Assembly (NCBI RefSeq): GCF_000258765.1
Contig: NZ_AJLT01000002.1
Coordinates: 38,726 to 102,725, forward strand
DNA length: 64,000 nt
Direction: 5' to 3'
Source of the DNA: Gillisia marina
Lineage (GTDB): Bacteria; Bacteroidota; Bacteroidia; Flavobacteriales; Flavobacteriaceae
Both the position numbers and the translations under genes were made by a program. The notes under the pieces were generated by a model. The model searched no databases. It was not told the origin of the DNA and saw only the letters and a list, made by a program, of their open reading frames with translations. Each line of letters starts with the position of its first letter. Within the stretch, counting starts at the first letter, position 1. Positions 1 through 64,000 of the stretch are shown piece by piece.

Positions 1-950
1 TTATAAATAATGAAGTGATGCATATTTCCCTTAAGTATTCCAATAAAGAGATCAAAAAGAACACAAACGATTCTACTTTTATAACCACCTTTTTAAAATT
101 TAAGGAAAACGAAGAGCCTTGGGATTCTTTAGAAGTACGCTTGCGAAGAAGAGGAAATTTTAGATTGAATAACTGCTATTTTGCTCCTATAAAAGTGAAA
201 ATAAAAAAGAAAGAAGCAAAGAAAACGCTGTTTGAAGGACACAAAAATCTAAAATTGGTACTGCCCTGTCTATTGCAAAGAGATTCCAACGACAATATCA
301 TTAAAGAGTACTTGGCCTATAAATTATATGAAATTGTTTCTCCGTATCACTTTAAGACCAAATTAGTGCATTTTAGTTACGAGGAGATTAAAGGGAAACA
401 TCTAAAACCCCATGAAATTTTTGGGTTTTTAGTTGAAGATGACAAGAATGTGGCAAAAAGGATGGGAGGAAAAGTATTAGATATTAAAACCCACCCATTA
501 AATCAGATGCCTTTAGAGTGTGTTAGAAATTCATTTTTTCAATACATGATTGGGAATACCGATTATTCCACCGCCTACCAACATAACACGAAATTGATCT
601 TTTTAGAAAATAAAATTATTCCCATTCCCTTCGATTTTGATATGTGTGGGATGGTGAATACAAGCTACGCAACGGTTTCTCAAATTAACAACCAGCAATT
701 AGCTATTACAAATGTGAAAGAACGAATGTACAGAGGCTTTAAAAGAGATCCCAAACTTTTTGATGAAGTGCGATTAGAGTTTTTAGAGAATAGAACTGCT
801 ATTTTAGAAGCTATAATGCAACATGAATTATTATTCGAAAATAAATCTGAATTTGTCTCTACCATGGAATATATAGAGGAGTTTTTTGAAGTCTTGCTTA
901 ATGATAGAAAATTCGAAAGAGAAATAGTTAGTAAGGTGCGGACAAATTAA
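1..950 (+). CDS. Conserved Bacteroidota protein of unknown function, 5' end outside window
   Basis: The reading frame is open to the left edge of the window with no in-frame stop, so the true start (and possibly a signal peptide) lies upstream; the first internal methionine is at base 18. The visible part is about 311 residues, rich in Lys, Phe and Tyr. It contains motifs that I recall from uncharacterised flavobacterial proteins (LRRRGNFR near residue 43; a conserved IKEYLAYKLYEIVSPYHFKT-like stretch near residue 95; a PIPFDFDMCG motif near residue 207). The arrangement vaguely recalls CotH-like kinase folds, but I cannot confirm that. It converges on the DNA ligase gene, whose stop is 6 bp away on the other strand. 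Confidence 0.75.
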   Translation, partial: INNEVMHISLKYSNKEIKKNTNDSTFITTFLKFKENEEPWDSLEVRLRRRGNFRLNNCYFAPIKVKIKKKEAKKTLFEGHKNLKLVLPCLLQRDSNDNIIKEYLAYKLYEIVSPYHFKTKLVHFSYEEIKGKHLKPHEIFGFLVEDDKNVAKRMGGKVLDIKTHPLNQMPLECVRNSFFQYMIGNTDYSTAYQHNTKLIFLENKIIPIPFDFDMCGMVNTSYATVSQINNQQLAITNVKERMYRGFKRDPKLFDEVRLEFLENRTAILEAIMQHELLFENKSEFVSTMEYIEEFFEVLLNDRKFEREIVSKVRTN

Positions 951-955
951 ACCCA

Positions 956-2548
956 TTAAGGTATTAGTGCTTTTAAATCTTCCAATGTGTTAGCATCTTC
1001 TATTTTTTTATCCTGCCGCCATCTTAGAATTCTGGGGAATCTTGTGGCAACACCACTTTTGTGCCTTTTGGATGCTGCAATCCCTTCAAAAGCAATTTCA
1101 AATACATGATGCGGAGTTACACTTCTTACCGGCCCAAAACGTTCGAGTGTATTTCTTTTAATCCACGCATCTACTTTTCTAAATTCAGCATCTGTGAGCC
1201 CGGAGTATGCTTTCGCAAAAGTGACCAATTCCTGTTTTTCTTCATCCCATAATCCAAAAGTGTAATCTGTAAATAAATTAGAACGACGCCCGTGACCACG
1301 CATTGCATAGGTAAGCACCGCATCTATAGTTAACGGATCTACTTTCCATTTCCACCAATCGCCCTTCTTTCTTCCAACCAAATATGGGGAATCCAATTTT
1401 TTCAGCATTAAGCCTTCAGATTTTTCTTCTCTAGACCGCTCTCTTTCGGCAGCCACTTCCTCCCAAGAGTTGAAAGAAATACTTTTTGAAAGCTGAAGCG
1501 GAATATTTTCAGAAGAAATATCAGCAACAAATTCCTCCAGAATTTTGCGCCGATTCTTAAAAGGTTCGGTTCGAATATCTTCCCCTTGCCACTCCAAAAG
1601 ATCATACACTTTTAAAATTACCGGAGTTTTTTCCAGCAAGGCTTTGGAAACTGTTTTTCTACCAATTCTGGTTTGAAGATCGTTGAAAGTGCCAATTTCC
1701 CCATTTGGAAGAGGTAAGATTTCCCCATCCATCACCGTTCCGTCTGGGACTACATTAATAAAATCCTGAAATTCCGGATATTTATCGGTTACCAATTCCT
1801 CTCCCCGACTCCACACAAATAATTGCCCATTTCGAACAATCACCTGAGATCGAATCCCATCCCACTTATGCTCTGCACTCCAATCCTTCACATCTCCCAA
1901 TTCCATCACTTCATTTTCTAAGGCATACGCAAGGTAAAAGGGATAAGGTTTGGAGAGATAATCTTCTTCGTTCTCCTCTAAAACAAGCTGTGTAAAAGAG
2001 ATCTTGGAAGGTTCCCAGTTCCCCATTAATTTATAAGCAAGAATGTCTTCATCTATATCAGTGGCTTTAGAGAGGGCTCGGGTCATTAACTTTTGGCTCA
2101 CGCCAATTCTAAAACTTCCCGTAATTAATTTACTGAATACGAAACGTTCGTAATAATTGAGCTCCAACCAATTCTCATGCAAATATTCCTTTTTCTCCAT
2201 ATCTGTTAACTTCTTCAATTTTATAATCTCCTGAAGAAATTTATTCAGACTTTTATCCGATGAGGAGTCGGATGCCGGTATTATCAAAGCAATCGTTTCT
2301 GCAAGATCCCCAACGATATGGTAGGATTCTTCGAAAAGCCAAAGAGGAATATTTGCCAGTTCTGTAGCCCATTCTCTTAGTAGTGTAGTATTTACAGGCC
2401 TAGGTGGTCTTCTATGTGAAAGAATGGCGATAGCCCATACCTTATCTTTATCTGGAGCAATTTCAAAATAATGGGTTAGCGCAGCTACTTTAAGCGTCGT
2501 TTTATTGGTGCTATCCAGTGTTCTTATTAATTCTGCGAAAAGTTTCAT
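956..2548 (-). CDS. ATP-dependent DNA ligase
   Basis: A 530-residue ATP-dependent DNA ligase of the bacterial LigB/LigC-like repair type that seals nicks using ATP. The adenylation motif I is KWDGIR with the nucleophilic lysine at about residue 228; an MDGEI motif III and a KWK motif V in the C-terminal part are also visible. An N-terminal helical domain (residues 1-200) precedes the catalytic core and an OB-fold region ends the protein. Its start overlaps the stop of the upstream exonuclease by 4 bp (ATGA), so the two are translationally coupled. In many bacteria this pair travels with an Lhr-type helicase and a PdeM-like phosphoesterase; neither is next to it here. Confidence 0.93.
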   Translation of the reverse strand: MKLFAELIRTLDSTNKTTLKVAALTHYFEIAPDKDKVWAIAILSHRRPPRPVNTTLLREWATELANIPLWLFEESYHIVGDLAETIALIIPASDSSSDKSLNKFLQEIIKLKKLTDMEKKEYLHENWLELNYYERFVFSKLITGSFRIGVSQKLMTRALSKATDIDEDILAYKLMGNWEPSKISFTQLVLEENEEDYLSKPYPFYLAYALENEVMELGDVKDWSAEHKWDGIRSQVIVRNGQLFVWSRGEELVTDKYPEFQDFINVVPDGTVMDGEILPLPNGEIGTFNDLQTRIGRKTVSKALLEKTPVILKVYDLLEWQGEDIRTEPFKNRRKILEEFVADISSENIPLQLSKSISFNSWEEVAAERERSREEKSEGLMLKKLDSPYLVGRKKGDWWKWKVDPLTIDAVLTYAMRGHGRRSNLFTDYTFGLWDEEKQELVTFAKAYSGLTDAEFRKVDAWIKRNTLERFGPVRSVTPHHVFEIAFEGIAASKRHKSGVATRFPRILRWRQDKKIEDANTLEDLKALIP

Positions 2549-3600
2549 AGGTTCTCAGCTGTTTTCTCTGTACGTTCCAGATCCTTTTCTACCTCGCTCT
2601 TACCTTCTAATTCTCCTAGTTCTCCTTCGTATTGAGTTTCTTCTGTTCTGGCATCATATCCTTTTTCCCTTAAATACCGAGAGAAAATATCTGTATACCC
2701 ATGGGTGCAAATCACTTTTTCGCAACCCGTTCCTTCAATGGCCTGCAACAGTCCTTGCCAATCACAGTGGTCTGAGAGCACAAAGCCCTTATCTATGGCT
2801 CTTCGCCTTCTTGCCCCTCTAAAAGTCATCCAGCCACTTGCAGATGCGGTTACATATGGCACCATTTTCCGAATCCACGGAGTTCCGTGAGCACTTGGTG
2901 GCGCTAAAACCATACTTCCTTTTAGCTCTTCTTTTTTGGTGTCTCTTGTAATTCTAATTGTTTCAGGCATATCTAGCTGTGGCCTTAAAACTTCTGTCAT
3001 ATTTTCGATAGCTCCATGGGTATAGATCTTTCCAATACTTGGGTCTAAGTACTTCAACAAACGTTGCGCTTTTCCCAAAGAATATCCAAACAGAATTGAA
3101 GTTCTTCCATCTTCCCTATTTTGCTGCCACCAATTATTTACATCTGTCATTACTTGATCTTGGGGAATCCATTTAAAAGCCGGCAATCCAAAGGTGCATT
3201 CAGTAATAAAAGAGTGGCATTTTACAGATTCATAAGGAACTGCAACGCCATCATCTTCCATTTTATAATCTCCAGTGAATACCCAAACTTCCCCTTTGTA
3301 TTCCACCCTAATTTGAGAGGAACCAATAATGTGTCCGGCAGGATGAAGCGAGAATTTTACACCATTAATTGTAAAAGTTTCATTCCACTCCTTTCCTGTA
3401 ACCACTATCTCACCTAGACGATGTCTTATAATCGGCACATTAGAATGGTGCGTTATATATTTTTTATGACCCCATCTAGAATGATCTGCGTGCCCATGTG
3501 ATATAATGGCATGGTCTACCGGCTTCCAAGGATCTAAATAAACCTTTGCTTGTTCGCAGTAAATCCCTTTATCATTAAAGACCAATAATGGTGCATTCAT
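2545..3600 (-). CDS. Ligase-associated DNA exonuclease (metallo-beta-lactamase fold)
   Basis: A 351-residue metallo-beta-lactamase-fold nuclease of the SNM1/YSH1-like group that bacterial genomes pair with ATP-dependent ligases. The metal-binding motif HGHADH is at residues 35-40, a second histidine motif (HPAGHIIGSS) lies near residue 85, and the C-terminal SDHCDW and CTHGY motifs supply the remaining ligands. It is the first gene of a two-gene minus-strand operon with the ligase (4-bp overlap). The likely role is trimming DNA ends before sealing, a role inferred from the family. The last 25 residues are a charged Glu/Lys tail. Confidence 0.92.
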   Translation of the reverse strand: MNAPLLVFNDKGIYCEQAKVYLDPWKPVDHAIISHGHADHSRWGHKKYITHHSNVPIIRHRLGEIVVTGKEWNETFTINGVKFSLHPAGHIIGSSQIRVEYKGEVWVFTGDYKMEDDGVAVPYESVKCHSFITECTFGLPAFKWIPQDQVMTDVNNWWQQNREDGRTSILFGYSLGKAQRLLKYLDPSIGKIYTHGAIENMTEVLRPQLDMPETIRITRDTKKEELKGSMVLAPPSAHGTPWIRKMVPYVTASASGWMTFRGARRRRAIDKGFVLSDHCDWQGLLQAIEGTGCEKVICTHGYTDIFSRYLREKGYDARTEETQYEGELGELEGKSEVEKDLERTEKTAENL

Positions 3601-3736
3601 AAATAATTCTTTTCTTTTTGCTGAAGGAAGTTAAGGTTTTTGTGTTTTTTAATAAAGCGATTAAGAAAAGATTAGTGAATGTGGAACTTGGCAATAATTA
3701 TGCGATTATTTGATTTCACAAACGTATAGGTTTAGC

Positions 3737-3744
3737 TATATTTG
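3737..3744 (+). promoter_or_regulatory. Candidate -7 box of a Bacteroidota sigma-A promoter
   Basis: TATATTTG fits the TAnnTTTG -7 consensus and sits 21 bp before the start codon of the TerB-like gene. A TTTG at 3709-3712 lies in the -33 area, slightly further upstream than the usual spacing. Confidence 0.4.
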
Positions 3745-3765
3745 TCCTATTAAATTACACAACAT

Positions 3766-4191
3766 ATGTCATTTGTAGATTTGTTTGGCTCGGGAGAGCA
3801 TTTACGCAATTTAGGTCATTTTGCAGCTATTGTTAATCTTGCAACTGTAGATGGAGACATCAATGCTGAAGAAGAAGTTCAGCTTCAACGTTTTGCCAGA
3901 AAATTAGATATTGGGGAATCTGAATATAATAAAGTATTAGAAAATCCTAGTGCATTTCCTATTCAACCGCCAAACACTGTAGAAAGAAGGTTAGAGAGAC
4001 TTCACGATTTATTCGTAATTATTTTTGCAGATCATATTATAGATGATGAAGAAGCAGAGCTTATTCAAAAATATGCTATTGGACTTGGATTTTCAAGTGA
4101 AACTTCAAAAGCCATTATCAAAAGATCTATAGACATCTTTAGTGGGCACTTAAGTTTTGAAGATTACCGATATTTATTGAATAAAGAGTAG
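3766..4191 (+). CDS. TerB-like protein
   Basis: A 141-residue soluble helical protein resembling the TerB (tellurite resistance B) fold. The signature pattern is present twice: VDGDINAEEE near residue 31 and HIIDDEEAELIQ near residue 90, each an acidic metal-binding-like turn between helices. It stands alone between convergent or divergent neighbours, with its stop 1 bp from the end of fbp on the other strand. TerB domain proteins bind divalent metal and are linked to membrane stress; a specific role here is not evident. There is no signal peptide. Confidence 0.8.
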   Translation: MSFVDLFGSGEHLRNLGHFAAIVNLATVDGDINAEEEVQLQRFARKLDIGESEYNKVLENPSAFPIQPPNTVERRLERLHDLFVIIFADHIIDDEEAELIQKYAIGLGFSSETSKAIIKRSIDIFSGHLSFEDYRYLLNKE

Positions 4192-4192
4192 A

Positions 4193-5203
4193 CTAGCGGT
4201 CTTTCGCAGTCATAAATTCTTCAGCTTTTTCCACCATTTTTGTACTTCCGCAAAAGAATGGAACTCGCTGATGCAATTCTGTAGGCTTTAAATCCAATAT
4301 TCTACCAAAACCATCGCTAGCTTTTCCTCCGGCTTGTTCTACTATGAACGCCATTGGGTTACATTCATATAACAACCTTAATTTCCCGGAAGAATTCTGG
4401 GAACTTTTTGGGTAGATAAAAATTCCCCCTTTTATCATATTTCTATGAATATCACTCACCATAGAACCTATATATCTTGAAGTGTACGGGCCTTCTGGTT
4501 TTTCCTCTTGACAGTATTTAATATAATCTTTCACTCCTTGCGGGAAATGAATATAATTCCCTTCATTTATAGAGTAAATTCTTCCGGTCTCAGGAAATTT
4601 CATGTTGGGGTGTGATAGATACCAAGAACCAAGTGCCGGATTCAAAGTAAAGCCATTTACTCCATTTCCAGTGGTATAAACCAACATGGTAGAAGTTCCA
4701 TAAATTATATAACCTGCAGCAACTTGCTTATTTCCCGGCTGTAAAAAATCGTCTTTCGTAACCGGAGTTCCCACTGGAGTAACTCTTCTATAAATCGAGA
4801 AAATAGTTCCAACAGAAACATTTACATCTATATTAGAACTCCCATCCAAAGGATCCATAAGAACCACATATTTATTCTGGTGATCCTTATTATGACCTTC
4901 AATAGTAATAAAATCGTCATTTTCTTCGGAAGCGATCCCACAAACAATTTCTCTATTTGTAAGCGTCTTTATAAATGTGTCGTTAGCATACACATCCAGT
5001 TTTTGCTGATCTTCTCCTTGAATATTAGTCTCACCGTATGCACCAATAATATCTACCAATCCGGCTTTATTCACCTCATGGTTTACCACTTTTGCAGCAA
5101 GACGAATAGAGTTAATCAATCTGGATAGCTCCCCGGAGGAATAAGCAAAATCCTCTTGATTCTCTATAATGAATTCACCTAAAGTCTGATTTTTCTTGGA
5201 CAT
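4193..5203 (-). CDS. fbp: Class I fructose-1,6-bisphosphatase
   Basis: A 336-residue enzyme that hydrolyses fructose 1,6-bisphosphate to fructose 6-phosphate in gluconeogenesis. The family signature [10 protein letters not shown] is at residues 117-126, the metal-ligand glutamates (SEEN) are near residue 94, and the substrate-binding region ([12 protein letters not shown], then [16 protein letters not shown]) follows. Length and motifs are those of full class I FBPase. It is monocistronic and reads away from the GNAT genes. Confidence 0.97.
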
Positions 5204-5318
5204 TTTAATGGGATAAGATTAAGTTGCGGCAAAAATATTCAAAATATATAAGGTACTATAACGTTTTCGTCTTTTAAATATTTGTAAGTTCCTTATTTTT
5301 GAAACAATTAACATCCTT

Positions 5319-5795
5319 ATGAAATTTACAATCCGAAAAGCTGAAAAGAAAGATCTCTCTCAAATTCTAGAATTAATTCAGGAATTAGCAACCTTTGAGA
5401 AAGAGCCTGATGCTGTAGAAATAAATGTGCAAGACCTTGAAAAAGCAGGTTTTGGAACCGATGCATTTTATACTTGTTTTGTTGCTGAAGTAAATAACAA
5501 AATTGAAGGAATGGCTTTAGTCTACTTTAGATTCTCCACCTGGAAAGGAAAAACAGTGCATTTAGAAGATCTTGTAGTACGCCAGGAAATGCGAGGTACT
5601 GGTTTGGGAAGTGCACTATATAAAAAGGTAATCGCCTATTCTTTGGAGCAAGGTGTAAAACGAGCAGAATGGGTAGTTCTAGATTGGAATACTCCTGCTG
5701 TTGAATTTTATGAGCGTAGTGGCGCAAAGGTTCTAAGAGATTGGGATACGGTACAAATGGATGAAAATGCTATGAAATCTTATTTAGAGAGATAA
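5319..5795 (+). CDS. GNAT family N-acetyltransferase (copy 1)
   Basis: A 158-residue GCN5-related acetyltransferase similar to the diamine/thialysine acetyltransferase subgroup. The acetyl-CoA binding motif A is RGTGLGSALYKK near residue 93, preceded by the beta4 strand HLEDLVV and followed by the WNTPAVEFYERSGA motif B, which is characteristic of spermidine/thialysine acetyltransferases. A TATTTTTG -7 like box lies at 5294-5301. The next gene is a close paralogue, so this is a tandem duplication. The substrate is unproven. Confidence 0.9.
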   Translation: MKFTIRKAEKKDLSQILELIQELATFEKEPDAVEINVQDLEKAGFGTDAFYTCFVAEVNNKIEGMALVYFRFSTWKGKTVHLEDLVVRQEMRGTGLGSALYKKVIAYSLEQGVKRAEWVVLDWNTPAVEFYERSGAKVLRDWDTVQMDENAMKSYLER

Positions 5796-5871
5796 GTTGA
5801 TTCCTGCCCTATTTTCAACATAGCTACCATATATAAGAATGGTTTGCTAAATTTGTGAAAAAGCAAGCATT

Positions 5872-6346
5872 ATGGATTATACAATTAGAGAAGCACAAAA
5901 AAAATGATATGCCACAGGTTCTTGAACTCATCAAAGAACTTGCAGCTCACGAAAATGCATCTAATCAGGTAGAAATTGAAGTTAGCGATCTGGAAAAAGA
6001 AGGTTTCGAGAATGGAAATTTTAAATGTTTTGTAGCCGATGTTGAAGGAAAACTACAGGGAATGGCGCTTGTTTATTTTAGATTTTCTACATGGAAAGGT
6101 CGTACTGTACATCTAGAAGATCTTATTGTTAGAAAAGAGATGCGTGGTACTGGACTTGGCGGTGCTTTATACAAAAGAGTGGTTCAATATGGCCATAATA
6201 ATGGCGTTAAACGTGTAGAATGGGTGGTTTCTGAAGGCAATAAAAACGCCATCGAATTCTACGAAAACTCCGGAGCCGACATCAAGAAAAATTGGTACAC
6301 CGTGCATATGGACGAAACCGGGATTCAGAAAAATATCGAAAAATAA
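5872..6346 (+). CDS. GNAT family N-acetyltransferase (copy 2), frameshifted near start
   Basis: A tandem paralogue of the preceding GNAT gene; the two align along their whole length (HLEDLIV, RGTGLGGALYKR, GNKNAIEFYENSGA). The natural start is ATG at 5872, giving MDYTIREAQKK, which matches the MKFTIRKAEKK start of copy 1. That frame stops at once because the A-run at 5897-5904 has 8 bases where 9 would keep the frame; the remainder is open from there to 6346. The alternative GTG start at 5855 gives an N-terminus unlike the paralogue. I read this as an intact gene with a one-base homopolymer error, or else a recent frameshift. Confidence 0.8.
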
Positions 6347-6348
6347 GA

Positions 6349-7604
6349 ATGGAGATATTTAAATTTGGTGGGGCTTCAGTAAAAGATGCAGCTTCAGTAA
6401 AAAATGTTTTAAAAGTTTTAAGACAAACCGGAGATCAAAATAAGGTGATCGTCATTTCGGCAATGGGAAAAATGACCAATGCTTTTGAAGTAGTGATCAA
6501 AGATTATTTGAGTAATCCAAAAGCAATTCCCGAAAGTCTTCCAGAAATTAGATCCTATCATCTTGAAATAATTAACGGATTATTCCAGTCCAAGCAAGCA
6601 TCGGTATATAAAAAACTTGAAGTGTTTTTTGAAGAAATTCAGAACTTTATGGTGCATAACAAATCTACTAAGTATGATTTTGTGTACGACCAACTTGTTT
6701 GTTTTGGGGAATTAATTTCTTCTACAATTGTAAGTGAATTTTTTACTCAGGAAGGCATTAAGCACACATGGATAGATGCCAGAACCCTTATAAAAACCGA
6801 TAATATTTATCGAGATGCATCTGTAAATTGGGTAGAAACACAAAATAGAATTTCAAAAAAAGCTTAAAAAAAGGTCATCTATATCTTACTCAAGGTTTTA
6901 TAGCTGCAGACACCAATAATTTCACCACGACTTTAGGAAGAGAAGGAAGTGATTATACAGCTGCCATTTTTGCTTATTGCTTAAATGCGGAAAAAGTTGT
7001 GATTTGGAAGGATGTTCCCGGAGTGCTAAATGCCGATCCACGAGTTTTTGAAAACCCCCAGCTTTTACATCAAATATCTTATGAAGAAGCTATAGAATTG
7101 GCATTTTATGGAGCTTCGGTAATTCACCCAAAAACGCTTCAGCCATTACAACGCAAGGAAATTCCATTATTCGTTAAATCATTTATAGATCCTTCCGGAA
7201 ATGGTACCGCTGTGAGTAAAGGACAAGCCCTAATTCCCGCAATTCCTTGTTTTATAGTTAAGAAAGAGCAGGTACTTATTTCGCTATCCTCATTAGATTT
7301 CTCTTTTATGGTAGAAGAAAATATCAGCGAGATCTTTAAGCTGTTTCATTTGTATCAGATAAAAGTAGACCTCATCCAAAATTCTGCGATTAGTTTTGCG
7401 GTTTGTGTAGATAATAAGTTTAATACGCTCGAGAAGCTTATTCAGCATTTAAAAGCGAGATACAAAGTGAGTTTTACAACCGGTGTTTCCCTATATACCA
7501 TTCGGCACTTTGATGATGGCGCGATAAAATCCCTAGAAAAAGATAAAAAGGTATTGCTAAAACAAGTAATGCAAAACACCGTTCAAATAGTAACAGAGGC
7601 ATAA
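6349..7604 (+). CDS. lysC: Aspartate kinase, monofunctional, one frameshift
   Basis: Aspartokinase, the first step of the aspartate family of amino acids (Lys, Thr, Met). The N-terminal KFGGASVKD and VISAMGKMTN motifs, the SDYTAAIFA-type nucleotide loop (GREGSDYTAA) and the WKDVPGVLNADPR motif are all present, followed by a C-terminal ACT-like region. The gene is split at the A-run 6855-6861: seven A's give a stop at 6867, while eight give the expected SKKSLKKGHLYLTQGF continuation. The gap between the two open parts is fully coding in the corrected frame. The restored length is about 418 residues, normal for the family. It starts 3 bp after the GNAT copy 2 stop, so it is probably cotranscribed. 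Confidence 0.9.
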
Positions 7605-7657
7605 CTTAAGCCAAACGGTGAATACCTTATCTTTGTTAACAACCTAATCCAAGCTAA

Positions 7658-9457
7658 ATGGGAATTGTCACCGCGCAGGAAGTAGCCAATGTTATGAACC
7701 TTCAGAGACTGGGACCAGTTGGTACAGCCATTGGTTGGGTTATCTTACGTACAACAAAACTTTCTACCTTAAATAAAGAATACGATTCTAGAAAAAATCT
7801 GGACGGAATTGCATTTATAAATTCTGTTTTGGATGGGTTTGAGATCGATTTCGAAATTCCGGAGAAAGATTTAAAAAGAATCCCAAAAACAGGCGCATTT
7901 ATAAGCATTGCAAATCATCCTTTAGGCGGAATCGATGGAATGATCCTAATGAAGATTCTACTGGAAAAACGCAGTGATTTTAAAGTAATCGCTAATTTTC
8001 TATTGCAGCGTTTAGATCCGTTGAAACCCTATATTATGCCGGTTAATCCTTTTGAAGATCACAAGGATGCGAAATCCAGTTTGGGCGGAATCAAGCAAGC
8101 GATTGGGCATTTAAAGGATGGTGGCGCTTTGGGGATCTTTCCTGCAGGAGAAGTTTCTACCTATAAAGATGAAAAACATATTGTAGATAAGCCTTGGGAA
8201 CCATCCGCCATGAAGCTTATTCAAAAAGCTAAGGTTCCGGTAGTTCCTATTTATTTTCATGCAAAAAACAGCACTTTTTTTTACCGCTTAGCAAGCATGA
8301 GCGATATTTTAAGGACCGCCAAATTACCAAGCGAAATGCTTTCCCAAAAGAAAAGGAAGATCATGGTGCGTATTGGGAATCCTATCTCTGTTGAAGATCA
8401 AATGGCAAACCCAAATTTGGAAACTTTTACGGCATTTTTGCGCAGAAAAACCTTTATGCTGGCCAATTCTTTTGAAAAAAAAGGGCTTTTTGATACTATT
8501 CCGAAAAGTTTAAAATTACCAAAAAGTCCTAAAAAGATAGCATCGCAAGCAAATCAACCTTTAATTGAAGAAGAAATTGAGACTTGTAGAAGACTCGACA
8601 AACGTCTTTTGCAAAGCAAAAATTATGAAGTCTTTTTAGCTAAAAAAGAAGTGATTCCAAATACCCTTACTGAAATTGGTAGGTTACGGGAAATCACTTT
8701 TCGAGAGGTTGGCGAGGGCAGTAATAATTCTTTAGATCTGGATCCTTTCGACGATTATTACTATCATTTATTTCTTTGGGACAACGAAACTAAAAAAATT
8801 GCCGGAGCCTATAGAATGGGAATGGGTGCCGAAATATTTAAAGCTCATGGAATAAATGGCTTTTATCTACAGGACCTGTTTAGATTTGAACCGGAACTAT
8901 ACGATATGATGAGCCAATCTATAGAAATGGGAAGGGCATTTATAATCAAGGAATATCAACTACGGCCGATGCCTTTATTCTTGTTATGGAAAGGGATTGT
9001 GCATTGCACCTTGCGTTTTCCGGAACATAAATATCTTATTGGCGGGGTAAGCATCAGCAATAAATTCTCTAATTTTTCGAAATCGCTGATGATCGAGTTT
9101 ATGAAATCCAATTATTACGATCCTTATGTGGCGCAATATATAAGACCGAAAAAGGAATTTAAGGTGAAACTAAACGATGCCGATAAAGACATTGTTTTTG
9201 ATGAAAGCGAAGCCGATCTTAATAAATTTGATAGAATTATAGATGAATTGGAACCGGAGAGTTTGAGGCTGCCCGTTCTAATTAAAAAATACATTAAGCA
9301 AAACGCACGCGTAGTGGCTTTTAATGTAGATCCATTATTCAATAACGCTATAGATGGCTTAATGTATATTAAGATAGCAGATCTTCCTGAAAGCACTGTA
9401 AAACCTGTAATGGAAGAATTTCAGAAGGAATTGGAGCAAAAGCTAAATCATCACTAA
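7658..9457 (+). CDS. olsF: OlsF-like bifunctional acyltransferase (ornithine/amino-acid lipid synthesis)
   Basis: A 599-residue fusion. Residues 1-290 form a PlsC-like O-acyltransferase with the NHPLGGID catalytic motif at 86-93 and FPAGEVS at 161-167. Residues from about 310 to 560 form an N-acyltransferase of the OlsB/putative-hemolysin GNAT type (GAYRMGMG, QSIEMGRAFI). OlsF proteins described from Serratia and Flavobacterium johnsoniae make ornithine lipids in one polypeptide; the N-domain does the O-acylation and the C-domain the N-acylation. The domain order and length here fit. The amino-acid headgroup (ornithine, glycine or other) cannot be told from sequence. It is monocistronic. Confidence 0.82.
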   Translation: MGIVTAQEVANVMNLQRLGPVGTAIGWVILRTTKLSTLNKEYDSRKNLDGIAFINSVLDGFEIDFEIPEKDLKRIPKTGAFISIANHPLGGIDGMILMKILLEKRSDFKVIANFLLQRLDPLKPYIMPVNPFEDHKDAKSSLGGIKQAIGHLKDGGALGIFPAGEVSTYKDEKHIVDKPWEPSAMKLIQKAKVPVVPIYFHAKNSTFFYRLASMSDILRTAKLPSEMLSQKKRKIMVRIGNPISVEDQMANPNLETFTAFLRRKTFMLANSFEKKGLFDTIPKSLKLPKSPKKIASQANQPLIEEEIETCRRLDKRLLQSKNYEVFLAKKEVIPNTLTEIGRLREITFREVGEGSNNSLDLDPFDDYYYHLFLWDNETKKIAGAYRMGMGAEIFKAHGINGFYLQDLFRFEPELYDMMSQSIEMGRAFIIKEYQLRPMPLFLLWKGIVHCTLRFPEHKYLIGGVSISNKFSNFSKSLMIEFMKSNYYDPYVAQYIRPKKEFKVKLNDADKDIVFDESEADLNKFDRIIDELEPESLRLPVLIKKYIKQNARVVAFNVDPLFNNAIDGLMYIKIADLPESTVKPVMEEFQKELEQKLNHH

Positions 9458-9557
9458 AAGTTCACTTTTTGAATGTTGTTAATTTCCTGTTATACCATGA
9501 GTAAAATTGGGAATTGGACAATTTCATACCTATATTAAAATCTTTAAAATAAATAAA

Positions 9558-10202
9558 ATGGAAAGAGTATTAGTAGTGGGAGCTACAGGACAAACAGGAA
9601 AAAGAATTATCGAAATATTAAATAGTTCCAGCACTTTTGAACCTTATGCGATGATTAGAAATGAAGATCAGCAACAAATGTTCGAGGATATGGATGTGGA
9701 AACGGTGATGGGAGATCTTGAGAAAGATGTGGACCAAACTGTTCAAGGAATGGATAAAGTGATCTTTGCTGCAGGTTCCGGCGGAAAAACAGGAGAAGAC
9801 AAAACCATTGCGATAGATCAAGAAGGTGCCATTAAAATGATTGAAGCTTCTAAAAAAGCGAATGTTAAAAAATTCGTGATGTTAAGTTCTATGGGTGCAG
9901 ATAAACCAGAATCTAACAAAGACCTAAAAGTATATCTGGAAGCTAAACAAAAAGCAGATGAGCATTTAAAAAACAGCGGACTTGCCTATACCATTGTACG
10001 TCCGGGAGCATTAAATGACGATCTTGGACTGGCAAAAGTAAAGCTCGCTGAAAAATTAGATGAAAACGGAGAGATCTCCAGAGATGATGTTGCTTTTTTA
10101 TTGGTGATGAGCCTTGCAGATCCTTTAGTGAAAAATAAGACGTTTGAGGCTTTAGAAGGAAAAGAGTCTATTAAGAATGCTATTATAGATTTAAGTAGGT
10201 AA
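9558..10202 (+). CDS. NAD(P)-binding atypical SDR / NmrA-like protein
   Basis: A 214-residue Rossmann-fold protein of the atypical SDR (SDR_a5, YwnB-like) type. The nucleotide-binding GATGQTGKR motif is at residues 8-16 and DLEKDVDQ/FAAGSGGKTG follow. It lacks the classic YxxxK SDR dyad in a clear form. The ATG at 9558 is preferred over the upstream GTG at 9507 because the glycine motif then falls at the usual distance from the N-terminus. The substrate is unknown. Confidence 0.85.
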   Translation: MERVLVVGATGQTGKRIIEILNSSSTFEPYAMIRNEDQQQMFEDMDVETVMGDLEKDVDQTVQGMDKVIFAAGSGGKTGEDKTIAIDQEGAIKMIEASKKANVKKFVMLSSMGADKPESNKDLKVYLEAKQKADEHLKNSGLAYTIVRPGALNDDLGLAKVKLAEKLDENGEISRDDVAFLLVMSLADPLVKNKTFEALEGKESIKNAIIDLSR

Positions 10203-10276
10203 AATATTCACTTTTCGACCCCCGATGCTTAGCTGTTTGAGTGATATCATTGGAAGTAAAACTAGCCACATTTCGA

Positions 10277-10318
10277 CAAGCTCAATGTGACAAGCTCAAT
10301 GTGACAAACTCGATGTGA
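10277..10318. repeat. Three tandem copies of a 14-bp unit
   Basis: CAAGCTCAATGTGA occurs at 10277-10290 and 10291-10304, then CAAACTCGATGTGA at 10305-10318. They sit at the head of a cluster of flavobacterial intergenic repeats. Confidence 0.85.
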
Positions 10319-10330
10319 CAAATTCTTGAG

Positions 10331-10405
10331 TGTCATCCTGAGCTTGTCGAAGGATCTCAAAATATAATTTTTATAGGAGGAGATTCCTCCTTTGTTGGAA
10401 TGACA
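10331..10405. repeat. Dispersed palindromic intergenic repeat, copy A
   Basis: The element starts TGTCATCCTGAGCTTGTCGA and ends TTGGAATGACA, so its ends are inverted (TGTCAT/ATGACA). It contains the CTGAGCTTGTCGAAG phrase that recurs at 15644-15712. These look like non-coding chromosomal interspersed repeats, not a gene. Confidence 0.7.
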
Positions 10406-10417
10406 ATAAAACAGACC

Positions 10418-10506
10418 TGTCATTCTGAAGGAAACGTAGTGGACTGAAGAATCTTTATATAAAAGAACATATTTAATTAGAGATTCCTCATTGCATCGGA
10501 ATGACA
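10418..10506. repeat. Dispersed palindromic intergenic repeat, copy B
   Basis: The element starts TGTCATTCTGAAGG and ends CATCGGAATGACA; it shares its ends and the GAGATTCCTC phrase with copy A 13 bp upstream. The intergenic stretch 10203-10597 is otherwise empty. Confidence 0.7.
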
Positions 10507-10533
10507 TCTTTCTTGAAATTATAACTTAAGTGA

Positions 10534-10578
10534 AAAATCTCCAAACAAGAACTACATCGTTCTATTTGGAGGTTTTTT
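10534..10578. terminator. Bidirectional hairpin terminator
   Basis: The stem CTCCAAA (10539-10545) pairs with TTTGGAG (10565-10571), and the inner GAAC/GTTC extends it. It is followed by a T-run on the plus strand and preceded by an A-run, so it can end the DUF6428 gene from the minus strand and act from the left as well. Confidence 0.7.
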
Positions 10579-10597
10579 ATTGTATAAAATCAGGCAA

Positions 10598-11095
10598 TTA
10601 ACAGCAGGCGTTTTCTGAAGTAAGCATATTTGGAGAAGAAGCTCCTTTCAAATCAAAAACCTGCGGTATTCCGTGTAAGTCCATAGCTTTACAATCTGTG
10701 CTAGTTGCCTTTAACTTAAAAATCAACTGATTATCCCGAATTTCATAATCTGAGATAATTAATTGTGCCGTATGAAAAAACTGATTTCCATATTCAAATT
10801 TCACATCAGCATCCATTTTAAAAGGCTTCATCTTGCCGGCCAAACTAAAAATGCGCAATGCTTTTGCCACTTTTAGATATTCTGTTCTTCCAAGATCTGC
10901 CGGACTCTCCCATAATTGAATAATAGTCTCATTCCAGGAACTAGTGCCCGCTCCACAATCTACAGCATCGATCTTTTGATGCTTTACTTCTGTAATATGA
11001 TAATTAGCTCCCACCAGCGCGTTAGGTGCATATTGAAAAAGCAAAGCTTTATCTGTATTCTCCTTTAGCAATCCAAATAATTCGAAGGTTTTCAT
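10598..11095 (-). CDS. DUF6428-like protein
   Basis: A 165-residue soluble protein when started at the ATG at 11095 (an upstream TTG at 11119 would add eight residues). The core FQYAPNALVGANYHITEVKH, the VDCGAG motif and WNETIIQLWES are, as I recall, the signature of DUF6428, a family found in Bacteroidota and often near arsenic-resistance genes. No arsenic genes are nearby here. The C-terminus ends in two cysteines (ENACC), which could be a metal or thiol site. Function unknown. Confidence 0.7.
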   Translation of the reverse strand: MKTFELFGLLKENTDKALLFQYAPNALVGANYHITEVKHQKIDAVDCGAGTSSWNETIIQLWESPADLGRTEYLKVAKALRIFSLAGKMKPFKMDADVKFEYGNQFFHTAQLIISDYEIRDNQLIFKLKATSTDCKAMDLHGIPQVFDLKGASSPNMLTSENACC

Positions 11096-11207
11096 AATAG
11101 CAATATATTTATATTGCAATATTACGATTAATGTGCTTTTAAGGAAAATTATTCTTGTTAAATTTTATTATTACAGATTGATTTTAAGCTACTTAGCATT
11201 CAAGATA

Positions 11208-11594
11208 TTATAAAAAGGCTTTGTCATTAGGCTCCCAAAGTTCAATTTTATTGCCTTCTAAATCCACGATCCAACCAAACTTCCCTTCTTCTACAGATTC
11301 TGTTTTATCCATTACCTGTACACCTTCAGCTTTAAGAGTTTTCAATAATTCATCTAGATTCTCTACCCTAAAATTCATCATGAATTCTTTTTTAGATGGC
11401 TCAAAATATTCGGTGTCTTCTTTAAAAGGGCTCCATTGTGTAGAACAGTCTTCGCCTTCTTTATTCTTCCACCAAAAAGTAGATCCCCATTGGTCTGTAT
11501 TTAAACCCAAGTGATCGCGATACCAATCTTTTACTGCTTTTGGATCTTTGGTCTTAAAAAATATTCCGCCAATACCTGTAACTCTTTTTTTCAT
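11208..11594 (-). CDS. VOC / glyoxalase-family protein
   Basis: A 128-residue vicinal-oxygen-chelate fold protein. The start GIGGIFFKTKDPKAVKDWY is the typical first beta-alpha-beta unit, and the C-terminal motif DLEGNKIELWEP carries the conserved glutamate metal ligand of the family. Such single-domain proteins include glyoxalase-like and antibiotic-resistance dioxygenases; the substrate cannot be predicted. It lies 35 bp downstream of the 2-hydroxyacid dehydrogenase gene on the same strand. Confidence 0.88.
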   Translation of the reverse strand: MKKRVTGIGGIFFKTKDPKAVKDWYRDHLGLNTDQWGSTFWWKNKEGEDCSTQWSPFKEDTEYFEPSKKEFMMNFRVENLDELLKTLKAEGVQVMDKTESVEEGKFGWIVDLEGNKIELWEPNDKAFL

Positions 11595-11629
11595 CTACTT
11601 TATTTCAGAATAAGAATTGTACTAAATAA

Positions 11630-12580
11630 CTAATAGACCGCTTCTCCAAATTTATCAATGATCTTATAAGCGATGGTAGAAGCTAATTTTTTATGAGACT
11701 CCTCTGTCCAACCCGCGACATGTGGACTTAATATTACATTTTCGAAAAACATAAGTTCCTTGAGATCTGTAGGAATTTGATGGTCTTGAAACAAATTCTC
11801 GAATGAATCTTTTTCGTATTCCAGAACATCCAAGCCTGCACCTAAAATTTTTCCTTCTATAATTCCCAGTACCAAATCGGCAGTTACCACACTTTTGCCA
11901 CGCGCCGTATTGATAAACCAAAAAGGCTTTTTAAATCCGTTTATAAAACTGGTGTTTACCATCTTATTGGTTTCGGGCGTCCAAGGGGTGTGTAAACTTA
12001 GTACTTCAGCAGTTTCTTGAAGTTCTTCCAAACTTACCTGAGTGGCATTTGCATCGCCTACATCCTTTAAAATATCGTAACAAAGCACCTTCACATCGAA
12101 ACCTCTCAGTTTTTTAGCAAAAGCTTTTCCCATATTTCCATAGCCAATAATCCCAACCGTTTTTCCGTCTAACTCTATACCTCGGTTTTCTTCTCGATGC
12201 CAATATCCTTGATGCACTTCCCTATTTGCCTTATTCAGTTTATTCAGTAGCGACAACAACATTCCTAAGGCATGCTCCCCAACGGCATTGCTATTTCCTT
12301 CGGGGGCAGCAAAAAGCTCGATTCCGTTCTGTTTTGCATACTCCACATCTATACTTTCCAAACCTGCCCCAACTCTTGCTATAAACTTTAAATTGGGAGC
12401 TGCATCTATGAAATCTTTATCGATTTTAAATCTGCTTCTTATTACAATTCCATCATATAAATGCTGATTTGCAAGGATTTCCTCTTTAGAAATATCATAA
12501 GCTTCAACATTGTGATAGCCTACTTTTTGTAGTTCTTTTATCAATAATGGGTTATTACTATCTACATGTAAAACAATCAT
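11630..12580 (-). CDS. D-2-hydroxyacid dehydrogenase family protein
   Basis: A 316-residue NAD-dependent dehydrogenase similar to D-3-phosphoglycerate dehydrogenase. The Rossmann motif VGIIGYGNMGKAF is near residue 142, the catalytic Arg is in the NTARG motif near residue 225, and the HVAGWTEES motif supplies the catalytic histidine. It lacks the C-terminal ACT domain of long SerA enzymes. The cupin gene precedes it by 5 bp, suggesting a small operon. The true substrate is not fixed by the sequence. Confidence 0.87.
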   Translation of the reverse strand: MIVLHVDSNNPLLIKELQKVGYHNVEAYDISKEEILANQHLYDGIVIRSRFKIDKDFIDAAPNLKFIARVGAGLESIDVEYAKQNGIELFAAPEGNSNAVGEHALGMLLSLLNKLNKANREVHQGYWHREENRGIELDGKTVGIIGYGNMGKAFAKKLRGFDVKVLCYDILKDVGDANATQVSLEELQETAEVLSLHTPWTPETNKMVNTSFINGFKKPFWFINTARGKSVVTADLVLGIIEGKILGAGLDVLEYEKDSFENLFQDHQIPTDLKELMFFENVILSPHVAGWTEESHKKLASTIAYKIIDKFGEAVY

Positions 12581-12585
12581 GATTT

Positions 12586-12951
12586 CTAAATTTTTGGATA
12601 TGTTTTCACAGTTAATTCACTTTCGACATTTCCGGTATGTTTTACAGATAGTTTTTCGAAAAGCATGACATGCACTTCTTCCTCATTTTTAGTAAAAGGG
12701 CGATGTTCTACTCCTTTGGGAACCACAATGAGTTCCCCTTCTTTTATCTCTACCGTTCTATCTCTAAATTCTATATATAAAGTGCCTTTTACAATCTGAA
12801 ATAATTCATCTTCCTCCTCATGCGTATGCCAAATAAATTCACCTTTTAGTTTCGCCAACAATACTTGCATATCGTCCACTATAGCAATTTGATGTGGATT
12901 CCAGTTTTTACTGAATTTTTCAAATTTTGATTGGATATTAATACTTTTCAT
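12586..12951 (-). CDS. Cupin-domain protein
   Basis: A 121-residue single-domain cupin. Motif 1 (HTHEEEDELFQIVKG) is near residue 40 with two histidines and a glutamate as metal ligands, and motif 2 (VPKGVEHRPFT) follows near residue 78. It is probably cotranscribed with the downstream dehydrogenase (5-bp gap). No function beyond the fold can be assigned. Confidence 0.85.
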   Translation of the reverse strand: MKSINIQSKFEKFSKNWNPHQIAIVDDMQVLLAKLKGEFIWHTHEEEDELFQIVKGTLYIEFRDRTVEIKEGELIVVPKGVEHRPFTKNEEEVHVMLFEKLSVKHTGNVESELTVKTYPKI

Positions 12952-13019
12952 AGAAATCGATAATCATGTGAGGTAAAAAAAAGTTCCGGACGGAGGGAGT
13001 GAAAAATGCTTCTACTAAG

Positions 13020-14373
13020 TTAGAAACCTAATATGAGTTTTGCAATACTAAAATATATTAATATTCCGCAAATGTCATTGCTGGTGGTGATAAATGGTCC
13101 TGTTGCCATGGCAGGATCTATTCCTTGTTTATCTAAAATTATTGGCACAAAAGTTCCTATTAAGGAAGCAATTATAATTACAGAAATAAGGGAAATCCCT
13201 ATCGTTAATCCAAAATTAACATCGAATCCTAAAAGAAAAATCCCTCCTACAATTAGTAAAATTGCTAAAACAACACCGTTAAATAAACTCAATACGATCT
13301 CTTTAAAAAGCCTTTTAAGCAAAGAACCTTTTAAACTCTTATTTGCCAAACCTTGTAAAACGATTGCTGAAGATTGTACCCCAACATTTCCTGCCATCGC
13401 AGCAATTAAAGGCACAAAAAAAGAAAAGTGCCGCATGTTCTTGCATGGCATCATCAAAAGTTCCTAATACAGAAACACTTATAAATCCACCAAAAAGTGC
13501 TAAGACCAACCATGGCAAACGTGCCCTAGTAAGTAACCAGATACTATCATCTGCCTCTACATCTTCAGAAATACCCGCAGCCATCTGGTAATCTTTCTCT
13601 GCTTCGTCCTTTACAAAATCTAAAATATCATCAATCGTAATTCGGCCAACCAATCTTCCCATTTCATCTACCACGGGAATGGCTTCCAAATCGTATTTTT
13701 GCATAACTCGAGCCACTTCCTCGCCCGGGGTATGCACATTTACATAATCCACCTGTGGAATATAAACATCGCTAATATGCGCTTTGCTTGGCGCAGTAAG
13801 CAAATCTTTTAAGGATAATCGTCCCTTTAGTTTGTTCTTATCGTCCACCACATAAATCGAGTGGACTCTGGTAACATTCTCTGCCTGATTGCGCATTTCG
13901 CTCATGCAACCGGTAACATTCCAGTTTTCATTCACCTTCACCAATTCTTTTGCCATAAGACCACCTGCAGAATCTTCATCGTAACGAAGTAATTCCACGA
14001 TATTATCTGCATGTTCTTCATCTAAGATCTGGGCAATAACCTTTTGTTGGCGATCTTCAGAAAGTTCAGAAATAATATCGGCAGCATCATCGGTATCCAT
14101 TTCTTCCAACTCCTCTGCAATTTCCTTTGCAGACAAGGTGTCTAAAATGCGTTCCCGCACGCCTTCTTCCAGCTCCATTAAAGCTTCAGAAGTTTTCTCG
14201 CTATCCAGTAATTTTACAATATAGGTAGCTTCTTCTATAGCTATCTCCGAAAGAATTTCGGCGATATCTGCAGGGTGAACTTCCTCTAGGTGCAACAGCA
14301 GTTCCGCATCGTTCTTTTGCTCGATGAGGTATTCAATTTTTTCAATTAATTCTTCGCTTAATTCAAATTGCAT
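13020..14373 (-). CDS. mgtE: MgtE-type magnesium transporter, one frameshift
   Basis: A magnesium channel/transporter of about 450 residues. The N-terminal MgtE_N helical domain (residues 1-130) is followed by two CBS domains (about 130-255, including [14 protein letters not shown]) and five transmembrane helices at the C-terminus with the conserved [17 protein letters not shown] pore segment. The frame breaks at the A-run 13416-13422 (minus-strand T-run): seven bases give a false end, six give [16 protein letters not shown]. The start overlaps the rsmA stop by 11 bp, so the two genes are coupled. Likely a sequence error, as the pore domain is perfectly conserved beyond the break. Confidence 0.9.
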
Positions 14374-15232
14374 CCTGCTGAATTTTTTCTGTGAGTTCTA
14401 TAAACTCCTGTACACTTAACTGTTCTGGTCGTTGTCCAAAGATAGCATCTTCCCTCAAATTATCGGATAATTCGAAGGTTTTTAGACTATTCCTTAAGGT
14501 TTTTCGTCGTTGCTGAAAAGCAGTTTTAACTACCCTGAAAAATAAAGCCTCATCACATGTAAGCGTAAAATTTTCCTTTCGTTTTAACCGAATCACACCA
14601 CTATCTACTTTTGGCGGTGGATTAAAAACTGTTGGTGGTACTGTAAATAAATAATCTACTTCGTAAAATGCCTGCGCTAAAACAGAAAGGATTCCATAGG
14701 TTTTATTGCCATGTGGTGCTGCAATTCTAAGTGCAACTTCCTTTTGAAACATTCCCGAAAATTCCGGAATCAGCTCCCTATTTTCCAAGGTTTTAAAAAC
14801 AATTTGAGTGGAAATATTATAAGGGAAATTCCCGATGATCGCATAAGGTTCTCTCTCAAAGATCTCACTGATATCGGTCTTTAGAAAATCTTTTTCAAGG
14901 ATCTTACCTTCCAGTTGAGGGTAGTTTTCGCCTAAATAAGCCACACTATCTCTATCTATTTCTATAACATGAAGGTCGATGTCCTTTTTTATTAAATACT
15001 TAGTGAGTACTCCCATTCCAGGACCAATTTCCAATACATTCTTATAACCTTCGAAACCAAGAGAATCAGCAATTTTACCCGCTATACTTTCATCTGTAAG
15101 AAAGTGTTGTCCTAAGTGCTTTTTTGCCCGAACATCTCCATCTGTATTGAATGCCTCTTTCCCGGGAGCATATTTACTTTGCTTAAACTTATTATCCTTA
15201 GAATTAAAAGGATTCTTCTTATTTTTTTTCAT
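14363..15232 (-). CDS. rsmA: 16S rRNA (adenine1518/1519-N6)-dimethyltransferase
   Basis: A 289-residue RsmA/KsgA that dimethylates two adjacent adenines in the 3'-terminal hairpin of 16S rRNA late in small-subunit assembly. KKHLGQHFL, the SAM motif [15 protein letters not shown], and the catalytic NFPYNIS motif are present. An N-terminal basic extension of about 37 residues is typical of Bacteroidota. The gene lies upstream of mgtE with an 11-bp overlap. Confidence 0.96.
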
Positions 15233-15274
15233 GCAGGGGTTTTTAACTGCTAACTATAAAAGGAAAAGTGTAGC

Positions 15275-15583
15275 TTATTGCTCGCTTACAATCTCCATCT
15301 CTGTTCTAAAAGCTACAAATTTACCTTCGTAAGGTTTCGATTTTGCTCTCATTGTAGGAGCATTTTCTTGAAGATAGCTTTGCAACATCTCTTTGCTCTC
15401 TGTGGTATATTGAACAGAATAAGTGATTCCTCCCATTTCTTCATTTACCAACACTCTACTCATTAAGGCTTTTTTAAATTTCCCGGTATCCAACATCTCA
15501 GGAATATGCTCGGTTTTCATCCAATTAAGCCATTCATCGTGAATGTCTTCTTGAATGTTTATAGTTACGTTGTATATGTACAT
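15275..15583 (-). CDS. DUF4286 family protein
   Basis: A 102-residue protein with a ferredoxin-like alpha/beta pattern, starting MYIYNVTINIQEDIHDEWLNWM, which is the DUF4286 signature seen next to rsmA in Flavobacteriia. No catalytic motif is evident. It reads in the same direction as rsmA, 42 bp upstream of it. Confidence 0.85.
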   Translation of the reverse strand: MYIYNVTINIQEDIHDEWLNWMKTEHIPEMLDTGKFKKALMSRVLVNEEMGGITYSVQYTTESKEMLQSYLQENAPTMRAKSKPYEGKFVAFRTEMEIVSEQ

Positions 15584-15643
15584 TTTTTCAATTTTGTGTT
15601 TCTATTTCTGCTTTCTTACTAGTCTTATCTTAAAATCATACTT

Positions 15644-15712
15644 TGTCAGTCTGAGCTTGTCGAAGACTTCGTGTTTGAGGTTCAACCAAACTTCGACAGG
15701 CTCAGTTTGACA
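15644..15712. repeat. Dispersed palindromic intergenic repeat
   Basis: The two arms TGTCAGTCTGAGCTTGTCGAAG and CTTCGACAGGCTCAGTTTGACA are near-perfect inverted repeats. The arm sequence is shared with copy A at 10331-10405. It lies between the TPR gene and DUF4286. Confidence 0.75.
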
Positions 15713-15742
15713 ATTTTAATAGTTTACAAAATCACCTCACGA

Positions 15743-17531
15743 TTACTGCTCCAATGAGTCTCCTCGTAACGACCTATATTTTTTACGGGCATCCACAAAA
15801 TAGATGCTATCGGGAAAATTAAAAATAATCTGCTCGTAATACTGCTTTGCTTTTTCAGCATTTTTTAACTGGTTATCATATAATTCTGCCAGAAAAAAAG
15901 TAGCATTATCTGCCAAAATATCTTCCCCGTAAAACTCCAAAATCTTCAGGTAGTTCCCTTCTGCCTGCACCCAATTTTCAGAAACCTTAAATAATTCTGC
16001 TTGCTTTAATAAAGCTTCATCTTCAATTTTTTTCGCCTTTATGGTTTTGCAAGATATCATTTAACACTGCAATGGCAGCATCTGTTTTATTCTGAAAGGC
16101 CAACAAATCGGCTTTGGCATATAAATTTAGTGCAGTTTGGGTGGAGTCTTCCAGACTGTTCTCTTTAATTAGCAAACTCAACTCCAACGCATCATTAGCA
16201 ATTAATTGAGTGGTAGAAGCTTTTAGTACGTTTAACTGCGTGAGTGCCCAAGCAAAATCCCCTTTAAAATAGCTGGTTTTTGCCACTTTAAAACGTGCAT
16301 TTTGTGCAATTTCATTATTTTTTACTAAGGTTTGAACCTGTGAGTAATAAATTAATGCCTGATTGAATTTTTGATCCAATACCAAAATATCCGCCAAAAC
16401 CATTTTGATAGCGGCTTGCTGAAAATTATTTAATGGACTTTTAGAAAGTGTATTCAACAATTGTTTGGCTTCTTCAATTTTATTCATTTTGAAAGCCAGA
16501 AAATTGGCATAGTCTATTTGAATCGCCATCGTTTCCAATCCCCTTCCAAATTCTAAAAGCACTTTTTCAAAATCCTTTTCGATATTTTTAAAATCTGAAT
16601 CTTTTGCGGTACTCAATTTCATATCTAGCAATAATTGATTTGCTTGAATCAAAATTGAGGGAGAATTAGTTTCAGCAATAATAAAAGAGACTATTTCCTT
16701 TGCGGTTTCTACATCGCCTTCAGACTTAGCTAAAACTGTTAGCTGAATGATACGTTGCAAATCTTGATTATTTCTTCTATAGATCGCTTTCTCCTGAAGA
16801 AAAGCCTTGTCAAAATCTTTTTGCTGAATAAATAGCCATGCCAATAACTCGCTATATGTAAGCTCCTGAGTTTTTTGAAGTTTTTGAAGCAATTGTTTTC
16901 TAAGGGCAATATTTGCCGAATTTGAAGCGTCTTCTACAATATAACGATCAAATTCTCGCATAAGATTAATTGCCATCTCTGGTTGCTTTGTAATCAACTC
17001 TAGGTAAGCGGCAAACATTTCATCTAATTTTCCTTGCTCCCCATAAATTCTGGCAAGAGGAAGGTCGAAATTCATTTCCGGGTTTAGTTGCATCCCCAAA
17101 ACATAAGCCTTTTCTGCATAATCCAATAAGCTATATTTTTCAAAATTACGGGCGATGGAATACGCATAATTCACTTTCTCATTTAAAGCGCTCAATGCCT
17201 TTTCATAATGTATTTTGGCAAGCTCCGGTTTATTTTGAAGCTCGTAATTATGACCTAATTCTATTAAAATACTTGGATTATTGTTGGTGTTTTTAAGCCG
17301 CTCCTGTAATAAACTTTCCGCCATTGCAAAATCCTCCAACTGTTGATAGGATATTACCAAACCCATAAAATAATTGGAATTTCCGGGAGCTTCTTTTACT
17401 AAATTTTGATATACACTTAGTGCTTTTGCATACTCACCCTGATCCAGATATTTCTGCGCCAATTGATCTGACTGGCCAAAAACGCTCTGAATGCCTATAA
17501 AAAATAAGGCTATGTAAAGAAAGCACCGCAT
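15743..17531 (-). CDS. Exported tetratricopeptide repeat protein, one frameshift
   Basis: A TPR-rich protein of about 595 residues with a Sec signal peptide (MRCFLYIALFFIGIQSVFGQ) and repeated 34-residue helical units from about residue 22 onward. The frame breaks at the T-run 16027-16033: seven bases give a stop after NHKGEKN, six restore HKGEKIEDEALLKQAELF and lead into the final TPR-like block that ends at 15743. It probably mediates protein contacts in the periplasm or at the membrane. It follows serS by a repeat-containing spacer. Confidence 0.82.
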
Positions 17532-17647
17532 TTTGTAAAGATAACAAAATGCGGTGTTTGGGAATAGCTATATAAGATTAAAAGCGCTTTATAAGAAAGG
17601 CTCTTGAAATATCATGCATATCCGTTTTATGTCATAATAGCTATCTC

Positions 17648-17729
17648 GTCACCCTGAATTTATTTCAGGGTCTCAATTTATTTTATTGATATATAATATT
17701 GTGAGATTCTGAAACAAGTTCAGAATGAC
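17648..17729. repeat. Dispersed palindromic intergenic repeat, second type
   Basis: The ends are inverted (GTCACCCTGAATTTATTTCAG against CTGAAACAAGTTCAGAATGAC). It is related in style to the TGTCAT elements but contains the CTGAA-TTTCAG hairpin arms common in flavobacterial spacers. It occupies most of the gap between serS and the TPR gene. Confidence 0.7.
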
Positions 17730-17822
17730 GCCTCTTATCAATTTATTACACTCTACGGACAACCAATTCAAAATCTAGGACCTCGAAGCAAACCTCGGAG
17801 AATAAAACCCTCAATGAGGGAT

Positions 17823-19093
17823 TTAATCGATCATTGTGAATCCGGTGTACTTTACCAACACTTCCGGCACTTTAATACCTTCCGGCGTTTGATAATTCTC
17901 CAAAATTCCGGCAAGTACTCTTGGCAATGCTAAAGCGCTTCCGTTTAAAGTATGCGCCAATTCCTTTTTACCATCTTTATCTTTATACCTCAACTTCAAT
18001 CTATTCGACTGAAAAGTTTCAAAATTGGACACAGAACTTATTTCCAACCAACGATCCTGTGCTGTTGAGAACACTTCAAAGTCATAAGTTAATGCAGCGG
18101 TAAATCCAAGATCTCCCCCACACAACCTTAGAATTCTGTATGGTAATTTAAGATCTTTCAATAAATCTTTAATATGCTCTACCATAACATCTAAAGCAGC
18201 ATAAGAATTTTCCGGTTTTTCAACACGAACAATTTCTACCTTATCAAATTGATGTAGTCTATTTAAACCTCTTACATGCGCTCCGTAAGATCCCGCTTCT
18301 CTTCTAAAACAAGGAGTATGACCCGTACATAAAATAGGGAAATCTGCATCGGTAAGCATTCTATCTCTAAAAAGATTCGTCATCGGCACCTCTGCAGTAG
18401 GAATCAAATAAAGATCATCCTCCGTAACATGATACATCTGCCTTCTTTGTCCGGCAATTGTCCGGTTCCAAATCCTGAAGCCTCATTAACCATTAATGGT
18501 AATTGATATTCAGTATATCCGGCGTCTACTGCCTTATCAAGGAAATAAGTGATCAAGGCTCGTTGTAATCGCGCTCCTTTACCTTTATAAACAGGAAATC
18601 CTGCACCGGTAACTTTATTACCAAGTTCAAAATCTATGATATCGTATTTCTTCGCTAATTCCCAGTGCGGCATAGAACCTTCTGCCAATACAGGAATATC
18701 TCCCTCTTTATAAATCTCTTCATTATCATCTTCTGAAGTTCCTGCAGGAACAAGATCGTTTGGAATATTTGGAACAGTATAAAGCAGTTGCTCTAATTTG
18801 GCCACTGTTTCATTAAAACTTTCTGAAAGTTCTTTAGATTTATCTTTTAATTGAGAGGTTTTCTCTTTTAAAATATTCGCCTTTTGCTGCTCACCAGATT
18901 TAAACAGCATCCCAATTTCTTTGGAAAGCTGATTGGATTCGGCCAAAGTTTCATCTAATTGCGTTTGTGTGGAGCGGCGGGATTCATCTAAAGTTAAGAT
19001 CTCTTCAAAGACATCATCAGCAGGGAAACTCCTTTTTTTAAGGGCTTTAATATATCCCTCTTTATGCGCTCTAATATTGCTTACTTGTAACAT
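17823..19093 (-). CDS. serS: Seryl-tRNA synthetase, one frameshift
   Basis: Seryl-tRNA synthetase, about 424 residues, with the N-terminal coiled-coil tRNA-binding arm (residues 25-105) and class II motifs 2 and 3 in the catalytic core (FRREAGSYG; LNGSALALPRVLAGILENYQ). The open frame breaks around 18439-18442, where the minus strand reads GAAGGCAGATG; one extra G or C gives the expected DKEGQMYHVTEDDLYLIPTAE. As this enzyme is indispensable and no second copy is visible in the window, the break is best explained by a sequence error. Confidence 0.93.
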
Positions 19094-19146
19094 AAGGCCA
19101 ACTAATTTTTAGTAAGCAGCAAATGTAGCAAAAGCAAGTAAAAATA

Positions 19147-20467
19147 TCAGTCTAATTTAGAAGGTAAAATCCAGTCGTGGTGCTTAAAATGTTGCCATTT
19201 CTCATTTGCAAGATCTACTTTTGGATCTATAAATTGCTGATATGGCCTACCGTTCACACTGACTTTAGAGTCTACAAATACCTGTACATCTTGCCCTTTC
19301 TTAGCATATTCCCGTTTGAGACGTTGTGAAAATTGCCAAATCATATCTGGCTTCGAGCTTATGGCGCGTAATTGCTTTATAGACAAGTATTTCTTTTTAT
19401 CTATATATTCCACTTTTTTTGGTATCCTTATCTACCACTTTAAAAGCACTTCTTCCGCTTTTGCTGCGTAGCATCATTCTCCATGAAAGTCGGTGGCCTT
19501 CCTCTGTCCATAAAACATCATCTTCATAAAACCAATGTCTTAATGGTAAGCCAAGCTGAAAAATAAACCAAATTGAAAGCACTGCTATAAATGCATTTCG
19601 GTACTTCGGCACAATAACTTCCTTCTCATCGTAATACTTCTTTTTTCCTCTTAGGAACCATTTATTTATTTTTTCAGAAGGAAAAAAGAACAACATAAAT
19701 GCAAGGGAGAGATATGGGAAGATCCCAATATGAAATATGAAACTATTAAAAAGATGAAAAAATATAGCAGCAATAAATATTGGAACTCTAGTTTTTCTAT
19801 AAAGTAACAAAGGAATTATTAATAAATCGAATAAAAATCCAAACCAAGAAATACTCATATGTGCCCATCCCTGCTGAAGCAAATCTCCCACTAACCAATA
19901 ATCTGCTTTAGATTTCATTAAAATTCTTGGAAACTCCCCGTTAAACCAGTCTGGGTATAATTTTGCTACCGATGCATAGGTATAAACGATCCACATTTGA
20001 AACACAATAAACAGCCAAACCCAACGAGGCATGGATATTTCTCTTAAGGATTTATTTCTCCAGGCATCTATAGAAACATTTTTATGAGCCGGTAAAAAGA
20101 ACATAATCCCACACAGAAGCATCAATAAATAATAGTGGTTGTTATATGAAGATTTTTGCATCAGGTAGACGGAGGCCCACATAATACCATAACAAAATAT
20201 GCTAAATCTGTATTTATAACCTACCATTACAAGTAAACCAAATACACCCATTAATCCATAATAATAAAGCATTCCGTTCCCTGGCAGCGGTTGTAGAAAT
20301 TCGAAACCTATAAAATTGAAAGTTTCCTGTGGCTCTATAAGAGTTCGCTTAATCCAACCGGTCGCGATACTTCCAAAAGCCTCTAAAGCTATTAGCAACC
20401 CAAAAAATACGCGGAAAACCACCAGTGCAGAATTATCTATACGGGTGAAAAGGAATTTATTCAACAT
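19147..20467 (-). CDS. HTTM-domain membrane protein (VKGC-like), one frameshift
   Basis: A multi-pass membrane protein of about 440 residues of the horizontally transferred transmembrane (HTTM) domain family, distantly related to vitamin K-dependent gamma-carboxylase. At least six hydrophobic helices fill residues 15-310, including NNHYYLLMLLCGIMFFLPAH, and a hydrophilic C-terminal tail follows. The T-run 19414-19420 has seven bases; six would join DKDTKKVEYIDKKKYLS and extend the protein to 19147. The start overlaps the ribF stop by 11 bp. Function in flavobacteria is unknown. Confidence 0.82.
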
Positions 20468-21396
20468 AGTTATCTTTGATAAACTGCGAACTAAATGCTT
20501 CGTCTTGCTTCATTGCTCTTTTTAAAGAATCTATAGACTCGAAATTCTTTTCATCTCGAATTCTGGCAAGTAATTGAATCTCAAGTTTTTGATCGTAAAG
20601 ATCTTGATCTAATAGAAAAAAATAAGTTTCAATAGTTTGCTCTGTTCCACCTACAGTAGGATTGGTGCCAATATTCATCATTCCAAAATATGGGATTTCA
20701 TCTATAATTGCACGCGCCACATACACCCCGTTTTTCGGTATTAATTTATATTTTTCTTCAATTTTTAAATTCGCTGTTGGATATCCAAAATCTTTCCCTA
20801 AACCTTTTCCTCTTACCACAGTTCCCGTAAGCATAAAAGGTTGTTGAAGGTATCGATTCGCTTTTTCGACCTTTCCTTCCATCAGCGCTTTTCTGATTTT
20901 AGTAGAACTTACCGCAACATCTTCTATCTCTTGTTTCCCAATTTCCTCTACTTCGAAATCGTATTCCTTCCCGAATTCTTTTAAGGTATTGATATCTGCT
21001 GTTCTATTTCTCCCAAATCTATGATCGTATCCAATAATAATCTTTTTCGCATTAAGTTTATTCACCAAAATATCCCGAACAAATTCTTGGGCAGTAAGTC
21101 TGGAAAACTGATGTGTAAAAGGGTGAATAATTAAATGATCTATCCCGGAATTGGAAAGTATTTTTTTTGCGTTCATCTATCGTGTTAATAAGCTTTATAT
21201 CGCTTTCCTTCTGCAAAATCATTCTAGGATGCGGAAAAAAAGTAAGTATTGCCGACTCCATATTGCTGAGTTTGGCAGTGTTTACTAATTTTTCTATAAT
21301 TTTTTGATGTCCGGCATGTACTCCATCGAAAGTACCGATGGTGATTACCGTTGGATATTCACTTTTAAAAGTATATGCTCCTAAATGTTCTTTCAA
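20457..21396 (-). CDS. ribF: Bifunctional riboflavin kinase / FAD synthetase, one frameshift
   Basis: RibF, about 312 residues, makes FMN and then FAD. The N-terminal adenylyltransferase half has the TIGTFDGVHAGHQ motif near residue 20, and the C-terminal kinase half has GTVVRGKGLGKDFGYPTANL. The T-run 21161-21168 (eight bases) interrupts the frame; seven restore DERKKILSNSGIDHLIIHPF. The gene is essential in most bacteria, so I consider it intact. It lies between pth and the HTTM gene in a tightly packed minus-strand operon. Confidence 0.93.
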
Positions 21397-21403
21397 GTGA
21401 CTC

Positions 21404-22030
21404 TTATTTACCGTTAAAAGTATTCATTGTAATGCTTATTCCCGCTGTACCAAAAGATTTTATGAGTTCGGCTGCCTTTTCCAAGCGCTCTGGAAGATCT
21501 TTTTCTTCTTCTGAAGACCACTCTCCTAATACATAATCTACTTGACGACCTTTAGAGAATTCGTCACTTATTCCAAACCTAAATCTATTATATGCTGTTG
21601 TATTTAACTGAAGCTGAATGTCTTTTAATCCATTATGTCCGCCATCACTACCTTTGGTTTTAAGCCTCATGGCTCCAAAATTTAGATTTAAATCATCTGT
21701 AACTACCAGTAGGTTCTCCAAAGGAATTTTCTCTTTTGTTAGCCAATAATTTACCGCTTTCCCACTAAGATTCATATACGTGCTTGGCTTCAGCAATATA
21801 AAAGTTCTTCCTTTAAACCGGAAGCTTGCAATATCTCCAAGTTTTTCTGTTGTAAAGGAAACACCTTCTTTTTCAGCTAAATAATCTACTACTTTAAAAC
21901 CAATATTATGTCTGGTATTATGGTATTTAGGACCAATATTTCCTAGTCCAACAATCAAGAATTTCTTCATAGGGTCTACTTCTTCCTCTTTTGGTTTTTT
22001 ACTAAAAATTCTTCCGAAGAATGCCAACAT
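21404..22030 (-). CDS. pth: Peptidyl-tRNA hydrolase
   Basis: A 208-residue Pth that releases tRNA from prematurely dropped peptidyl-t[25 protein letters not shown] carries the catalytic histidine, and [10 protein letters not shown] and [13 protein letters not shown] follow. The ATG at 22030 adds a 20-residue charged leader (ending EEEVDP) before [10 protein letters not shown]; such leaders are common in flavobacterial homologues, but the internal ATG at 21970 is also possible. It is 8 bp upstream of ribF. Confidence 0.95.
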
Positions 22031-22161
22031 GGAATTTGTTTTGGTAAAGATAAAATTAATAATATTCTTCGCCTCACCAATTTTGGATGAAACATTTAAT
22101 AAAGTCTTTCGAAAGCTTCAGAAAAAACATGAAACTTAGGCATGAATTATTTATAAATGAA

Positions 22162-22203
22162 AAAGCATTCCGAGTCCCGAACGAATCGGAATAGGAATGC
22201 TTT
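22162..22203 (-). terminator. Intrinsic terminator after rplY
   Basis: AAAGCATTCC and GGAATGCTTT are perfect 10-base inverted arms, with a T-run following on the minus strand. It lies 24 bp beyond the rplY stop. Confidence 0.8.
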
Positions 22204-22226
22204 AAAATTTTATGCTAAATGAAAGA

Positions 22227-22865
22227 TTACTCTTTTACAGCAGCAGAATCATCTACCTCAGTAGCTGGAACTTCGTCTGCAGCAACTGCATCTTCATCTT
22301 CTTCATCCTCAGCAACAATGTTACGAGATGTCTTAACTTGACAAATCACAGTGTTATCTGGGTGATTGATTGTATAATCGTCACTAGCTACCGCTGTAAC
22401 ATACAATTTGTTTCCAATTTTAAGTGGAGTAACATCTGCCTCGATAAAATCTGGAAGATTTCCAGGAAGACCTCTCACTTTTAAACGACGTAAGTTGTAA
22501 CGTAAAACTCCACCATTTTTAACTCCACGCGCAGTACCTTTAGTATGCACAGGAATTTCCATAGTGATTTCCTTGTCGTCATATATTTGATAGAAATCCA
22601 TGTGTAGGATAGCATCGGTTACCGGGTGAAATTGGATGTCTTGAAGAACAGCGTCAATTTTATCCCCACCTTCCAAAGCAATTACCACTGTATGCACATC
22701 GGCTGTGTATACAAGGTCTTTGAAGGCAATTTCATCTGCTGAAAAATGTAATGGTTCGCCTCCTCCGTATACTACGCAAGGAACCTTTCCAGCATTACGT
22801 AAGGCTTTAGTTTCCTTTTTACCTACGCTTTCTCTTTTAGATCCGTTGATCGTGATTGATTTCAT
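22227..22865 (-). CDS. rplY: 50S ribosomal protein L25 (CTC form)
   Basis: A 212-residue L25/general stress protein Ctc. The N-terminal 5S rRNA-binding L25 domain (residues 1-90, [26 protein letters not shown]) is followed by the TL5 C-terminal beta domain and an acidic tail rich in Glu, Asp and Val, typical of Bacteroidota. It ends in a strong hairpin terminator. prs lies upstream in the same orientation. Confidence 0.96.
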
Positions 22866-22986
22866 TATAAAAAATTTTAGTGTGCAAAGGTGCGACTTTT
22901 TTTCGCTAGTATAAAATACTGAAATGGAATTATTTAAATGCCTTGCAAATTTCGCAAAAAGCAGGACTTAGTTTCAATTCCTATGT

Positions 22987-23928
22987 TTACATTATAAATT
23001 TAGAACTGATGGATTTATTGTGATGTACCCGAGACATAACATCTGCAAAAAGATCGGCACAACTAACAACTCTAATTTTATCACATTTTTGCTTTAATGG
23101 GATAGAATCGGTTACAATTAGCTCCAGTAATTGTGAGTTCTCAATTCTATTATAGGCCTGTCCCGAAAGTATTGGATGGGTACAAATAGCACGTACACTC
23201 AAAGCTCCTTTTTCCATCATTACATCTGCAGCCTTTGTAAGCGTACCGGCAGTATCTACCATATCGTCTACTAAAACCACATTTTTCCCCGATACATCTC
23301 CAATGAGTTCCATATGAGAAATCACATTAGCCTTAGCGCGCTGCTTATAACAAATTACCACATCGCTTTCCATAGCTTTAGAATACGCGTAAGCTCTCTT
23401 AGAACCTCCCATATCTGGAGAAGCGATTGTAAGATTCTCGAGATTTAAACTTCTTAAATATGGTAAGAACACGGTAGATGCAAATAAATGATCTACTGGT
23501 TTCTCAAAAAATCCTTGAATTTGATCTGCATGCAGATCCATAGTAATAATCCTCGTGGCACCGGCAGTTTCCAAAATACTAGCCACCATTTTTGCAGCTA
23601 TAGGAACTCGAGGTTTGTCCTTTCTATCCTGTCTAGCCCATCCAAAATAAGGAAGCACCGCAGTAATATGTCTTGCTGAAGCTCTTTTAGCTGCATCCAA
23701 CATCAATAACATTTCCATAAGGTGATCTGCTCCGGGATGCGTAGATCCAATGATAAAGACGCGAGAACCTCGAACTGACTCTTCGAAAGAAGGCTGGAAT
23801 TCACCATCGCTATAAGTACTCGTTATAACATTTCCCAGTGGTGCTCCGTAGGCTGCAGCAATTTTTTCAGCTAGTGCTCTACTTTGGGTGCAATTAAAAA
23901 TTTTGGCATCGGGAATTACATTTGGCAT
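22987..23928 (-). CDS. prs: Ribose-phosphate pyrophosphokinase
   Basis: A 313-residue PRPP synthase, which supplies phosphoribosyl pyrophosphate for nucleotide, His and Trp synthesis. The motifs SDGEFQPSFEESVRG, PYFGWARQDRK, and the PRPP-binding loop VVLVDDMVDTAGTL are all complete. prs and rplY are adjacent in many Bacteroidota. No tRNA is present in the spacer. Confidence 0.97.
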   Translation of the reverse strand: MPNVIPDAKIFNCTQSRALAEKIAAAYGAPLGNVITSTYSDGEFQPSFEESVRGSRVFIIGSTHPGADHLMEMLLMLDAAKRASARHITAVLPYFGWARQDRKDKPRVPIAAKMVASILETAGATRIITMDLHADQIQGFFEKPVDHLFASTVFLPYLRSLNLENLTIASPDMGGSKRAYAYSKAMESDVVICYKQRAKANVISHMELIGDVSGKNVVLVDDMVDTAGTLTKAADVMMEKGALSVRAICTHPILSGQAYNRIENSQLLELIVTDSIPLKQKCDKIRVVSCADLFADVMSRVHHNKSISSKFIM

Positions 23929-24437
23929 GTGGTGTTGTGTTTTATAGGGTTAAACTATGGTTTTGTTGCGTGCCCCAAATTTATAAATTTATTCCCTGCC
24001 ATTACTAAAGGAACCCTTAGAATGTTTTTAATTTTTTTAGCTGTTAAAACACTAGCCCTAAACCCACTAATACATCTAGATTTAAGGTGATTATGGACTA
24101 GTATTGAGAAAAAAAATAGGAAACAAAAAACCCCTTCAAAGGATGAAGGGGTTTTGAGGTTTAAGAATAATTAAAGTAAAGTGTGAAGGTTAGGATAAGT
24201 TATTCTGCATCTACCAATCGTGAAGTAATATAATAATTATTTATCTCAATTCTGTCTAAATTAAAATGACTTAATATTGAATATTTTAATTATTTTACAT
24301 CTAATAATAGTTTTATTAAATAATATTCAATATTAAATAACAATTAAGTGGTTTCGGCTTAAAAATTGTAAGAATATGTAAATAATTCTAATCCTCAGTC
24401 TCCCTTACAGCTGAAAATATTAATTAAACTTTCTACT
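23929..24437. other. Intergenic region with one orphan hairpin
   Basis: 509 bp between divergent prs and the VWA gene. It contains no convincing ORF. A terminator-like hairpin lies at 24125-24155; the remainder is very AT-rich (especially 24220-24350) and presumably holds the promoters of both genes. Confidence 0.6.
24125..24155. terminator. Terminator-like hairpin, twin of the one at 26243
   Basis: AAAACCCCTTCA (24127-24138) pairs with TGAAGGGGTTTT (24144-24155). The same stem and flanking ACAAAAAACCCC recur at 26243-26274. No gene obviously ends here, so it may be a duplicated terminator. Confidence 0.65.
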
Positions 24438-26216
24438 ATGAAATTAATTTACTTTTTAGTTTTCTTCATCAGTCTTAATTTTCAGGCAAAAACAATTACA
24501 GGAAAAGTCACTGATAGCCAAGGTTTACCATTACCGGGCGTAAATATTATAATTAAGGGGTCCTCCAACGGGGTTCAAACTGATTTTGATGGAAACTACT
24601 CTATAGACGCCGAAAAAGGTGATGTTCTGGTCTTTAGCTATATAGGCTTTAAAGCGAAACTAGTTACTATAAAAACTAAAGATGTGATCAATTTGCAACT
24701 AGAAAGCGACAATTCTAGTTTGGAAGAAGTAATAGTCACCGGTTACGGGAAAAGTATAAGAATCCGAGGTCAATCCAATACTAATCGCCCAATCACAGCA
24801 AATGAATCCTATAAAGAAATTGAGGAAAACAAATTCAAACTAGTAAAGGCATCACCGCTTTCCACCTTTTCGATAGATGTAGATAAAGCAGGTTATAGCA
24901 ACATTCGAAGAATGATCAATAACGGTATTAAGATTCCAAAAGATGCTGTGAAAATTGAAGAAATGGTGAATTATTTCAATTATGATTATAAGCAGCCAAC
25001 GGGCCATGTTCCGTTTTCAATTCAGACCGAGCTTATACAGACTCCATGGAACAGTGTTACCAAGCTTGTAAAAATTGGAATACAAGGTAAAAGGATTCCA
25101 TTAGATAATGTTCCTCCATCTAATCTTGTTTTTCTTCTAGATGTATCAGGATCTATGGGTCAACCAAATAAGCTTCCATTGTTACAGTCTGCATTTAGCC
25201 TATTAACTAACCAGTTAAGAGAGCAAGATAAAATTTCCATTGTGGTTTACGCCGGTGCCGCTGGGGTTGTATTGGAACCAACCTCGGGAGATCAAAAAAA
25301 TAAGATTAAAGAGGCCTTAAATAACTTGAATGCCGGCGGCTCTACTGCTGGCGGGCAAGGCATTGAGCTAGCTTACCAGATAGCACGTGATAATTTTATC
25401 AAAAATGGTAATAATCGCGTTATTCTTGCCACTGATGGTGATTTCAATGTAGGACTTCAAAGCGATCGCGCAATGAAAGATTTAATAGAGGAGCAAAGAG
25501 AAAGTGGAGTTTTTTTAACCGCCCTTGGCTTCGGAATGGGAAATTATAAGGACTCTAAACTGGAAACCTTGGCTCAAGCCGGAAATGGAAATCATGCCTA
25601 TATAGATTCTATGCAAGAAGCTCAAAGAGTTTTGGGAACCGAGTTTGGTGGAACCATTTATACCATAGCTAAAGATGTGAAAATTCAAGTTGAGTTTAAT
25701 CCAGAAAATGTTGAAGCCTTTCGTTTGATAGGTTATGAAAATAGATTATTAAATGATGAGGATTTTAAAGATGATAAAAAAGATGCTGGAGAATTAGGTA
25801 GCGGACATAATGTAACAGCTGTTTACGAAATAATTCCACCTGGTACTAAAAGTGAATATCTAAAAGGTATCGATGATTATAAATATACCCGACAAGTGTC
25901 TAAAGGAAATAATTCTGAAGAGTTACTTACGGTAAAATTTAGGTACAAGGAACCTGATGGAAAGAAAAGCAAATTAATAGAAAGCGTTGTAAAATTATCC
26001 TCAGAAAAATCTCCTTCTACAGATTTCAATTTTATATCAGCCGTTGCTTTGTTTGGAATGAATCTTAGTGAATCTGAATTCACCAATGGAAAACAAATAT
26101 TCTCGGTATTAGAACTTGCAGAAAAAGGAAGAGGAGAAGATAAAGATGGCTACAGAGCTGAATTTATCCGACTAGTAAAAAGCTATGAGAGTTTGAGTAA
26201 TCCAACTGAAAAATAA
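24438..26216 (+). CDS. Secreted von Willebrand factor A protein with carboxypeptidase-like N-terminal domain
   Basis: A 592-residue protein. A signal peptide covers residues 1-17 (FLVFFISLNFQAK). A CarboxypepD_reg-like domain covers residues 20-95 (GKVTDSQGLPLPGVNIIIKG) and ends in EEVIVTGYGK, the sequence that starts TonB-receptor plugs. A YfbK-type N-terminal region follows, then a VWA domain with an intact MIDAS DVSGS motif near residue 234 and the TDGDFNVG motif, and a DUF3520-like C-terminus. Proteins of this YfbK type are common in Bacteroidota; the function is unclear. It is monocistronic, with a strong hairpin terminator 27 bp after the stop. Confidence 0.88.
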   Translation: MKLIYFLVFFISLNFQAKTITGKVTDSQGLPLPGVNIIIKGSSNGVQTDFDGNYSIDAEKGDVLVFSYIGFKAKLVTIKTKDVINLQLESDNSSLEEVIVTGYGKSIRIRGQSNTNRPITANESYKEIEENKFKLVKASPLSTFSIDVDKAGYSNIRRMINNGIKIPKDAVKIEEMVNYFNYDYKQPTGHVPFSIQTELIQTPWNSVTKLVKIGIQGKRIPLDNVPPSNLVFLLDVSGSMGQPNKLPLLQSAFSLLTNQLREQDKISIVVYAGAAGVVLEPTSGDQKNKIKEALNNLNAGGSTAGGQGIELAYQIARDNFIKNGNNRVILATDGDFNVGLQSDRAMKDLIEEQRESGVFLTALGFGMGNYKDSKLETLAQAGNGNHAYIDSMQEAQRVLGTEFGGTIYTIAKDVKIQVEFNPENVEAFRLIGYENRLLNDEDFKDDKKDAGELGSGHNVTAVYEIIPPGTKSEYLKGIDDYKYTRQVSKGNNSEELLTVKFRYKEPDGKKSKLIESVVKLSSEKSPSTDFNFISAVALFGMNLSESEFTNGKQIFSVLELAEKGRGEDKDGYRAEFIRLVKSYESLSNPTEK

Positions 26217-26242
26217 GTTTGGGTACATCTATAATTAAAAAC

Positions 26243-26274
26243 AAAAAACCCCTTCAAAATATGAAGGGGTTTTT
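26243..26274. terminator. Bidirectional terminator at the island's left edge
   Basis: ACCCCTTCA and TGAAGGGGT form the stem, with A and T runs on both sides. It ends the VWA gene. Its T-run touches the left attachment repeat, so before integration it would also have ended the convergent tRNA-Leu. Confidence 0.8.
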
Positions 26275-26291
26275 AAGTACTCGAGGCGGGA
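26275..26291. repeat. Left attachment site core of the mobile island (17-bp direct repeat)
   Basis: AAGTACTCGAGGCGGGA is identical to 63284-63300, where it forms the 3' end of tRNA-Leu. This fits integration of a tyrosine-recombinase element into the tRNA 3' end, leaving a partial copy at the far end. Confidence 0.88.
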
Positions 26292-26348
26292 GTGTTTGGA
26301 AATTTGCTTACGCCTTTAACATTGGGCTATCCAAGCATTGAATATAGG

Positions 26349-26369
26349 AGTGTCCCCGAATTAGACACC
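26349..26369. promoter_or_regulatory. Candidate integrase arm-type site, left end
   Basis: AGTGTCCCCGAATTAGACACC contains GTCCCCGAAT, matching two inverted copies at the right end (63136-63145 and 63184-63193; consensus GTCNCCGAAT). It also shares AATTAGACACC directly with 63174-63184. This placement near both ends is what arm-binding sites of lambda-type integrases look like. Confidence 0.45.
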
Positions 26370-26401
26370 TTTAACATAGTTTTAACGATTAAGGGTTGCT
26401 G

Positions 26402-26450
26402 TGAGACAGCTCTTATATCATTATCTTGTTTTTCATCCAAAAAATATTCT
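26402..26450. repeat. Imperfect repeat, copy 1 of 2
   Basis: The stretch begins TGAGACAGCTCT and runs through a TCATCCAAAAAA phrase. It is alignable by eye with 32548-32598. Origin unknown. Confidence 0.5.
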
Positions 26451-26675
26451 TAATTTTTGTTCCACCTATTTAAGGAGGAGTCAAGCTTGCGTAAAACGGT
26501 CATGTATTTGACAAATAGTGGATTTAATCACCAAAACACTATTTTTTTATATTCATGTTGTATAGCGTTTTTTTATTTTTATCTCGATTTTCAGCGTTGG
26601 AGAAACCATACTGTCTGATAAGTTTTTGTTGTAAAGTTGTCTCTAGCGACTTGCCAATGTGTATGAATGCTTGAG

Positions 26676-27837
26676 TTAGGTGTTTGTTGTATTAATCGCT
26701 CCTTTCAATTCTTCATTGTCAAAATAGTACGCTCCGCTTAATTCCAATTGCTCTAGGTAATTAGTTCCGAATAATCGACCGCCAATTATTTGTTTTTCTC
26801 CCAATACTGTCCAAACAATATTTAAATTGTTCTCATTTCTAAATTTCAAAAAAGAATGTTTTCGAACAAGCAAGTAAGATTTCTAATTATGATAAACATT
26901 TGGTGCAAAACACTGTGCCACTTTAGAGCTGTCAATAAATTCTCCTTCTCTTTGGCTGTATTTTAAATATATACCCTTATAAATAACAGTACTTGGTTTT
27001 AAAAAGCTAATAGTTTTTTCTTTCGATTTGTCAAATTCTTCTTCCCATAAAAAGCCTTGTGCAGTTACATTAACCTCTGCTACTTACTTCCCTGATTTCT
27101 TGTCGTAAACTTTTGTCCATTCACTTCCTCCGTAATATTCAGACATAAAATAGTCCTGCGCAGGCGAACAATAATATTCTCTGCTGAACATTTCATATCT
27201 ACCACCACTTTCAGGTATCCAACGTCCCATAAATTCCTGTTCATTAGTCCAATCTTTAAATGAATTGAATTCAACATCTTTATCTTTAACAAGATAACTT
27301 CTAATATGAAACCAAAGCTCTTTTTCAGTTGATCCCATTTTTCTTCACCGATTTTTTTTTGGTTCTGACCAAGAGGGGTAACCTTCCAAAACTAACCACT
27401 CTTCACCTTTATCATCTTTTATCTGAATAATATCTTCCCTATTATGTAAGACATCTGAATCACTTACCCAGTTTTCGTTTGTAGAATTCCAGTTAAGAAT
27501 TTTGTTATTAACTCACCAGAATTCTTGTTGCGGCTCATCATCATAACTCCTGTTTCACTAATTAGTATTGTTGGATCAATATCTCTGACGTATGGATCCC
27601 AAGGTCCTTGATAGGGATTTTCTTTCTTTTTCCCTAATCTTTCTATCTTTATGAAATTATAAGATAACAAGGCCATGTATTCATAATAGGCAATCAATTG
27701 ATATTTATATTTTTTAGGAGCCCGGTCTTTTCTAAAGGAATAAAAGGTTCGACAAGGTTGTCGTTTTGCTGTGAGAATCCCCATAGAGGAAATAATAAAA
27801 GCAGATTTTTAAAAAACAACTTCAACAACTTAGGCAT
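26676..27837 (-). pseudogene. Decayed gene for an exported protein of unknown family
   Basis: Reading the minus strand from ATG at 27837 gives a clean signal peptide (MPKLLKLFFKNLLLLFPLWG, then FSQ), followed by about 340 residues recoverable only by joining frames. There are frame changes near 27720, near 27510 and near the nine-base T-run at 27352-27360. In the last part three stops interrupt one continuous frame (after KKSGK near 27084, after NVYHN near 26888, and near 27350). The coherent coding stretches between breaks (for example WIPESGGRYEMFSREYYC) show it was a real gene. I do not recognise the family. Confidence 0.65.
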
Positions 27838-28447
27838 CCCTTTGGCTTTAAGTCTTGTTTTTCTTGTAATATTCTTAAGGCTCTTTTATATATTTTCTGG
27901 GTGTTCCGGGCATCGTAAGTGATATATTTCCGTGAAATACTTGTAGCTAAAGCTTGTAGTCTGGCGGGTTGAGGACGTATAGAAGAAGACTTGCGGGCTC
28001 AAGACTAAGGTTCCCGGGAAGTTAAGAGTTTTCTTCGAATAGATGGCCGTAAGTTTTTGGGCATTGTTTTATTTCACCCAATACAGAAATATTAAATCCT
28101 TGCTATTAATGGGTTGTACGCCGAGGTACAAAAATGGTACAAGAAACTAACACAAAAAATAGCCATAAAAATTACTCCTTTTTATTCATGATTTTTTCTT
28201 TCGTGAATTCACTTTATTGTATTAGTTCAAATTAAAATAGTAAAATATTCATTTTACAAACATAAAGAAAGATCAATATTTTTATTTTTTCTATAGCATT
28301 AACCCATTTAAGATTTTCCATTAAGCTGAATTTAAATAGTGTTTTGAATAAAAATAAGCTTAAAATTCCGTAAAATTTTAAGAAGATTCAAGAATTATTT
28401 ACAAGCTTTGGTGGAAATATCCGCTCTATATTCAATAAATTTTTAAT
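27838..28447. other. Intergenic stretch with a cassette-like GC patch
   Basis: About 610 bp with no supportable ORF. Bases 27940-28030 are unusually GC-rich for the island, and CGGGAAGTTAAG at 28015-28026 is identical to 55037-55048 inside the structured repeat described there. Otherwise AT-rich and featureless. Confidence 0.45.
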
Positions 28448-29958
28448 TTAAGTTGAAAATGAGAATAAATATTGACACATAACCAATTTAGCTATTTCAC
28501 TCCATTTTTTAAAAACCTCTAAACAATTAGAGCCACTAGGATCTTGAAAACAAAGGGACAAATTTTGAGAATATTCAGTATTACCATTCTCATCTGTTAA
28601 TGAAAGAAAAAATAGGTCATTATTTTTTTTTGCAGTCGTAATAAATTGAAAGGATAACTGTTCAATATTGTTTGAATTATTTGCAAAAGTATTCCTTGCA
28701 AAGGCTTCTCGATTAATAAACTGACCGTCATAAGTTGTTATGGGATTAGTGTAACTATAATTTGAGTTTTTTTTGCCAGAAAGAAGTGGAATCTATAGGT
28801 CGATTGAGTCTGCCATTTTTACATAGCTCGTCCATCATATCGTAACTTTTCACTAGCTTGTGATAATTTAATTTTATGCTTAGATCTTCATTCGAGGTTT
28901 GAAACTCAATTGCATTTCCCCTTCCAACAACTTTGTAATCTTTAGGTAGTACAAAAGTGGCCCCTGTCTCAAAATTTCTATAGATATCAAATTCTGTATT
29001 TGTTAGATCAGTCTTTTGAAAAATATTTATCAAATGAACTATTGCCGCTTGATCATTGGAATATTTCAAAATTTCTGAAAATGATTTATTTGCCACTTTG
29101 TAGAATTCAAGATCTTGGATTTGAAACATATCCTTCTGTAATATTTTTTTTTTCTTGCTTTAAGAAATCATCACCGAGATTATTAATATCCATTGAAATC
29201 TCAAAAGAAAATGCAATTTCAGAACTTATTTTAAAGATATTGTCAATGCTACTGAGATCTTCAGTTGAGTTTTCAAGATCTATAATTTTTGAAGAAGGTA
29301 TCCCCCAAGAAATGTCGACTTGCCCCCTATTGAGACCCCCATTACCAACTGCAATTACCTGTCCTTGATTATTAAAAATAGGAGCTCCTGAGAGGCCAGG
29401 TAAAAGAGATCCTTGGAAGTGGACAACTTCTAGGTTAGAATTGAAGTTCATTTTGTTTAGTTCTGAAACAATGCTTGAAGGAATATTTGGTCTGAGTGTC
29501 TTACTCTCATTAAACGGGATTATTAATTCAATACTTCTTTTACTTGGTGCACCTAGTGGATAACCAATAACATCTACTTTTTGTTTGACAAACAAATTGG
29601 AGCTAATTAAACTTAAAGGTATAAGCTCTGGTATATTAACTTGAAGCATTGCCAAATCTGCTGATTTTAATATTTTAATAATTTTGGCACTGTAGAAATC
29701 ACCTTCTGTATAAGAATCATTCTTGGGAATGAAAATATAAATATTACCATTTGTACAATTTCCAGTTACTAAATGTAAAGACGTAATAATTTGATTATTT
29801 TTTTTCCAGACAAATCCTGTTCCAGATTTGGCTTTTCCAATATCTTGACATGAATAGACAACTTTTACAACTGATTTATTTAAATCGGACCAATCTTGAC
29901 TATAAGCAGTTATATAAAAAAGAAGTAAAAACAGTAATTGTATAATTTTAAAATACAT
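28448..29958 (-). CDS. Exported trypsin-like serine protease with C-terminal extension, two frameshifts
   Basis: A secreted protein of about 500 residues when restored. A signal peptide covers residues 1-20 (LLFLLLFYITAYS). A trypsin-like/HtrA-like domain has the catalytic triad His62 (SLHLVTG), Asp101 (SADLAMLQ) and Ser190 (GLSGAPIF). A C-terminal region of unknown fold follows. The frame breaks twice: at the T-run 29144-29153 (ten bases; nine restore QEKKILQKDMFQIQDLEF) and at 28767-28774 (eight; seven restore FWQKNSNYSYTNP and run to the stop at 28448). It starts 8 bp after the restored end of the upstream membrane-protein gene, so the two form an operon with the patatin gene. Confidence 0.75.
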
Positions 29959-29965
29959 AATATGA

Positions 29966-30557
29966 CTATTTGCAACCTAATTTAATTTTTTTCTTTAAAA
30001 CCAAAATTTGCTCCTGTTGAGAGACATTATTTTTAACGGAATCAACAAATATTTGCCATTCGGGACCTAATAATTGTATTGCCGATATTAAAGTTTCAGT
30101 ATCCTCAACTTCTAATAAATCATTGCATAATTCAGAATTACTGAATAGAACACCTCGATTTATATTGTTTTTTTTCGTCTTTTTGATTATGCAGAGAATT
30201 GTAGAGATTATTTATTATTCCACTTGAATCTTTATCTTTTAGTTCCCATTTATTTTTAAAATTTTTGGGATTAACACCAAACCAATCATTTGTTCTTGCG
30301 TACAAACCTATTGTTGCAGAAATAGAAAGCCCTACCAAAAAAAGTGTCAGAGGTAAAATATTTATTACTCCAATTCTATCATTCAATTGATCTTTGACTA
30401 ATCCGTTCTCAAAACTGAATAATAAGGTTACCACACTTGTAATTATTACTAAAATTGAACTAATTACTGTTTGAATAACTGCTGATGCGGACAAACCTAT
30501 TAACCAGCCGATTGAAAGACCACAGAATAACAGCGAAATCGTATTTATTAATTTCAT
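29966..30557 (-). CDS. Small membrane protein, middle gene of the patatin-protease operon, one frameshift
   Basis: About 197 residues when restored. Three hydrophobic segments lie at residues 4-30, 30-48 and 66-86, followed by a polar cytoplasmic or periplasmic tail. The T-run 30168-30175 has eight bases; seven change the end from QYKSRCSIQ to NNINRGVLFSNSELC and extend the protein to the stop at 29966-29968. The tail motif (LLGPEWQIFVDSV) is not one I recognise. It is 89 bp downstream of the patatin gene and 7 bp upstream of the protease. Confidence 0.7.
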
Positions 30558-30646
30558 AGATTCATATTTTTAAATGCACATCTAGATTTTCTGCAGTATT
30601 TAATTAATAGGGTTAAATAATCTTACAATAAAAGTATTTCACACAT

Positions 30647-31705
30647 CTAAACTTCTAGAAAATCTAAAATGCTATTTTTTTCTTTTTCGTAAAAAATTGT
30701 AGCATACTCAACCATTGCCTTTAATAAATCTTTCCGCTTAACATCTAAACCCAAAGATTTTCCTCGAATAAGCTTTGGAGCATCTGGGGTATCAAAATAA
30801 AGCTGAATTCTTTTAAATTGTTCCGGTCCTAGAAGTTGGTTAACATAATAATCTGATGCTTGAATATTTGTTTCCGTAAGCATATCAGGGAGGTATTTAA
30901 CCCATTGTAGATTACCCCAATCTCCATTCTTTTTTCTCTTAATAGTTGCAGGAGGAATATAGTTTTTATTGGAGCTTCCACAACCAAGTGAAAAAATCTG
31001 TAAATCTTTAATCTCTTTACCTAGACCTTTTTCTTTTCCATCAGGATGTCTATATTCTTTTATGCCGTCATCCCTTTTATTTATTGCATAAGCCAGGGCT
31101 GCCATTGCGGGATTATTTAAGGATACCCCTCCGTCAACATGGTCCTTATAAATGGGAAAATAGGTAGGACCTGCTGATGTCATTAAGCATAGGTCTACAA
31201 GGCTAACCTCCTGATCACGTAAAAAATCACTGTGAAATACCTTGGGTCGGAAATTAATTGGTCTGGGCTTTTTATCAGTCTCTGAATTTTTCTCTTCTGG
31301 ATTGAGATCAAAACTACATACCATTAACCTTGCTTTACCATTAGAATTTTGTTCTCTTACATCACCTAATGTTTTTGTTCCGAATATTTCTTCTAATATT
31401 TTTTTAAATTTTTTATTAGAATAATCAGCTCCAAGGTTTTTCCCAAAACCATCTCTAAGATCATCCCATCCCGAATCATAAAAAATTTCGGATGACTTTT
31501 CCAGATAAAGGGAAAGCATTTCTTCAGTAGAAATTCCAAAGGAGTAGCCTGTACACAATATACCTCCTGTAGAAGTTCCTGCTAGCAGATCAAAAATCTC
31601 TCTGGGATGTTTATTAGTCTCCTTAAAAATTAGATTAAGAATGGTAGCTGGAATTACACCCCGTGTTCCTCCACCATCAATCGATAAAATTTTTAAATCT
31701 GGCAT
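30647..31705 (-). CDS. Patatin-like phospholipase
   Basis: A 352-residue cytosolic patatin-family lipid hydrolase. The oxyanion motif DGGGTRG is at residues 10-16, the nucleophile elbow GTSTG at 43-47 (Ser45) and the catalytic Asp in DGG at 191-193, so the Ser-Asp dyad is complete. The size and the C-terminal helical region resemble bacterial CapV-type enzymes. No CD-NTase gene is adjacent, so this is not an ordinary CBASS locus. It heads a three-gene minus-strand operon with a membrane protein and an exported protease. A role in abortive defence is an inference from the context. Confidence 0.88.
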   Translation of the reverse strand: MPDLKILSIDGGGTRGVIPATILNLIFKETNKHPREIFDLLAGTSTGGILCTGYSFGISTEEMLSLYLEKSSEIFYDSGWDDLRDGFGKNLGADYSNKKFKKILEEIFGTKTLGDVREQNSNGKARLMVCSFDLNPEEKNSETDKKPRPINFRPKVFHSDFLRDQEVSLVDLCLMTSAGPTYFPIYKDHVDGGVSLNNPAMAALAYAINKRDDGIKEYRHPDGKEKGLGKEIKDLQIFSLGCGSSNKNYIPPATIKRKKNGDWGNLQWVKYLPDMLTETNIQASDYYVNQLLGPEQFKRIQLYFDTPDAPKLIRGKSLGLDVKRKDLLKAMVEYATIFYEKEKNSILDFLEV

Positions 31706-31911
31706 TTGAATTTATTTAAAGGATAAAAAGTAATTGGTGTTTTCTAAAATTATAAAATATTCTAATTCATAAAAAGGGGGAAAACCCCCTAAATAGTTAG
31801 CTTATAGTTAATTAAATTTAATTTGAAGTGTTTTTAGTTGGATTGAGAGGATCCTAAAAAAATATAGAATGGTTAAAACTTAGTGTAGATCAGATTTAAA
31901 TAGCTAAATAA

Positions 31912-32314
31912 ATGCAACTAACTGAAAATTTTTACAAGGAAGAATTCGATTGCCGCGATGGATCATCTATGCCAGAAAAGATATTGACCAATATTAGATT
32001 ATTAGCTTCAAATCTCCAATCGATACGTGAAGCGATAGAAGAACCAATTTTCATTTCCAGTGGATACAGAAGCGTAACTCATAATAAAAAAAGTAAAAGG
32101 AAAACCAAATTCGTATCATCTTAAAGGTTTGGCAGCTGATTTAGTTTCTAAAAATTATTCCTCTAAGGAAATGGGCATTATTATTTTAAGCCTCATTGAA
32201 AAAGGCAAAATCCGGGAAGGCGGAATAGGATTATATAATGGTTTTATTCATTACGATATTAGAGGAGAATTAGTTTTATGGAATGATTCTTCTCGGTTTA
32301 AAAACCTTTTATAA
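31912..32314 (+). CDS. Peptidase M15-type (D-Ala-D-Ala carboxypeptidase-like), one frameshift
   Basis: A protein of about 134 residues of the M15A family often carried by phages and mobile elements. SSGYRSVTHNKKVKGKPNS leads to the zinc motif YHLKGLAADL (His and Asp ligands) and IHYDIRG (final His). The A-run 32086-32092 has seven bases; six join the two halves. There is no signal peptide, so it could act in the cytosol or be released by lysis. It is the only plus-strand gene in this part of the island. Confidence 0.82.
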
Positions 32315-32983
32315 CCAATAAAATCAGCGCCTATTTTTAATTTCTTTCAAGTACAGAAGTTTCCACTTCCGAAAAATACTGGATCTAAGAGAATATGAGG
32401 TGTAATAGAAAAAAATATCACCCAATATTTAGTCCTTTGTGATTTTAACGGTAATTTCTTTAATATGTAAATTTCTCTGATTATCTCACGTTATTATTAA
32501 AGAAATCTCTTTAATGGAATTTACAATGAAATATTTCAGGCACAATATGAGACAGCTCTAATATTGATAATCTCATTCTCCATCCAAAAAAAATTTTTTA
32601 GATATTTAAAAACCAATTCCTTCTCTCACACTTGACCAACTCTTAAAAGATTTAGTCTGAAATAACTTTTCCTTTTTATTTAAGTTTGTCGTCAATCAAG
32701 ATTTTGGAAATAAACAGTTGTTATTTCCAATTCTTCACATCTTTTTTTAAAAAAGATTTCTTTCTTCTCTGCTATTCAGTTGCCTGTCCTGGTACAAAAA
32801 ATCCTGTTTTAAGTAATTGCAAGTTTTCCGATAGGTTGGTGCGAAATGAATATATTTAGTAGTAAACAAAACTGGAATCTCTTACTATCGAGTGAATTTA
32901 GTATTTTTTTTTGCGTAATGGGAGAATTTGCATGTAGTTGAAAGTAGATATTTAAAATGCCACTATATAATGTATTTGTGATA
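32315..32983. other. Intergenic stretch downstream of mcrC
   Basis: About 670 bp of AT-rich DNA between two convergent genes. It contains the second copy of an imperfect repeat (32548-32598) and several poly-T tracts. No coding frame or RNA gene is convincing. Confidence 0.5.
32548..32598. repeat. Imperfect repeat, copy 2 of 2
   Basis: The stretch begins TGAGACAGCTCT and continues to a CCATCCAAAAAA phrase. It matches 26402-26450 in the same orientation. Confidence 0.5.
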
Positions 32984-34288
32984 TCAAAATTGATTTATTA
33001 TTGGTATTTGTATCGAATACTTATACAGTTTAGTATATCTTTTGTCTTCTTGAGATAATAAATTTTCTTTTATAATATCTTTATTTTCGGAATTGTTACT
33101 AGTATAGATTATTAAGGTATCTGCCAATAGGTTAGTATCTTCAATTTTAAGTTCTTTACGAATAGATTTTAATCGTCCATACCCACTTATTTGTGCAGCA
33201 TCTTGATGAGAAATACTTCCATTTTCATATCTCGGCTTGTATTTTGCATCAATAATAACTTTGAACATAATGTCTTTAGAATTCAACAAAATATCAGGTT
33301 CTAAAGAATTAAATTTTTCATGATAAATCACTTCGTTTCTTAATGGGAAAACCTCTTTTAATTTCTTGAATAGATAAAGTTCAAAGAGCTTTGGCATATC
33401 TATCCAAAAAGGAGGCGTTCTATATTTTGTCTCGCTTACTTGTGAAATGTTGTTAGAGAAACGTTTCAAAATTATTTTGGCAATTTGAACTGCATATTTA
33501 TACTCTTTGAAAAACGGATTGTGTTTTAAATTATTTACTTCTTTTAAACTAATATCTGATGAAACACTATAAAATGCCGGACTTATATAATTGAAAAGTT
33601 GTTTTGTACTTTCAGAGGATAAAGATTTATGATTTGAAATTACAGCTTGAGCAAACTCTAAAGTTCTTTTTAAAAGTCTGTTTTCAATAGAATTGTAGCC
33701 AAATTCTTGATACTTACAGTAGTTAAAATGCATTTTACTTTTTGTATGATTCTTTTTTACAGAAGCATTCACTAAAACTTTACCCTTTACTCTTGTATTT
33801 AAGTTTTGAGTAACATCGTAATAAGACTTTTTAAGTCCTTTTCTTACAATCTTTTTTAAGATGGTTAAAAACTCTATAATTAATAATGGACTTAATATAT
33901 CCTGTTGTTGCTCTATTTCGATTAAAGGAGCATTAAAATCAATGATGTATAGATTATCTAAATGGTTTATATTCTCGGTTTCTTTTAAGGCCTCAAAAAG
34001 CATTGATAAATAATCTACCTCAGAAGTATCATTATTTAATTTCGGCTTGATGTAGATAGGTAGTTTGTCTTTTACAATCCAGTTAACACCAACGATATAA
34101 CTTGAATTTAGTCTGTAAGCTTCGTCATTTTCATTAAACTGAATATCAAAACAAAGCTCGCTGTCATTATTTGATCGCTTAAAGTATTGAGTGAAATTAC
34201 CTTGTTCTAATGAAGCCATTTGTTCTTCACTCAAATCAAGTAAAGAATTTTCTTTTATATAACCATGATGCTCGTTTACGACAATCAT
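32984..34288 (-). CDS. mcrC: McrC-like subunit of a McrBC restriction system
   Basis: A 434-residue McrC-type nuclease subunit. The C-terminal PD-(D/E)xK core is visible as EPDILL followed by VIIDAKYKPRY near residues 330-350, and the N-terminal half shows the McrC-specific beta-rich domain. It starts 1 bp after the McrB stop. McrC partners with McrB hexamers to cleave DNA bearing modified cytosines in the classical system; the recognised modification here is unknown. Confidence 0.88.
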   Translation of the reverse strand: MIVVNEHHGYIKENSLLDLSEEQMASLEQGNFTQYFKRSNNDSELCFDIQFNENDEAYRLNSSYIVGVNWIVKDKLPIYIKPKLNNDTSEVDYLSMLFEALKETENINHLDNLYIIDFNAPLIEIEQQQDILSPLLIIEFLTILKKIVRKGLKKSYYDVTQNLNTRVKGKVLVNASVKKNHTKSKMHFNYCKYQEFGYNSIENRLLKRTLEFAQAVISNHKSLSSESTKQLFNYISPAFYSVSSDISLKEVNNLKHNPFFKEYKYAVQIAKIILKRFSNNISQVSETKYRTPPFWIDMPKLFELYLFKKLKEVFPLRNEVIYHEKFNSLEPDILLNSKDIMFKVIIDAKYKPRYENGSISHQDAAQISGYGRLKSIRKELKIEDTNLLADTLIIYTSNNSENKDIIKENLLSQEDKRYTKLYKYSIQIPIINQF

Positions 34289-34289
34289 C

Positions 34290-36654
34290 CTACAATTCTT
34301 GAATAATGGTTAGTGCGCTCGTTTTTAAAATACCATCGGCAACATATTCTCTTAAAATTGGCTTTATTTCATAATCTAAATTATATTTAAAATTATTTTC
34401 AGAATAAATAAAATAACTATGCCCTAATTGCACATCTTTGGCTTCGAATTCTTCCGATAAATGTTCAGAATTTTCATCATTATCGTTTATAAACAATTCC
34501 TTTACTTTTAAGAAAACATCTTCTTTAAAATATAGTTTAGGCTCGTTATCTTTTCTATCAGAATTTAAATCGGTCTCCAATAAAATTTCGGGTAATACAT
34601 CTACAAAAGCGAAACGTCTTCTTATGGCGTAGTCTATTTGTCCAACACTTCTATCCGCGGTATTCATTGTGCCTATAATAAAAAGATTAGGTGGCAAGGT
34701 TATTTTTCTGTTTCCATCAATTTCATACATACTATCTACGGCTTCTCCTCTGTATTCTAATGCATATATTAATTCACCCAAAACACTAGATAAATTTGCT
34801 CTGTTAATTTCATCTATGATTAATACGTAGTTTTTTAATGGTTCTCTTTTTATGTTTTTATTATCAAAAGTTAAATTTTTATCTTTTAAAAACTTTTGAA
34901 ATAAATTAAGAACTCTTACAAAATAGCTTGCATGATGCCGCGCTAGGCCAGAAATATTGTCATTACGTTTTAAGTCTTGTCTTTGTTTATTTCCATCGAG
35001 AAAAGCTTGCTTAATATCTTTAAAAAGCATTCTATTACCATTCTGGTTCCAACCTTGCGCTTTACTCTTATATCTAAATGCATCTTCTTCTGAAAATGTA
35101 ATTCCGACACTTTTTGTTAATTTATAAAAACCATCATTATTTTCAATATGGTCATTTATTTGATCTAAAAACAAGTTAAAATATTCATCCAATAAAATTT
35201 CGTTGGAATAAGTTGTTTCATTTTTATAAAAATCATTGTAATTCTTTAACGCTTTGGATGTATACTCTGCCAAAACTCTATTTTTTGTTTTGTATTCAAT
35301 GTTTCCAGCTTCGTTATTTTCTACGGTTATTCCTCTTACAAAATCTTCATAAGTATAAGACGGGTGAAATTGTATGATTTTATAATCAGAACTAATTGTT
35401 TGATTATTCTCCGCTTTATCTAAATTTTGGAATAAATATTTAGCTATTGCTGCATTGTATGGATCAAAACCATTTTTTTGACCACTTTCCCAAAGTTTAT
35501 TTTTATATGCATCTTTAATCCCTTTGTATGGGATTTCGTAATTAGAATCGCTTTCTAAAGTGACTTTACATCTATCAGGTTTCAATTCTGAAATCAAGTA
35601 ATTAGTTTTTCCTTTAGAACTTGGAATGGATGAAATCCCTTTTAATGCATTAATAATATAATCATTAGACATGAATTCTATTTTGTTTCCACCTTCTCTG
35701 TTACCACATAGTTGTTGAGCAATTTGTTTTGCTAATCTGGTTTTTCCAGTTCCAGGAGGGCCTTGTAAAATGATTTGTTTCTTGTGCTTTAATAATTCTA
35801 TATGATGTTGCATACTAAATGAAAAGTTTAAATGTTGATTTCTTTCTTCTACAATTTTTATATATGATTCAAATAATATTCCTTTAATATCATTTAGCAT
35901 TTCTGAATAAAATGTATAATCTAAATTGAATAAGTCATTTTCTGGAGTGATTTCTGTTTGTTTACCAATTAAGATGTAATTATCATCAACAAGTGTTTCT
36001 AAGTCTTTTATGTTTCCAAATATAAAATGAAATGAATTGTTGTATAATTCTAGTTGCACTTCTTTTTGGGCTAAATATGAGTTTGCAAAAGGCTTCATAT
36101 ACTCAATTGAAGAAAACTCATTTGCAAAAGGAACATATTGAGTATTAAATCCTAAACCATATCCTACCATGTTATTTCTAAAAAATAAGTGATATTGTAG
36201 CTCTATCCCTCCACCTTCATTTATTGACCAATCTCTATTATCCTCTGCTAGTATAAATAATTTGTTTCGAGAGTTCATTCTTTTTTTTGTTGAATAACTC
36301 TTTCTTCTTTTTCTGAAACTCGAAACAAAAGCCACCTAAATCTTTATTAATAATATGTACTAACTCCCTTAAATTTCTGAAGGCTATTTTTTTAATTAAA
36401 TTAATAATTGGATACCCGGTTAATTCTGTAAAGCCTTTTCTATTCGATTCAATACTGCTAAAATCATCACTTGTAATATTTATTTTAGCAATTTTTGCCG
36501 CTTCTGTAATTATTAGTTTGAAAGGATAATTATTATTATTTATTACTACAGCATAATCTCGTGCTCTTCTTTTCTTAGGAATTGATTCTAAATCGATTTG
36601 TTTGATGGCCTGATCTACCAGATCTTCCGTTAAAAACTTTAGGTTTTCTTGCAT
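34290..36654 (-). CDS. mcrB: McrB-like AAA+ GTPase with N-terminal DNA-binding head, one frameshift
   Basis: About 787 residues when restored. The N-terminal 100 residues (starting MQENLKFLTEDLVDQAI) resemble the head domain seen in ScoMcrA-type restriction enzymes. The AAA+ core has Walker A QGPPGTGKTR near residue 298, Walker B YVLIIDEINRAN, and the McrB signature TMNTADRS. The T-run 36281-36288 has eight bases; seven join FNKKRMNSRNKLFILAED and connect the head to the motor. McrB motors use GTP. The gene continues the long minus-strand restriction operon and is coupled to mcrC by a 1-bp gap. Confidence 0.86.
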
Positions 36655-36761
36655 GTTAAATTTTCGTAATACGTTTTACTTATCGGTTACTTCTGTTTCA
36701 CAAATACTTTTGGTGAGACATCTGGCAAAAAACCTTCATGATTATAGGTCTACTTGTGATG

Positions 36762-37889
36762 TCATATCGCCTGTGCTAAGTTTATATTACAAAAAGTAAA
36801 AAGCATATGCTCATTTTCTGGCAAACAAATAAAGTTCAAATATGCTTTATGAATTTCTACTCCTGTTTTGCGTTTAGGGTTTCCTATTTGATTTTTAAAT
36901 GCGGTAACTATCATTCTCAAATTGATTGTATCATAATTTAAAATATACTCTGGATGGTCAGGTAAATAATCCTCATGGAAATCTTCTTTTACATGAAAAT
37001 GATACTCGCTTAGATAACTATTAAATCGAATATCAATTTTGAATACCGAATTCCAGGTTTCAACCTTTTCTGCATCTAAAACGTCATTATGAGTAACATC
37101 TAATTCAAAATAACCATTTGGGAATTTAACTTTTTGGTCGTCATTTAGGGCGCCAAATTCTGTAAAACTATTAACTGAAATATTGACACCTTTATTTTGC
37201 TCGTATGGATAGAACGACTCCCTTCTAATACCATCTGAATCATGCAGGACATCAACTATACCTTTAACTCCACCCTGATTACATTTGTGACACATTGGAA
37301 CCAAATTTGAAAAATTTATAGCATAAATGGGATATTTGGATTTAAATAGCCAATGGTCATAATCATCTTTGGCTTCACCTTCTACCAAAGAATACTCATG
37401 AAGTCCACAAAAGGGGCAAACTCTTCCTGTATTGTTGTGACTTTTAAAAGCTACATAATGATCATAAAAAGTTGTTCCAAGGTTTTTTTGAATAGTTTTA
37501 TTTGAACGTAGAGCTATCCCAAAAAAATGATCTTTCAACAAAATTTTCAGTGTTTCATGTAAGTTTTGTCCATAGCTCTCGGATAATACTACATTTTTAG
37601 TTTTATCATAGCATAAGCTTTTAATGTCAAGACCATCTTGAAACTCATCAAAAAGTTGTTGTCTCAATGCTATTGTTAGTTGTTGAATCTCTGCATGTAA
37701 ATCCTTAAATTTATCTTCAAAATTTTTATTTTCAAATTTCGCTCTTGCATTTGCCATTACCTCACGAAACCAATCAGGAAATAGAGCTCTTGAATAGGTG
37801 CAATCTGGGATTGAATTTTTGATAAAATCAAAAACCACCTGATTTACGCGCTCAATTGGATGGGAAGGATACTTTAATGTGTATATCAT
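36762..37889 (-). CDS. HNH endonuclease, Septu PtuB-like partner of the upstream ATPase
   Basis: A 375-residue protein with a zinc-bound HNH nuclease: CPFCG at 158-161, the catalytic DYDHW at about 176-180, a central Asn near 192-195 (INFSN), and CHKCN at 200-204. Helical regions flank the core. Its start overlaps the stop of the ATPase gene by 4 bp, so the two are made together. An ATPase followed by an HNH nuclease is the architecture of Septu defence (PtuA-PtuB). NCBI also lists such pairs as restriction-system-associated in Bacteroidota type I loci. Which subgroup this is needs alignment. Confidence 0.82.
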   Translation of the reverse strand: MIYTLKYPSHPIERVNQVVFDFIKNSIPDCTYSRALFPDWFREVMANARAKFENKNFEDKFKDLHAEIQQLTIALRQQLFDEFQDGLDIKSLCYDKTKNVVLSESYGQNLHETLKILLKDHFFGIALRSNKTIQKNLGTTFYDHYVAFKSHNNTGRVCPFCGLHEYSLVEGEAKDDYDHWLFKSKYPIYAINFSNLVPMCHKCNQGGVKGIVDVLHDSDGIRRESFYPYEQNKGVNISVNSFTEFGALNDDQKVKFPNGYFELDVTHNDVLDAEKVETWNSVFKIDIRFNSYLSEYHFHVKEDFHEDYLPDHPEYILNYDTINLRMIVTAFKNQIGNPKRKTGVEIHKAYLNFICLPENEHMLFTFCNINLAQAI

Positions 37890-39547
37890 TCTTGAACACC
37901 TTTTTCTATTATAAGCTTATTTAATTTTTGAAGAATCATAGATTTCTCATGAGATTCACCATATTTTGATAAAGACTCATTTAATTCATTTATGTCATTA
38001 GACTGGACATCCTCAAGCATTTCATTCCATGATAATTCGGCTATTTGTTTTTGTTTCCCAAAGAACTCTTTAATTAGATTTTGAACAGATGTTCCATATG
38101 TGTTTATCGTTACTTCTTCGGGGCCATCTTTCTTATCTGCTTTTAGCCAAACTACATTACTCTTTTTTGAATCAGAAATCATAAAAGGAGAATGAGTAGT
38201 TAGTATAATTTCTTGTTCACGAACATTTTCTGTAGAATTGGCTATCATGCATTCATTTATTAACCAAATAAACTTAGATCTCCATTCAGGATTAAAGTGT
38301 GTTTCTGGTTCATCTAGTAGGAATAAGGTGCTTGTGCTATCCAAAAGAATAATACTTCCTAAAATCTGCAACAATTGGTGTTCACCATCTGACAAATGTT
38401 TGTAATATATTGGTTCGTTGGCACCTTCTTTATTAAACGAAATATTACCTAAATGGAAAATTTGTTTTGCAATTTCATATTTTGGAATTAAGTCCGAAAG
38501 ATTTTCACTAGTTCCTGCCTTAGCCGATTTAACAACTTTACTAATATTCCTGCTAATCTTCTCGAAATTGAGGCTTTGGAAAAAATATAACATCCTGAAT
38601 AACTTATCGGCAGAATTAAACTTTTGTCTAAAACCGGTCAAAGTTGCTTGATTCATTTTGAAATTAAACGATAATTTTGTGAAATCATGACGAGCTGTAG
38701 AACTAACTTCCTCATTATATAGTGCGTCAATTGCCTTCAAGTTTTCAATTGCATCTTCTAATTCATCTGGAAGAAACTTCGCAAAAGTCTTAGGCTTTTT
38801 TAATGACAACTTAATAGAAAACTCATTTAATTCATTTATTTCAATTTCTTTTTTTAAAATGGATAAACTTTTAGTTTCTCCCAAAATGGAGAGATCCTTA
38901 TCGAAAATAAAATTAGAGACAGTTATTAATTTTGAAATATTGTAATCTAAAAATTGAAAACGGTTCATTTCTAACTTGGATTCGACCGGTTTATTTTTCT
39001 TATTCTTTAAATCTTCATAGTATTCAAAATTCAACTTTACAAAAGGATTACTAATTAGTTCGTTTAAACCTGAGGAATAGCCAATAATATGATTTGGGAG
39101 TACCTTGCTTAATCCGTAATTATAAAAATCTTTTACCACAATTTCTATATCATTAAATAAAAGATTGACAATTGGTAGTTCATTCGGTAATTTAGAAACA
39201 ATTACAAGTTGGTTATGATCTAGATCATTGTAGTTAAGGTCTCCTAATTCGTCCCATGTAAAACCAGCGCCAGCGAGTGTAAGCTTTGGAAGATAGTAAT
39301 CTAGTTCAAAACCAAAACCCGTTTTAAAATTGTCTAAATCTTTTTTAGATGACCGATTAAAGTTCTCTAGATAGTAGAACATTTCCGCCACTGCTTCTAA
39401 TGCATTAGATTTTCCTGAACCATTTAGACCAACAAAGCAAATCGGTTCTATTTGGTCATTTGGTATCAAAGAGCGATTGAAATTAATTTCGTAATCTGAG
39501 GGCAATCCGCGAAATGGCGATAATAATTTAATCCGCTTTAATTTCAT
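37886..39547 (-). CDS. Restriction-system-associated AAA ATPase, Septu PtuA-like
   Basis: A 553-residue RecF/ABC-type ATPase. Walker A GLNGSGKSN is at residues 40-48, the signature region LSDGEHQLLQ is near 395, Walker B LFLLDEPETHFN is near 420, and the H-loop TTHSPF is near 455. The central part is helical and not a full SMC coiled coil. It overlaps the hsdS stop by 4 bp and the HNH start by 4 bp. It probably senses or senses-and-gates the nuclease partner, as in PtuAB. Confidence 0.85.
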   Translation of the reverse strand: MKLKRIKLLSPFRGLPSDYEINFNRSLIPNDQIEPICFVGLNGSGKSNALEAVAEMFYYLENFNRSSKKDLDNFKTGFGFELDYYLPKLTLAGAGFTWDELGDLNYNDLDHNQLVIVSKLPNELPIVNLLFNDIEIVVKDFYNYGLSKVLPNHIIGYSSGLNELISNPFVKLNFEYYEDLKNKKNKPVESKLEMNRFQFLDYNISKLITVSNFIFDKDLSILGETKSLSILKKEIEINELNEFSIKLSLKKPKTFAKFLPDELEDAIENLKAIDALYNEEVSSTARHDFTKLSFNFKMNQATLTGFRQKFNSADKLFRMLYFFQSLNFEKISRNISKVVKSAKAGTSENLSDLIPKYEIAKQIFHLGNISFNKEGANEPIYYKHLSDGEHQLLQILGSIILLDSTSTLFLLDEPETHFNPEWRSKFIWLINECMIANSTENVREQEIILTTHSPFMISDSKKSNVVWLKADKKDGPEEVTINTYGTSVQNLIKEFFGKQKQIAELSWNEMLEDVQSNDINELNESLSKYGESHEKSMILQKLNKLIIEKGVQE

Positions 39548-41011
39548 TTATTGTATTTAAAAATTACTTGTTGAGTTAACCCGCTATATTCAGTTCTGAT
39601 TTTTTCTTCGGACAAAAGATTCTTTACAATACCTTTTACCATTGAATTATTAAAATCTATCTCTTTTTTGTTTAAAATATCTTCAATTTGTGCTATTGTG
39701 AATTCTTGGTACCCAAATTGACTTTTAATTATTTGCTCTAGCTTCTCGATTGTTAATGATACATAAGTAGGTTTAAATCCTTTTTTACCTAAAGTTTTTC
39801 CCGAATTACTTTCCTCTTCAAATTGAGAAATATTTACCTTACTCAAATCCAACTCTCCTTTAAAAGCTTTCTGGCTAAGACTATCATATAGGTTAGTAAT
39901 TTCCCTCAAACTAAATTCTAGGTTGTATTTAACAGATTCAGTATGGGCAAGTATTCTAGCAAATTCATTTTGAAGTGGAAGGGGAGGGATAGGTATCCTT
40001 AATTTTTTTAGGGCTCCAACATTAAAGTGCTTGTGAATACCACCAACCTCTTTAGATGTAACAATTCTTTTACCTATTTCAGAATTAAAGAAATAAACTA
40101 GATATTGCGGATTCATGATCTCATGATTTGGTCTAGAAATGATCAGGTCAATACAATTACTACCCTCTAATTCTTTTGGGATTATCGCTGCTGTCCCAGT
40201 ATTTCCAGTTCTTACAAATACTACATCTCCCTCTTTTAAAATAGATTTTGCTAATAATTTTTGATTTGACTCTTCTGAAAAATAAACTACATCCGTTAAA
40301 TCAATTCTATTAGGCTTAATATTTAACGATCTTAGCGCTAAAACTCCATCTTTAACGTAATGAGATGCAGGTTTGATAACAACTCCTACAGAAAGCTTCT
40401 GCAAATATTCACCTCCTGAAAGCATCTCAAATTCCTTTTCATTTCTAATAGGATCCCCAAATATCTCCAAAAAAGTAGATTTTAAAAACTCATCTAAAAG
40501 CTTAATACTTTCGTTTCTTTTTTTTAATTAGATTTTCGCAATTGGAAAGAACTTTGGCAATCCGTTTTTGATTTTCCAGAGAAGGTATAGGAATTAATGT
40601 TTTTCCAAGTTCTTTTGAAGAAATGTTTGGTTGAGCACCACCATAAGCATTTTGAATAATTTTAGCGCTTATAAAAGATAAGTATTGATATAAATAATCA
40701 TTGTATAATTTTGATTTGTCCGGTAAGAAACAGCCAACTCGTTGATTTTGATACGCAGGAATGTCTAAGTTGTATTTACCAATTTTTCCAATGGTGGCTC
40801 CTGACATTGCAATTAGAATGTCGTCTCTTCTAATTATGTAGGACTCAAATTTATCATTTGGTAAAATATATTTTGGTTTGGAAAGATCAACTTTACCATT
40901 TTTAATTTCACCAATTCGAACAATAGGAAGACCATTTTCTACGAATTCTGAGCTTTTAAAAGCATAACCATTCCGGATGGCACAAATCTTATTTAACGTA
41001 ATTTTCTTCAT
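39544..41011 (-). CDS. hsdS: Type I restriction specificity subunit, one frameshift
   Basis: The DNA-recognition subunit, about 489 residues when restored, with two target-recognition domains separated by a conserved helical spacer. TRD1 covers residues 1-150 (IPSLENQKRIAKVLSNCENLI ends it) and TRD2 about 175-350 (IPPLPLQNEFARILAHTES ends it). The T-run 40518-40525 has eight bases; seven restore IKKRNESIKLLDEFLKSTF and join the halves. An unusual C-terminal tail of about 90 residues (from QFEEESNSGK) extends beyond the usual HsdS end. It overlaps hsdM by 1 bp and the ATPase by 4 bp. Confidence 0.88.
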
Positions 41012-42612
41012 TAAATAAGCTCTTTCAATTCGTTTAACCCCTTAATTATCTGATGTTCTAATCCATTTTCACCAATTAGTTTTTCTAATATGACATTTGG
41101 ATTTTCATAAACAATTTCTTCAAATATTTCTTCTTTGTATTTATTGTAACTCAAATCATAGTCTTCTTCTACAATTTCGGCTTTCGAGACATAGAAAAAT
41201 TTCATTTTCCCAGTTCTGTCATTTTTTTCTGGATCAAAGGGGTTTTGAAATTCTTTAACAATGTCTTGCAGGTCTCCATGACCGTTTTCGTTTTTTGAAC
41301 GTTTATCATCCAAACTGTAGCCATCCGATTGCATGTCATAAAACCAAACATTTTCAGTTTCTCCGCCTTTTGTGAAAATGAGTAATGCTGTACTTACACC
41401 TGCATAGGGTTTAAAAACACCACTAGGCATACTAACAACAGCTTTCAATTGGGAGTTTTCAATCATTAATTTTCGAGCATCTTGAAATGCTTTACTAGAA
41501 CTGAATAAAACTCCTTGCGGAATAACAATTCCAGCAGTTCCTCCCATTTTTAGCATGTTGTAGATACGCTCTATAAATAGAAGTTCAGTTTTAGTCGTTT
41601 TTAGCTGTAACTCCTCATTTATATCTCCTTTATCTATACTTCCTGTAAAAGGCGGATTTGCCAACACTACATCGTATTCTGAAGTTTCATAGTAGCTTTT
41701 GCTTAAAGTATCTTTATAATCTATTTGAGGGCTTTCTATACCATGCATCATTAAGTTCATTAAGCCCAAGCGAACCATTGTTTGGTCTATATCGTAGCCT
41801 TGTAAACTACTACCTAAAATATCTTTTACTTCTTCGGTTAATAAAGCATTTCGGCTACTGCGAATAAAACCATCTTCGTCTGGTTCCTGCTTATCTTTTT
41901 CTTTATCTAATTGTGTCACCATATATTGATAAGCACCTAATAAAAATCCTCCTGTTCCGCACGCAGGATCTGCAATACGTTGCCCTAATTTTGGGTTGAC
42001 CATTTCAGCAAGCAATTTGATGATATGTCTTGGCGTTCTAAACTGTCCGTTTTTTCCTGCGGAAGCAATTTCGCTTAACAACATTTCATACACATCTCCT
42101 TGAATATCTTGGAAATCCTGACCGTTTTCTGTAGCATCTTGCTCCATAAGGTCAAAAATCTCATCAATACTCTTAACAGCTTCTAATAACAACGATGGTT
42201 TTGGAATAATGAACACAGCATTTCTCATGTGTTTTACAAATGGAGATTCCGCAGTATCTAATTGTTTAATAAAAGGAAACACATAACGTTGTACATGTTG
42301 TAGCATTTCTTCTGCAGGCAAACGTTTATAGTTGCTCCAACGCAATTCTTGTGTGTCTATTCCGTTTTGTTTGTTTTCTTCGTCTTGTTTTGTAGAGTAA
42401 AAAACACCATCAAATTTTGAAGTATATGCATCTCCAGTAAATTCTGCATCAGACTGGTTCTTTAAATCATTCTCATCCAGTTTTTTCATAAATAGCAAGT
42501 AGGTAATTTGCTCTATAGCTGTTAGGGGATTCGAGATACCACCAGACCAGAATTTATTCCAGAGGTCATTTATTTTTGATGCAATTTGAGGATTGCTATT
42601 GATTAAGCTCAT
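41011..42612 (-). CDS. hsdM: Type I restriction-modification DNA methyltransferase
   Basis: A 533-residue N6-adenine methyltransferase. The N-terminal HsdM helical domain is followed by the SAM-binding motif ADPACGTGGFL near residue 217 and the catalytic NPPF motif near residue 318. It is uninterrupted, unlike hsdR and hsdS beside it. It starts 1 bp after hsdR ends and its stop overlaps the hsdS start, so HsdR, M and S are produced from one message. Confidence 0.95.
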   Translation of the reverse strand: MSLINSNPQIASKINDLWNKFWSGGISNPLTAIEQITYLLFMKKLDENDLKNQSDAEFTGDAYTSKFDGVFYSTKQDEENKQNGIDTQELRWSNYKRLPAEEMLQHVQRYVFPFIKQLDTAESPFVKHMRNAVFIIPKPSLLLEAVKSIDEIFDLMEQDATENGQDFQDIQGDVYEMLLSEIASAGKNGQFRTPRHIIKLLAEMVNPKLGQRIADPACGTGGFLLGAYQYMVTQLDKEKDKQEPDEDGFIRSSRNALLTEEVKDILGSSLQGYDIDQTMVRLGLMNLMMHGIESPQIDYKDTLSKSYYETSEYDVVLANPPFTGSIDKGDINEELQLKTTKTELLFIERIYNMLKMGGTAGIVIPQGVLFSSSKAFQDARKLMIENSQLKAVVSMPSGVFKPYAGVSTALLIFTKGGETENVWFYDMQSDGYSLDDKRSKNENGHGDLQDIVKEFQNPFDPEKNDRTGKMKFFYVSKAEIVEEDYDLSYNKYKEEIFEEIVYENPNVILEKLIGENGLEHQIIKGLNELKELI

Positions 42613-42613
42613 A

Positions 42614-45401
42614 TTAGGCTACAAATTTGTCGGTTAATGTTAGTATGTCTATTATTTCTTTAGGTGAAAATATACCTCGAACCCCTTTTGGATGAATTAT
42701 AGTAAAGGGTGCATTTATTAAATCTCTTTTTTTAATAGAGCCACGTTCAATAATATAATTCTTCAACAAGTTTAAAAACTCTATTTGTCTAGAAGACAAA
42801 TAGGTGTGTTCTGTTATAAATTGGCTGACTGCTTTACTAACTTGGTCATCAAAACGTTCCAAAATTTCAATACCCAGGATATGTTTTATAAACTGTATTA
42901 ATTTAGCATTTTGATGATTGTAAACTTTACGTAATAAAGCTTCGGTAATGTGTGGGTCTGTTTCGTGTAATTCTTCTGCTAATGTTTGTGCATCATCTTC
43001 AGTAATAGACTGACCTTCTTTTAGTTTTTGTAAGATTGGGTTGCGCTTAGTGAGTTCTTCAACCTTAGCCTCAACCATTTCTCTATATTTAGTAATACTT
43101 ACTGCTTCGTTTTGTGGACCAAATTCTACCATCTCTTTGGTTTTTAAAACATCCTCTAAGTTTAATCTGGTTGCTCCCAAAGGTAGTGTTGTTGGTTCTC
43201 TAAAATGAATTAAAGGAGAAATAGTTTTGGCTAAAACATCGAAACCAGCATCAGTAATTGTATTCCAAAAATGATTTTTAAGCACTTGATTTATATAGGT
43301 TTTATGCTTTGCTACACTATTAATAGTTAAAGGTAATTCGCTTACAATGTTTATGATGTTTTCTTTAAGCGTATTAAATTGATCTGTTTCTTCCGCAAGA
43401 TGCGAAATGGAAATTTCTAATACATCTTTTTCAAAACGCATGGCTTTAAAATTAACTTGCGAAACAGCTCTAAATAGTGGTTTGATGGTTTGTCTTAAAT
43501 AGGTAAAACTTTCGTTGTTTAGATTTTTCCAGAAATCAGTATTTTCTACCAAAGCTAAAACTGATTTTGCCTCTTGTATAACAACAGATCTAGTGGGTAA
43601 ATCTAGAATCTGTTCTCTAAGTTTATTTATCTCCTTAAGAGCAATATCTCTTTCATCTAGTTCTAGAGCGAGTTCGATTTTATCTAAGCGTAACCCAAAC
43701 AATCTAACAGGCAAAGGTATTTGTGTTTTCGATTCTTTTCCCTTTGGGTTTAATTTGAAATATTCAAAGTTATCCCAACAATCTAAAATTAAAAAGTTGT
43801 CTTTTTCTGGACACCAAGGTTTTATTTTGGCAGGCTCGAGCAGTCTTGTCCCACGACCAATCATTTGCCAAAACTTAGTATAGGAATACACAGGTTTTGC
43901 GAATACGAGATTTACCAATTCTCTAACATCAATTCCTGTATCTAACATATCTACGCTTATGGCTATTCTGGGCATATCGTTATTAGTAAACTGATGCAAT
44001 AAACCTCCTTTGCCATATACTCTAGGATCATCGGACACCATAACTTTTGCTAAATCGCCTGTGTATTCCGGATACAATGCATCAAAAATCTTTTCAATAC
44101 GTCTTGCATGCGCTATTGTTGCACAAAAGAAAATAGTCTTGCCAGGAAGCACACCATTTGGGTCTTTAATAGACTCTTCCATAAACTCCTTAACAATGGT
44201 AACATTAGTTCCCTTGTTAATTACTGCTTTTTCAAGATCTGTTCCTTCAAAATTTATTTCTGCGACTTCTTTTCCTTGTAAAATAAGTTTCTTTTGGTCT
44301 TCTAAACTTATAGTTCTTTTGCTAATTCCTTCCTGTTGAAACTTTGTTTGAATTTTCATGACTTGAAAATTACTCAGATAGGGTGGAATGTTATTTACCG
44401 CTTCTTCATAAGAATAGGCAAACGTAGGCAAACCATCTTCACACTCAAATAATTGGAAGGTGTTATGATCTATAACATCTGTTGGCGTTGCAGTTAAACC
44501 CAACGTAGTTGTATTGAAATAATCTAAAATCTCTTGGTAGGTGCTATAAATAGAGCGATGACTTTCATCCACAACGATTAAATCAAAAAAAATGTGGCGA
44601 TAATGTGTTTCGATCATCTCTAACAATGTTTAGCATTGTTGGATAAGTTGAGATATATATTCGTCTATCTGTAGCAATATTTTTTTCTCCGAGTTTTGGC
44701 CAACAAGGTTCGTTAGGCAAAAATTCTTTAAAAGCCTCTAAAGCTTGATCTCGCAACGCAATTCTATCTACTAAAAACAATACACGCTCTGCCCATCCAG
44801 ACCTCATAAGGGTATCGACTAATGCAACACATGTTCTAGTTTTCCCTGTTCCTGTAGCCATAACCAAAAGAAACATTTGACGTTTTCTTTCGATTCCTTC
44901 CATCACTGAACGAATAGCTTGAATTTGATAATCGCGACCGGCAATGCCTACATTTATTAATTCAGTTGCTAACGGCTTTCTATTTTTTCTAATGTATAAA
45001 TAGCGCTCTAAATCGTCACGCCTTGGAAAACCAATTACTTTTTTTGGCGGATAGTTTCCTAAATCCCAAAAGAAAATATCATAGCCATTCGTATAAAAAC
45101 AAAAAGGTAATTCGCCATCAGATTCATTTTGAATATTTAAACAGTATTGTTTTGCTTGCTCTCTACCTAATTCAGCATCTTTGGAAGTTTTTTTAGCTTC
45201 AACGACAGCTAATGCTTTTCCGTTTTTACCTAAAAGCACATAATCACTGAATTGATTTGAATAGCTAGATTCAGGTTCATTTGCTACTGATCTTGAACCT
45301 AAACTAGATTCAATTATGACTTGAGTTTGGTCATTGATATTCCAGCCAGCGCTAAGCAGGCTCTTATCAATAATTTGTTTTCTTGTTTGTTTTTCGTTCA
45401 C
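42614..45401 (-). CDS. hsdR: Type I restriction endonuclease subunit R, one frameshift
   Basis: The motor/nuclease subunit, about 929 residues. The N-terminal nuclease has Asp53 (QFSDYVLL) and VEAK at 67-70. The SF2 helicase has Walker A ATGTGKT near residue 182 and the DESH box (VVDESHRS), followed by helicase motifs V and VI (QMIGRGTRL). The A-run 44585-44592 has eight bases; seven restore LSPHFFDLIVVDESH. It is the first gene of the whole restriction operon; about 140 bp separate it from the hipT-like gene upstream. The C-terminal EcoEI_R_C-like region is intact. Confidence 0.92.
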
Positions 45402-45539
45402 AAAAAATAATTAATGGTCTTTCTTAGTTAGAATATAAATATAGTGAACTAAAAATTTGACTCTAAAATTTCTTAAAGCAATTCCAAATTATCCTGTTAC
45501 TATACAGTAGAATCAAATTTTAGCAACTTCGATCTTTAC

Positions 45540-46472
45540 TTAAACCATTTTATTATTTATCAATTCTTTAAATTTCTCTTTTCGTTCTTGAGAAAGAAAA
45601 CTGCGATCTATCAATTCTGACCATTCCAGGATACCTTTTTCAATACGCTTCCAGAGATTTTCAATTGCCTTTTCTGGGATATGTGCTTTTAGCATGGCTT
45701 CATTAAAATCATTCTGCTTTAATTTTCGCTTTTTACCGTTAAGTGTTAGCGCTAGGTCTTCATTATCCTCCGGCATTAGCAGTTTTACGGCAAGCATGTC
45801 ATAAGCCGGTGCCAATTGATATAAATTGGATTTTGTGGATATTAATGAAAAGTTCTTTAAGTGCATATCATTATTACCAATTAGGTAAGACACAATAACC
45901 TGCTCATAAAAATGTACAACGTCCATCAGTCGATTTCCATTATACTTTAAAATAGCTCTGGCAATTTGTTCATAAGAGCCACGATATTTATGTTCGGTAA
46001 GCCGTTCAGTAAATTGACAGGCATCCTCCATGGCAAATTTATTGTTTTTCTGATCCCTATCTATTCTACGTGTTAGATATGCCAGCTCACCACCTTTCAA
46101 AGGAATTAGTAGGAAAGGAACTGTTGCAATTCCACAAACCTGAGCCATTAACATCGATAATGCCTCTATTTCCGGCATTTGTGGATATTGTGAATAAGGT
46201 GGTTTTAAAATATATTTACCATCCAAAGCTCCCACTATTGTTAATCTTCTATTTTCTTCTTGGTCTGTAAACCCTAATGAAAGTTTAGGCTGAACACCGG
46301 GCACCGTGATACGTTGTGTGATGTTTTCTTTTGCTAATGTTTCCAGTTCTGATATTGAGTAGGCTAATTTCAGTACTGGAGTATCGTTCTGCCAGAAATC
46401 TGCAAGACATTTAGGATGATAGAGTATTTCATCCTTTCCTAATGGTTGTAAACATGCTAAACAATTTTTCAT
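45540..46472 (-). CDS. hipT: HipT-like serine/threonine kinase toxin (HipA C-terminal part)
   Basis: A 310-residue HipA-family kinase that lacks the HipA N-terminal subdomain, which is encoded separately just upstream. A short Cys motif (CLACL...YHPKC, residues 4-22) opens the protein. The Gly-rich loop reads RITVPGVQPKLSLGF near 54-68, the catalytic loop GNNDMHLKNFS is at 199-209 (Asp202, Asn207), and the metal-binding YDML has Asp225. All kinase residues are in place. HipT of Escherichia coli phosphorylates tryptophanyl-tRNA synthetase; that target is only a guess here. It overlaps the HipS-like gene by 4 bp. Confidence 0.88.
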   Translation of the reverse strand: MKNCLACLQPLGKDEILYHPKCLADFWQNDTPVLKLAYSISELETLAKENITQRITVPGVQPKLSLGFTDQEENRRLTIVGALDGKYILKPPYSQYPQMPEIEALSMLMAQVCGIATVPFLLIPLKGGELAYLTRRIDRDQKNNKFAMEDACQFTERLTEHKYRGSYEQIARAILKYNGNRLMDVVHFYEQVIVSYLIGNNDMHLKNFSLISTKSNLYQLAPAYDMLAVKLLMPEDNEDLALTLNGKKRKLKQNDFNEAMLKAHIPEKAIENLWKRIEKGILEWSELIDRSFLSQERKEKFKELINNKMV

Positions 46473-46783
46473 AACGGTGTCACACTTATATTACCTATAC
46501 AATCTTTACAGGTGGCCATCAGTAATCCCATACGATCACGCGGATCCAATTTCCAGTTTTTTTGAGCGATATTTAATAACCAGCCCTCTGGTATTAACCC
46601 ATCAAAAAACGGAAATAGAAACTCGGCTTTAAAAGGCTCTTTTTGGAGTGGTAATGTCAAACTAACAGGTTTCTTAACCATACTTTCCAAATAAATTTCT
46701 TCATATTGAAAAAGATATCCTTCCTCGTTCTCGGATAGTAATCCGGCAAGAATATCATCAACAAAAATTTTAGCTTGTCTCAT
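46469..46783 (-). CDS. hipS: HipS-like protein (HipA N-terminal subdomain)
   Basis: A 104-residue free-standing HipA N-subdomain 1 (the Couple_hipA type): DDILAGLLSENEEGYLFQYEE, then SLTLPLQKEPF and FDGLIPEGWLL. In HipBST systems this small protein is separate from the kinase and acts as the antitoxin, while in HipAB it is fused. Its start overlaps the XRE gene by 14 bp and its stop overlaps the kinase start by 4 bp, so expression is tightly coupled. Confidence 0.85.
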   Translation of the reverse strand: MRQAKIFVDDILAGLLSENEEGYLFQYEEIYLESMVKKPVSLTLPLQKEPFKAEFLFPFFDGLIPEGWLLNIAQKNWKLDPRDRMGLLMATCKDCIGNISVTPL

Positions 46784-46997
46784 TTGATATAGGCTGAGGT
46801 TTCAAAGTAGTGCCAAAGAAAAGCAATACCTGATTTACTTTATCGGTCATTAAATTGGGCTTACCTTGTTCCAGATCACGAACAAAACGTAACCCCACTC
46901 CCGTCAGGTCGGACAACTCTGTTTGAGTCATTTTATTCGCTTTCCTTTGTTTTCGCACATATTCGGCAATAGGATTGCTACGATTCCATTTTTCCAT
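46770..46997 (-). CDS. hipB: HipB-like XRE-family regulator
   Basis: A 75-residue helix-turn-helix protein (MTQTELSDLTGVGLRFVRDLEQGKPNL) of the HipB type. It is the first gene of the hipB-hipS-hipT set and presumably represses it by binding the palindrome at 47041-47058, 44 bp upstream. It lacks the C-terminal Trp-binding tail of E. coli HipB. In HipBST systems HipB boosts HipS-mediated neutralisation. Confidence 0.85.
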   Translation of the reverse strand: MEKWNRSNPIAEYVRKQRKANKMTQTELSDLTGVGLRFVRDLEQGKPNLMTDKVNQVLLFFGTTLKPQPISNETS

Positions 46998-47142
46998 AAA
47001 TATACCTTTACGGGTGCAATATAATAAAATTATTGTATTTTATACCTGAATAGGTATATTATATTTAATAATTATTAAATTATATCATTTTGGGTATAGT
47101 TTAATAATTTATTTCTTGCACAAATTTTACTACACCTAACCA
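46998..47142 (-). promoter_or_regulatory. hipBST promoter/operator region
   Basis: The perfect palindrome TATACCTGAATAGGTATA (47041-47058; 7-bp arms, 4-bp centre) resembles the spaced half-site operators of HipB proteins. Extra half-sites are TATACC at 46988-46993 and GGGTATA at 47091-47097. The region is extremely AT-rich. Autoregulation by HipB is inferred. Confidence 0.6.
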
Positions 47143-47245
47143 TGCGCTTGGTACTGGGTTATTTTTATAGCGTACGTGAAGTTAAGCTTAAACTAAAAAA
47201 AGTAGGTGTCACATCTGACATATGGAATGAGAATTACAGTAATAT
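47143..47245 (+). repeat. Structured imperfect repeat, copy 1
   Basis: About 100 bp alignable without large gaps to 55004-55105. The strongest core is TTTTTATAGCGTACG followed by GAAGTTAAGC (47162-47187). ACACCTA upstream (47132-47138) can pair with TAGGTGT downstream (47204-47210), so it may fold as a hairpin. The arrangement of a YYYAAC-like box before and a GTTAAGC box after recalls integron attC sites, but no integron integrase is present. The rest of 47246-47399 is featureless. Confidence 0.6.
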
Positions 47246-47399
47246 TTTTACCATATTACTTAGATTTTCAAGTATTTACTAATACTAGACTTCATTCGTC
47301 AGGGTTTATTGTCATTATAAATTTTTTTTTTCTCTTCCAACCACTTGCAGTTCCTTCTTTTATTTTGGATTGGTCAAACTCTCTAAGATGACAAAACCA

Positions 47400-47726
47400 C
47401 TATTTAATTTCACAATAAATAACTTTTGTTATCATATCAGGCTCTATGTTTAATAGCTTAGCAAGCCTCACAATCTCTCCAAGTGTAAATTTATCTGGAT
47501 GACTTAATTTAGCCATATATCTACCGTAATTTATCCCTAGCGAATTAGCAATTTTGGTTGGATATAATTCAGCAAGCGTATACATCTTCTTAATTCTACC
47601 CGTCTCAAACATTGATCCGATGGAAAGAAGTGTTGGGTCTTTATGGTGGTCGTCTTTTGTCATGGGGTGCTTTCTTAACCCTAAAATGACAACTAATTCA
47701 TTTATGGTACTGATTAATATACTCAT
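47400..47726 (-). CDS. Small HTH-like regulator divergent from the sigma/dead-Cas12f operon
   Basis: Up to 108 residues; the start is uncertain (ATG at 47726, or ATG at 47663 giving MTKDDHHKDPTLL). The C-terminal part (KIANSLGINYGRYMAKLSHPDKFTLGEIVRLAKLLNIEP) has the helical spacing of an XRE-like DNA-binding domain. Flavobacterial mobile elements commonly carry relatives of it. It is transcribed away from the sigma factor gene with a spacer of under 75 bp, so it is a candidate regulator of that operon, which is an inference. Confidence 0.7.
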   Translation of the reverse strand: MSILISTINELVVILGLRKHPMTKDDHHKDPTLLSIGSMFETGRIKKMYTLAELYPTKIANSLGINYGRYMAKLSHPDKFTLGEIVRLAKLLNIEPDMITKVIYCEIK

Positions 47727-47798
47727 AATAAATTAAAATTTGTATTTTCAGTATAATTGTTTACATTTAATAAATTATTACTTACTAATAGTAATTTG

Positions 47799-48593
47799 AT
47801 GAGAAATTCTATTGATAATAATTTCGATTTATTAAAAAAAGGAGATCCAATTATATTGGCACACATTCATGCTAGGTACAGTCGAAGTATCTTTTGGATA
47901 GGCCGCCAAATTCTTGAGGATAATTTTGTGGTAGAATCTCTGGTACAGGATTCCTTTTTAAAATTATGGATCCACAGGGATCGTATAGAATCACCTAAGC
48001 ATATTTTCTATTTTTTACGAATGGTTATGAAAAGAGAATGCTATTCATACTATACAACTCCAAAAACACAGTTTTTCAGAAGAGTTAATTCGTTGGATAA
48101 TTATGAGAAATATCAAGACTATTTAGCAGGATATGATCCTATAAAAGATGAGGAAATATTAAAGAATCAAGAAGAGACACAAAAAACCTTTGACCAAATT
48201 AAAAAAGTCTTGCCGCTTTTAAGTCCAGAAAGAAAACATTTGATTGAACTCTGTTTAGAATATGGCTTTCAATATAAAGCTATTTCAAAAGTAATTGGAA
48301 CAGGTATTACCGAAACCAGTAATGAGGTTAAGTTGGCTATTGAGGATATTAAAAATATTATCAATATAAAATGCACGCATGAAACCAAACAAAACCCAGT
48401 TAATGAAAGGATAATTCAAGTGGTAATGACCGAAGAGCAGGAAAAAGTATTGCAACTAAGATGTGAAAAAAAATATTCTTTTGCTTCCATTGCAAAAGAA
48501 CTTAACCTGTCTCAAAAGGAAGTCCACAAGGAATTTATGACTGCTTATAAGTTTATAAAGAAGAAGCACCAACAGCAATTAAAAACGGCTTAA
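47799..48593 (+). CDS. Sigma-70-family (ECF-like) factor linked to a dead Cas12f
   Basis: A sigma factor of 264 residues from the ATG at 47799 (an upstream TTG at 47757 seems unlikely). Region 2 is visible at about residues 20-85 ([50 protein letters not shown]). Region 4 lies at about 140-185 ([26 protein letters not shown]). An extra HTH-like unit closes the protein ([36 protein letters not shown]). No anti-sigma gene is adjacent. The stop is 1 bp before the start of the Cas12f-like gene, so the two are made together. In the reported RNA-guided transcription systems the dead Cas12f recruits such a sigma factor to DNA. Confidence 0.85.
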
Positions 48594-48594
48594 T

Positions 48595-49692
48595 ATGGAA
48601 AAGTCAACTATTAAACTGACTAGAAAGATCCAGCTATTGGTGGACCTTCCAACTAAAGAAGAAAGAAAGGAAGCCTTGGATAAACTTTATGGGTGGCAGA
48701 ACAGATGTTTTAGAGCAGCTAATCTCATCGTTACCCACCTCTATGTACAGGAAATGATCAAGGAATTCTTTTATCTATCAGAAGGGATAAAGTATAAATT
48801 GGCTGATGAAAAGAAAGATAAATATGGAATCCTGCAACGCTCCCGTATTAATACTACCTACAGGGTAGTATCTAATCGCTTTAAAGGTGAAATCCCTACA
48901 AATATATTATCTAACCTAAATAAAAATTTAATCACTTCCTTCAATAAAGACAGGCCGGAATATTGGAAAGGTGAACGGTCACTAATGAATTTCAGAAGGG
49001 ATATGGCTTTTCCATTTGATATAGAATTGATTATTGGATTACATTTTAATGAGGATAAAAAAGCTTTTTGTTTCAGTTTAAATAAAATTCCTTTTCGCAC
49101 CTATTTAGGCAAGGATTATACCGATAAACGAAAATTACTGGAGCGAGTCATAAAAGGAAATATTAAGCTTTGTACATCTCATATGAAATTAAAGGATGGC
49201 AAAATATTCTTTCTTCCTGTATTCGAAATTGAAAAAGAAAAGCATATCCTAAAACCAGAAGTGATAGCAGAGGCTTCTCTATCCCTAGAATATCCTATTG
49301 TAGTGAAAACCGGTAATACTAAACTTACTATTGGTACCAAGGAAGAGTTTCTATACAGAAGGTTAGCTATACAAGCAGCCCATAAAAGGGCACAGGTTGG
49401 GGCTACCTATTCCAAATCAGGCAAAGGGGTGCAAAGAAAATTAAAAGCGGTACAAAAGTTCCGAAATGCTGAAAGTAATTATGTGCACTATCGTATACAC
49501 GTATACAGCAGAAGGCTAATCAATTTCTGCATTAAACACCAAGCTGGAACGCTCATTTTATTAAATCAGGAGGACAAGATCGGGATCGCTAAAGAGGAGG
49601 AATTTGTATTAAGAAACTGGAGCTATTATGAGTTAATGACTAAAATAAAATACAAGGCAGAGAAAGCAGGTATTGAACTTATCATCGATTGA
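48595..49692 (+). CDS. Nuclease-dead compact Cas12f/TnpB-like RNA-guided protein
   Basis: 365 residues, homologous in its C-terminal half to the RuvC core of TnpB/Cas12f. YRRLAIQAAHKRAQ near 254, the coiled KAVQKFRNAESNYVHYRIHVYSRRLINFC region (284-312), and NWSYYELMTKIKYKAEKAGI (341-360) align with the active family's conserved blocks. The RuvC-I position reads YPIVVKTGNTKL (233-244), with no catalytic Asp in a GxDxG context. The RuvC-II position reads LILLNQED, where the usual LEN/LED glutamate is replaced. The protein ends at GIELIID, before the zinc ribbon and RuvC-III Asp. It should bind RNA and DNA but not cut. No TnpA is nearby. It is translationally linked to the sigma gene. Confidence 0.85.
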   Translation: MEKSTIKLTRKIQLLVDLPTKEERKEALDKLYGWQNRCFRAANLIVTHLYVQEMIKEFFYLSEGIKYKLADEKKDKYGILQRSRINTTYRVVSNRFKGEIPTNILSNLNKNLITSFNKDRPEYWKGERSLMNFRRDMAFPFDIELIIGLHFNEDKKAFCFSLNKIPFRTYLGKDYTDKRKLLERVIKGNIKLCTSHMKLKDGKIFFLPVFEIEKEKHILKPEVIAEASLSLEYPIVVKTGNTKLTIGTKEEFLYRRLAIQAAHKRAQVGATYSKSGKGVQRKLKAVQKFRNAESNYVHYRIHVYSRRLINFCIKHQAGTLILLNQEDKIGIAKEEEFVLRNWSYYELMTKIKYKAEKAGIELIID

Positions 49693-49830
49693 GAATTTAA
49701 TTACGAGGGTGCTTGTACACCCACAAGGTGAGGTCGATAATCACACTCACTAAATGCACATAGCATATACAACGCGTGAGCTCCCTTATTTTGAAATACC
49801 TAAATTTTTGAAGACATGAAGTAAATAAGA
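49693..49830 (+). ncRNA. Candidate guide RNA of the dead Cas12f (scaffold plus guide)
   Basis: Immediately after the stop codon the plus strand can fold into GGGTG-CACCC (49707-49722) and GTGAG-CTCAC (49728-49750). A second GTGAG (49776-49780) could instead pair with the CTCAC, enclosing 49751-49775. TnpB and dead-Cas12f loci encode their guide RNA right here, with the guide at the 3' end. The exact ends and the guide boundary are not readable from sequence alone; the guide may follow 49780. No CRISPR repeats are present. Confidence 0.5.
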
Positions 49831-50176
49831 CAGAGCTACGGTAAAATTTTCTAAAAAGCCTACAATTTTTATTTATGGTAACGGTGCAAGGTTATCAGTG
49901 CCTCATATTTTTACTGGAATACCTGATTTAGGCCTAAATCCAACATTTTAATAAAAATGAATTTGACGTTGACTCAAAAATAACCTATACTCATTATAAT
50001 TTTCTTGAAGTTCTGCTGCTACTTTATATATTATTGCGAAATATTATAGAGGAAGTCCAAAATCTACACAATATCTCAAATTGAATTCCTCAAAAATAAG
50101 ATGCTTTTCAACAAATATTTTTCTGTAATGGTAATTTTCCATAAATATCATTTAAATAATAATTTAGCACTTAATC
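49831..50176. other. Spacer after the candidate guide RNA
   Basis: About 345 bp of AT-rich DNA between the guide-RNA candidate and a convergent unknown gene. I see no ORF of note, no repeat array and no strong terminator. Confidence 0.5.
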
Positions 50177-51398
50177 CTATTTCCTGTCAATTAATGCCTC
50201 ATAAACCAAATATCTTAAATATTCCTTGCCTTCAATCTCAAGACCTTCTAACATTATGAGCTTATTGAAAGTTTCAAGCAATTGAGTAGTAGTTTTAATT
50301 TCAACTAAAAGGAATTTTTTCATACCCTCCTTATGCCTTTTAATTTCTTCAGTTGTGGAGTTTTCAATTTTAATCCTTACTAGATGAAGTATTTGGCCAT
50401 GATTTTTAATTTTGGATATCTTCTGTACTTCCTGAAACAAATTTTCGAAAATTTCAGATGATTTCGTAAAATCATTAAGGTTATCGAATGCTTTTTTAGG
50501 ACCTGTACCATGTGTGATACTTAAAACTTTAGACTTAATATCCTTAGGTTTAATATATAAATTCTTTTCTTCGTTATTCTTGTCTTTATATAGAATAGAA
50601 GCAACTGTCGAAAATTTTAGAGCTTCCTTTTTTATTTCATCATTAGAAACCTGAATCGTGTTTTGAAGATGACCTACTCCTTCAATGCTTTTCAATTCAG
50701 TAGTTTTAAAGAATATCCTAATTGCCGACTCATTAAATTCACTAAAAGCTATTTCGTATTCCGTATCGGAATTTAAACTTTCAAAATGGAGCTTAAGTAG
50801 AGCTAATACAAAAGCTATATTGTTATTATAGTTGAAATATCTATCTTCTGAAATAATTGCACGTAAATAGAATTCATCTTCTTTAGTATCATGAATGAGC
50901 CTGTATCTTCTCACATGCTCCGCTTTAGATTTTAGACTTTCTAAATTCTGGTTGAGAATATCTCTATATCCTTTTTTAAGTAGACTTGAAGCATATTTAT
51001 CAATATTGTATAAGTTTTGAAAGAAGTCTCTTTCTCCTGAATGAATAGGAATGGCTTTAATTTCTTCTTTTCCTGATCCATTAAAATATTCGGACTCACT
51101 TAAATTATTAAAGACCAATCCAAATTCCTTCTCATAATTAAATTGAATATCTTTTAGATTACTTCTTAAATCTATCTTTTTATAACGAGAATCCATTGAT
51201 TTAAGGATTGTGTAAAGCGTGGAAGATCCTTTTATAGATATAAATCGATCTTTCAGATTTGAAATATCAAAATATAATTTAATCTCTTCTAGATATTCAC
51301 TATCGTAAATTAAGGTTAGGAGCTTGTCTACCCCAATTCCATTATCTCCTTTCTTGAACTCGTCACTATTAAGTGTTCTTTTTTTTAAATTTTTCCAT
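50177..51398 (-). CDS. Hypothetical protein, one frameshift
   Basis: About 406 residues when restored. The long open part starts internally at 51196, but the frame is open upstream to ATG at 51398 if the T-run 51379-51386 has seven bases rather than eight (giving MEKFKKRTLNSDEFKKGDNG). The segment HVRRYRLIHDTKEDEFYLRAIISEDRYFNYNNN weakly recalls the DUF932 (plasmid/phage) pattern, but I do not claim it. No signal peptide or membrane segment is seen. It probably forms an operon with the small basic protein upstream. Confidence 0.7.
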
Positions 51399-51409
51399 CA
51401 GGTTTTATT

Positions 51410-51538
51410 TTATTTGTTGCCTTTACTATCCTTTCGATTACTCCTTACATGTGGTTTGACTTCAATGGTCTTTCCATTTACTTTTCTTTTGTGCCCGGGA
51501 ATTCTATTAAACTTTCTCCCATTTGAATCTTGTGCCAT
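51410..51538 (-). CDS. Very small basic protein
   Basis: A 42-residue protein, MAQDSNGRKFNRIPGHKRKV followed by NGKTIEVKPHVRSNRKDS. The GHxRKVNGKxIxVKPHxRS pattern is one I have seen in short conserved basic proteins, which supports a real gene despite its size. It is 11 bp upstream of the restored hypothetical gene and in the same direction. A nucleic-acid-binding role is plausible from its charge but unproven. Confidence 0.6.
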   Translation of the reverse strand: MAQDSNGRKFNRIPGHKRKVNGKTIEVKPHVRSNRKDSKGNK

Positions 51539-51676
51539 ACTTTTTTTTTTTAAAATATTTTGACTTTATTTACAAATAGACCCTACCAATTATAAATTAG
51601 ATCAGTATCATTTGTAGTAAATTGAGGTGTTTCCTCATCTATATACTTATACTGATATATCCTTTTTGGTATATAA

Positions 51677-52353
51677 ATGAAACCTACAAAAGAATCTGAA
51701 ATTGATTTCGCAGAAATAAAAAGTTTTGAGTTGTTAGATTATATAGCAATGAAAGAAGATTTTCCCGAAGAAGCGACACAAGCTTTGTAGAGTTCTGTTC
51801 GAGATTTGAAAGAGATATTCTTCAAAAAGCCGAGATTTATTGTTCTAAATATAATTATAATGAAGTTACGGCCCTACGAGTAGCTAACTGTACTTTAAGG
51901 AGGGTCTGGAAATACCCTACTTTTAAAAAAGAAAAAGCCAAATCAACTAATCCAGAAAAAGCAATTCTCCTATGGATGTATCCCATCATATTTAGACAGG
52001 TAATTAAATTTGGAGCGGAGAATAAATGCGAGGAGGAGGAGGAAGAAGACCTTGAAATAATAGAAACCGTAGATCAATTAATTAAAGCGCATGGTATTAC
52101 CGATTTAGAAAGTAAAAGAGAATTGAAAACTAAATTAGATACAGTTGAAAGAACTCTAGAAGGGTTAAGTACCAAACATCAAATAATATATTTGACTTAT
52201 AGAGCTTATGAGCGTGATAATAAAAAATTACCAAGAACACTTTTAGAAAAACTTAGAAATTCATTAGACTTAACTCAAAAATCAATCAACACTTATAAGA
52301 ATCAAGCTGAAAAGCATATTCAAACTTATCTTAATTTTTTAAATAATGGGTAA
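51677..52353 (+). CDS. Sigma-factor-like protein, one frameshift
   Basis: About 225 residues when restored. It starts MKPTKESEIDFAEIKSFELL and breaks at TTT 51784-51786; one extra T restores QAFVEFCSRFERDILQKAEIYCSKY and joins the reading frame that ends at 52353. The helical pattern (ALRVANCTLRRVWK, then a C-terminal LSTKHQIIYLTYRAYERD) fits region 2 and region 4 of sigma-70-family factors, although distantly. The C-terminal part contains a six-Glu stretch. It overlaps the next gene by 8 bp, forming a three-gene set with it and an ImmA/IrrE peptidase. Confidence 0.65.
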
Positions 52354-52684
52354 GCCAAAAAATATACAGAAAATTAAATTTACTGAGCTTGATAGCTGGC
52401 TCGGTTCAGCAGGTTTTATTTATCCTCAAAATGAATTTGAATTGGCAAGATTTAACAAGTTATATGAGGATTTTGATTATAAATTAAAGTCAGAAAAAAT
52501 TGATCCTTTGGCTATCATTGGAAATAAGTTTTTAGAAAAATTTGAAAATTCTGAACCCAAAATCATCCAATTAAAAAAAGAAGCTGAATCATTAAGAATG
52601 GTGGCCAGAAAAGGAGCAGAAAAGATCCCACAGCATATCATTGATAAAATGCTTAATAAGCATAAGGAACAGAATGATAATTGA
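52346..52684 (+). CDS. Hypothetical protein of the ImmA module
   Basis: A 112-residue helical, charged protein (ends KIPQHIIDKMLNKHKEQND) with no recognisable domain. It overlaps the sigma-like gene by 8 bp and the ImmA/IrrE gene by 11 bp, so the three are translationally coupled. It may be the substrate or adaptor of the peptidase, an inference from the arrangement only. Confidence 0.7.
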   Translation: MGKPKNIQKIKFTELDSWLGSAGFIYPQNEFELARFNKLYEDFDYKLKSEKIDPLAIIGNKFLEKFENSEPKIIQLKKEAESLRMVARKGAEKIPQHIIDKMLNKHKEQNDN

Positions 52685-53462
52685 AAATGATCAAATAAAA
52701 AGTTTTGCGGAAGAAATAGCAATGGAATATCCTGAATCTGAGACCAATTTAGAACGAATTGTATCAGAAGAGGGATTACAAGTATTTTATGATAGATATG
52801 GACTGAATACTTTTGACGGAATGACTATGTATGATAAAAATAAATTCTTTATTCATATTAATACCACCCAAGGAAATAAGCCAAAAACACCTAGAGGAAG
52901 GTTCACTTTAGCTCATGAGTTAGGACATTATTATATAGACTCTCATCGTATAGGTTTAAAAGAAGGCATTTTGGCTCCTCATCCGTCAACTCTGAATTAT
53001 AAGCATTTCTCGCGTATTGAAAGAGAAGCCGACTATTTCGCATCTAATCTGCTTATGCCAGAGTCCAGGTTTCAAGAAGCTTTCTATAGAAAAAAGTTTA
53101 GTCCGGATTTATTGGACCATTTATGCATTAAGTTCAATGTAAGTAGAACGGCATGTGCCTTTCGCTTTGCCGATATAGGAAACCATCCAATTATGATTGT
53201 TTATTCTGAAAATAATACTGTAATATGGAAATACAGCAGTAAAGATTTTAAATATAAATTTTTACTTTATGAAAAGAGAGTGCCTGAAAATACAGTAATG
53301 GGAGAGTACTTTAACGGAAAACATAATGAAACCTATAAAACAGAAAAAATTTGGGCAGTTGATCTCTTTAATTACATAGCTGATGAGGATCTTAATCTAA
53401 ATGTTAATGAATACTGTATTGCATATAAAAACAAAACTCTAAGTCTCTTTTGGTTTGTATAA
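52674..53462 (+). CDS. ImmA/IrrE family zinc metallopeptidase
   Basis: A 262-residue peptidase from the ATG at 52674 (an earlier start at 52641 would overlap the previous gene more). The HELGH zinc motif is at residues 81-85 and the third ligand is in READYFASNLLMPE. ImmA/IrrE enzymes cleave repressors to switch on mobile-element or stress genes. Here a sigma-like gene lies in the same operon, so cleavage of a regulator controlling it is a reasonable model. Confidence 0.88.
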   Translation: MIIENDQIKSFAEEIAMEYPESETNLERIVSEEGLQVFYDRYGLNTFDGMTMYDKNKFFIHINTTQGNKPKTPRGRFTLAHELGHYYIDSHRIGLKEGILAPHPSTLNYKHFSRIEREADYFASNLLMPESRFQEAFYRKKFSPDLLDHLCIKFNVSRTACAFRFADIGNHPIMIVYSENNTVIWKYSSKDFKYKFLLYEKRVPENTVMGEYFNGKHNETYKTEKIWAVDLFNYIADEDLNLNVNEYCIAYKNKTLSLFWFV

Positions 53463-53538
53463 ATAGATTTATTAAAAAATGGGGATGCGAAGACAAAAGC
53501 CATCAAAACCCCTCCCTTTTTAAATTAAATAGGATACT

Positions 53539-54648
53539 TCATTTAATCTCTTCAAGCAATTTATAAGGATCTATATTAATAAAAAGCTCATCGTTGCTAG
53601 CAGTGAGTGGATCCAACCAGTTAACTTTTTGATAACCAAATAATACAAGCTCTTTCATTTCCTCAGTTAGATCTTTATTCTCATCACATGCGTTCAGAAA
53701 AACTCTTAGCTTATTGGCCTCATGCCAGAGATCAGACTTTTGTTTGATGAAACGTAGCTTTTCGATTTCCTCCTTTTGTGATTTTTCTCTTTCATCCTGC
53801 TTCTTCATTTCAATGGCCTGTTTCTTTAAACGCTTTTCATTTTCAACTTTCCATTTGCGTTTCTCCTTTGCCATTTGCTCTAAAAAGGTGATGATGGTTA
53901 GTAGTTTTTCTGCGAGAGTTTTAGTAGAAGTTTCCTGCCATTCCTTTTCAGTAAATTCTCCAGCAAGAAAACTCAAAAGTCCGATAGAAATTAATTCACT
54001 TCTTCTATATCCTGGTTTTTCCGTCTCATAAACCCTTTTTGACCTTTCCCTCATCCGGATACCTATTTCTGTTCCTTCTATAACAACGTAAGATCGTTCA
54101 TAACAAAATAGAAAATAATGCCCTCTAGCCTTCATCACCTTTATAAAAGTGTTCAGAAAACATAAGGCTCTCTTATAGGGCTTTCCAGAAGCACTGACTG
54201 AAATTCTCCCATAATTATATCTTTTAGTATAATCCCTGCAATTATTTACAATCGGATGATTTTTAGGATTATCCGACAGCATTTCCATGATAATTGGATC
54301 AGGATTTTTAGGAAGTCGTTTAGGAACCTCCCAATCAGAAACCATATGAACATCATTTATAGTAAGGTTTTTTCCTGAAGAATTAGAATTCACTGAGTTT
54401 TCTCCGGTGCGAATTAACAATTCAATTTCACTCTTGGATTTTGTTTGTGGTAATAGTGGTTTGTTAATCTTTTTACCAAATTTTCTTTTCATCCAGTAAC
54501 CGTTAGGCGGCAAAGGAATTTTATTTATAGTGCATATATCCTTAAAACTACTATAAGAAACCATGTAATTTTCGGTGAAATAGGTAATAGGTTTCTCCCA
54601 AACTAATTGATATAATTCTTCTCTGGTTAATTCTATTCTGACAGGCAT
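53539..54648 (-). CDS. Conserved hypothetical protein with N-terminal HTH-like motif and coiled coil
   Basis: 369 residues. The start (REELYQLVWEKPITYFTENY, then SFKDICTINKIPLPPNGYWMKRKFGKK) matches a widespread unnamed family that opens LYELVW-P and has IPxPPxGYW; the segment looks like a homeodomain-like DNA-binding unit. Residues 255-310 are a Lys/Glu coiled coil. Function unknown. It is monocistronic on the minus strand. Confidence 0.8.
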   Translation of the reverse strand: MPVRIELTREELYQLVWEKPITYFTENYMVSYSSFKDICTINKIPLPPNGYWMKRKFGKKINKPLLPQTKSKSEIELLIRTGENSVNSNSSGKNLTINDVHMVSDWEVPKRLPKNPDPIIMEMLSDNPKNHPIVNNCRDYTKRYNYGRISVSASGKPYKRALCFLNTFIKVMKARGHYFLFCYERSYVVIEGTEIGIRMRERSKRVYETEKPGYRRSELISIGLLSFLAGEFTEKEWQETSTKTLAEKLLTIITFLEQMAKEKRKWKVENEKRLKKQAIEMKKQDEREKSQKEEIEKLRFIKQKSDLWHEANKLRVFLNACDENKDLTEEMKELVLFGYQKVNWLDPLTASNDELFINIDPYKLLEEIK

Positions 54649-55557
54649 GATAAGCTTCGTTTTAAACTAATTATACATTGGATAAATTTCGATCTCTAAT
54701 TTAAACGAGAATTTAATATTTTTAATGTTTAGTTGAAGATTGCGGTTAAGTAACGGCTAACACCTAGCAGATGATGGGAACGGTTTTCGGCTGATAAGAA
54801 CAGCATAATCTGGAATGAATCTGCAAGTAAAATTCCGGGATTTCTGGGATTTTTTTCATTAAATCCCTTTTATTATTGGTTCGAAATAGAACAAGATTTA
54901 ATTTAGGTGTATTAAGTTAATATTTTTTTTAGCATACAACAGTTAAGATAAAATCTTAGAAAAAATCATAAAAACAAATGCCCCAAATCTACCATAACTA
55001 ATCTGCGCGTGGTTCCTGTGCTGTTTTTATAGCGTACGGGAAGTTAAGCATAAAGTAAAAACAGCAGAGGGCGCATCATACTTGTGATTAATTTTACAGT
55101 AAAAATTACCATTTCATTAATATTTCCAAGACATATACATTAAAACACTGTATACCATCTATTATGAAAATCATATTATATAACTCAGCATAATTTTGTG
55201 CTGCAATTACAACATCAAGTTAGAGGGGAATAAAACTTTGACCTTTCAGTTTCCATTGCTTGGTAATTTTACATAAATAAGGAATGCCCAATGAAGGTAA
55301 AGTAGTTTACTTTGCCTTCATATTCTAAATTCGAATATGGAATAGTTATGTTGTGTAAAGCTTTTTAGAACAGGAAAAAAGAGCATAGTTAGGGGTGATA
55401 AATTGCAATAAGTTCTGTTCATTTTGCAAATAATCTGACTTACTTGCAATATTATAATCGCTATTGCAAATTTTTATGTTATTCTGCAATAGTAGAAAAA
55501 AACCATTAACTGTGAAATTAGGACGATTTGCGGCAAAGCGATTTGTTATGACAGCTC
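54649..55557. other. Long intergenic region with structured repeat copy 2
   Basis: About 900 bp without a convincing gene. Bases 54740-54810 include a GCTAACACCTAGC phrase of the kind that borders small gene cassettes in flavobacteria (from memory). Bases 55004-55105 hold copy 2 of the structured repeat. A weak minus-strand ORF at 55346-55579 overlaps the next gene and is probably not real. Confidence 0.5.
55004..55105 (+). repeat. Structured imperfect repeat, copy 2
   Basis: It matches 47143-47245 in the same orientation, with core TTTTTATAGCGTACG then GAAGTTAAGC (55024-55049). GCTGTTTTTA (55019-55028) pairs with TAAAAACAGC further on, and TGCGC (55004) with GCGCA near 55075, giving a long imperfect stem. 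The conserved loop and compensating stems suggest a selected RNA or single-strand DNA structure. Confidence 0.6.
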
Positions 55558-56007
55558 TTATTTTTTCTCCTCTAACCACTGCTTAAAATCATCTTGAACT
55601 TCTGGTTTTTCTGAGAAATATTCTTGATATCTTTCCTTGTTAGTTTCCATGAGGATCTTATAAAGTTCAAACTTTTCGTTCTGTCTTTCTTGCAAGGAAT
55701 ATCCAAAATAACCCAAGAGACTTAATAAAACAATACCCAGTGAACAAACAAGGATAAGTAGGTAATTAGGAATTATCCGTGCATATTTTAATTTCTTATC
55801 TATCTCTTTAAGCACTTGATCCTTTAAATTATTTTCCTTTTGCTGTTGCCCTAAGAAAATATTTAAATTCTTTTCGAATGCCTCGGTGCTAATGGGAATA
55901 CTTAAAGTGGATAGTTGTTTTGAAAGCTCCTCAAGTTTTATAATAGAAGCTTTAAAATCCGCCATCTCATCAGTCATGAGCTCCATAATTTCGTCTAGCT
56001 TTTTCAT
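55558..56007 (-). CDS. Small membrane protein downstream of the relaxase
   Basis: 149 residues. An N-terminal helical/coiled region (KLDEIMELMTDEMADFKAS, a motif that repeats Leu/Glu) is followed by one transmembrane helix (YLLILVCSLGIVLLSLLGYFGY, residues 97-118) and a charged C-terminal tail. It begins 12 bp after the relaxase stop. Genes of this kind follow mobB in Bacteroidota mobilizable elements; it may help dock the relaxosome, which is inference. Confidence 0.72.
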   Translation of the reverse strand: MKKLDEIMELMTDEMADFKASIIKLEELSKQLSTLSIPISTEAFEKNLNIFLGQQQKENNLKDQVLKEIDKKLKYARIIPNYLLILVCSLGIVLLSLLGYFGYSLQERQNEKFELYKILMETNKERYQEYFSEKPEVQDDFKQWLEEKK

Positions 56008-56019
56008 TGTTTTAATTCT

Positions 56020-56886
56020 TTAAAACCCTATTCCCACATCTAAACTTTTCTTAATTACTTGTTTCACTAAACCTTTGGCTATGCTTGTTGCCATATTAGT
56101 ACTTATTTGCACTGTTTTATCCAGGAGCTTTAAACTGCTAGGAACTTCTTTCATTCTTGATATTCCTGAATTTTGAGTGATCTCCCCAATGAGTTTACCT
56201 CCCGTCATAGATCGGTGAACATCACTTCCCTTCAAATTCACTCCTTTGTATTCAAACCGAAAGCCTTGTAATTGATTTGACTTATTGATACTGGGAATCA
56301 CCTTTACCTGATGCACTTTCATCTTGCTGATATATTCATCTATAGATTTTGGTCTGGTTTCTAGAACTCGGTCATTGATATGTTTGATGGCCATTCGCTG
56401 CCCTTTTAATTCAAGTAGCTTTTCCTGCTGCACTTCCCGGACTCTTGTGAGTCCGAGTTGTTTTGCAACATTATCTGCGGCTAGCTGACTTCGTTTACCA
56501 TTAAAACTATCGTTATAGGCTTTTCCATCAAAACCAATCCTATTGACATATACATGTACATGGGTATGCGCCTTATCCCGATGTACAAAAGCAATGGCTT
56601 GTCTATTTTTTAGTTCCATTTCCTTCAGGAATAGCCTGGTGATCTCTTGAAGTTGTGATTTGCTCATCTGATGTCCGTCTTCTACGGTAGGACTTAGAAT
56701 AAAACTGAGGGTATTATTGACACATCGCTCATTTTGCGACTGAATGATCTTAAACTCTTCGGTGATCTCCTTTGGGGAGTCACCAGCTAGGTGCTCTTTG
56801 AAAACCACTTCAGCATCTTTTTCTTGGTTCCACCCATAATCAATAGATGCTCCCGTCCTTGCTATGGAATGTCCTTTCCCGATCAT
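56020..56886 (-). CDS. mobB: Relaxase / mobilization nuclease (MobB type)
   Basis: 288 residues of a MobP-like relaxase. The three-histidine metal motif HTHVHVYVNR is at 107-116 (His107, His109, His111, Asn115), and the nucleophile region near the start has Tyr17. It nicks oriT and pilots the strand during mobilization by a helper conjugative element. It overlaps the restored mobC by 4 bp (ATGA). Confidence 0.9.
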   Translation of the reverse strand: MIGKGHSIARTGASIDYGWNQEKDAEVVFKEHLAGDSPKEITEEFKIIQSQNERCVNNTLSFILSPTVEDGHQMSKSQLQEITRLFLKEMELKNRQAIAFVHRDKAHTHVHVYVNRIGFDGKAYNDSFNGKRSQLAADNVAKQLGLTRVREVQQEKLLELKGQRMAIKHINDRVLETRPKSIDEYISKMKVHQVKVIPSINKSNQLQGFRFEYKGVNLKGSDVHRSMTGGKLIGEITQNSGISRMKEVPSSLKLLDKTVQISTNMATSIAKGLVKQVIKKSLDVGIGF

Positions 56887-57180
56887 TTTCTGAAATTTTT
56901 TAAATGCCCTCTAATCTCTTCTGCCAATTGCATTACTTCCCTAGTCAACTGGGGATTGCTTTTTTTTAAACATATTACCGATTCGACTAAAGTTGTTTTT
57001 ATATTGAATCAGAAGCTGGTAACATTCCAACTGTTCCGGAGTAATCCGCTCTACAATATTTCTTTCAAAAGCCGTAGAACGCAAATATTCTGAAAGGGAA
57101 ATACCTGCCCTTGCCGCTCTTTTTTTGAGTAGCTTTTTCTCGTAGATCGAGCAGCGTATTTGGATGTATTCCCGTTTCAT
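56883..57180 (-). CDS. mobC: MobC-like relaxosome accessory protein, one frameshift
   Basis: About 98 residues when restored. The N-terminal ribbon-helix-helix (KREYIQIRCSIYEKKLLKKRA, GISLSEYLRS) and the conserved NFSRIGNM motif are typical of MobC. The T-run 56960-56967 has eight bases; seven give FKKSNPQLTREVMQLAEEI and a stop that overlaps the relaxase start by 4 bp, which confirms the correction. It helps the relaxase open oriT. Confidence 0.87.
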
Positions 57181-57295
57181 TTTTTCTTTTAAATCTTTGC
57201 AACCTCCGGGAGCAAAGCAAGATTGTCATGACAATGACACATCTTGCTTTGCTACTCAATATGAAATTCTCCCCAGTGGAATTTACTCGGCCATA

Positions 57296-58183
57296 TTATA
57301 CTTCATCAATGAACTTCTTTTCTTTTTTAATTGAAATCAGTTTCTCATTAAGATCTTTATAATATTCAAAAAGGTGACTTTTATCTATGATGTTCTTATC
57401 CTTTTGCATTAGCTCCTTCGAATAGTTATTTCCCGATTGATCATTATCCAGATACAGCTCAACCCTTTTATATTTCTTAAAAAGCAGGCTTACTTGTTCT
57501 AAAAAGGAAAGCGAGTTCAGTACAACTATATCTGAGTTCTTTAATTTGCTAGGGAATAATTCAGCGAGGGACAATAGGTCGAAAATTCCTTCTACTAGAA
57601 TGAGACTATCTGAATGAATTTTTAAATAGGTATAGGTTTTCGGTGAAGTGGAAGTTTTGGAATAAGAGTTCCTAAGTTCCCAACCGCCTTCATTATTTTG
57701 AACTCCAAGGGCATAATATTTCCTTCCTTTACAAGTATACCATACCTCCTTGCAATATTTCTGTGCTACTTGTAGCGATATGCCCCTTGTGTGCAGATAC
57801 TTCCTTAAAAGGCCTTGAGTGATCGTTCTGACCTCGAGAACAATGTTTTTGTCGATATTATTCTCTATGATATTAGACGGCTGTTGAAATGAAAAAACAG
57901 GTTTCTCATTAGATAGATATCGAAGCGCCTCACTCACCGAACAATTGGATATCAGGCATAACAGATCAATCACATTTCCACCTTTGCCCATTCCGAAATC
58001 ATACCATCGATTCAGTTTTAAAGAAACTTTGAAAGAGGCTTGGGTTTCTGACCGCAGGGGACTCAGAAACCAAGCTTCTTTCTCCGTTGTCCTGTTTGGA
58101 AAGTGCGCTAGTTTTGCGAGTGTTTCAACGATGCAAATACTACGGGCTCTTTCACAGGTTAATCTTTTTTCTTTCATCAGCAT
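57296..58183 (-). CDS. TOPRIM/CHC2-like primase of the mobile element
   Basis: About 295 residues. The N-terminal part (KEAWFLSPLRSETQASFKVSLKLNRWYDFGMGKGGNVIDL) is the CHC2-like zinc-finger fold lacking most cysteines, and the C-terminal part has the TOPRIM signature (LILVEGIFDLLSL and ELYLDNDQSGN). It presumably primes replication of the excised element. Start choice among several nearby ATGs (58198, 58183, 58177) is uncertain. Minus strand, between mobC and the helicase. Confidence 0.82.
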   Translation of the reverse strand: MLMKEKRLTCERARSICIVETLAKLAHFPNRTTEKEAWFLSPLRSETQASFKVSLKLNRWYDFGMGKGGNVIDLLCLISNCSVSEALRYLSNEKPVFSFQQPSNIIENNIDKNIVLEVRTITQGLLRKYLHTRGISLQVAQKYCKEVWYTCKGRKYYALGVQNNEGGWELRNSYSKTSTSPKTYTYLKIHSDSLILVEGIFDLLSLAELFPSKLKNSDIVVLNSLSFLEQVSLLFKKYKRVELYLDNDQSGNNYSKELMQKDKNIIDKSHLFEYYKDLNEKLISIKKEKKFIDEV

Positions 58184-58230
58184 TTTATTTAATTGCAATT
58201 ATGCCTCTTTGATAGTTTCCATGTTCTCAA

Positions 58231-58484
58231 CTTTTTGTCATCACTTTTATTTTTGATGACAGTTTGATGACAAAACGATGACGGCCTTACCTCCTACTAT
58301 TACTGGTCTAACAAGATTCTGTCATCATTCACCAAAAAAATGAAGAATTAAGAGGGGTTTTTCCTGAAAAACTGGGTTCATTTTGATGAAACGATGACAA
58401 CCCACCAAACCCCCTCTAAAACCAAAGGTTTCCGTGTCATCACTTTGTCATCGATTCATCGTTTTCGTCTATATCCCTATAAAT
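58231..58484. repeat. Iteron-like GTCATC/GATGAC cluster, candidate replication origin or operator
   Basis: Eight exact GTCATC or GATGAC hexamers lie within 216 bp (58237, 58255, 58266, 58277, 58321, 58393, 58436, 58447), several in the larger context GATGACAAAACGATGAC. The cluster fills the spacer between the primase and helicase genes. Such clustered short repeats next to replication genes usually bind an initiator. Confidence 0.55.
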
Positions 58485-59693
58485 TCAGTTCGATTTCTGA
58501 TCTTCAAAATTCTCCAAGAGGTAACTTTTATTTATAGTAAAATAGCGTCCTTTGGCATCTGAAAGGTTCGTACTACCATCTCCCCACAGTGTGAATTTTT
58601 GGTAACGGTTCGAATTCGTTATATTTTCAAGCTTCCAATCTTTCTTTAGAATTTTACGGATCTGGGTCAAATCCGTTCTCAGTCTTGTCTTGCTTAAGGC
58701 ATTTAAAACATCCAATGGACAAAACTTGATTTCTTCGAGATCGTGATTTTCCATTACCATAAGGAGAATGCTAGCCAACTCTTTCTCTACACGGTTTCTA
58801 TTGTTCTGAACCAGTTTTGTGAGAGCAGGTGTTTCAATTTGTTTGGGGGTAAACCACATCCGGGTTTGATGGGGGCTATGTAGTGATCGATTCTGAAGGA
58901 AATAGAGAAATGCAGGAATCTCCTTTTCTAAGGTTTCTAAGAATCCAGTATGTTCCTTTTTGACCGAAGGAACTTTCAACACCCAGAAACGGGTTTCATG
59001 GTGATCTATTTTAATAAAATTCTCTTCGTTGTTACTACAGAGAATAAACTTTCCAAAGAATTCTACTTCACGCTTGTCCTTTCCTTTGGCTTCGAGTTTA
59101 TTAAAATTGGTCGTGCTTAAATATTTGATCCGCTCGGTGAGCTCTTCTTTATTGAACAGCACTTCATCAATACAGATTAGCAATTTATTCGCCCAATCTG
59201 CATTGAATTGACTGCTAAAGCTATCGTTGGTGAGATAAGTAAGATTGCTTTCAAAAATCTGCTTTAGCCATTTCAAAAAGGTGCTTTTACCCGTGGAGCG
59301 TTCCCGGGATACCAAGCAAAGAATAGGAAGTATCTGAATGGGTTTGGTATATAAAAGGTGAAGATAATCAAGGCCTAGTTCGAAGTGATCCCCAAAAATA
59401 TGTTTTACAAATTCTAAAGATTTGCTACAAGTTCCTTTTGAGACACTATGACTCAGTGGGGAATAGGTGTTGTAAAAGTTGTTGTAGGTGGATTTGAAGT
59501 TTAGGTGGTCTGGAATACAGGTAAAGCCATCGAATTTTGGAATACTAGCTAGAAATGTTTTACCGTGGTCTTGTCTAATGGTTTCAATGTTCCAAGATAC
59601 CAGTATCTCATTTATCTGCCCACCAATAGTTGGGGCTTCAACTATTTTGTAATAACTGACCCCTACCCGTATATATAAATTTTTAACTTTCAT
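58485..59693 (-). CDS. Primase-helicase (SF3/D5-like NTPase)
   Basis: 402 residues of a DUF5906-type viral/plasmid helicase. The Walker A variant ERSTGKST is at 131-138, Walker B is LLICIDEV near 172, and motif C is KFILCSNNEEN near 211, together with the Arg finger region ETRFWVLKVP. The N-terminal 60 residues are a small beta-rich domain. It is the first replication gene of the element reading leftward. Confidence 0.87.
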   Translation of the reverse strand: MKVKNLYIRVGVSYYKIVEAPTIGGQINEILVSWNIETIRQDHGKTFLASIPKFDGFTCIPDHLNFKSTYNNFYNTYSPLSHSVSKGTCSKSLEFVKHIFGDHFELGLDYLHLLYTKPIQILPILCLVSRERSTGKSTFLKWLKQIFESNLTYLTNDSFSSQFNADWANKLLICIDEVLFNKEELTERIKYLSTTNFNKLEAKGKDKREVEFFGKFILCSNNEENFIKIDHHETRFWVLKVPSVKKEHTGFLETLEKEIPAFLYFLQNRSLHSPHQTRMWFTPKQIETPALTKLVQNNRNRVEKELASILLMVMENHDLEEIKFCPLDVLNALSKTRLRTDLTQIRKILKKDWKLENITNSNRYQKFTLWGDGSTNLSDAKGRYFTINKSYLLENFEDQKSN

Positions 59694-60178
59694 ATAAATC
59701 TAGGATGTCATCAGCTTTATACGGTTCCTTCAAATTAAATCTAGTCTTTAATTAGAAGTGAATTTGTACTGACAAATCATCACTTAAAGATAGTAAAAAT
59801 TGATTTTAATTAAAAAAATGTTATCAATAATAATATTTGATTGCGAATAATGCAATTTATAACCTCAAAATCTAACTTTCTACATTTACCCATAGAAGAT
59901 GTGTTTAAATGTAAGATTTTGAACTTTTGATGTTTTTGAAGAGATTCAGAGAAACATTATAAAAAATCTAATGTTCGATTAATTTCCTGGAGAATTCAAT
60001 TTTATCTAAAGACAATATCACCCGTTTTATTTAAAGAGACCCCATAAGAGGCATTAAGTTCAATCATCAAAAAACGCTCATAATTATTTAGATTGACTAT
60101 TTCTATGAAAAAGTATGTTAAGCAAATAAAAAAAATTATCAACTTCCATGTATCTTGTTCGAAATTTAAACACAACTT
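59694..60178. other. Divergent promoter region
   Basis: About 485 bp between the divergent helicase and DUF808 genes. AT-rich, with no ORF, no RNA gene and no repeat that I can see beyond short AT tracts. It should contain both promoters. Confidence 0.5.
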
Positions 60179-61062
60179 ATGGCTTCAGGCTTTTTTGCAC
60201 TTCTAGATGATGTTGCAGCGCTTATGGACGATGTTGCAGTAATGGGTAAGTTAGCTGGTAAAAAAACCGCCGGCATATTGGGAGATGATCTGGCCGTTAA
60301 TGCGGAAAAAGCTTCGGGGTTCATATCTTCTCGGGAAATACCAGTATTATGGGCTATTACAAAAGGCTCTCTCCTGAATAAACTAATTATCCTACCACTG
60401 GCTTTCTTATTAAGTTGGTTATTACCATCAGCTATTATAATAATTTTAGTACTAGGAGGTTTGTACCTGGCGTATGAAGGTGTTGAAAAAATTTATGAAT
60501 GGGTATTTCCTCACCATCATAAAACAGTAAAACCAGAACTCAGAGAAATCACTGAAGAAGAAGCTTTAAGTTTGGAGAAAGAAAAAATAAAATCTGCAGT
60601 AATAACAGATTTTATACTTTCTGTCGAAATAGTTATTATCGCTCTGGGTACCGTTGCCGCAGAATCGTTGTCCCTTCAAATCCTTGTTGTTTCTATGATT
60701 GCCTTAGTAGCTACGGTAGGAGTTTATGGTATTGTTGCATTAATTATAAGAATGGATAATTTTGGGGCAAAACTTATATCATTAAATGAAAGGAATGATA
60801 GCCTTTCGGATATTATAGGAAGGTTTCTGGTAAATGCGTTACCATTGGTTATTAAGAGTCTTTCTGTAATTGGTACTATAGCACTTCTACTCGTTTCTGG
60901 GGGAATTTTTGTGCATAACACACCTTATTTTCACGCTTTGCCGAAAACATCCCTGGTATAATAATTGAATTTATGGTGGGATTGGTTATTGGTATTGTCG
61001 TCTTATTGATAATTAAACTTTTAACTAAAGTCTGGACTAAATTCTCTAAAACTACAGCCTAA
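60179..61062 (+). CDS. DUF808 family membrane protein, one frameshift near the end
   Basis: About 294 residues when restored. The start MASGFFALLDDVAALMDDVAVMGKLA is the DUF808 (YedI) signature. At least six hydrophobic helices follow. The frame ends early at 60961 because CCC at 60951-60953 lacks one C; four C's give PKTSPGIIIEFMVGLVIGIV, the usual last helix, and a stop at 61060-61062. Function unknown; often carried as cargo. Confidence 0.85.
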
Positions 61063-61304
61063 ATTTTTATTAGTTCTAGCGGTTTGAAAAACATTTGAGG
61101 TCCCTCTCTCTTTAATAACTTGTAGTTATAATTATTTGCAAAACTATTTAGGTATGATAATCTCTTTTTAAAGTTTGGTGAATTACCAAAAACTTTTTTT
61201 TTGGGGCTAAACCGAATTAAAACCCAACTGAAATAATACCAAATAAGCAGATATATTGCTCTAATCAAACAGTGTAAATTTAATACAACTTTATATTTTC
61301 CCAT
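61059..61304 (-). CDS. Doubtful small ORF
   Basis: 81 residues with one hydrophobic segment (CLIRAIYLLIWYYFSWVLI) and a basic C-terminus. It overlaps the DUF808 stop by 4 bp on the other strand and has no recognisable domain. It may be a real small membrane protein or chance; I keep it only as a possibility. Confidence 0.3.
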   Translation of the reverse strand: MGKYKVVLNLHCLIRAIYLLIWYYFSWVLIRFSPKKKVFGNSPNFKKRLSYLNSFANNYNYKLLKREGPQMFFKPLELIKI

Positions 61305-61354
61305 TTCTATTGAAGACCTAATGAATTATCTTTGTATCAATAATTTTTCATAAA

Positions 61355-61702
61355 ATGGAAGAAGAAAAAAAGGATATTTATCAAACTGCCGAAGTGATTT
61401 TACTCATCATGAAATATGAAGGTGAGATTGAGGATATTATTGAATATCCGTCTGAATTTGAAGCGGCGTATAAGGAATTACTTCAATATAATATTATTAA
61501 AAAAGGTGATGAAAAATACCTGCCCGATCTTAATTTCAATAAGGCTCAAGTACTGGGCTTTAGAAAATATATTGAGCAGATTAACAAACCATCAAAATTC
61601 AAACAATACATTACTAGTAAACCAGTCCTTGGGGTTTTAGCTGGAGCTGTCTTAGTTACCACAGGTTATCTTATGCGGTCGGAGAAAAAGTATACTCATT
61701 AA
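61355..61702 (+). CDS. Hypothetical protein
   Basis: 115 residues, acidic N-terminus, predicted helical, with one weak hydrophobic segment (PVLGVLAGAVLVTTGYLM, about 90-107) near the C-terminus. No family recognised. It sits between the DUF808 gene and the convergent integrase gene. Confidence 0.6.
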   Translation: MEEEKKDIYQTAEVILLIMKYEGEIEDIIEYPSEFEAAYKELLQYNIIKKGDEKYLPDLNFNKAQVLGFRKYIEQINKPSKFKQYITSKPVLGVLAGAVLVTTGYLMRSEKKYTH

Positions 61703-61790
61703 AGGAATAGTTAATAGGAGAGCTCTTTAGTATCGAACCCAGAATTCTGAAACATCTTTGCGCAAATTACTCTTCTACTTTATAGCGCAT

Positions 61791-61811
61791 CTAGAAAATA
61801 ATTTTTTCTAG
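61791..61811. terminator. Hairpin overlapping the integrase stop codon
   Basis: CTAGAAAA (61791-61798) and TTTTCTAG (61804-61811) are inverted arms. The integrase TAG stop lies inside the right arm. It can end transcription from both the integrase and the upstream plus-strand gene. Confidence 0.5.
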
Positions 61812-63049
61812 CCTTGAAAGGTTTTCATTCTTTTACCATCTTCTATGGCAATCCTTTTCTTTAGTAAATTCATATCCTCACTCAATTTCGCATCCAAGAT
61901 CTTAGCATAATGTTGTGTTATTTTCAGGGATCGATGTCCAAGCATTTTACTTACTGATTCTATGGGCACACCATTGGAAAGAGTAACAGTGGTAGCAAAC
62001 GTATGCCTAGCCATATGAAAAGTCAAATTCTTTTTTAATTCGCAGCGATCGGCTATTTCCTTTAAATAACTATTCACTCTTTGGTTTGAGTAAACTGGAA
62101 GGAGTTTTCCTGTTGGACTATCAAGGTGTTCATATTTTTCTATAATTTTTTCAGCCACTGGAAGTATAGGAATACTGCTCAAGGTTTTAGTCTTGGTTCT
62201 TTTTATTTTAATCCATTGGCTACCATCAATTCCTTTTACAATATCATCTGAGGTAAGTTTAAATACATCGCTATAAGCAAGCCCTGTATAACATGAAAAA
62301 AGAAAAACATCCCTCACGTGTTCAATTCGCGGAATTGTGAATTGTTTTTCCATTAGTGTAATGATCTCCTCTTTGGTTAAAAATTCGCGTTCTATAACCT
62401 GAAGTTTAAGTTTGAAATTATAAAAAGGATCTTTTTCTATCCAACCATTTGCATATGCGACTCGTACAATCTTTTTAAGGTAAGAGAGATACTTTAATGA
62501 AGAGTTGTGTGAAAGATCTAGTTCTGTTTTTAAATAATAGATAAAACTATGTATGAATTTAGTATCAATGTCCATAACTGGATAATCCTTCCTTTTAAAA
62601 TTGAATAGGATAAAAGATGAAATATGCTTTTTAGTGGTATTATATCGCTGTAGGGTTCTAAATGAATAATCCTTACCAACTAATTTTTTCATTCTAGAAT
62701 TATGTTCGTCGAACATTTCTATAATATCTTTTTTAAGTTCATCATTCCCTAAATAGACGTTTTTGAGGATTTCAGATGTTATATCATCTCCAGAATCTAA
62801 TATTCTTTGAAAAATATCATAAATTTTATTTTTCATTATATCTAGGTTTCGATTAATCATTTTCGCTTCAGCGGAACTACCTCTTACTTGGTTGCCATCT
62901 GTAGACCATCTAGAAGGTTCTATTTTTCTCATAGTGCTTATTTCCACTCGCTTTCCACTATAAGTTATTCTCATATAAATAGGAACTAATCCCTTTTTAT
63001 CCACCTTATTCCTTTTAATGAAAAACAAAATTGATAGTAAATCTTGCAT
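61808..63049 (-). CDS. int: Tyrosine site-specific integrase
   Basis: A 413-residue integrase of the Bacteroidota type. An arm-binding domain (residues 1-90) and a SAM-like core-binding domain (100-205) precede the catalytic domain. The catalytic His-x-x-Arg lies in HMARHTFAT near 345-353, the second His in LGHRS near 371, and the nucleophile Tyr in QHYAKI near 381. The Arg I position reads CYTGLAYSD, without the arginine, as in IntDOT-type enzymes. It lies 238 bp from the tRNA target and drives integration and excision. Confidence 0.93.
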   Translation of the reverse strand: MQDLLSILFFIKRNKVDKKGLVPIYMRITYSGKRVEISTMRKIEPSRWSTDGNQVRGSSAEAKMINRNLDIMKNKIYDIFQRILDSGDDITSEILKNVYLGNDELKKDIIEMFDEHNSRMKKLVGKDYSFRTLQRYNTTKKHISSFILFNFKRKDYPVMDIDTKFIHSFIYYLKTELDLSHNSSLKYLSYLKKIVRVAYANGWIEKDPFYNFKLKLQVIEREFLTKEEIITLMEKQFTIPRIEHVRDVFLFSCYTGLAYSDVFKLTSDDIVKGIDGSQWIKIKRTKTKTLSSIPILPVAEKIIEKYEHLDSPTGKLLPVYSNQRVNSYLKEIADRCELKKNLTFHMARHTFATTVTLSNGVPIESVSKMLGHRSLKITQHYAKILDAKLSEDMNLLKKRIAIEDGKRMKTFQG

Positions 63050-63283
63050 AATATCTAAATTTTATCATCATAAAAGTAATAAAATAATTTAAACAAAAAT
63101 CACGTAACACATTATGAATCAAGAGGTTTGAGTGCATTCGGTGACCTCTTTTTAAAACTGAAATAGGTCACCTAATTAGACACCATTCGGAGACACTTAT
63201 TTGATATCAAATGAATATATAGAAAATGAAAAACCCTATAAACAGTGAAGTTTATAGGGTTTTAGTTTAATTTGATATGTTAA
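63050..63283. promoter_or_regulatory. Right-end attachment region with candidate integrase arm sites
   Basis: Two direct copies of the inverted arm-like site (revcomp GTCACCGAAT at 63136-63145 and GTCTCCGAAT at 63184-63193) lie here, plus AATTAGACACC at 63174-63184 and an inverted GGTGACCT/AGGTCACC pair (63140-63172). All also relate to the left-end site at 26349-26369. Confidence 0.45.
63230..63263. terminator. Terminator after tRNA-Leu
   Basis: AAAACCCTATAAAC (63230-63243) and GTTTATAGGGTTTT (63250-63263) form a 14-bp perfect stem with a six-base loop. It lies just inside the island and can end tRNA transcription from the right. Confidence 0.75.
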
Positions 63284-63300
63284 AAGTACTCGAGGCGGGA
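63284..63300. repeat. Right attachment site core within tRNA-Leu
   Basis: AAGTACTCGAGGCGGGA, identical to 26275-26291. It covers the 3' acceptor stem and part of the T arm of the tRNA. Confidence 0.88.
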
Positions 63301-63368
63301 ATCGAACCCGCACTCCCGAAAGAACTGGATTTTGAATCCAGCGCGTCTACCAATTCCGCCACTCGAGC
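63287..63368 (-). tRNA. tRNA-Leu (anticodon CAA)
   Basis: 82 nt. The acceptor stem is GCTCGAG paired with CTCGAGT (one G-U pair), the anticodon stem CTGGA/TCCAG encloses the loop TTCAAAA with anticodon CAA, and a short variable arm and GGTTCGATTCC T arm follow. The CCA is not encoded, as usual in Bacteroidota. Integration preserved the full tRNA on the integrase side. Confidence 0.93.
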
Positions 63369-63576
63369 TAGTGGACGGCAAAATTATAAAAAAAATAATC
63401 ATCCACAACATAAAATCGATCTTTTTAATCTATAAAAGAAGAACTTTTTAGTTGATGTCAAATATGGGGTAAATCCCCATATTATATTTAATTAATTCGA
63501 TTCAACTTTATTCTTGTTAAGACAATCCTACCCTCACATACATTTTCACTCTAACCTATTTACTAAAATTCATACT

Positions 63577-63673
63577 ATGAGAGATGATAGTTTAATACGT
63601 ATTGCCGAATTTTTTTTTCCTAATTAGCAGTCTAGCCGTAGTGTTTTTTATTATGCTAAAGGTTACAGGTTAA
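63577..63673 (+). CDS. Possible 31-residue membrane peptide, one frameshift
   Basis: From ATG at 63577 the peptide reads MRDDSLIRIAEFFFLISSLA then VVFFIMLKVTG if the T-run 63610-63618 has eight instead of nine bases. One transmembrane helix would result. The sequence resembles short flavobacterial membrane peptides but is too small for certainty. Confidence 0.35.
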
Positions 63674-64000
63674 AATTCACTATTCATTTAAATGTGTAAT
63701 TACAAGTTGAAATACTTGAAATTCGGTGTATGCGTTTAAATTGAGAAATTCTTTTAAATAAATTTACAATTATAAAGCCTTTATTTAGGTTTATACTATC
63801 AAACAATCCCTCCCTGCAATTTAGATATAAAAAGCGCCATCGTTTTTCCGAACTTATACTTCCCTACAAGTATAAGTTCCTTCAAATTTTGGCGCTTTAC
63901 CAATGTGTTTCTTCTCTAAATCGCTACAAATTTAAATGATATCTGCATTATTTGATTGCGGATTCCCGTAATTACTAAGTCTGACTCGTCCTGAATAAAG
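63674..64000. other. AT-rich region with one strong hairpin
   Basis: No gene is visible. Bases 63831-63898 contain nested inverted repeats: AAAGCGCC with GGCGCTTT outside, and AACTTATACTT with AAGTATAAGTT inside around CCCTAC. Confidence 0.5.
63831..63898. terminator. Nested hairpin, likely terminator
   Basis: The outer arms AAAGCGCC (63831-63838) and GGCGCTTT (63891-63898) and the inner perfect 11-bp arms (63851-63861 and 63868-63878) make a long double hairpin. Which gene it ends lies outside the window. Confidence 0.55.

Follow-up and report, generated by a model that had tools for sequence, protein, structure and literature searches.

What does a sigma factor gene do when the gene beside it encodes a Cas12f homologue that has lost its catalytic residues, and on which genes would such a pair act? 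We addressed this question for a pair found in the window, by which we mean the whole 64,000-nucleotide stretch of Gillisia marina DNA analyzed here, and for its relatives in other genomes.

A sigma factor gene adjoins a nuclease-dead Cas12f gene

The two genes of the pair are:

47799..48593, plus strand: ECF-type sigma factor (sigmaE partner), 264 aa; matches PDB 9n9q_C and Sigma70 domains
48595..49692, plus strand: nuclease-dead Cas12f homologue (dCas12f), 365 aa; matches PDB 9n9c/9n9m/9n9o/9n9q and PADLOC Cas12f; RuvC Asp and Glu replaced

The sigma frame runs from an ATG at 47799 to a stop at 48593 and the dCas12f frame from an ATG at 48595 to a stop at 49692, leaving a gap of 1 bp. Sigma70_r2, Sigma70_r4 and Sigma70_r4_2 were found above the Pfam cut-offs in the product of the first gene, which matched chain C of PDB 9n9q, 'RpoE', with an E value of 8.3e-103. 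The same entry contains dCas12f as well as RpoE. The top PDB match of the 365-aa protein, covering its residues 1-364, was 'Nuclease-deactivated Cas12f' (9n9c/9n9m/9n9o/9n9q, E 2e-191), with 78% identity to 9n9m_A over the whole length. According to their titles, 9n9c is a dCas12f-gRNA complex and 9n9m a dCas12f-gRNA-DNA complex with a partial R-loop. The protein also matched PADLOC Cas12f (1.5e-50) and, under that model's cut-off, NCBIfam guided_TnpB (1e-14). Given the poor structure predicted for dCas12f from 15 sequences (pLDDT 67.6, pTM 0.46, TM-score 0.40 to 9n9m), identities and entry titles alone were used from the comparison with the 9n9m structure.

When the protein was aligned to the active Cas12f 9nzo_B (506 aa), the RuvC-I Asp ('GVDLG') of the latter fell on Ser228 ('AEASLS') and the RuvC-II Glu ('QMER') on Leu323. 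The alignment stopped at residue 414 of 506, 92 residues short; the C-terminal part that is absent from the window's protein is what we take to be the zinc ribbon and RuvC-III. AEASLS (residues 225-230), at the position of the RuvC-I motif, was invariant in all 15 aligned sequences, the window's included, each of them 364 or 365 aa long. The first-pass annotation of this DNA had described a sigma-70-family gene 1 bp before a 365-residue gene, the loss of both RuvC residues with a C-terminal truncation, and a likely RNA-guided activator. The reading-frame coordinates and the 9nzo_B alignment bear out the first two points, and the near-full-length matches to solved dCas12f and RpoE support the third. 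Again as annotated, the surroundings of the pair showed neither a TnpA gene nor a CRISPR array, but a single guide RNA gene 11 bp past the dCas12f stop had been missed.

Homologues of dCas12f numbered 1169 at E<=1e-3. Loci in named genomes came to 76, mainly from flavobacteria, with two Pedobacter among the others, and a sigma gene adjoined dCas12f in 78 of 83 loci, the exceptions including loci that are cut off upstream. No close relative turned up in the plasmid and phage collections (5 and 1 records, all below 60% identity), and positions 46900-50400 gave no Rfam match at E<=1. On sequence grounds, the window's pair is an additional member of the dCas12f-sigmaE family and no new kind, because both its proteins match dCas12f and RpoE of the solved structures.

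A guide RNA gene follows dCas12f

Two features make up the guide RNA gene:

49704..49773, plus strand: guide RNA scaffold with three hairpins; 88.8 bits, E 4e-19, with a covariance model of which the window's scaffold is itself one of 61 rows
49774..49792, plus strand: guide GCGTGAGCTCCCTTATTTT; fits GCGTGRGCTYNCTTA with 0 mismatches; its 3' end (49792) is predicted from the point where the 3' flanks of relatives diverge and from a T run

In relatives the scaffold starts with GAGGGTGCTTGTACACCC and lies directly 3' of dCas12f in most loci. The covariance model, like that of the leader described below, was built from loci that were afterwards searched again with it; it found 127 copies in 83 of 84 sources, with multiple copies (2 to 6) in 25 of them. 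The window's genome had no second copy at E<=1e-3. The scaffold hairpins covaried: in the alignment, which comprised 61 of 102 distinct guide RNAs, 9 of 17 pairs changed on both sides, a count reached by 0 of 500 shuffles.

Guides within 2 mismatches of GCGTGRGCTYNCTTA accounted for 57 of the 127 copies (54 of 83 sources) compared to 2 of 2540 shuffled guides, with a consensus that was written after guides and leaders had been looked at. The remaining 70 guides, including those of the F. taeanensis group, fell outside this class at 2 mismatches. The window's guide belongs to the GCGTGRGCTY class, and the guides of the F. taeanensis group to the TTGTGGGATA class.

Some relatives arrange their guide RNA genes differently from the window. 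In L054, L057, L058, L061 and L068, one dCas12f is followed by an array in which guide RNA genes number four to six; the arrayed guides differ, and many have no match to the SusC leader. A guide RNA gene in L155 (near position 1500; G031:C1:1067986-1068055) lies far from the sole dCas12f match of G031 and shares 93% identity with that of the window across 111 bp.

A guide-like sequence lies in a conserved leader of relatives

In relatives, a GCGTGRGCTYNCTTA-type sequence with a G before it, in the sense of the coding strand, sits inside a conserved structured leader. This leader is found ahead of SusC-type receptor genes as well as of many sigmaE-dCas12f operons. The 29 genomes searched contained at least 28 exact GGCGTGRGCTYNCTTAT matches, at least 2 of these in guide RNA genes (L084, L104). 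Among 79 leader candidates found by regular expression, 32 lay before sigmaE genes, 21 before SusC-like genes and 26 elsewhere, 7 of the last group being judged not to be leaders. The SusC-like N-termini behind leaders had Plug and CarbopepD_reg_2 domains in 8 of 8 tested and the SusC/RagA signature in 5 of 5 tested.

The leader model detected the leader in 22 of 24 genomes reached via dCas12f loci, and in 10 of 26 genomes from the window's genus, family and order, six of which (G039, G046, G051, G061, G063, G065) had contributed nothing to the rows of the model. By source, the leader was found in 37 of 84 at E<=3e-27, a count that excludes two weak matches (one in L012 at E 6e-4 and an additional one in L010 at E 5e-3). 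It lay at most ~250 bp upstream of the sigma gene in 36 of the 37, the exception being L064 at ~1.9 kb. Four dCas12f-carrying genomes (G031, G042, G017, G021) gave no leader, and seven genomes (G030, G032, G039, G046, G051, G061, G063) had a leader and no dCas12f match. The leader is therefore independent of dCas12f and has a role of its own. In G063 (no dCas12f match), L167, L176, L180, L184 and L189 it stood before short genes for products of ~110-120 aa, and in L085, L089 and L095 small genes that look HTH-like by eye diverge from the leader before SusC genes.

Over 14 nt, guides differed from leaders of their own genome by 0-2 mismatches in 17 of the 19 genomes compared. This fit was no better than that to the leaders of other genomes: the summed smallest mismatches were 25, compared to 25.2 expected (19 genomes, p 0.52; 21 had entered, G020 and G022 were dropped as no leader was extracted, and the leaders came from the collected loci only). 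Rfam gave, for three leader-bearing loci, a single chance-like microRNA match away from the leader. A literature search, in which sources were available in part, turned up no description of the SusC leader.

The leader resembles a transcription attenuator

Covariation was counted in an alignment of 42 of the 47 kept leader copies, the same alignment from which the structures were derived. A small upstream hairpin and a long hairpin together had 22 of 42 pairs that changed on both sides, with 96.7% of cells paired (0 of 500 shuffles). An alternative hairpin, pairing GGCGTGGGCTCTCTTATCG with CGATAAGTTGAGTTCCACGCC and incompatible with the long one, had 6 of 24 such pairs, with 97.1% paired (4 of 500 shuffles), and was followed by a T run in most, not all, copies. 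In L103 the two structures folded with -43.3 and -29.7 kcal/mol, and 0 of 200 shuffles equalled either. The guide corresponds to the strand common to these two mutually exclusive hairpins. The TAAG of the terminator's second strand lay 48-52 nt past the G in 57 leaders (48 or 49 nt in 47 of them).

Just upstream of the leader, 34 of 42 copies carried TAnnTTTG, which PMC9723704 gives as the sigmaA -7 consensus in Flavobacterium psychrophilum. We infer that the region consists of a promoter, a leader RNA and a predicted transcription attenuator, the last because of the covariation, the two mutually exclusive hairpins and the frequent T run.

The module lies on a mobile island in a genome without a detected target

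In the window's own genome, a draft that is 93.6% complete, no leader was detectable and no good G-preceded guide site was found. The first 14 nt of the guide had four matches there, the guide RNA gene and three sites inside reading frames that look dnaA-, M48-peptidase- and TolC-like by eye; all were rejected as targets. A leader candidate in the window at 59514, found by regular expression, was rejected as well: it is on the opposite strand of a helicase-like gene and folds no better than shuffles. The first-pass annotation had placed the targets outside the window. This agrees with the relatives, in which SusC-type receptor genes have guide-like sites upstream, but finds no counterpart in the own genome. 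With a draft of this completeness the target may be unassembled, and its absence does not exclude membership in the dCas12f-sigmaE family.

The module is carried by an integrative island, of which the following features are relevant here:

26275..63300, no strand assigned: integrative island of 37 kb; 17-bp direct repeat at tRNA-Leu
47400..47726, minus strand: divergently oriented gene for 108 aa; its product probably regulates the sigma-dCas12f operon and looks HTH-like, by eye alone
56020..56886, minus strand: MobA/VirD2-type relaxase; Relaxase 3.1e-29
61808..63049, minus strand: tyrosine integrase; Phage_integrase 2.5e-17, Phage_int_SAM_5, Arm-DNA-bind_5

The direct repeat occupies 26275-26291 and 63284-63300, and its right copy overlaps the end of tRNA-Leu (63286-63368). 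Toprim primase-like and DUF5906 helicase-like genes are also encoded on the island. In L133, from the same genus, a sequence resembling the island's right end (90%) runs through the repeat into one resembling its left end (91%), which is how tandem islands or a circular junction would look. In L127, also from this genus, a relaxase gene and a helicase-like gene 93% and 92% identical to the island's lie beside that locus's own dCas12f.

The minus strand of the island carries defence-like cargo at 30647-45401: a patatin-like phospholipase (PADLOC 1e-55), an McrB/McrC-like pair (by eye) and a PtuA-like ATPase (1e-50) accompanied by an HNH gene. The cargo also includes a type I restriction system, with the R subunit divided between two frames (42614-44626 and 44583-45401). 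At 45540-46997, likewise on the minus strand, a HipA-like gene in two overlapping frames is accompanied by a small HTH-like gene. A relative (90% DNA identity) occurs in L133 beside a broken dCas12f and the guide RNA of the latter.

Upstream of the window's sigma gene, the 108-aa gene stands where the leader would be. Its product had no match in Pfam or NCBIfam. Relatives of it (77-85% identical) were present in 9 of the 46 loci counted without a leader, some of which are on contigs that stop before the leader's expected place, and in 0 of the 37 loci with one; they adjoined the sigma gene in 8 of the 9. We infer that the 108-aa gene and the leader are alternative control modules for the same operon.

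These observations bear on the possibility that the module is a passenger in this strain, an intact activator with no target here and a guide that fits only the leaders of other hosts. That neither leader nor site was found in the genome would be expected of a passenger, and broken dCas12f genes occur in two genomes of the genus (G037 and G043). However, both frames and the scaffold are intact in the window, the leader does occur in three genomes of the genus (G030, G032 and G039), and a target could lie in an unassembled part of the draft. We consider this reading a serious possibility, though one we would not expect to hold.

A possible RNA-guided bypass of the attenuator

Judging from the matches of its parts, we think it probable that the module acts as an activator: sigmaE, dCas12f and the guide RNA would assemble into one complex and bring RNA polymerase to DNA that matches the guide, and would in this way likely switch on the genes there, namely those of nutrient receptors. 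In the published dCas12f-sigmaE system the target is reportedly preceded by a 5'-G, and transcription is said to start ~46 nt downstream of that G. If the window's module behaves alike, its guide would bind the GCGTGRGCTYNCTTA-type DNA, preceded by G, in a SusC-type leader, and transcription would start at the beginning of the terminator's second strand. A guided transcript starting there would thus lack the terminator's first strand, and the attenuator would be skipped. The module would travel on the island and act wherever a host has such leaders, while the divergent 108-aa gene likely governs sigma-dCas12f expression in the window. Taken as a whole, this picture of an RNA-guided attenuator bypass, with a mobile island commanding otherwise shut SusC leaders from one flavobacterial host to another and with the activator's operon, in many relatives, placed under its own guide, is offered tentatively, as a candidate that may well prove wrong in one part or another.

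The position of the guide within the leader also brings up an action on RNA, in which the guide mimics the attenuator's middle strand and base-pairs with leader RNA as it is being transcribed. Pairing with the terminator's second strand would lead to readthrough, and pairing with the antiterminator's first strand to a stop. Such a role would suit a guide that equals the strand shared by the two alternative hairpins. We nevertheless regard it as improbable, as the 78% identical protein was solved in complex with gRNA and DNA and the adjoining sigma factor points to initiation. The G before the site in inspected leaders suits a DNA motif too, though the structure of the leader also explains it.

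The attenuator bypass, if true, would make RNA-guided initiation and attenuation parts of a single switch, one that a mobile element can pass from host to host. The leader is a concrete natural target candidate for the commonest dCas12f-sigmaE guide class seen among the 127 guides, and it is one element that SusC-type receptor operons have in common and, in many relatives, share with the activator's own operon. For a specialist, the surprise would be the link of this guide class to a SusC leader that resembles an attenuator.

Comparison with known systems

The protein family itself is already known from solved structures (PDB 9n9c, 9n9m, 9n9o, 9n9q); the guide RNA gene and the link to the leader are added here. 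Like the dCas12f-sigmaE system of these entries, the window has a 78% identical dCas12f, an RpoE-type partner directly upstream and a guide RNA downstream. It differs in that its module lies on an island at tRNA-Leu, that a 108-aa gene replaces the leader, and that its guide is of the GCGTGRGCTY class rather than the TTGTGGGATA class.

TldR proteins, nuclease-dead TnpB homologues, are similar in their inactivated RuvC nuclease, RNA guidance and control of genes, and are described as repressors, according to PMC13418256. Judged against that description, the window's protein is set apart by the sigma factor beside it and by dCas12f as its closest solved relative. That it is a TldR-type repressor and a chance neighbour of the sigma gene, as a nuclease-dead protein with a sub-threshold match to guided_TnpB (1e-14) might be, is very hard to reconcile with the 78 of 83 loci in which a sigma gene adjoins dCas12f and with two proteins that match chains of one PDB entry, 9n9q.

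Trp-type transcription attenuators work by mutually exclusive hairpins. The leader of the relatives is alike in having such hairpins, the later one with a T run in most copies, and differs in that the shared strand is found on a distinct guide RNA.
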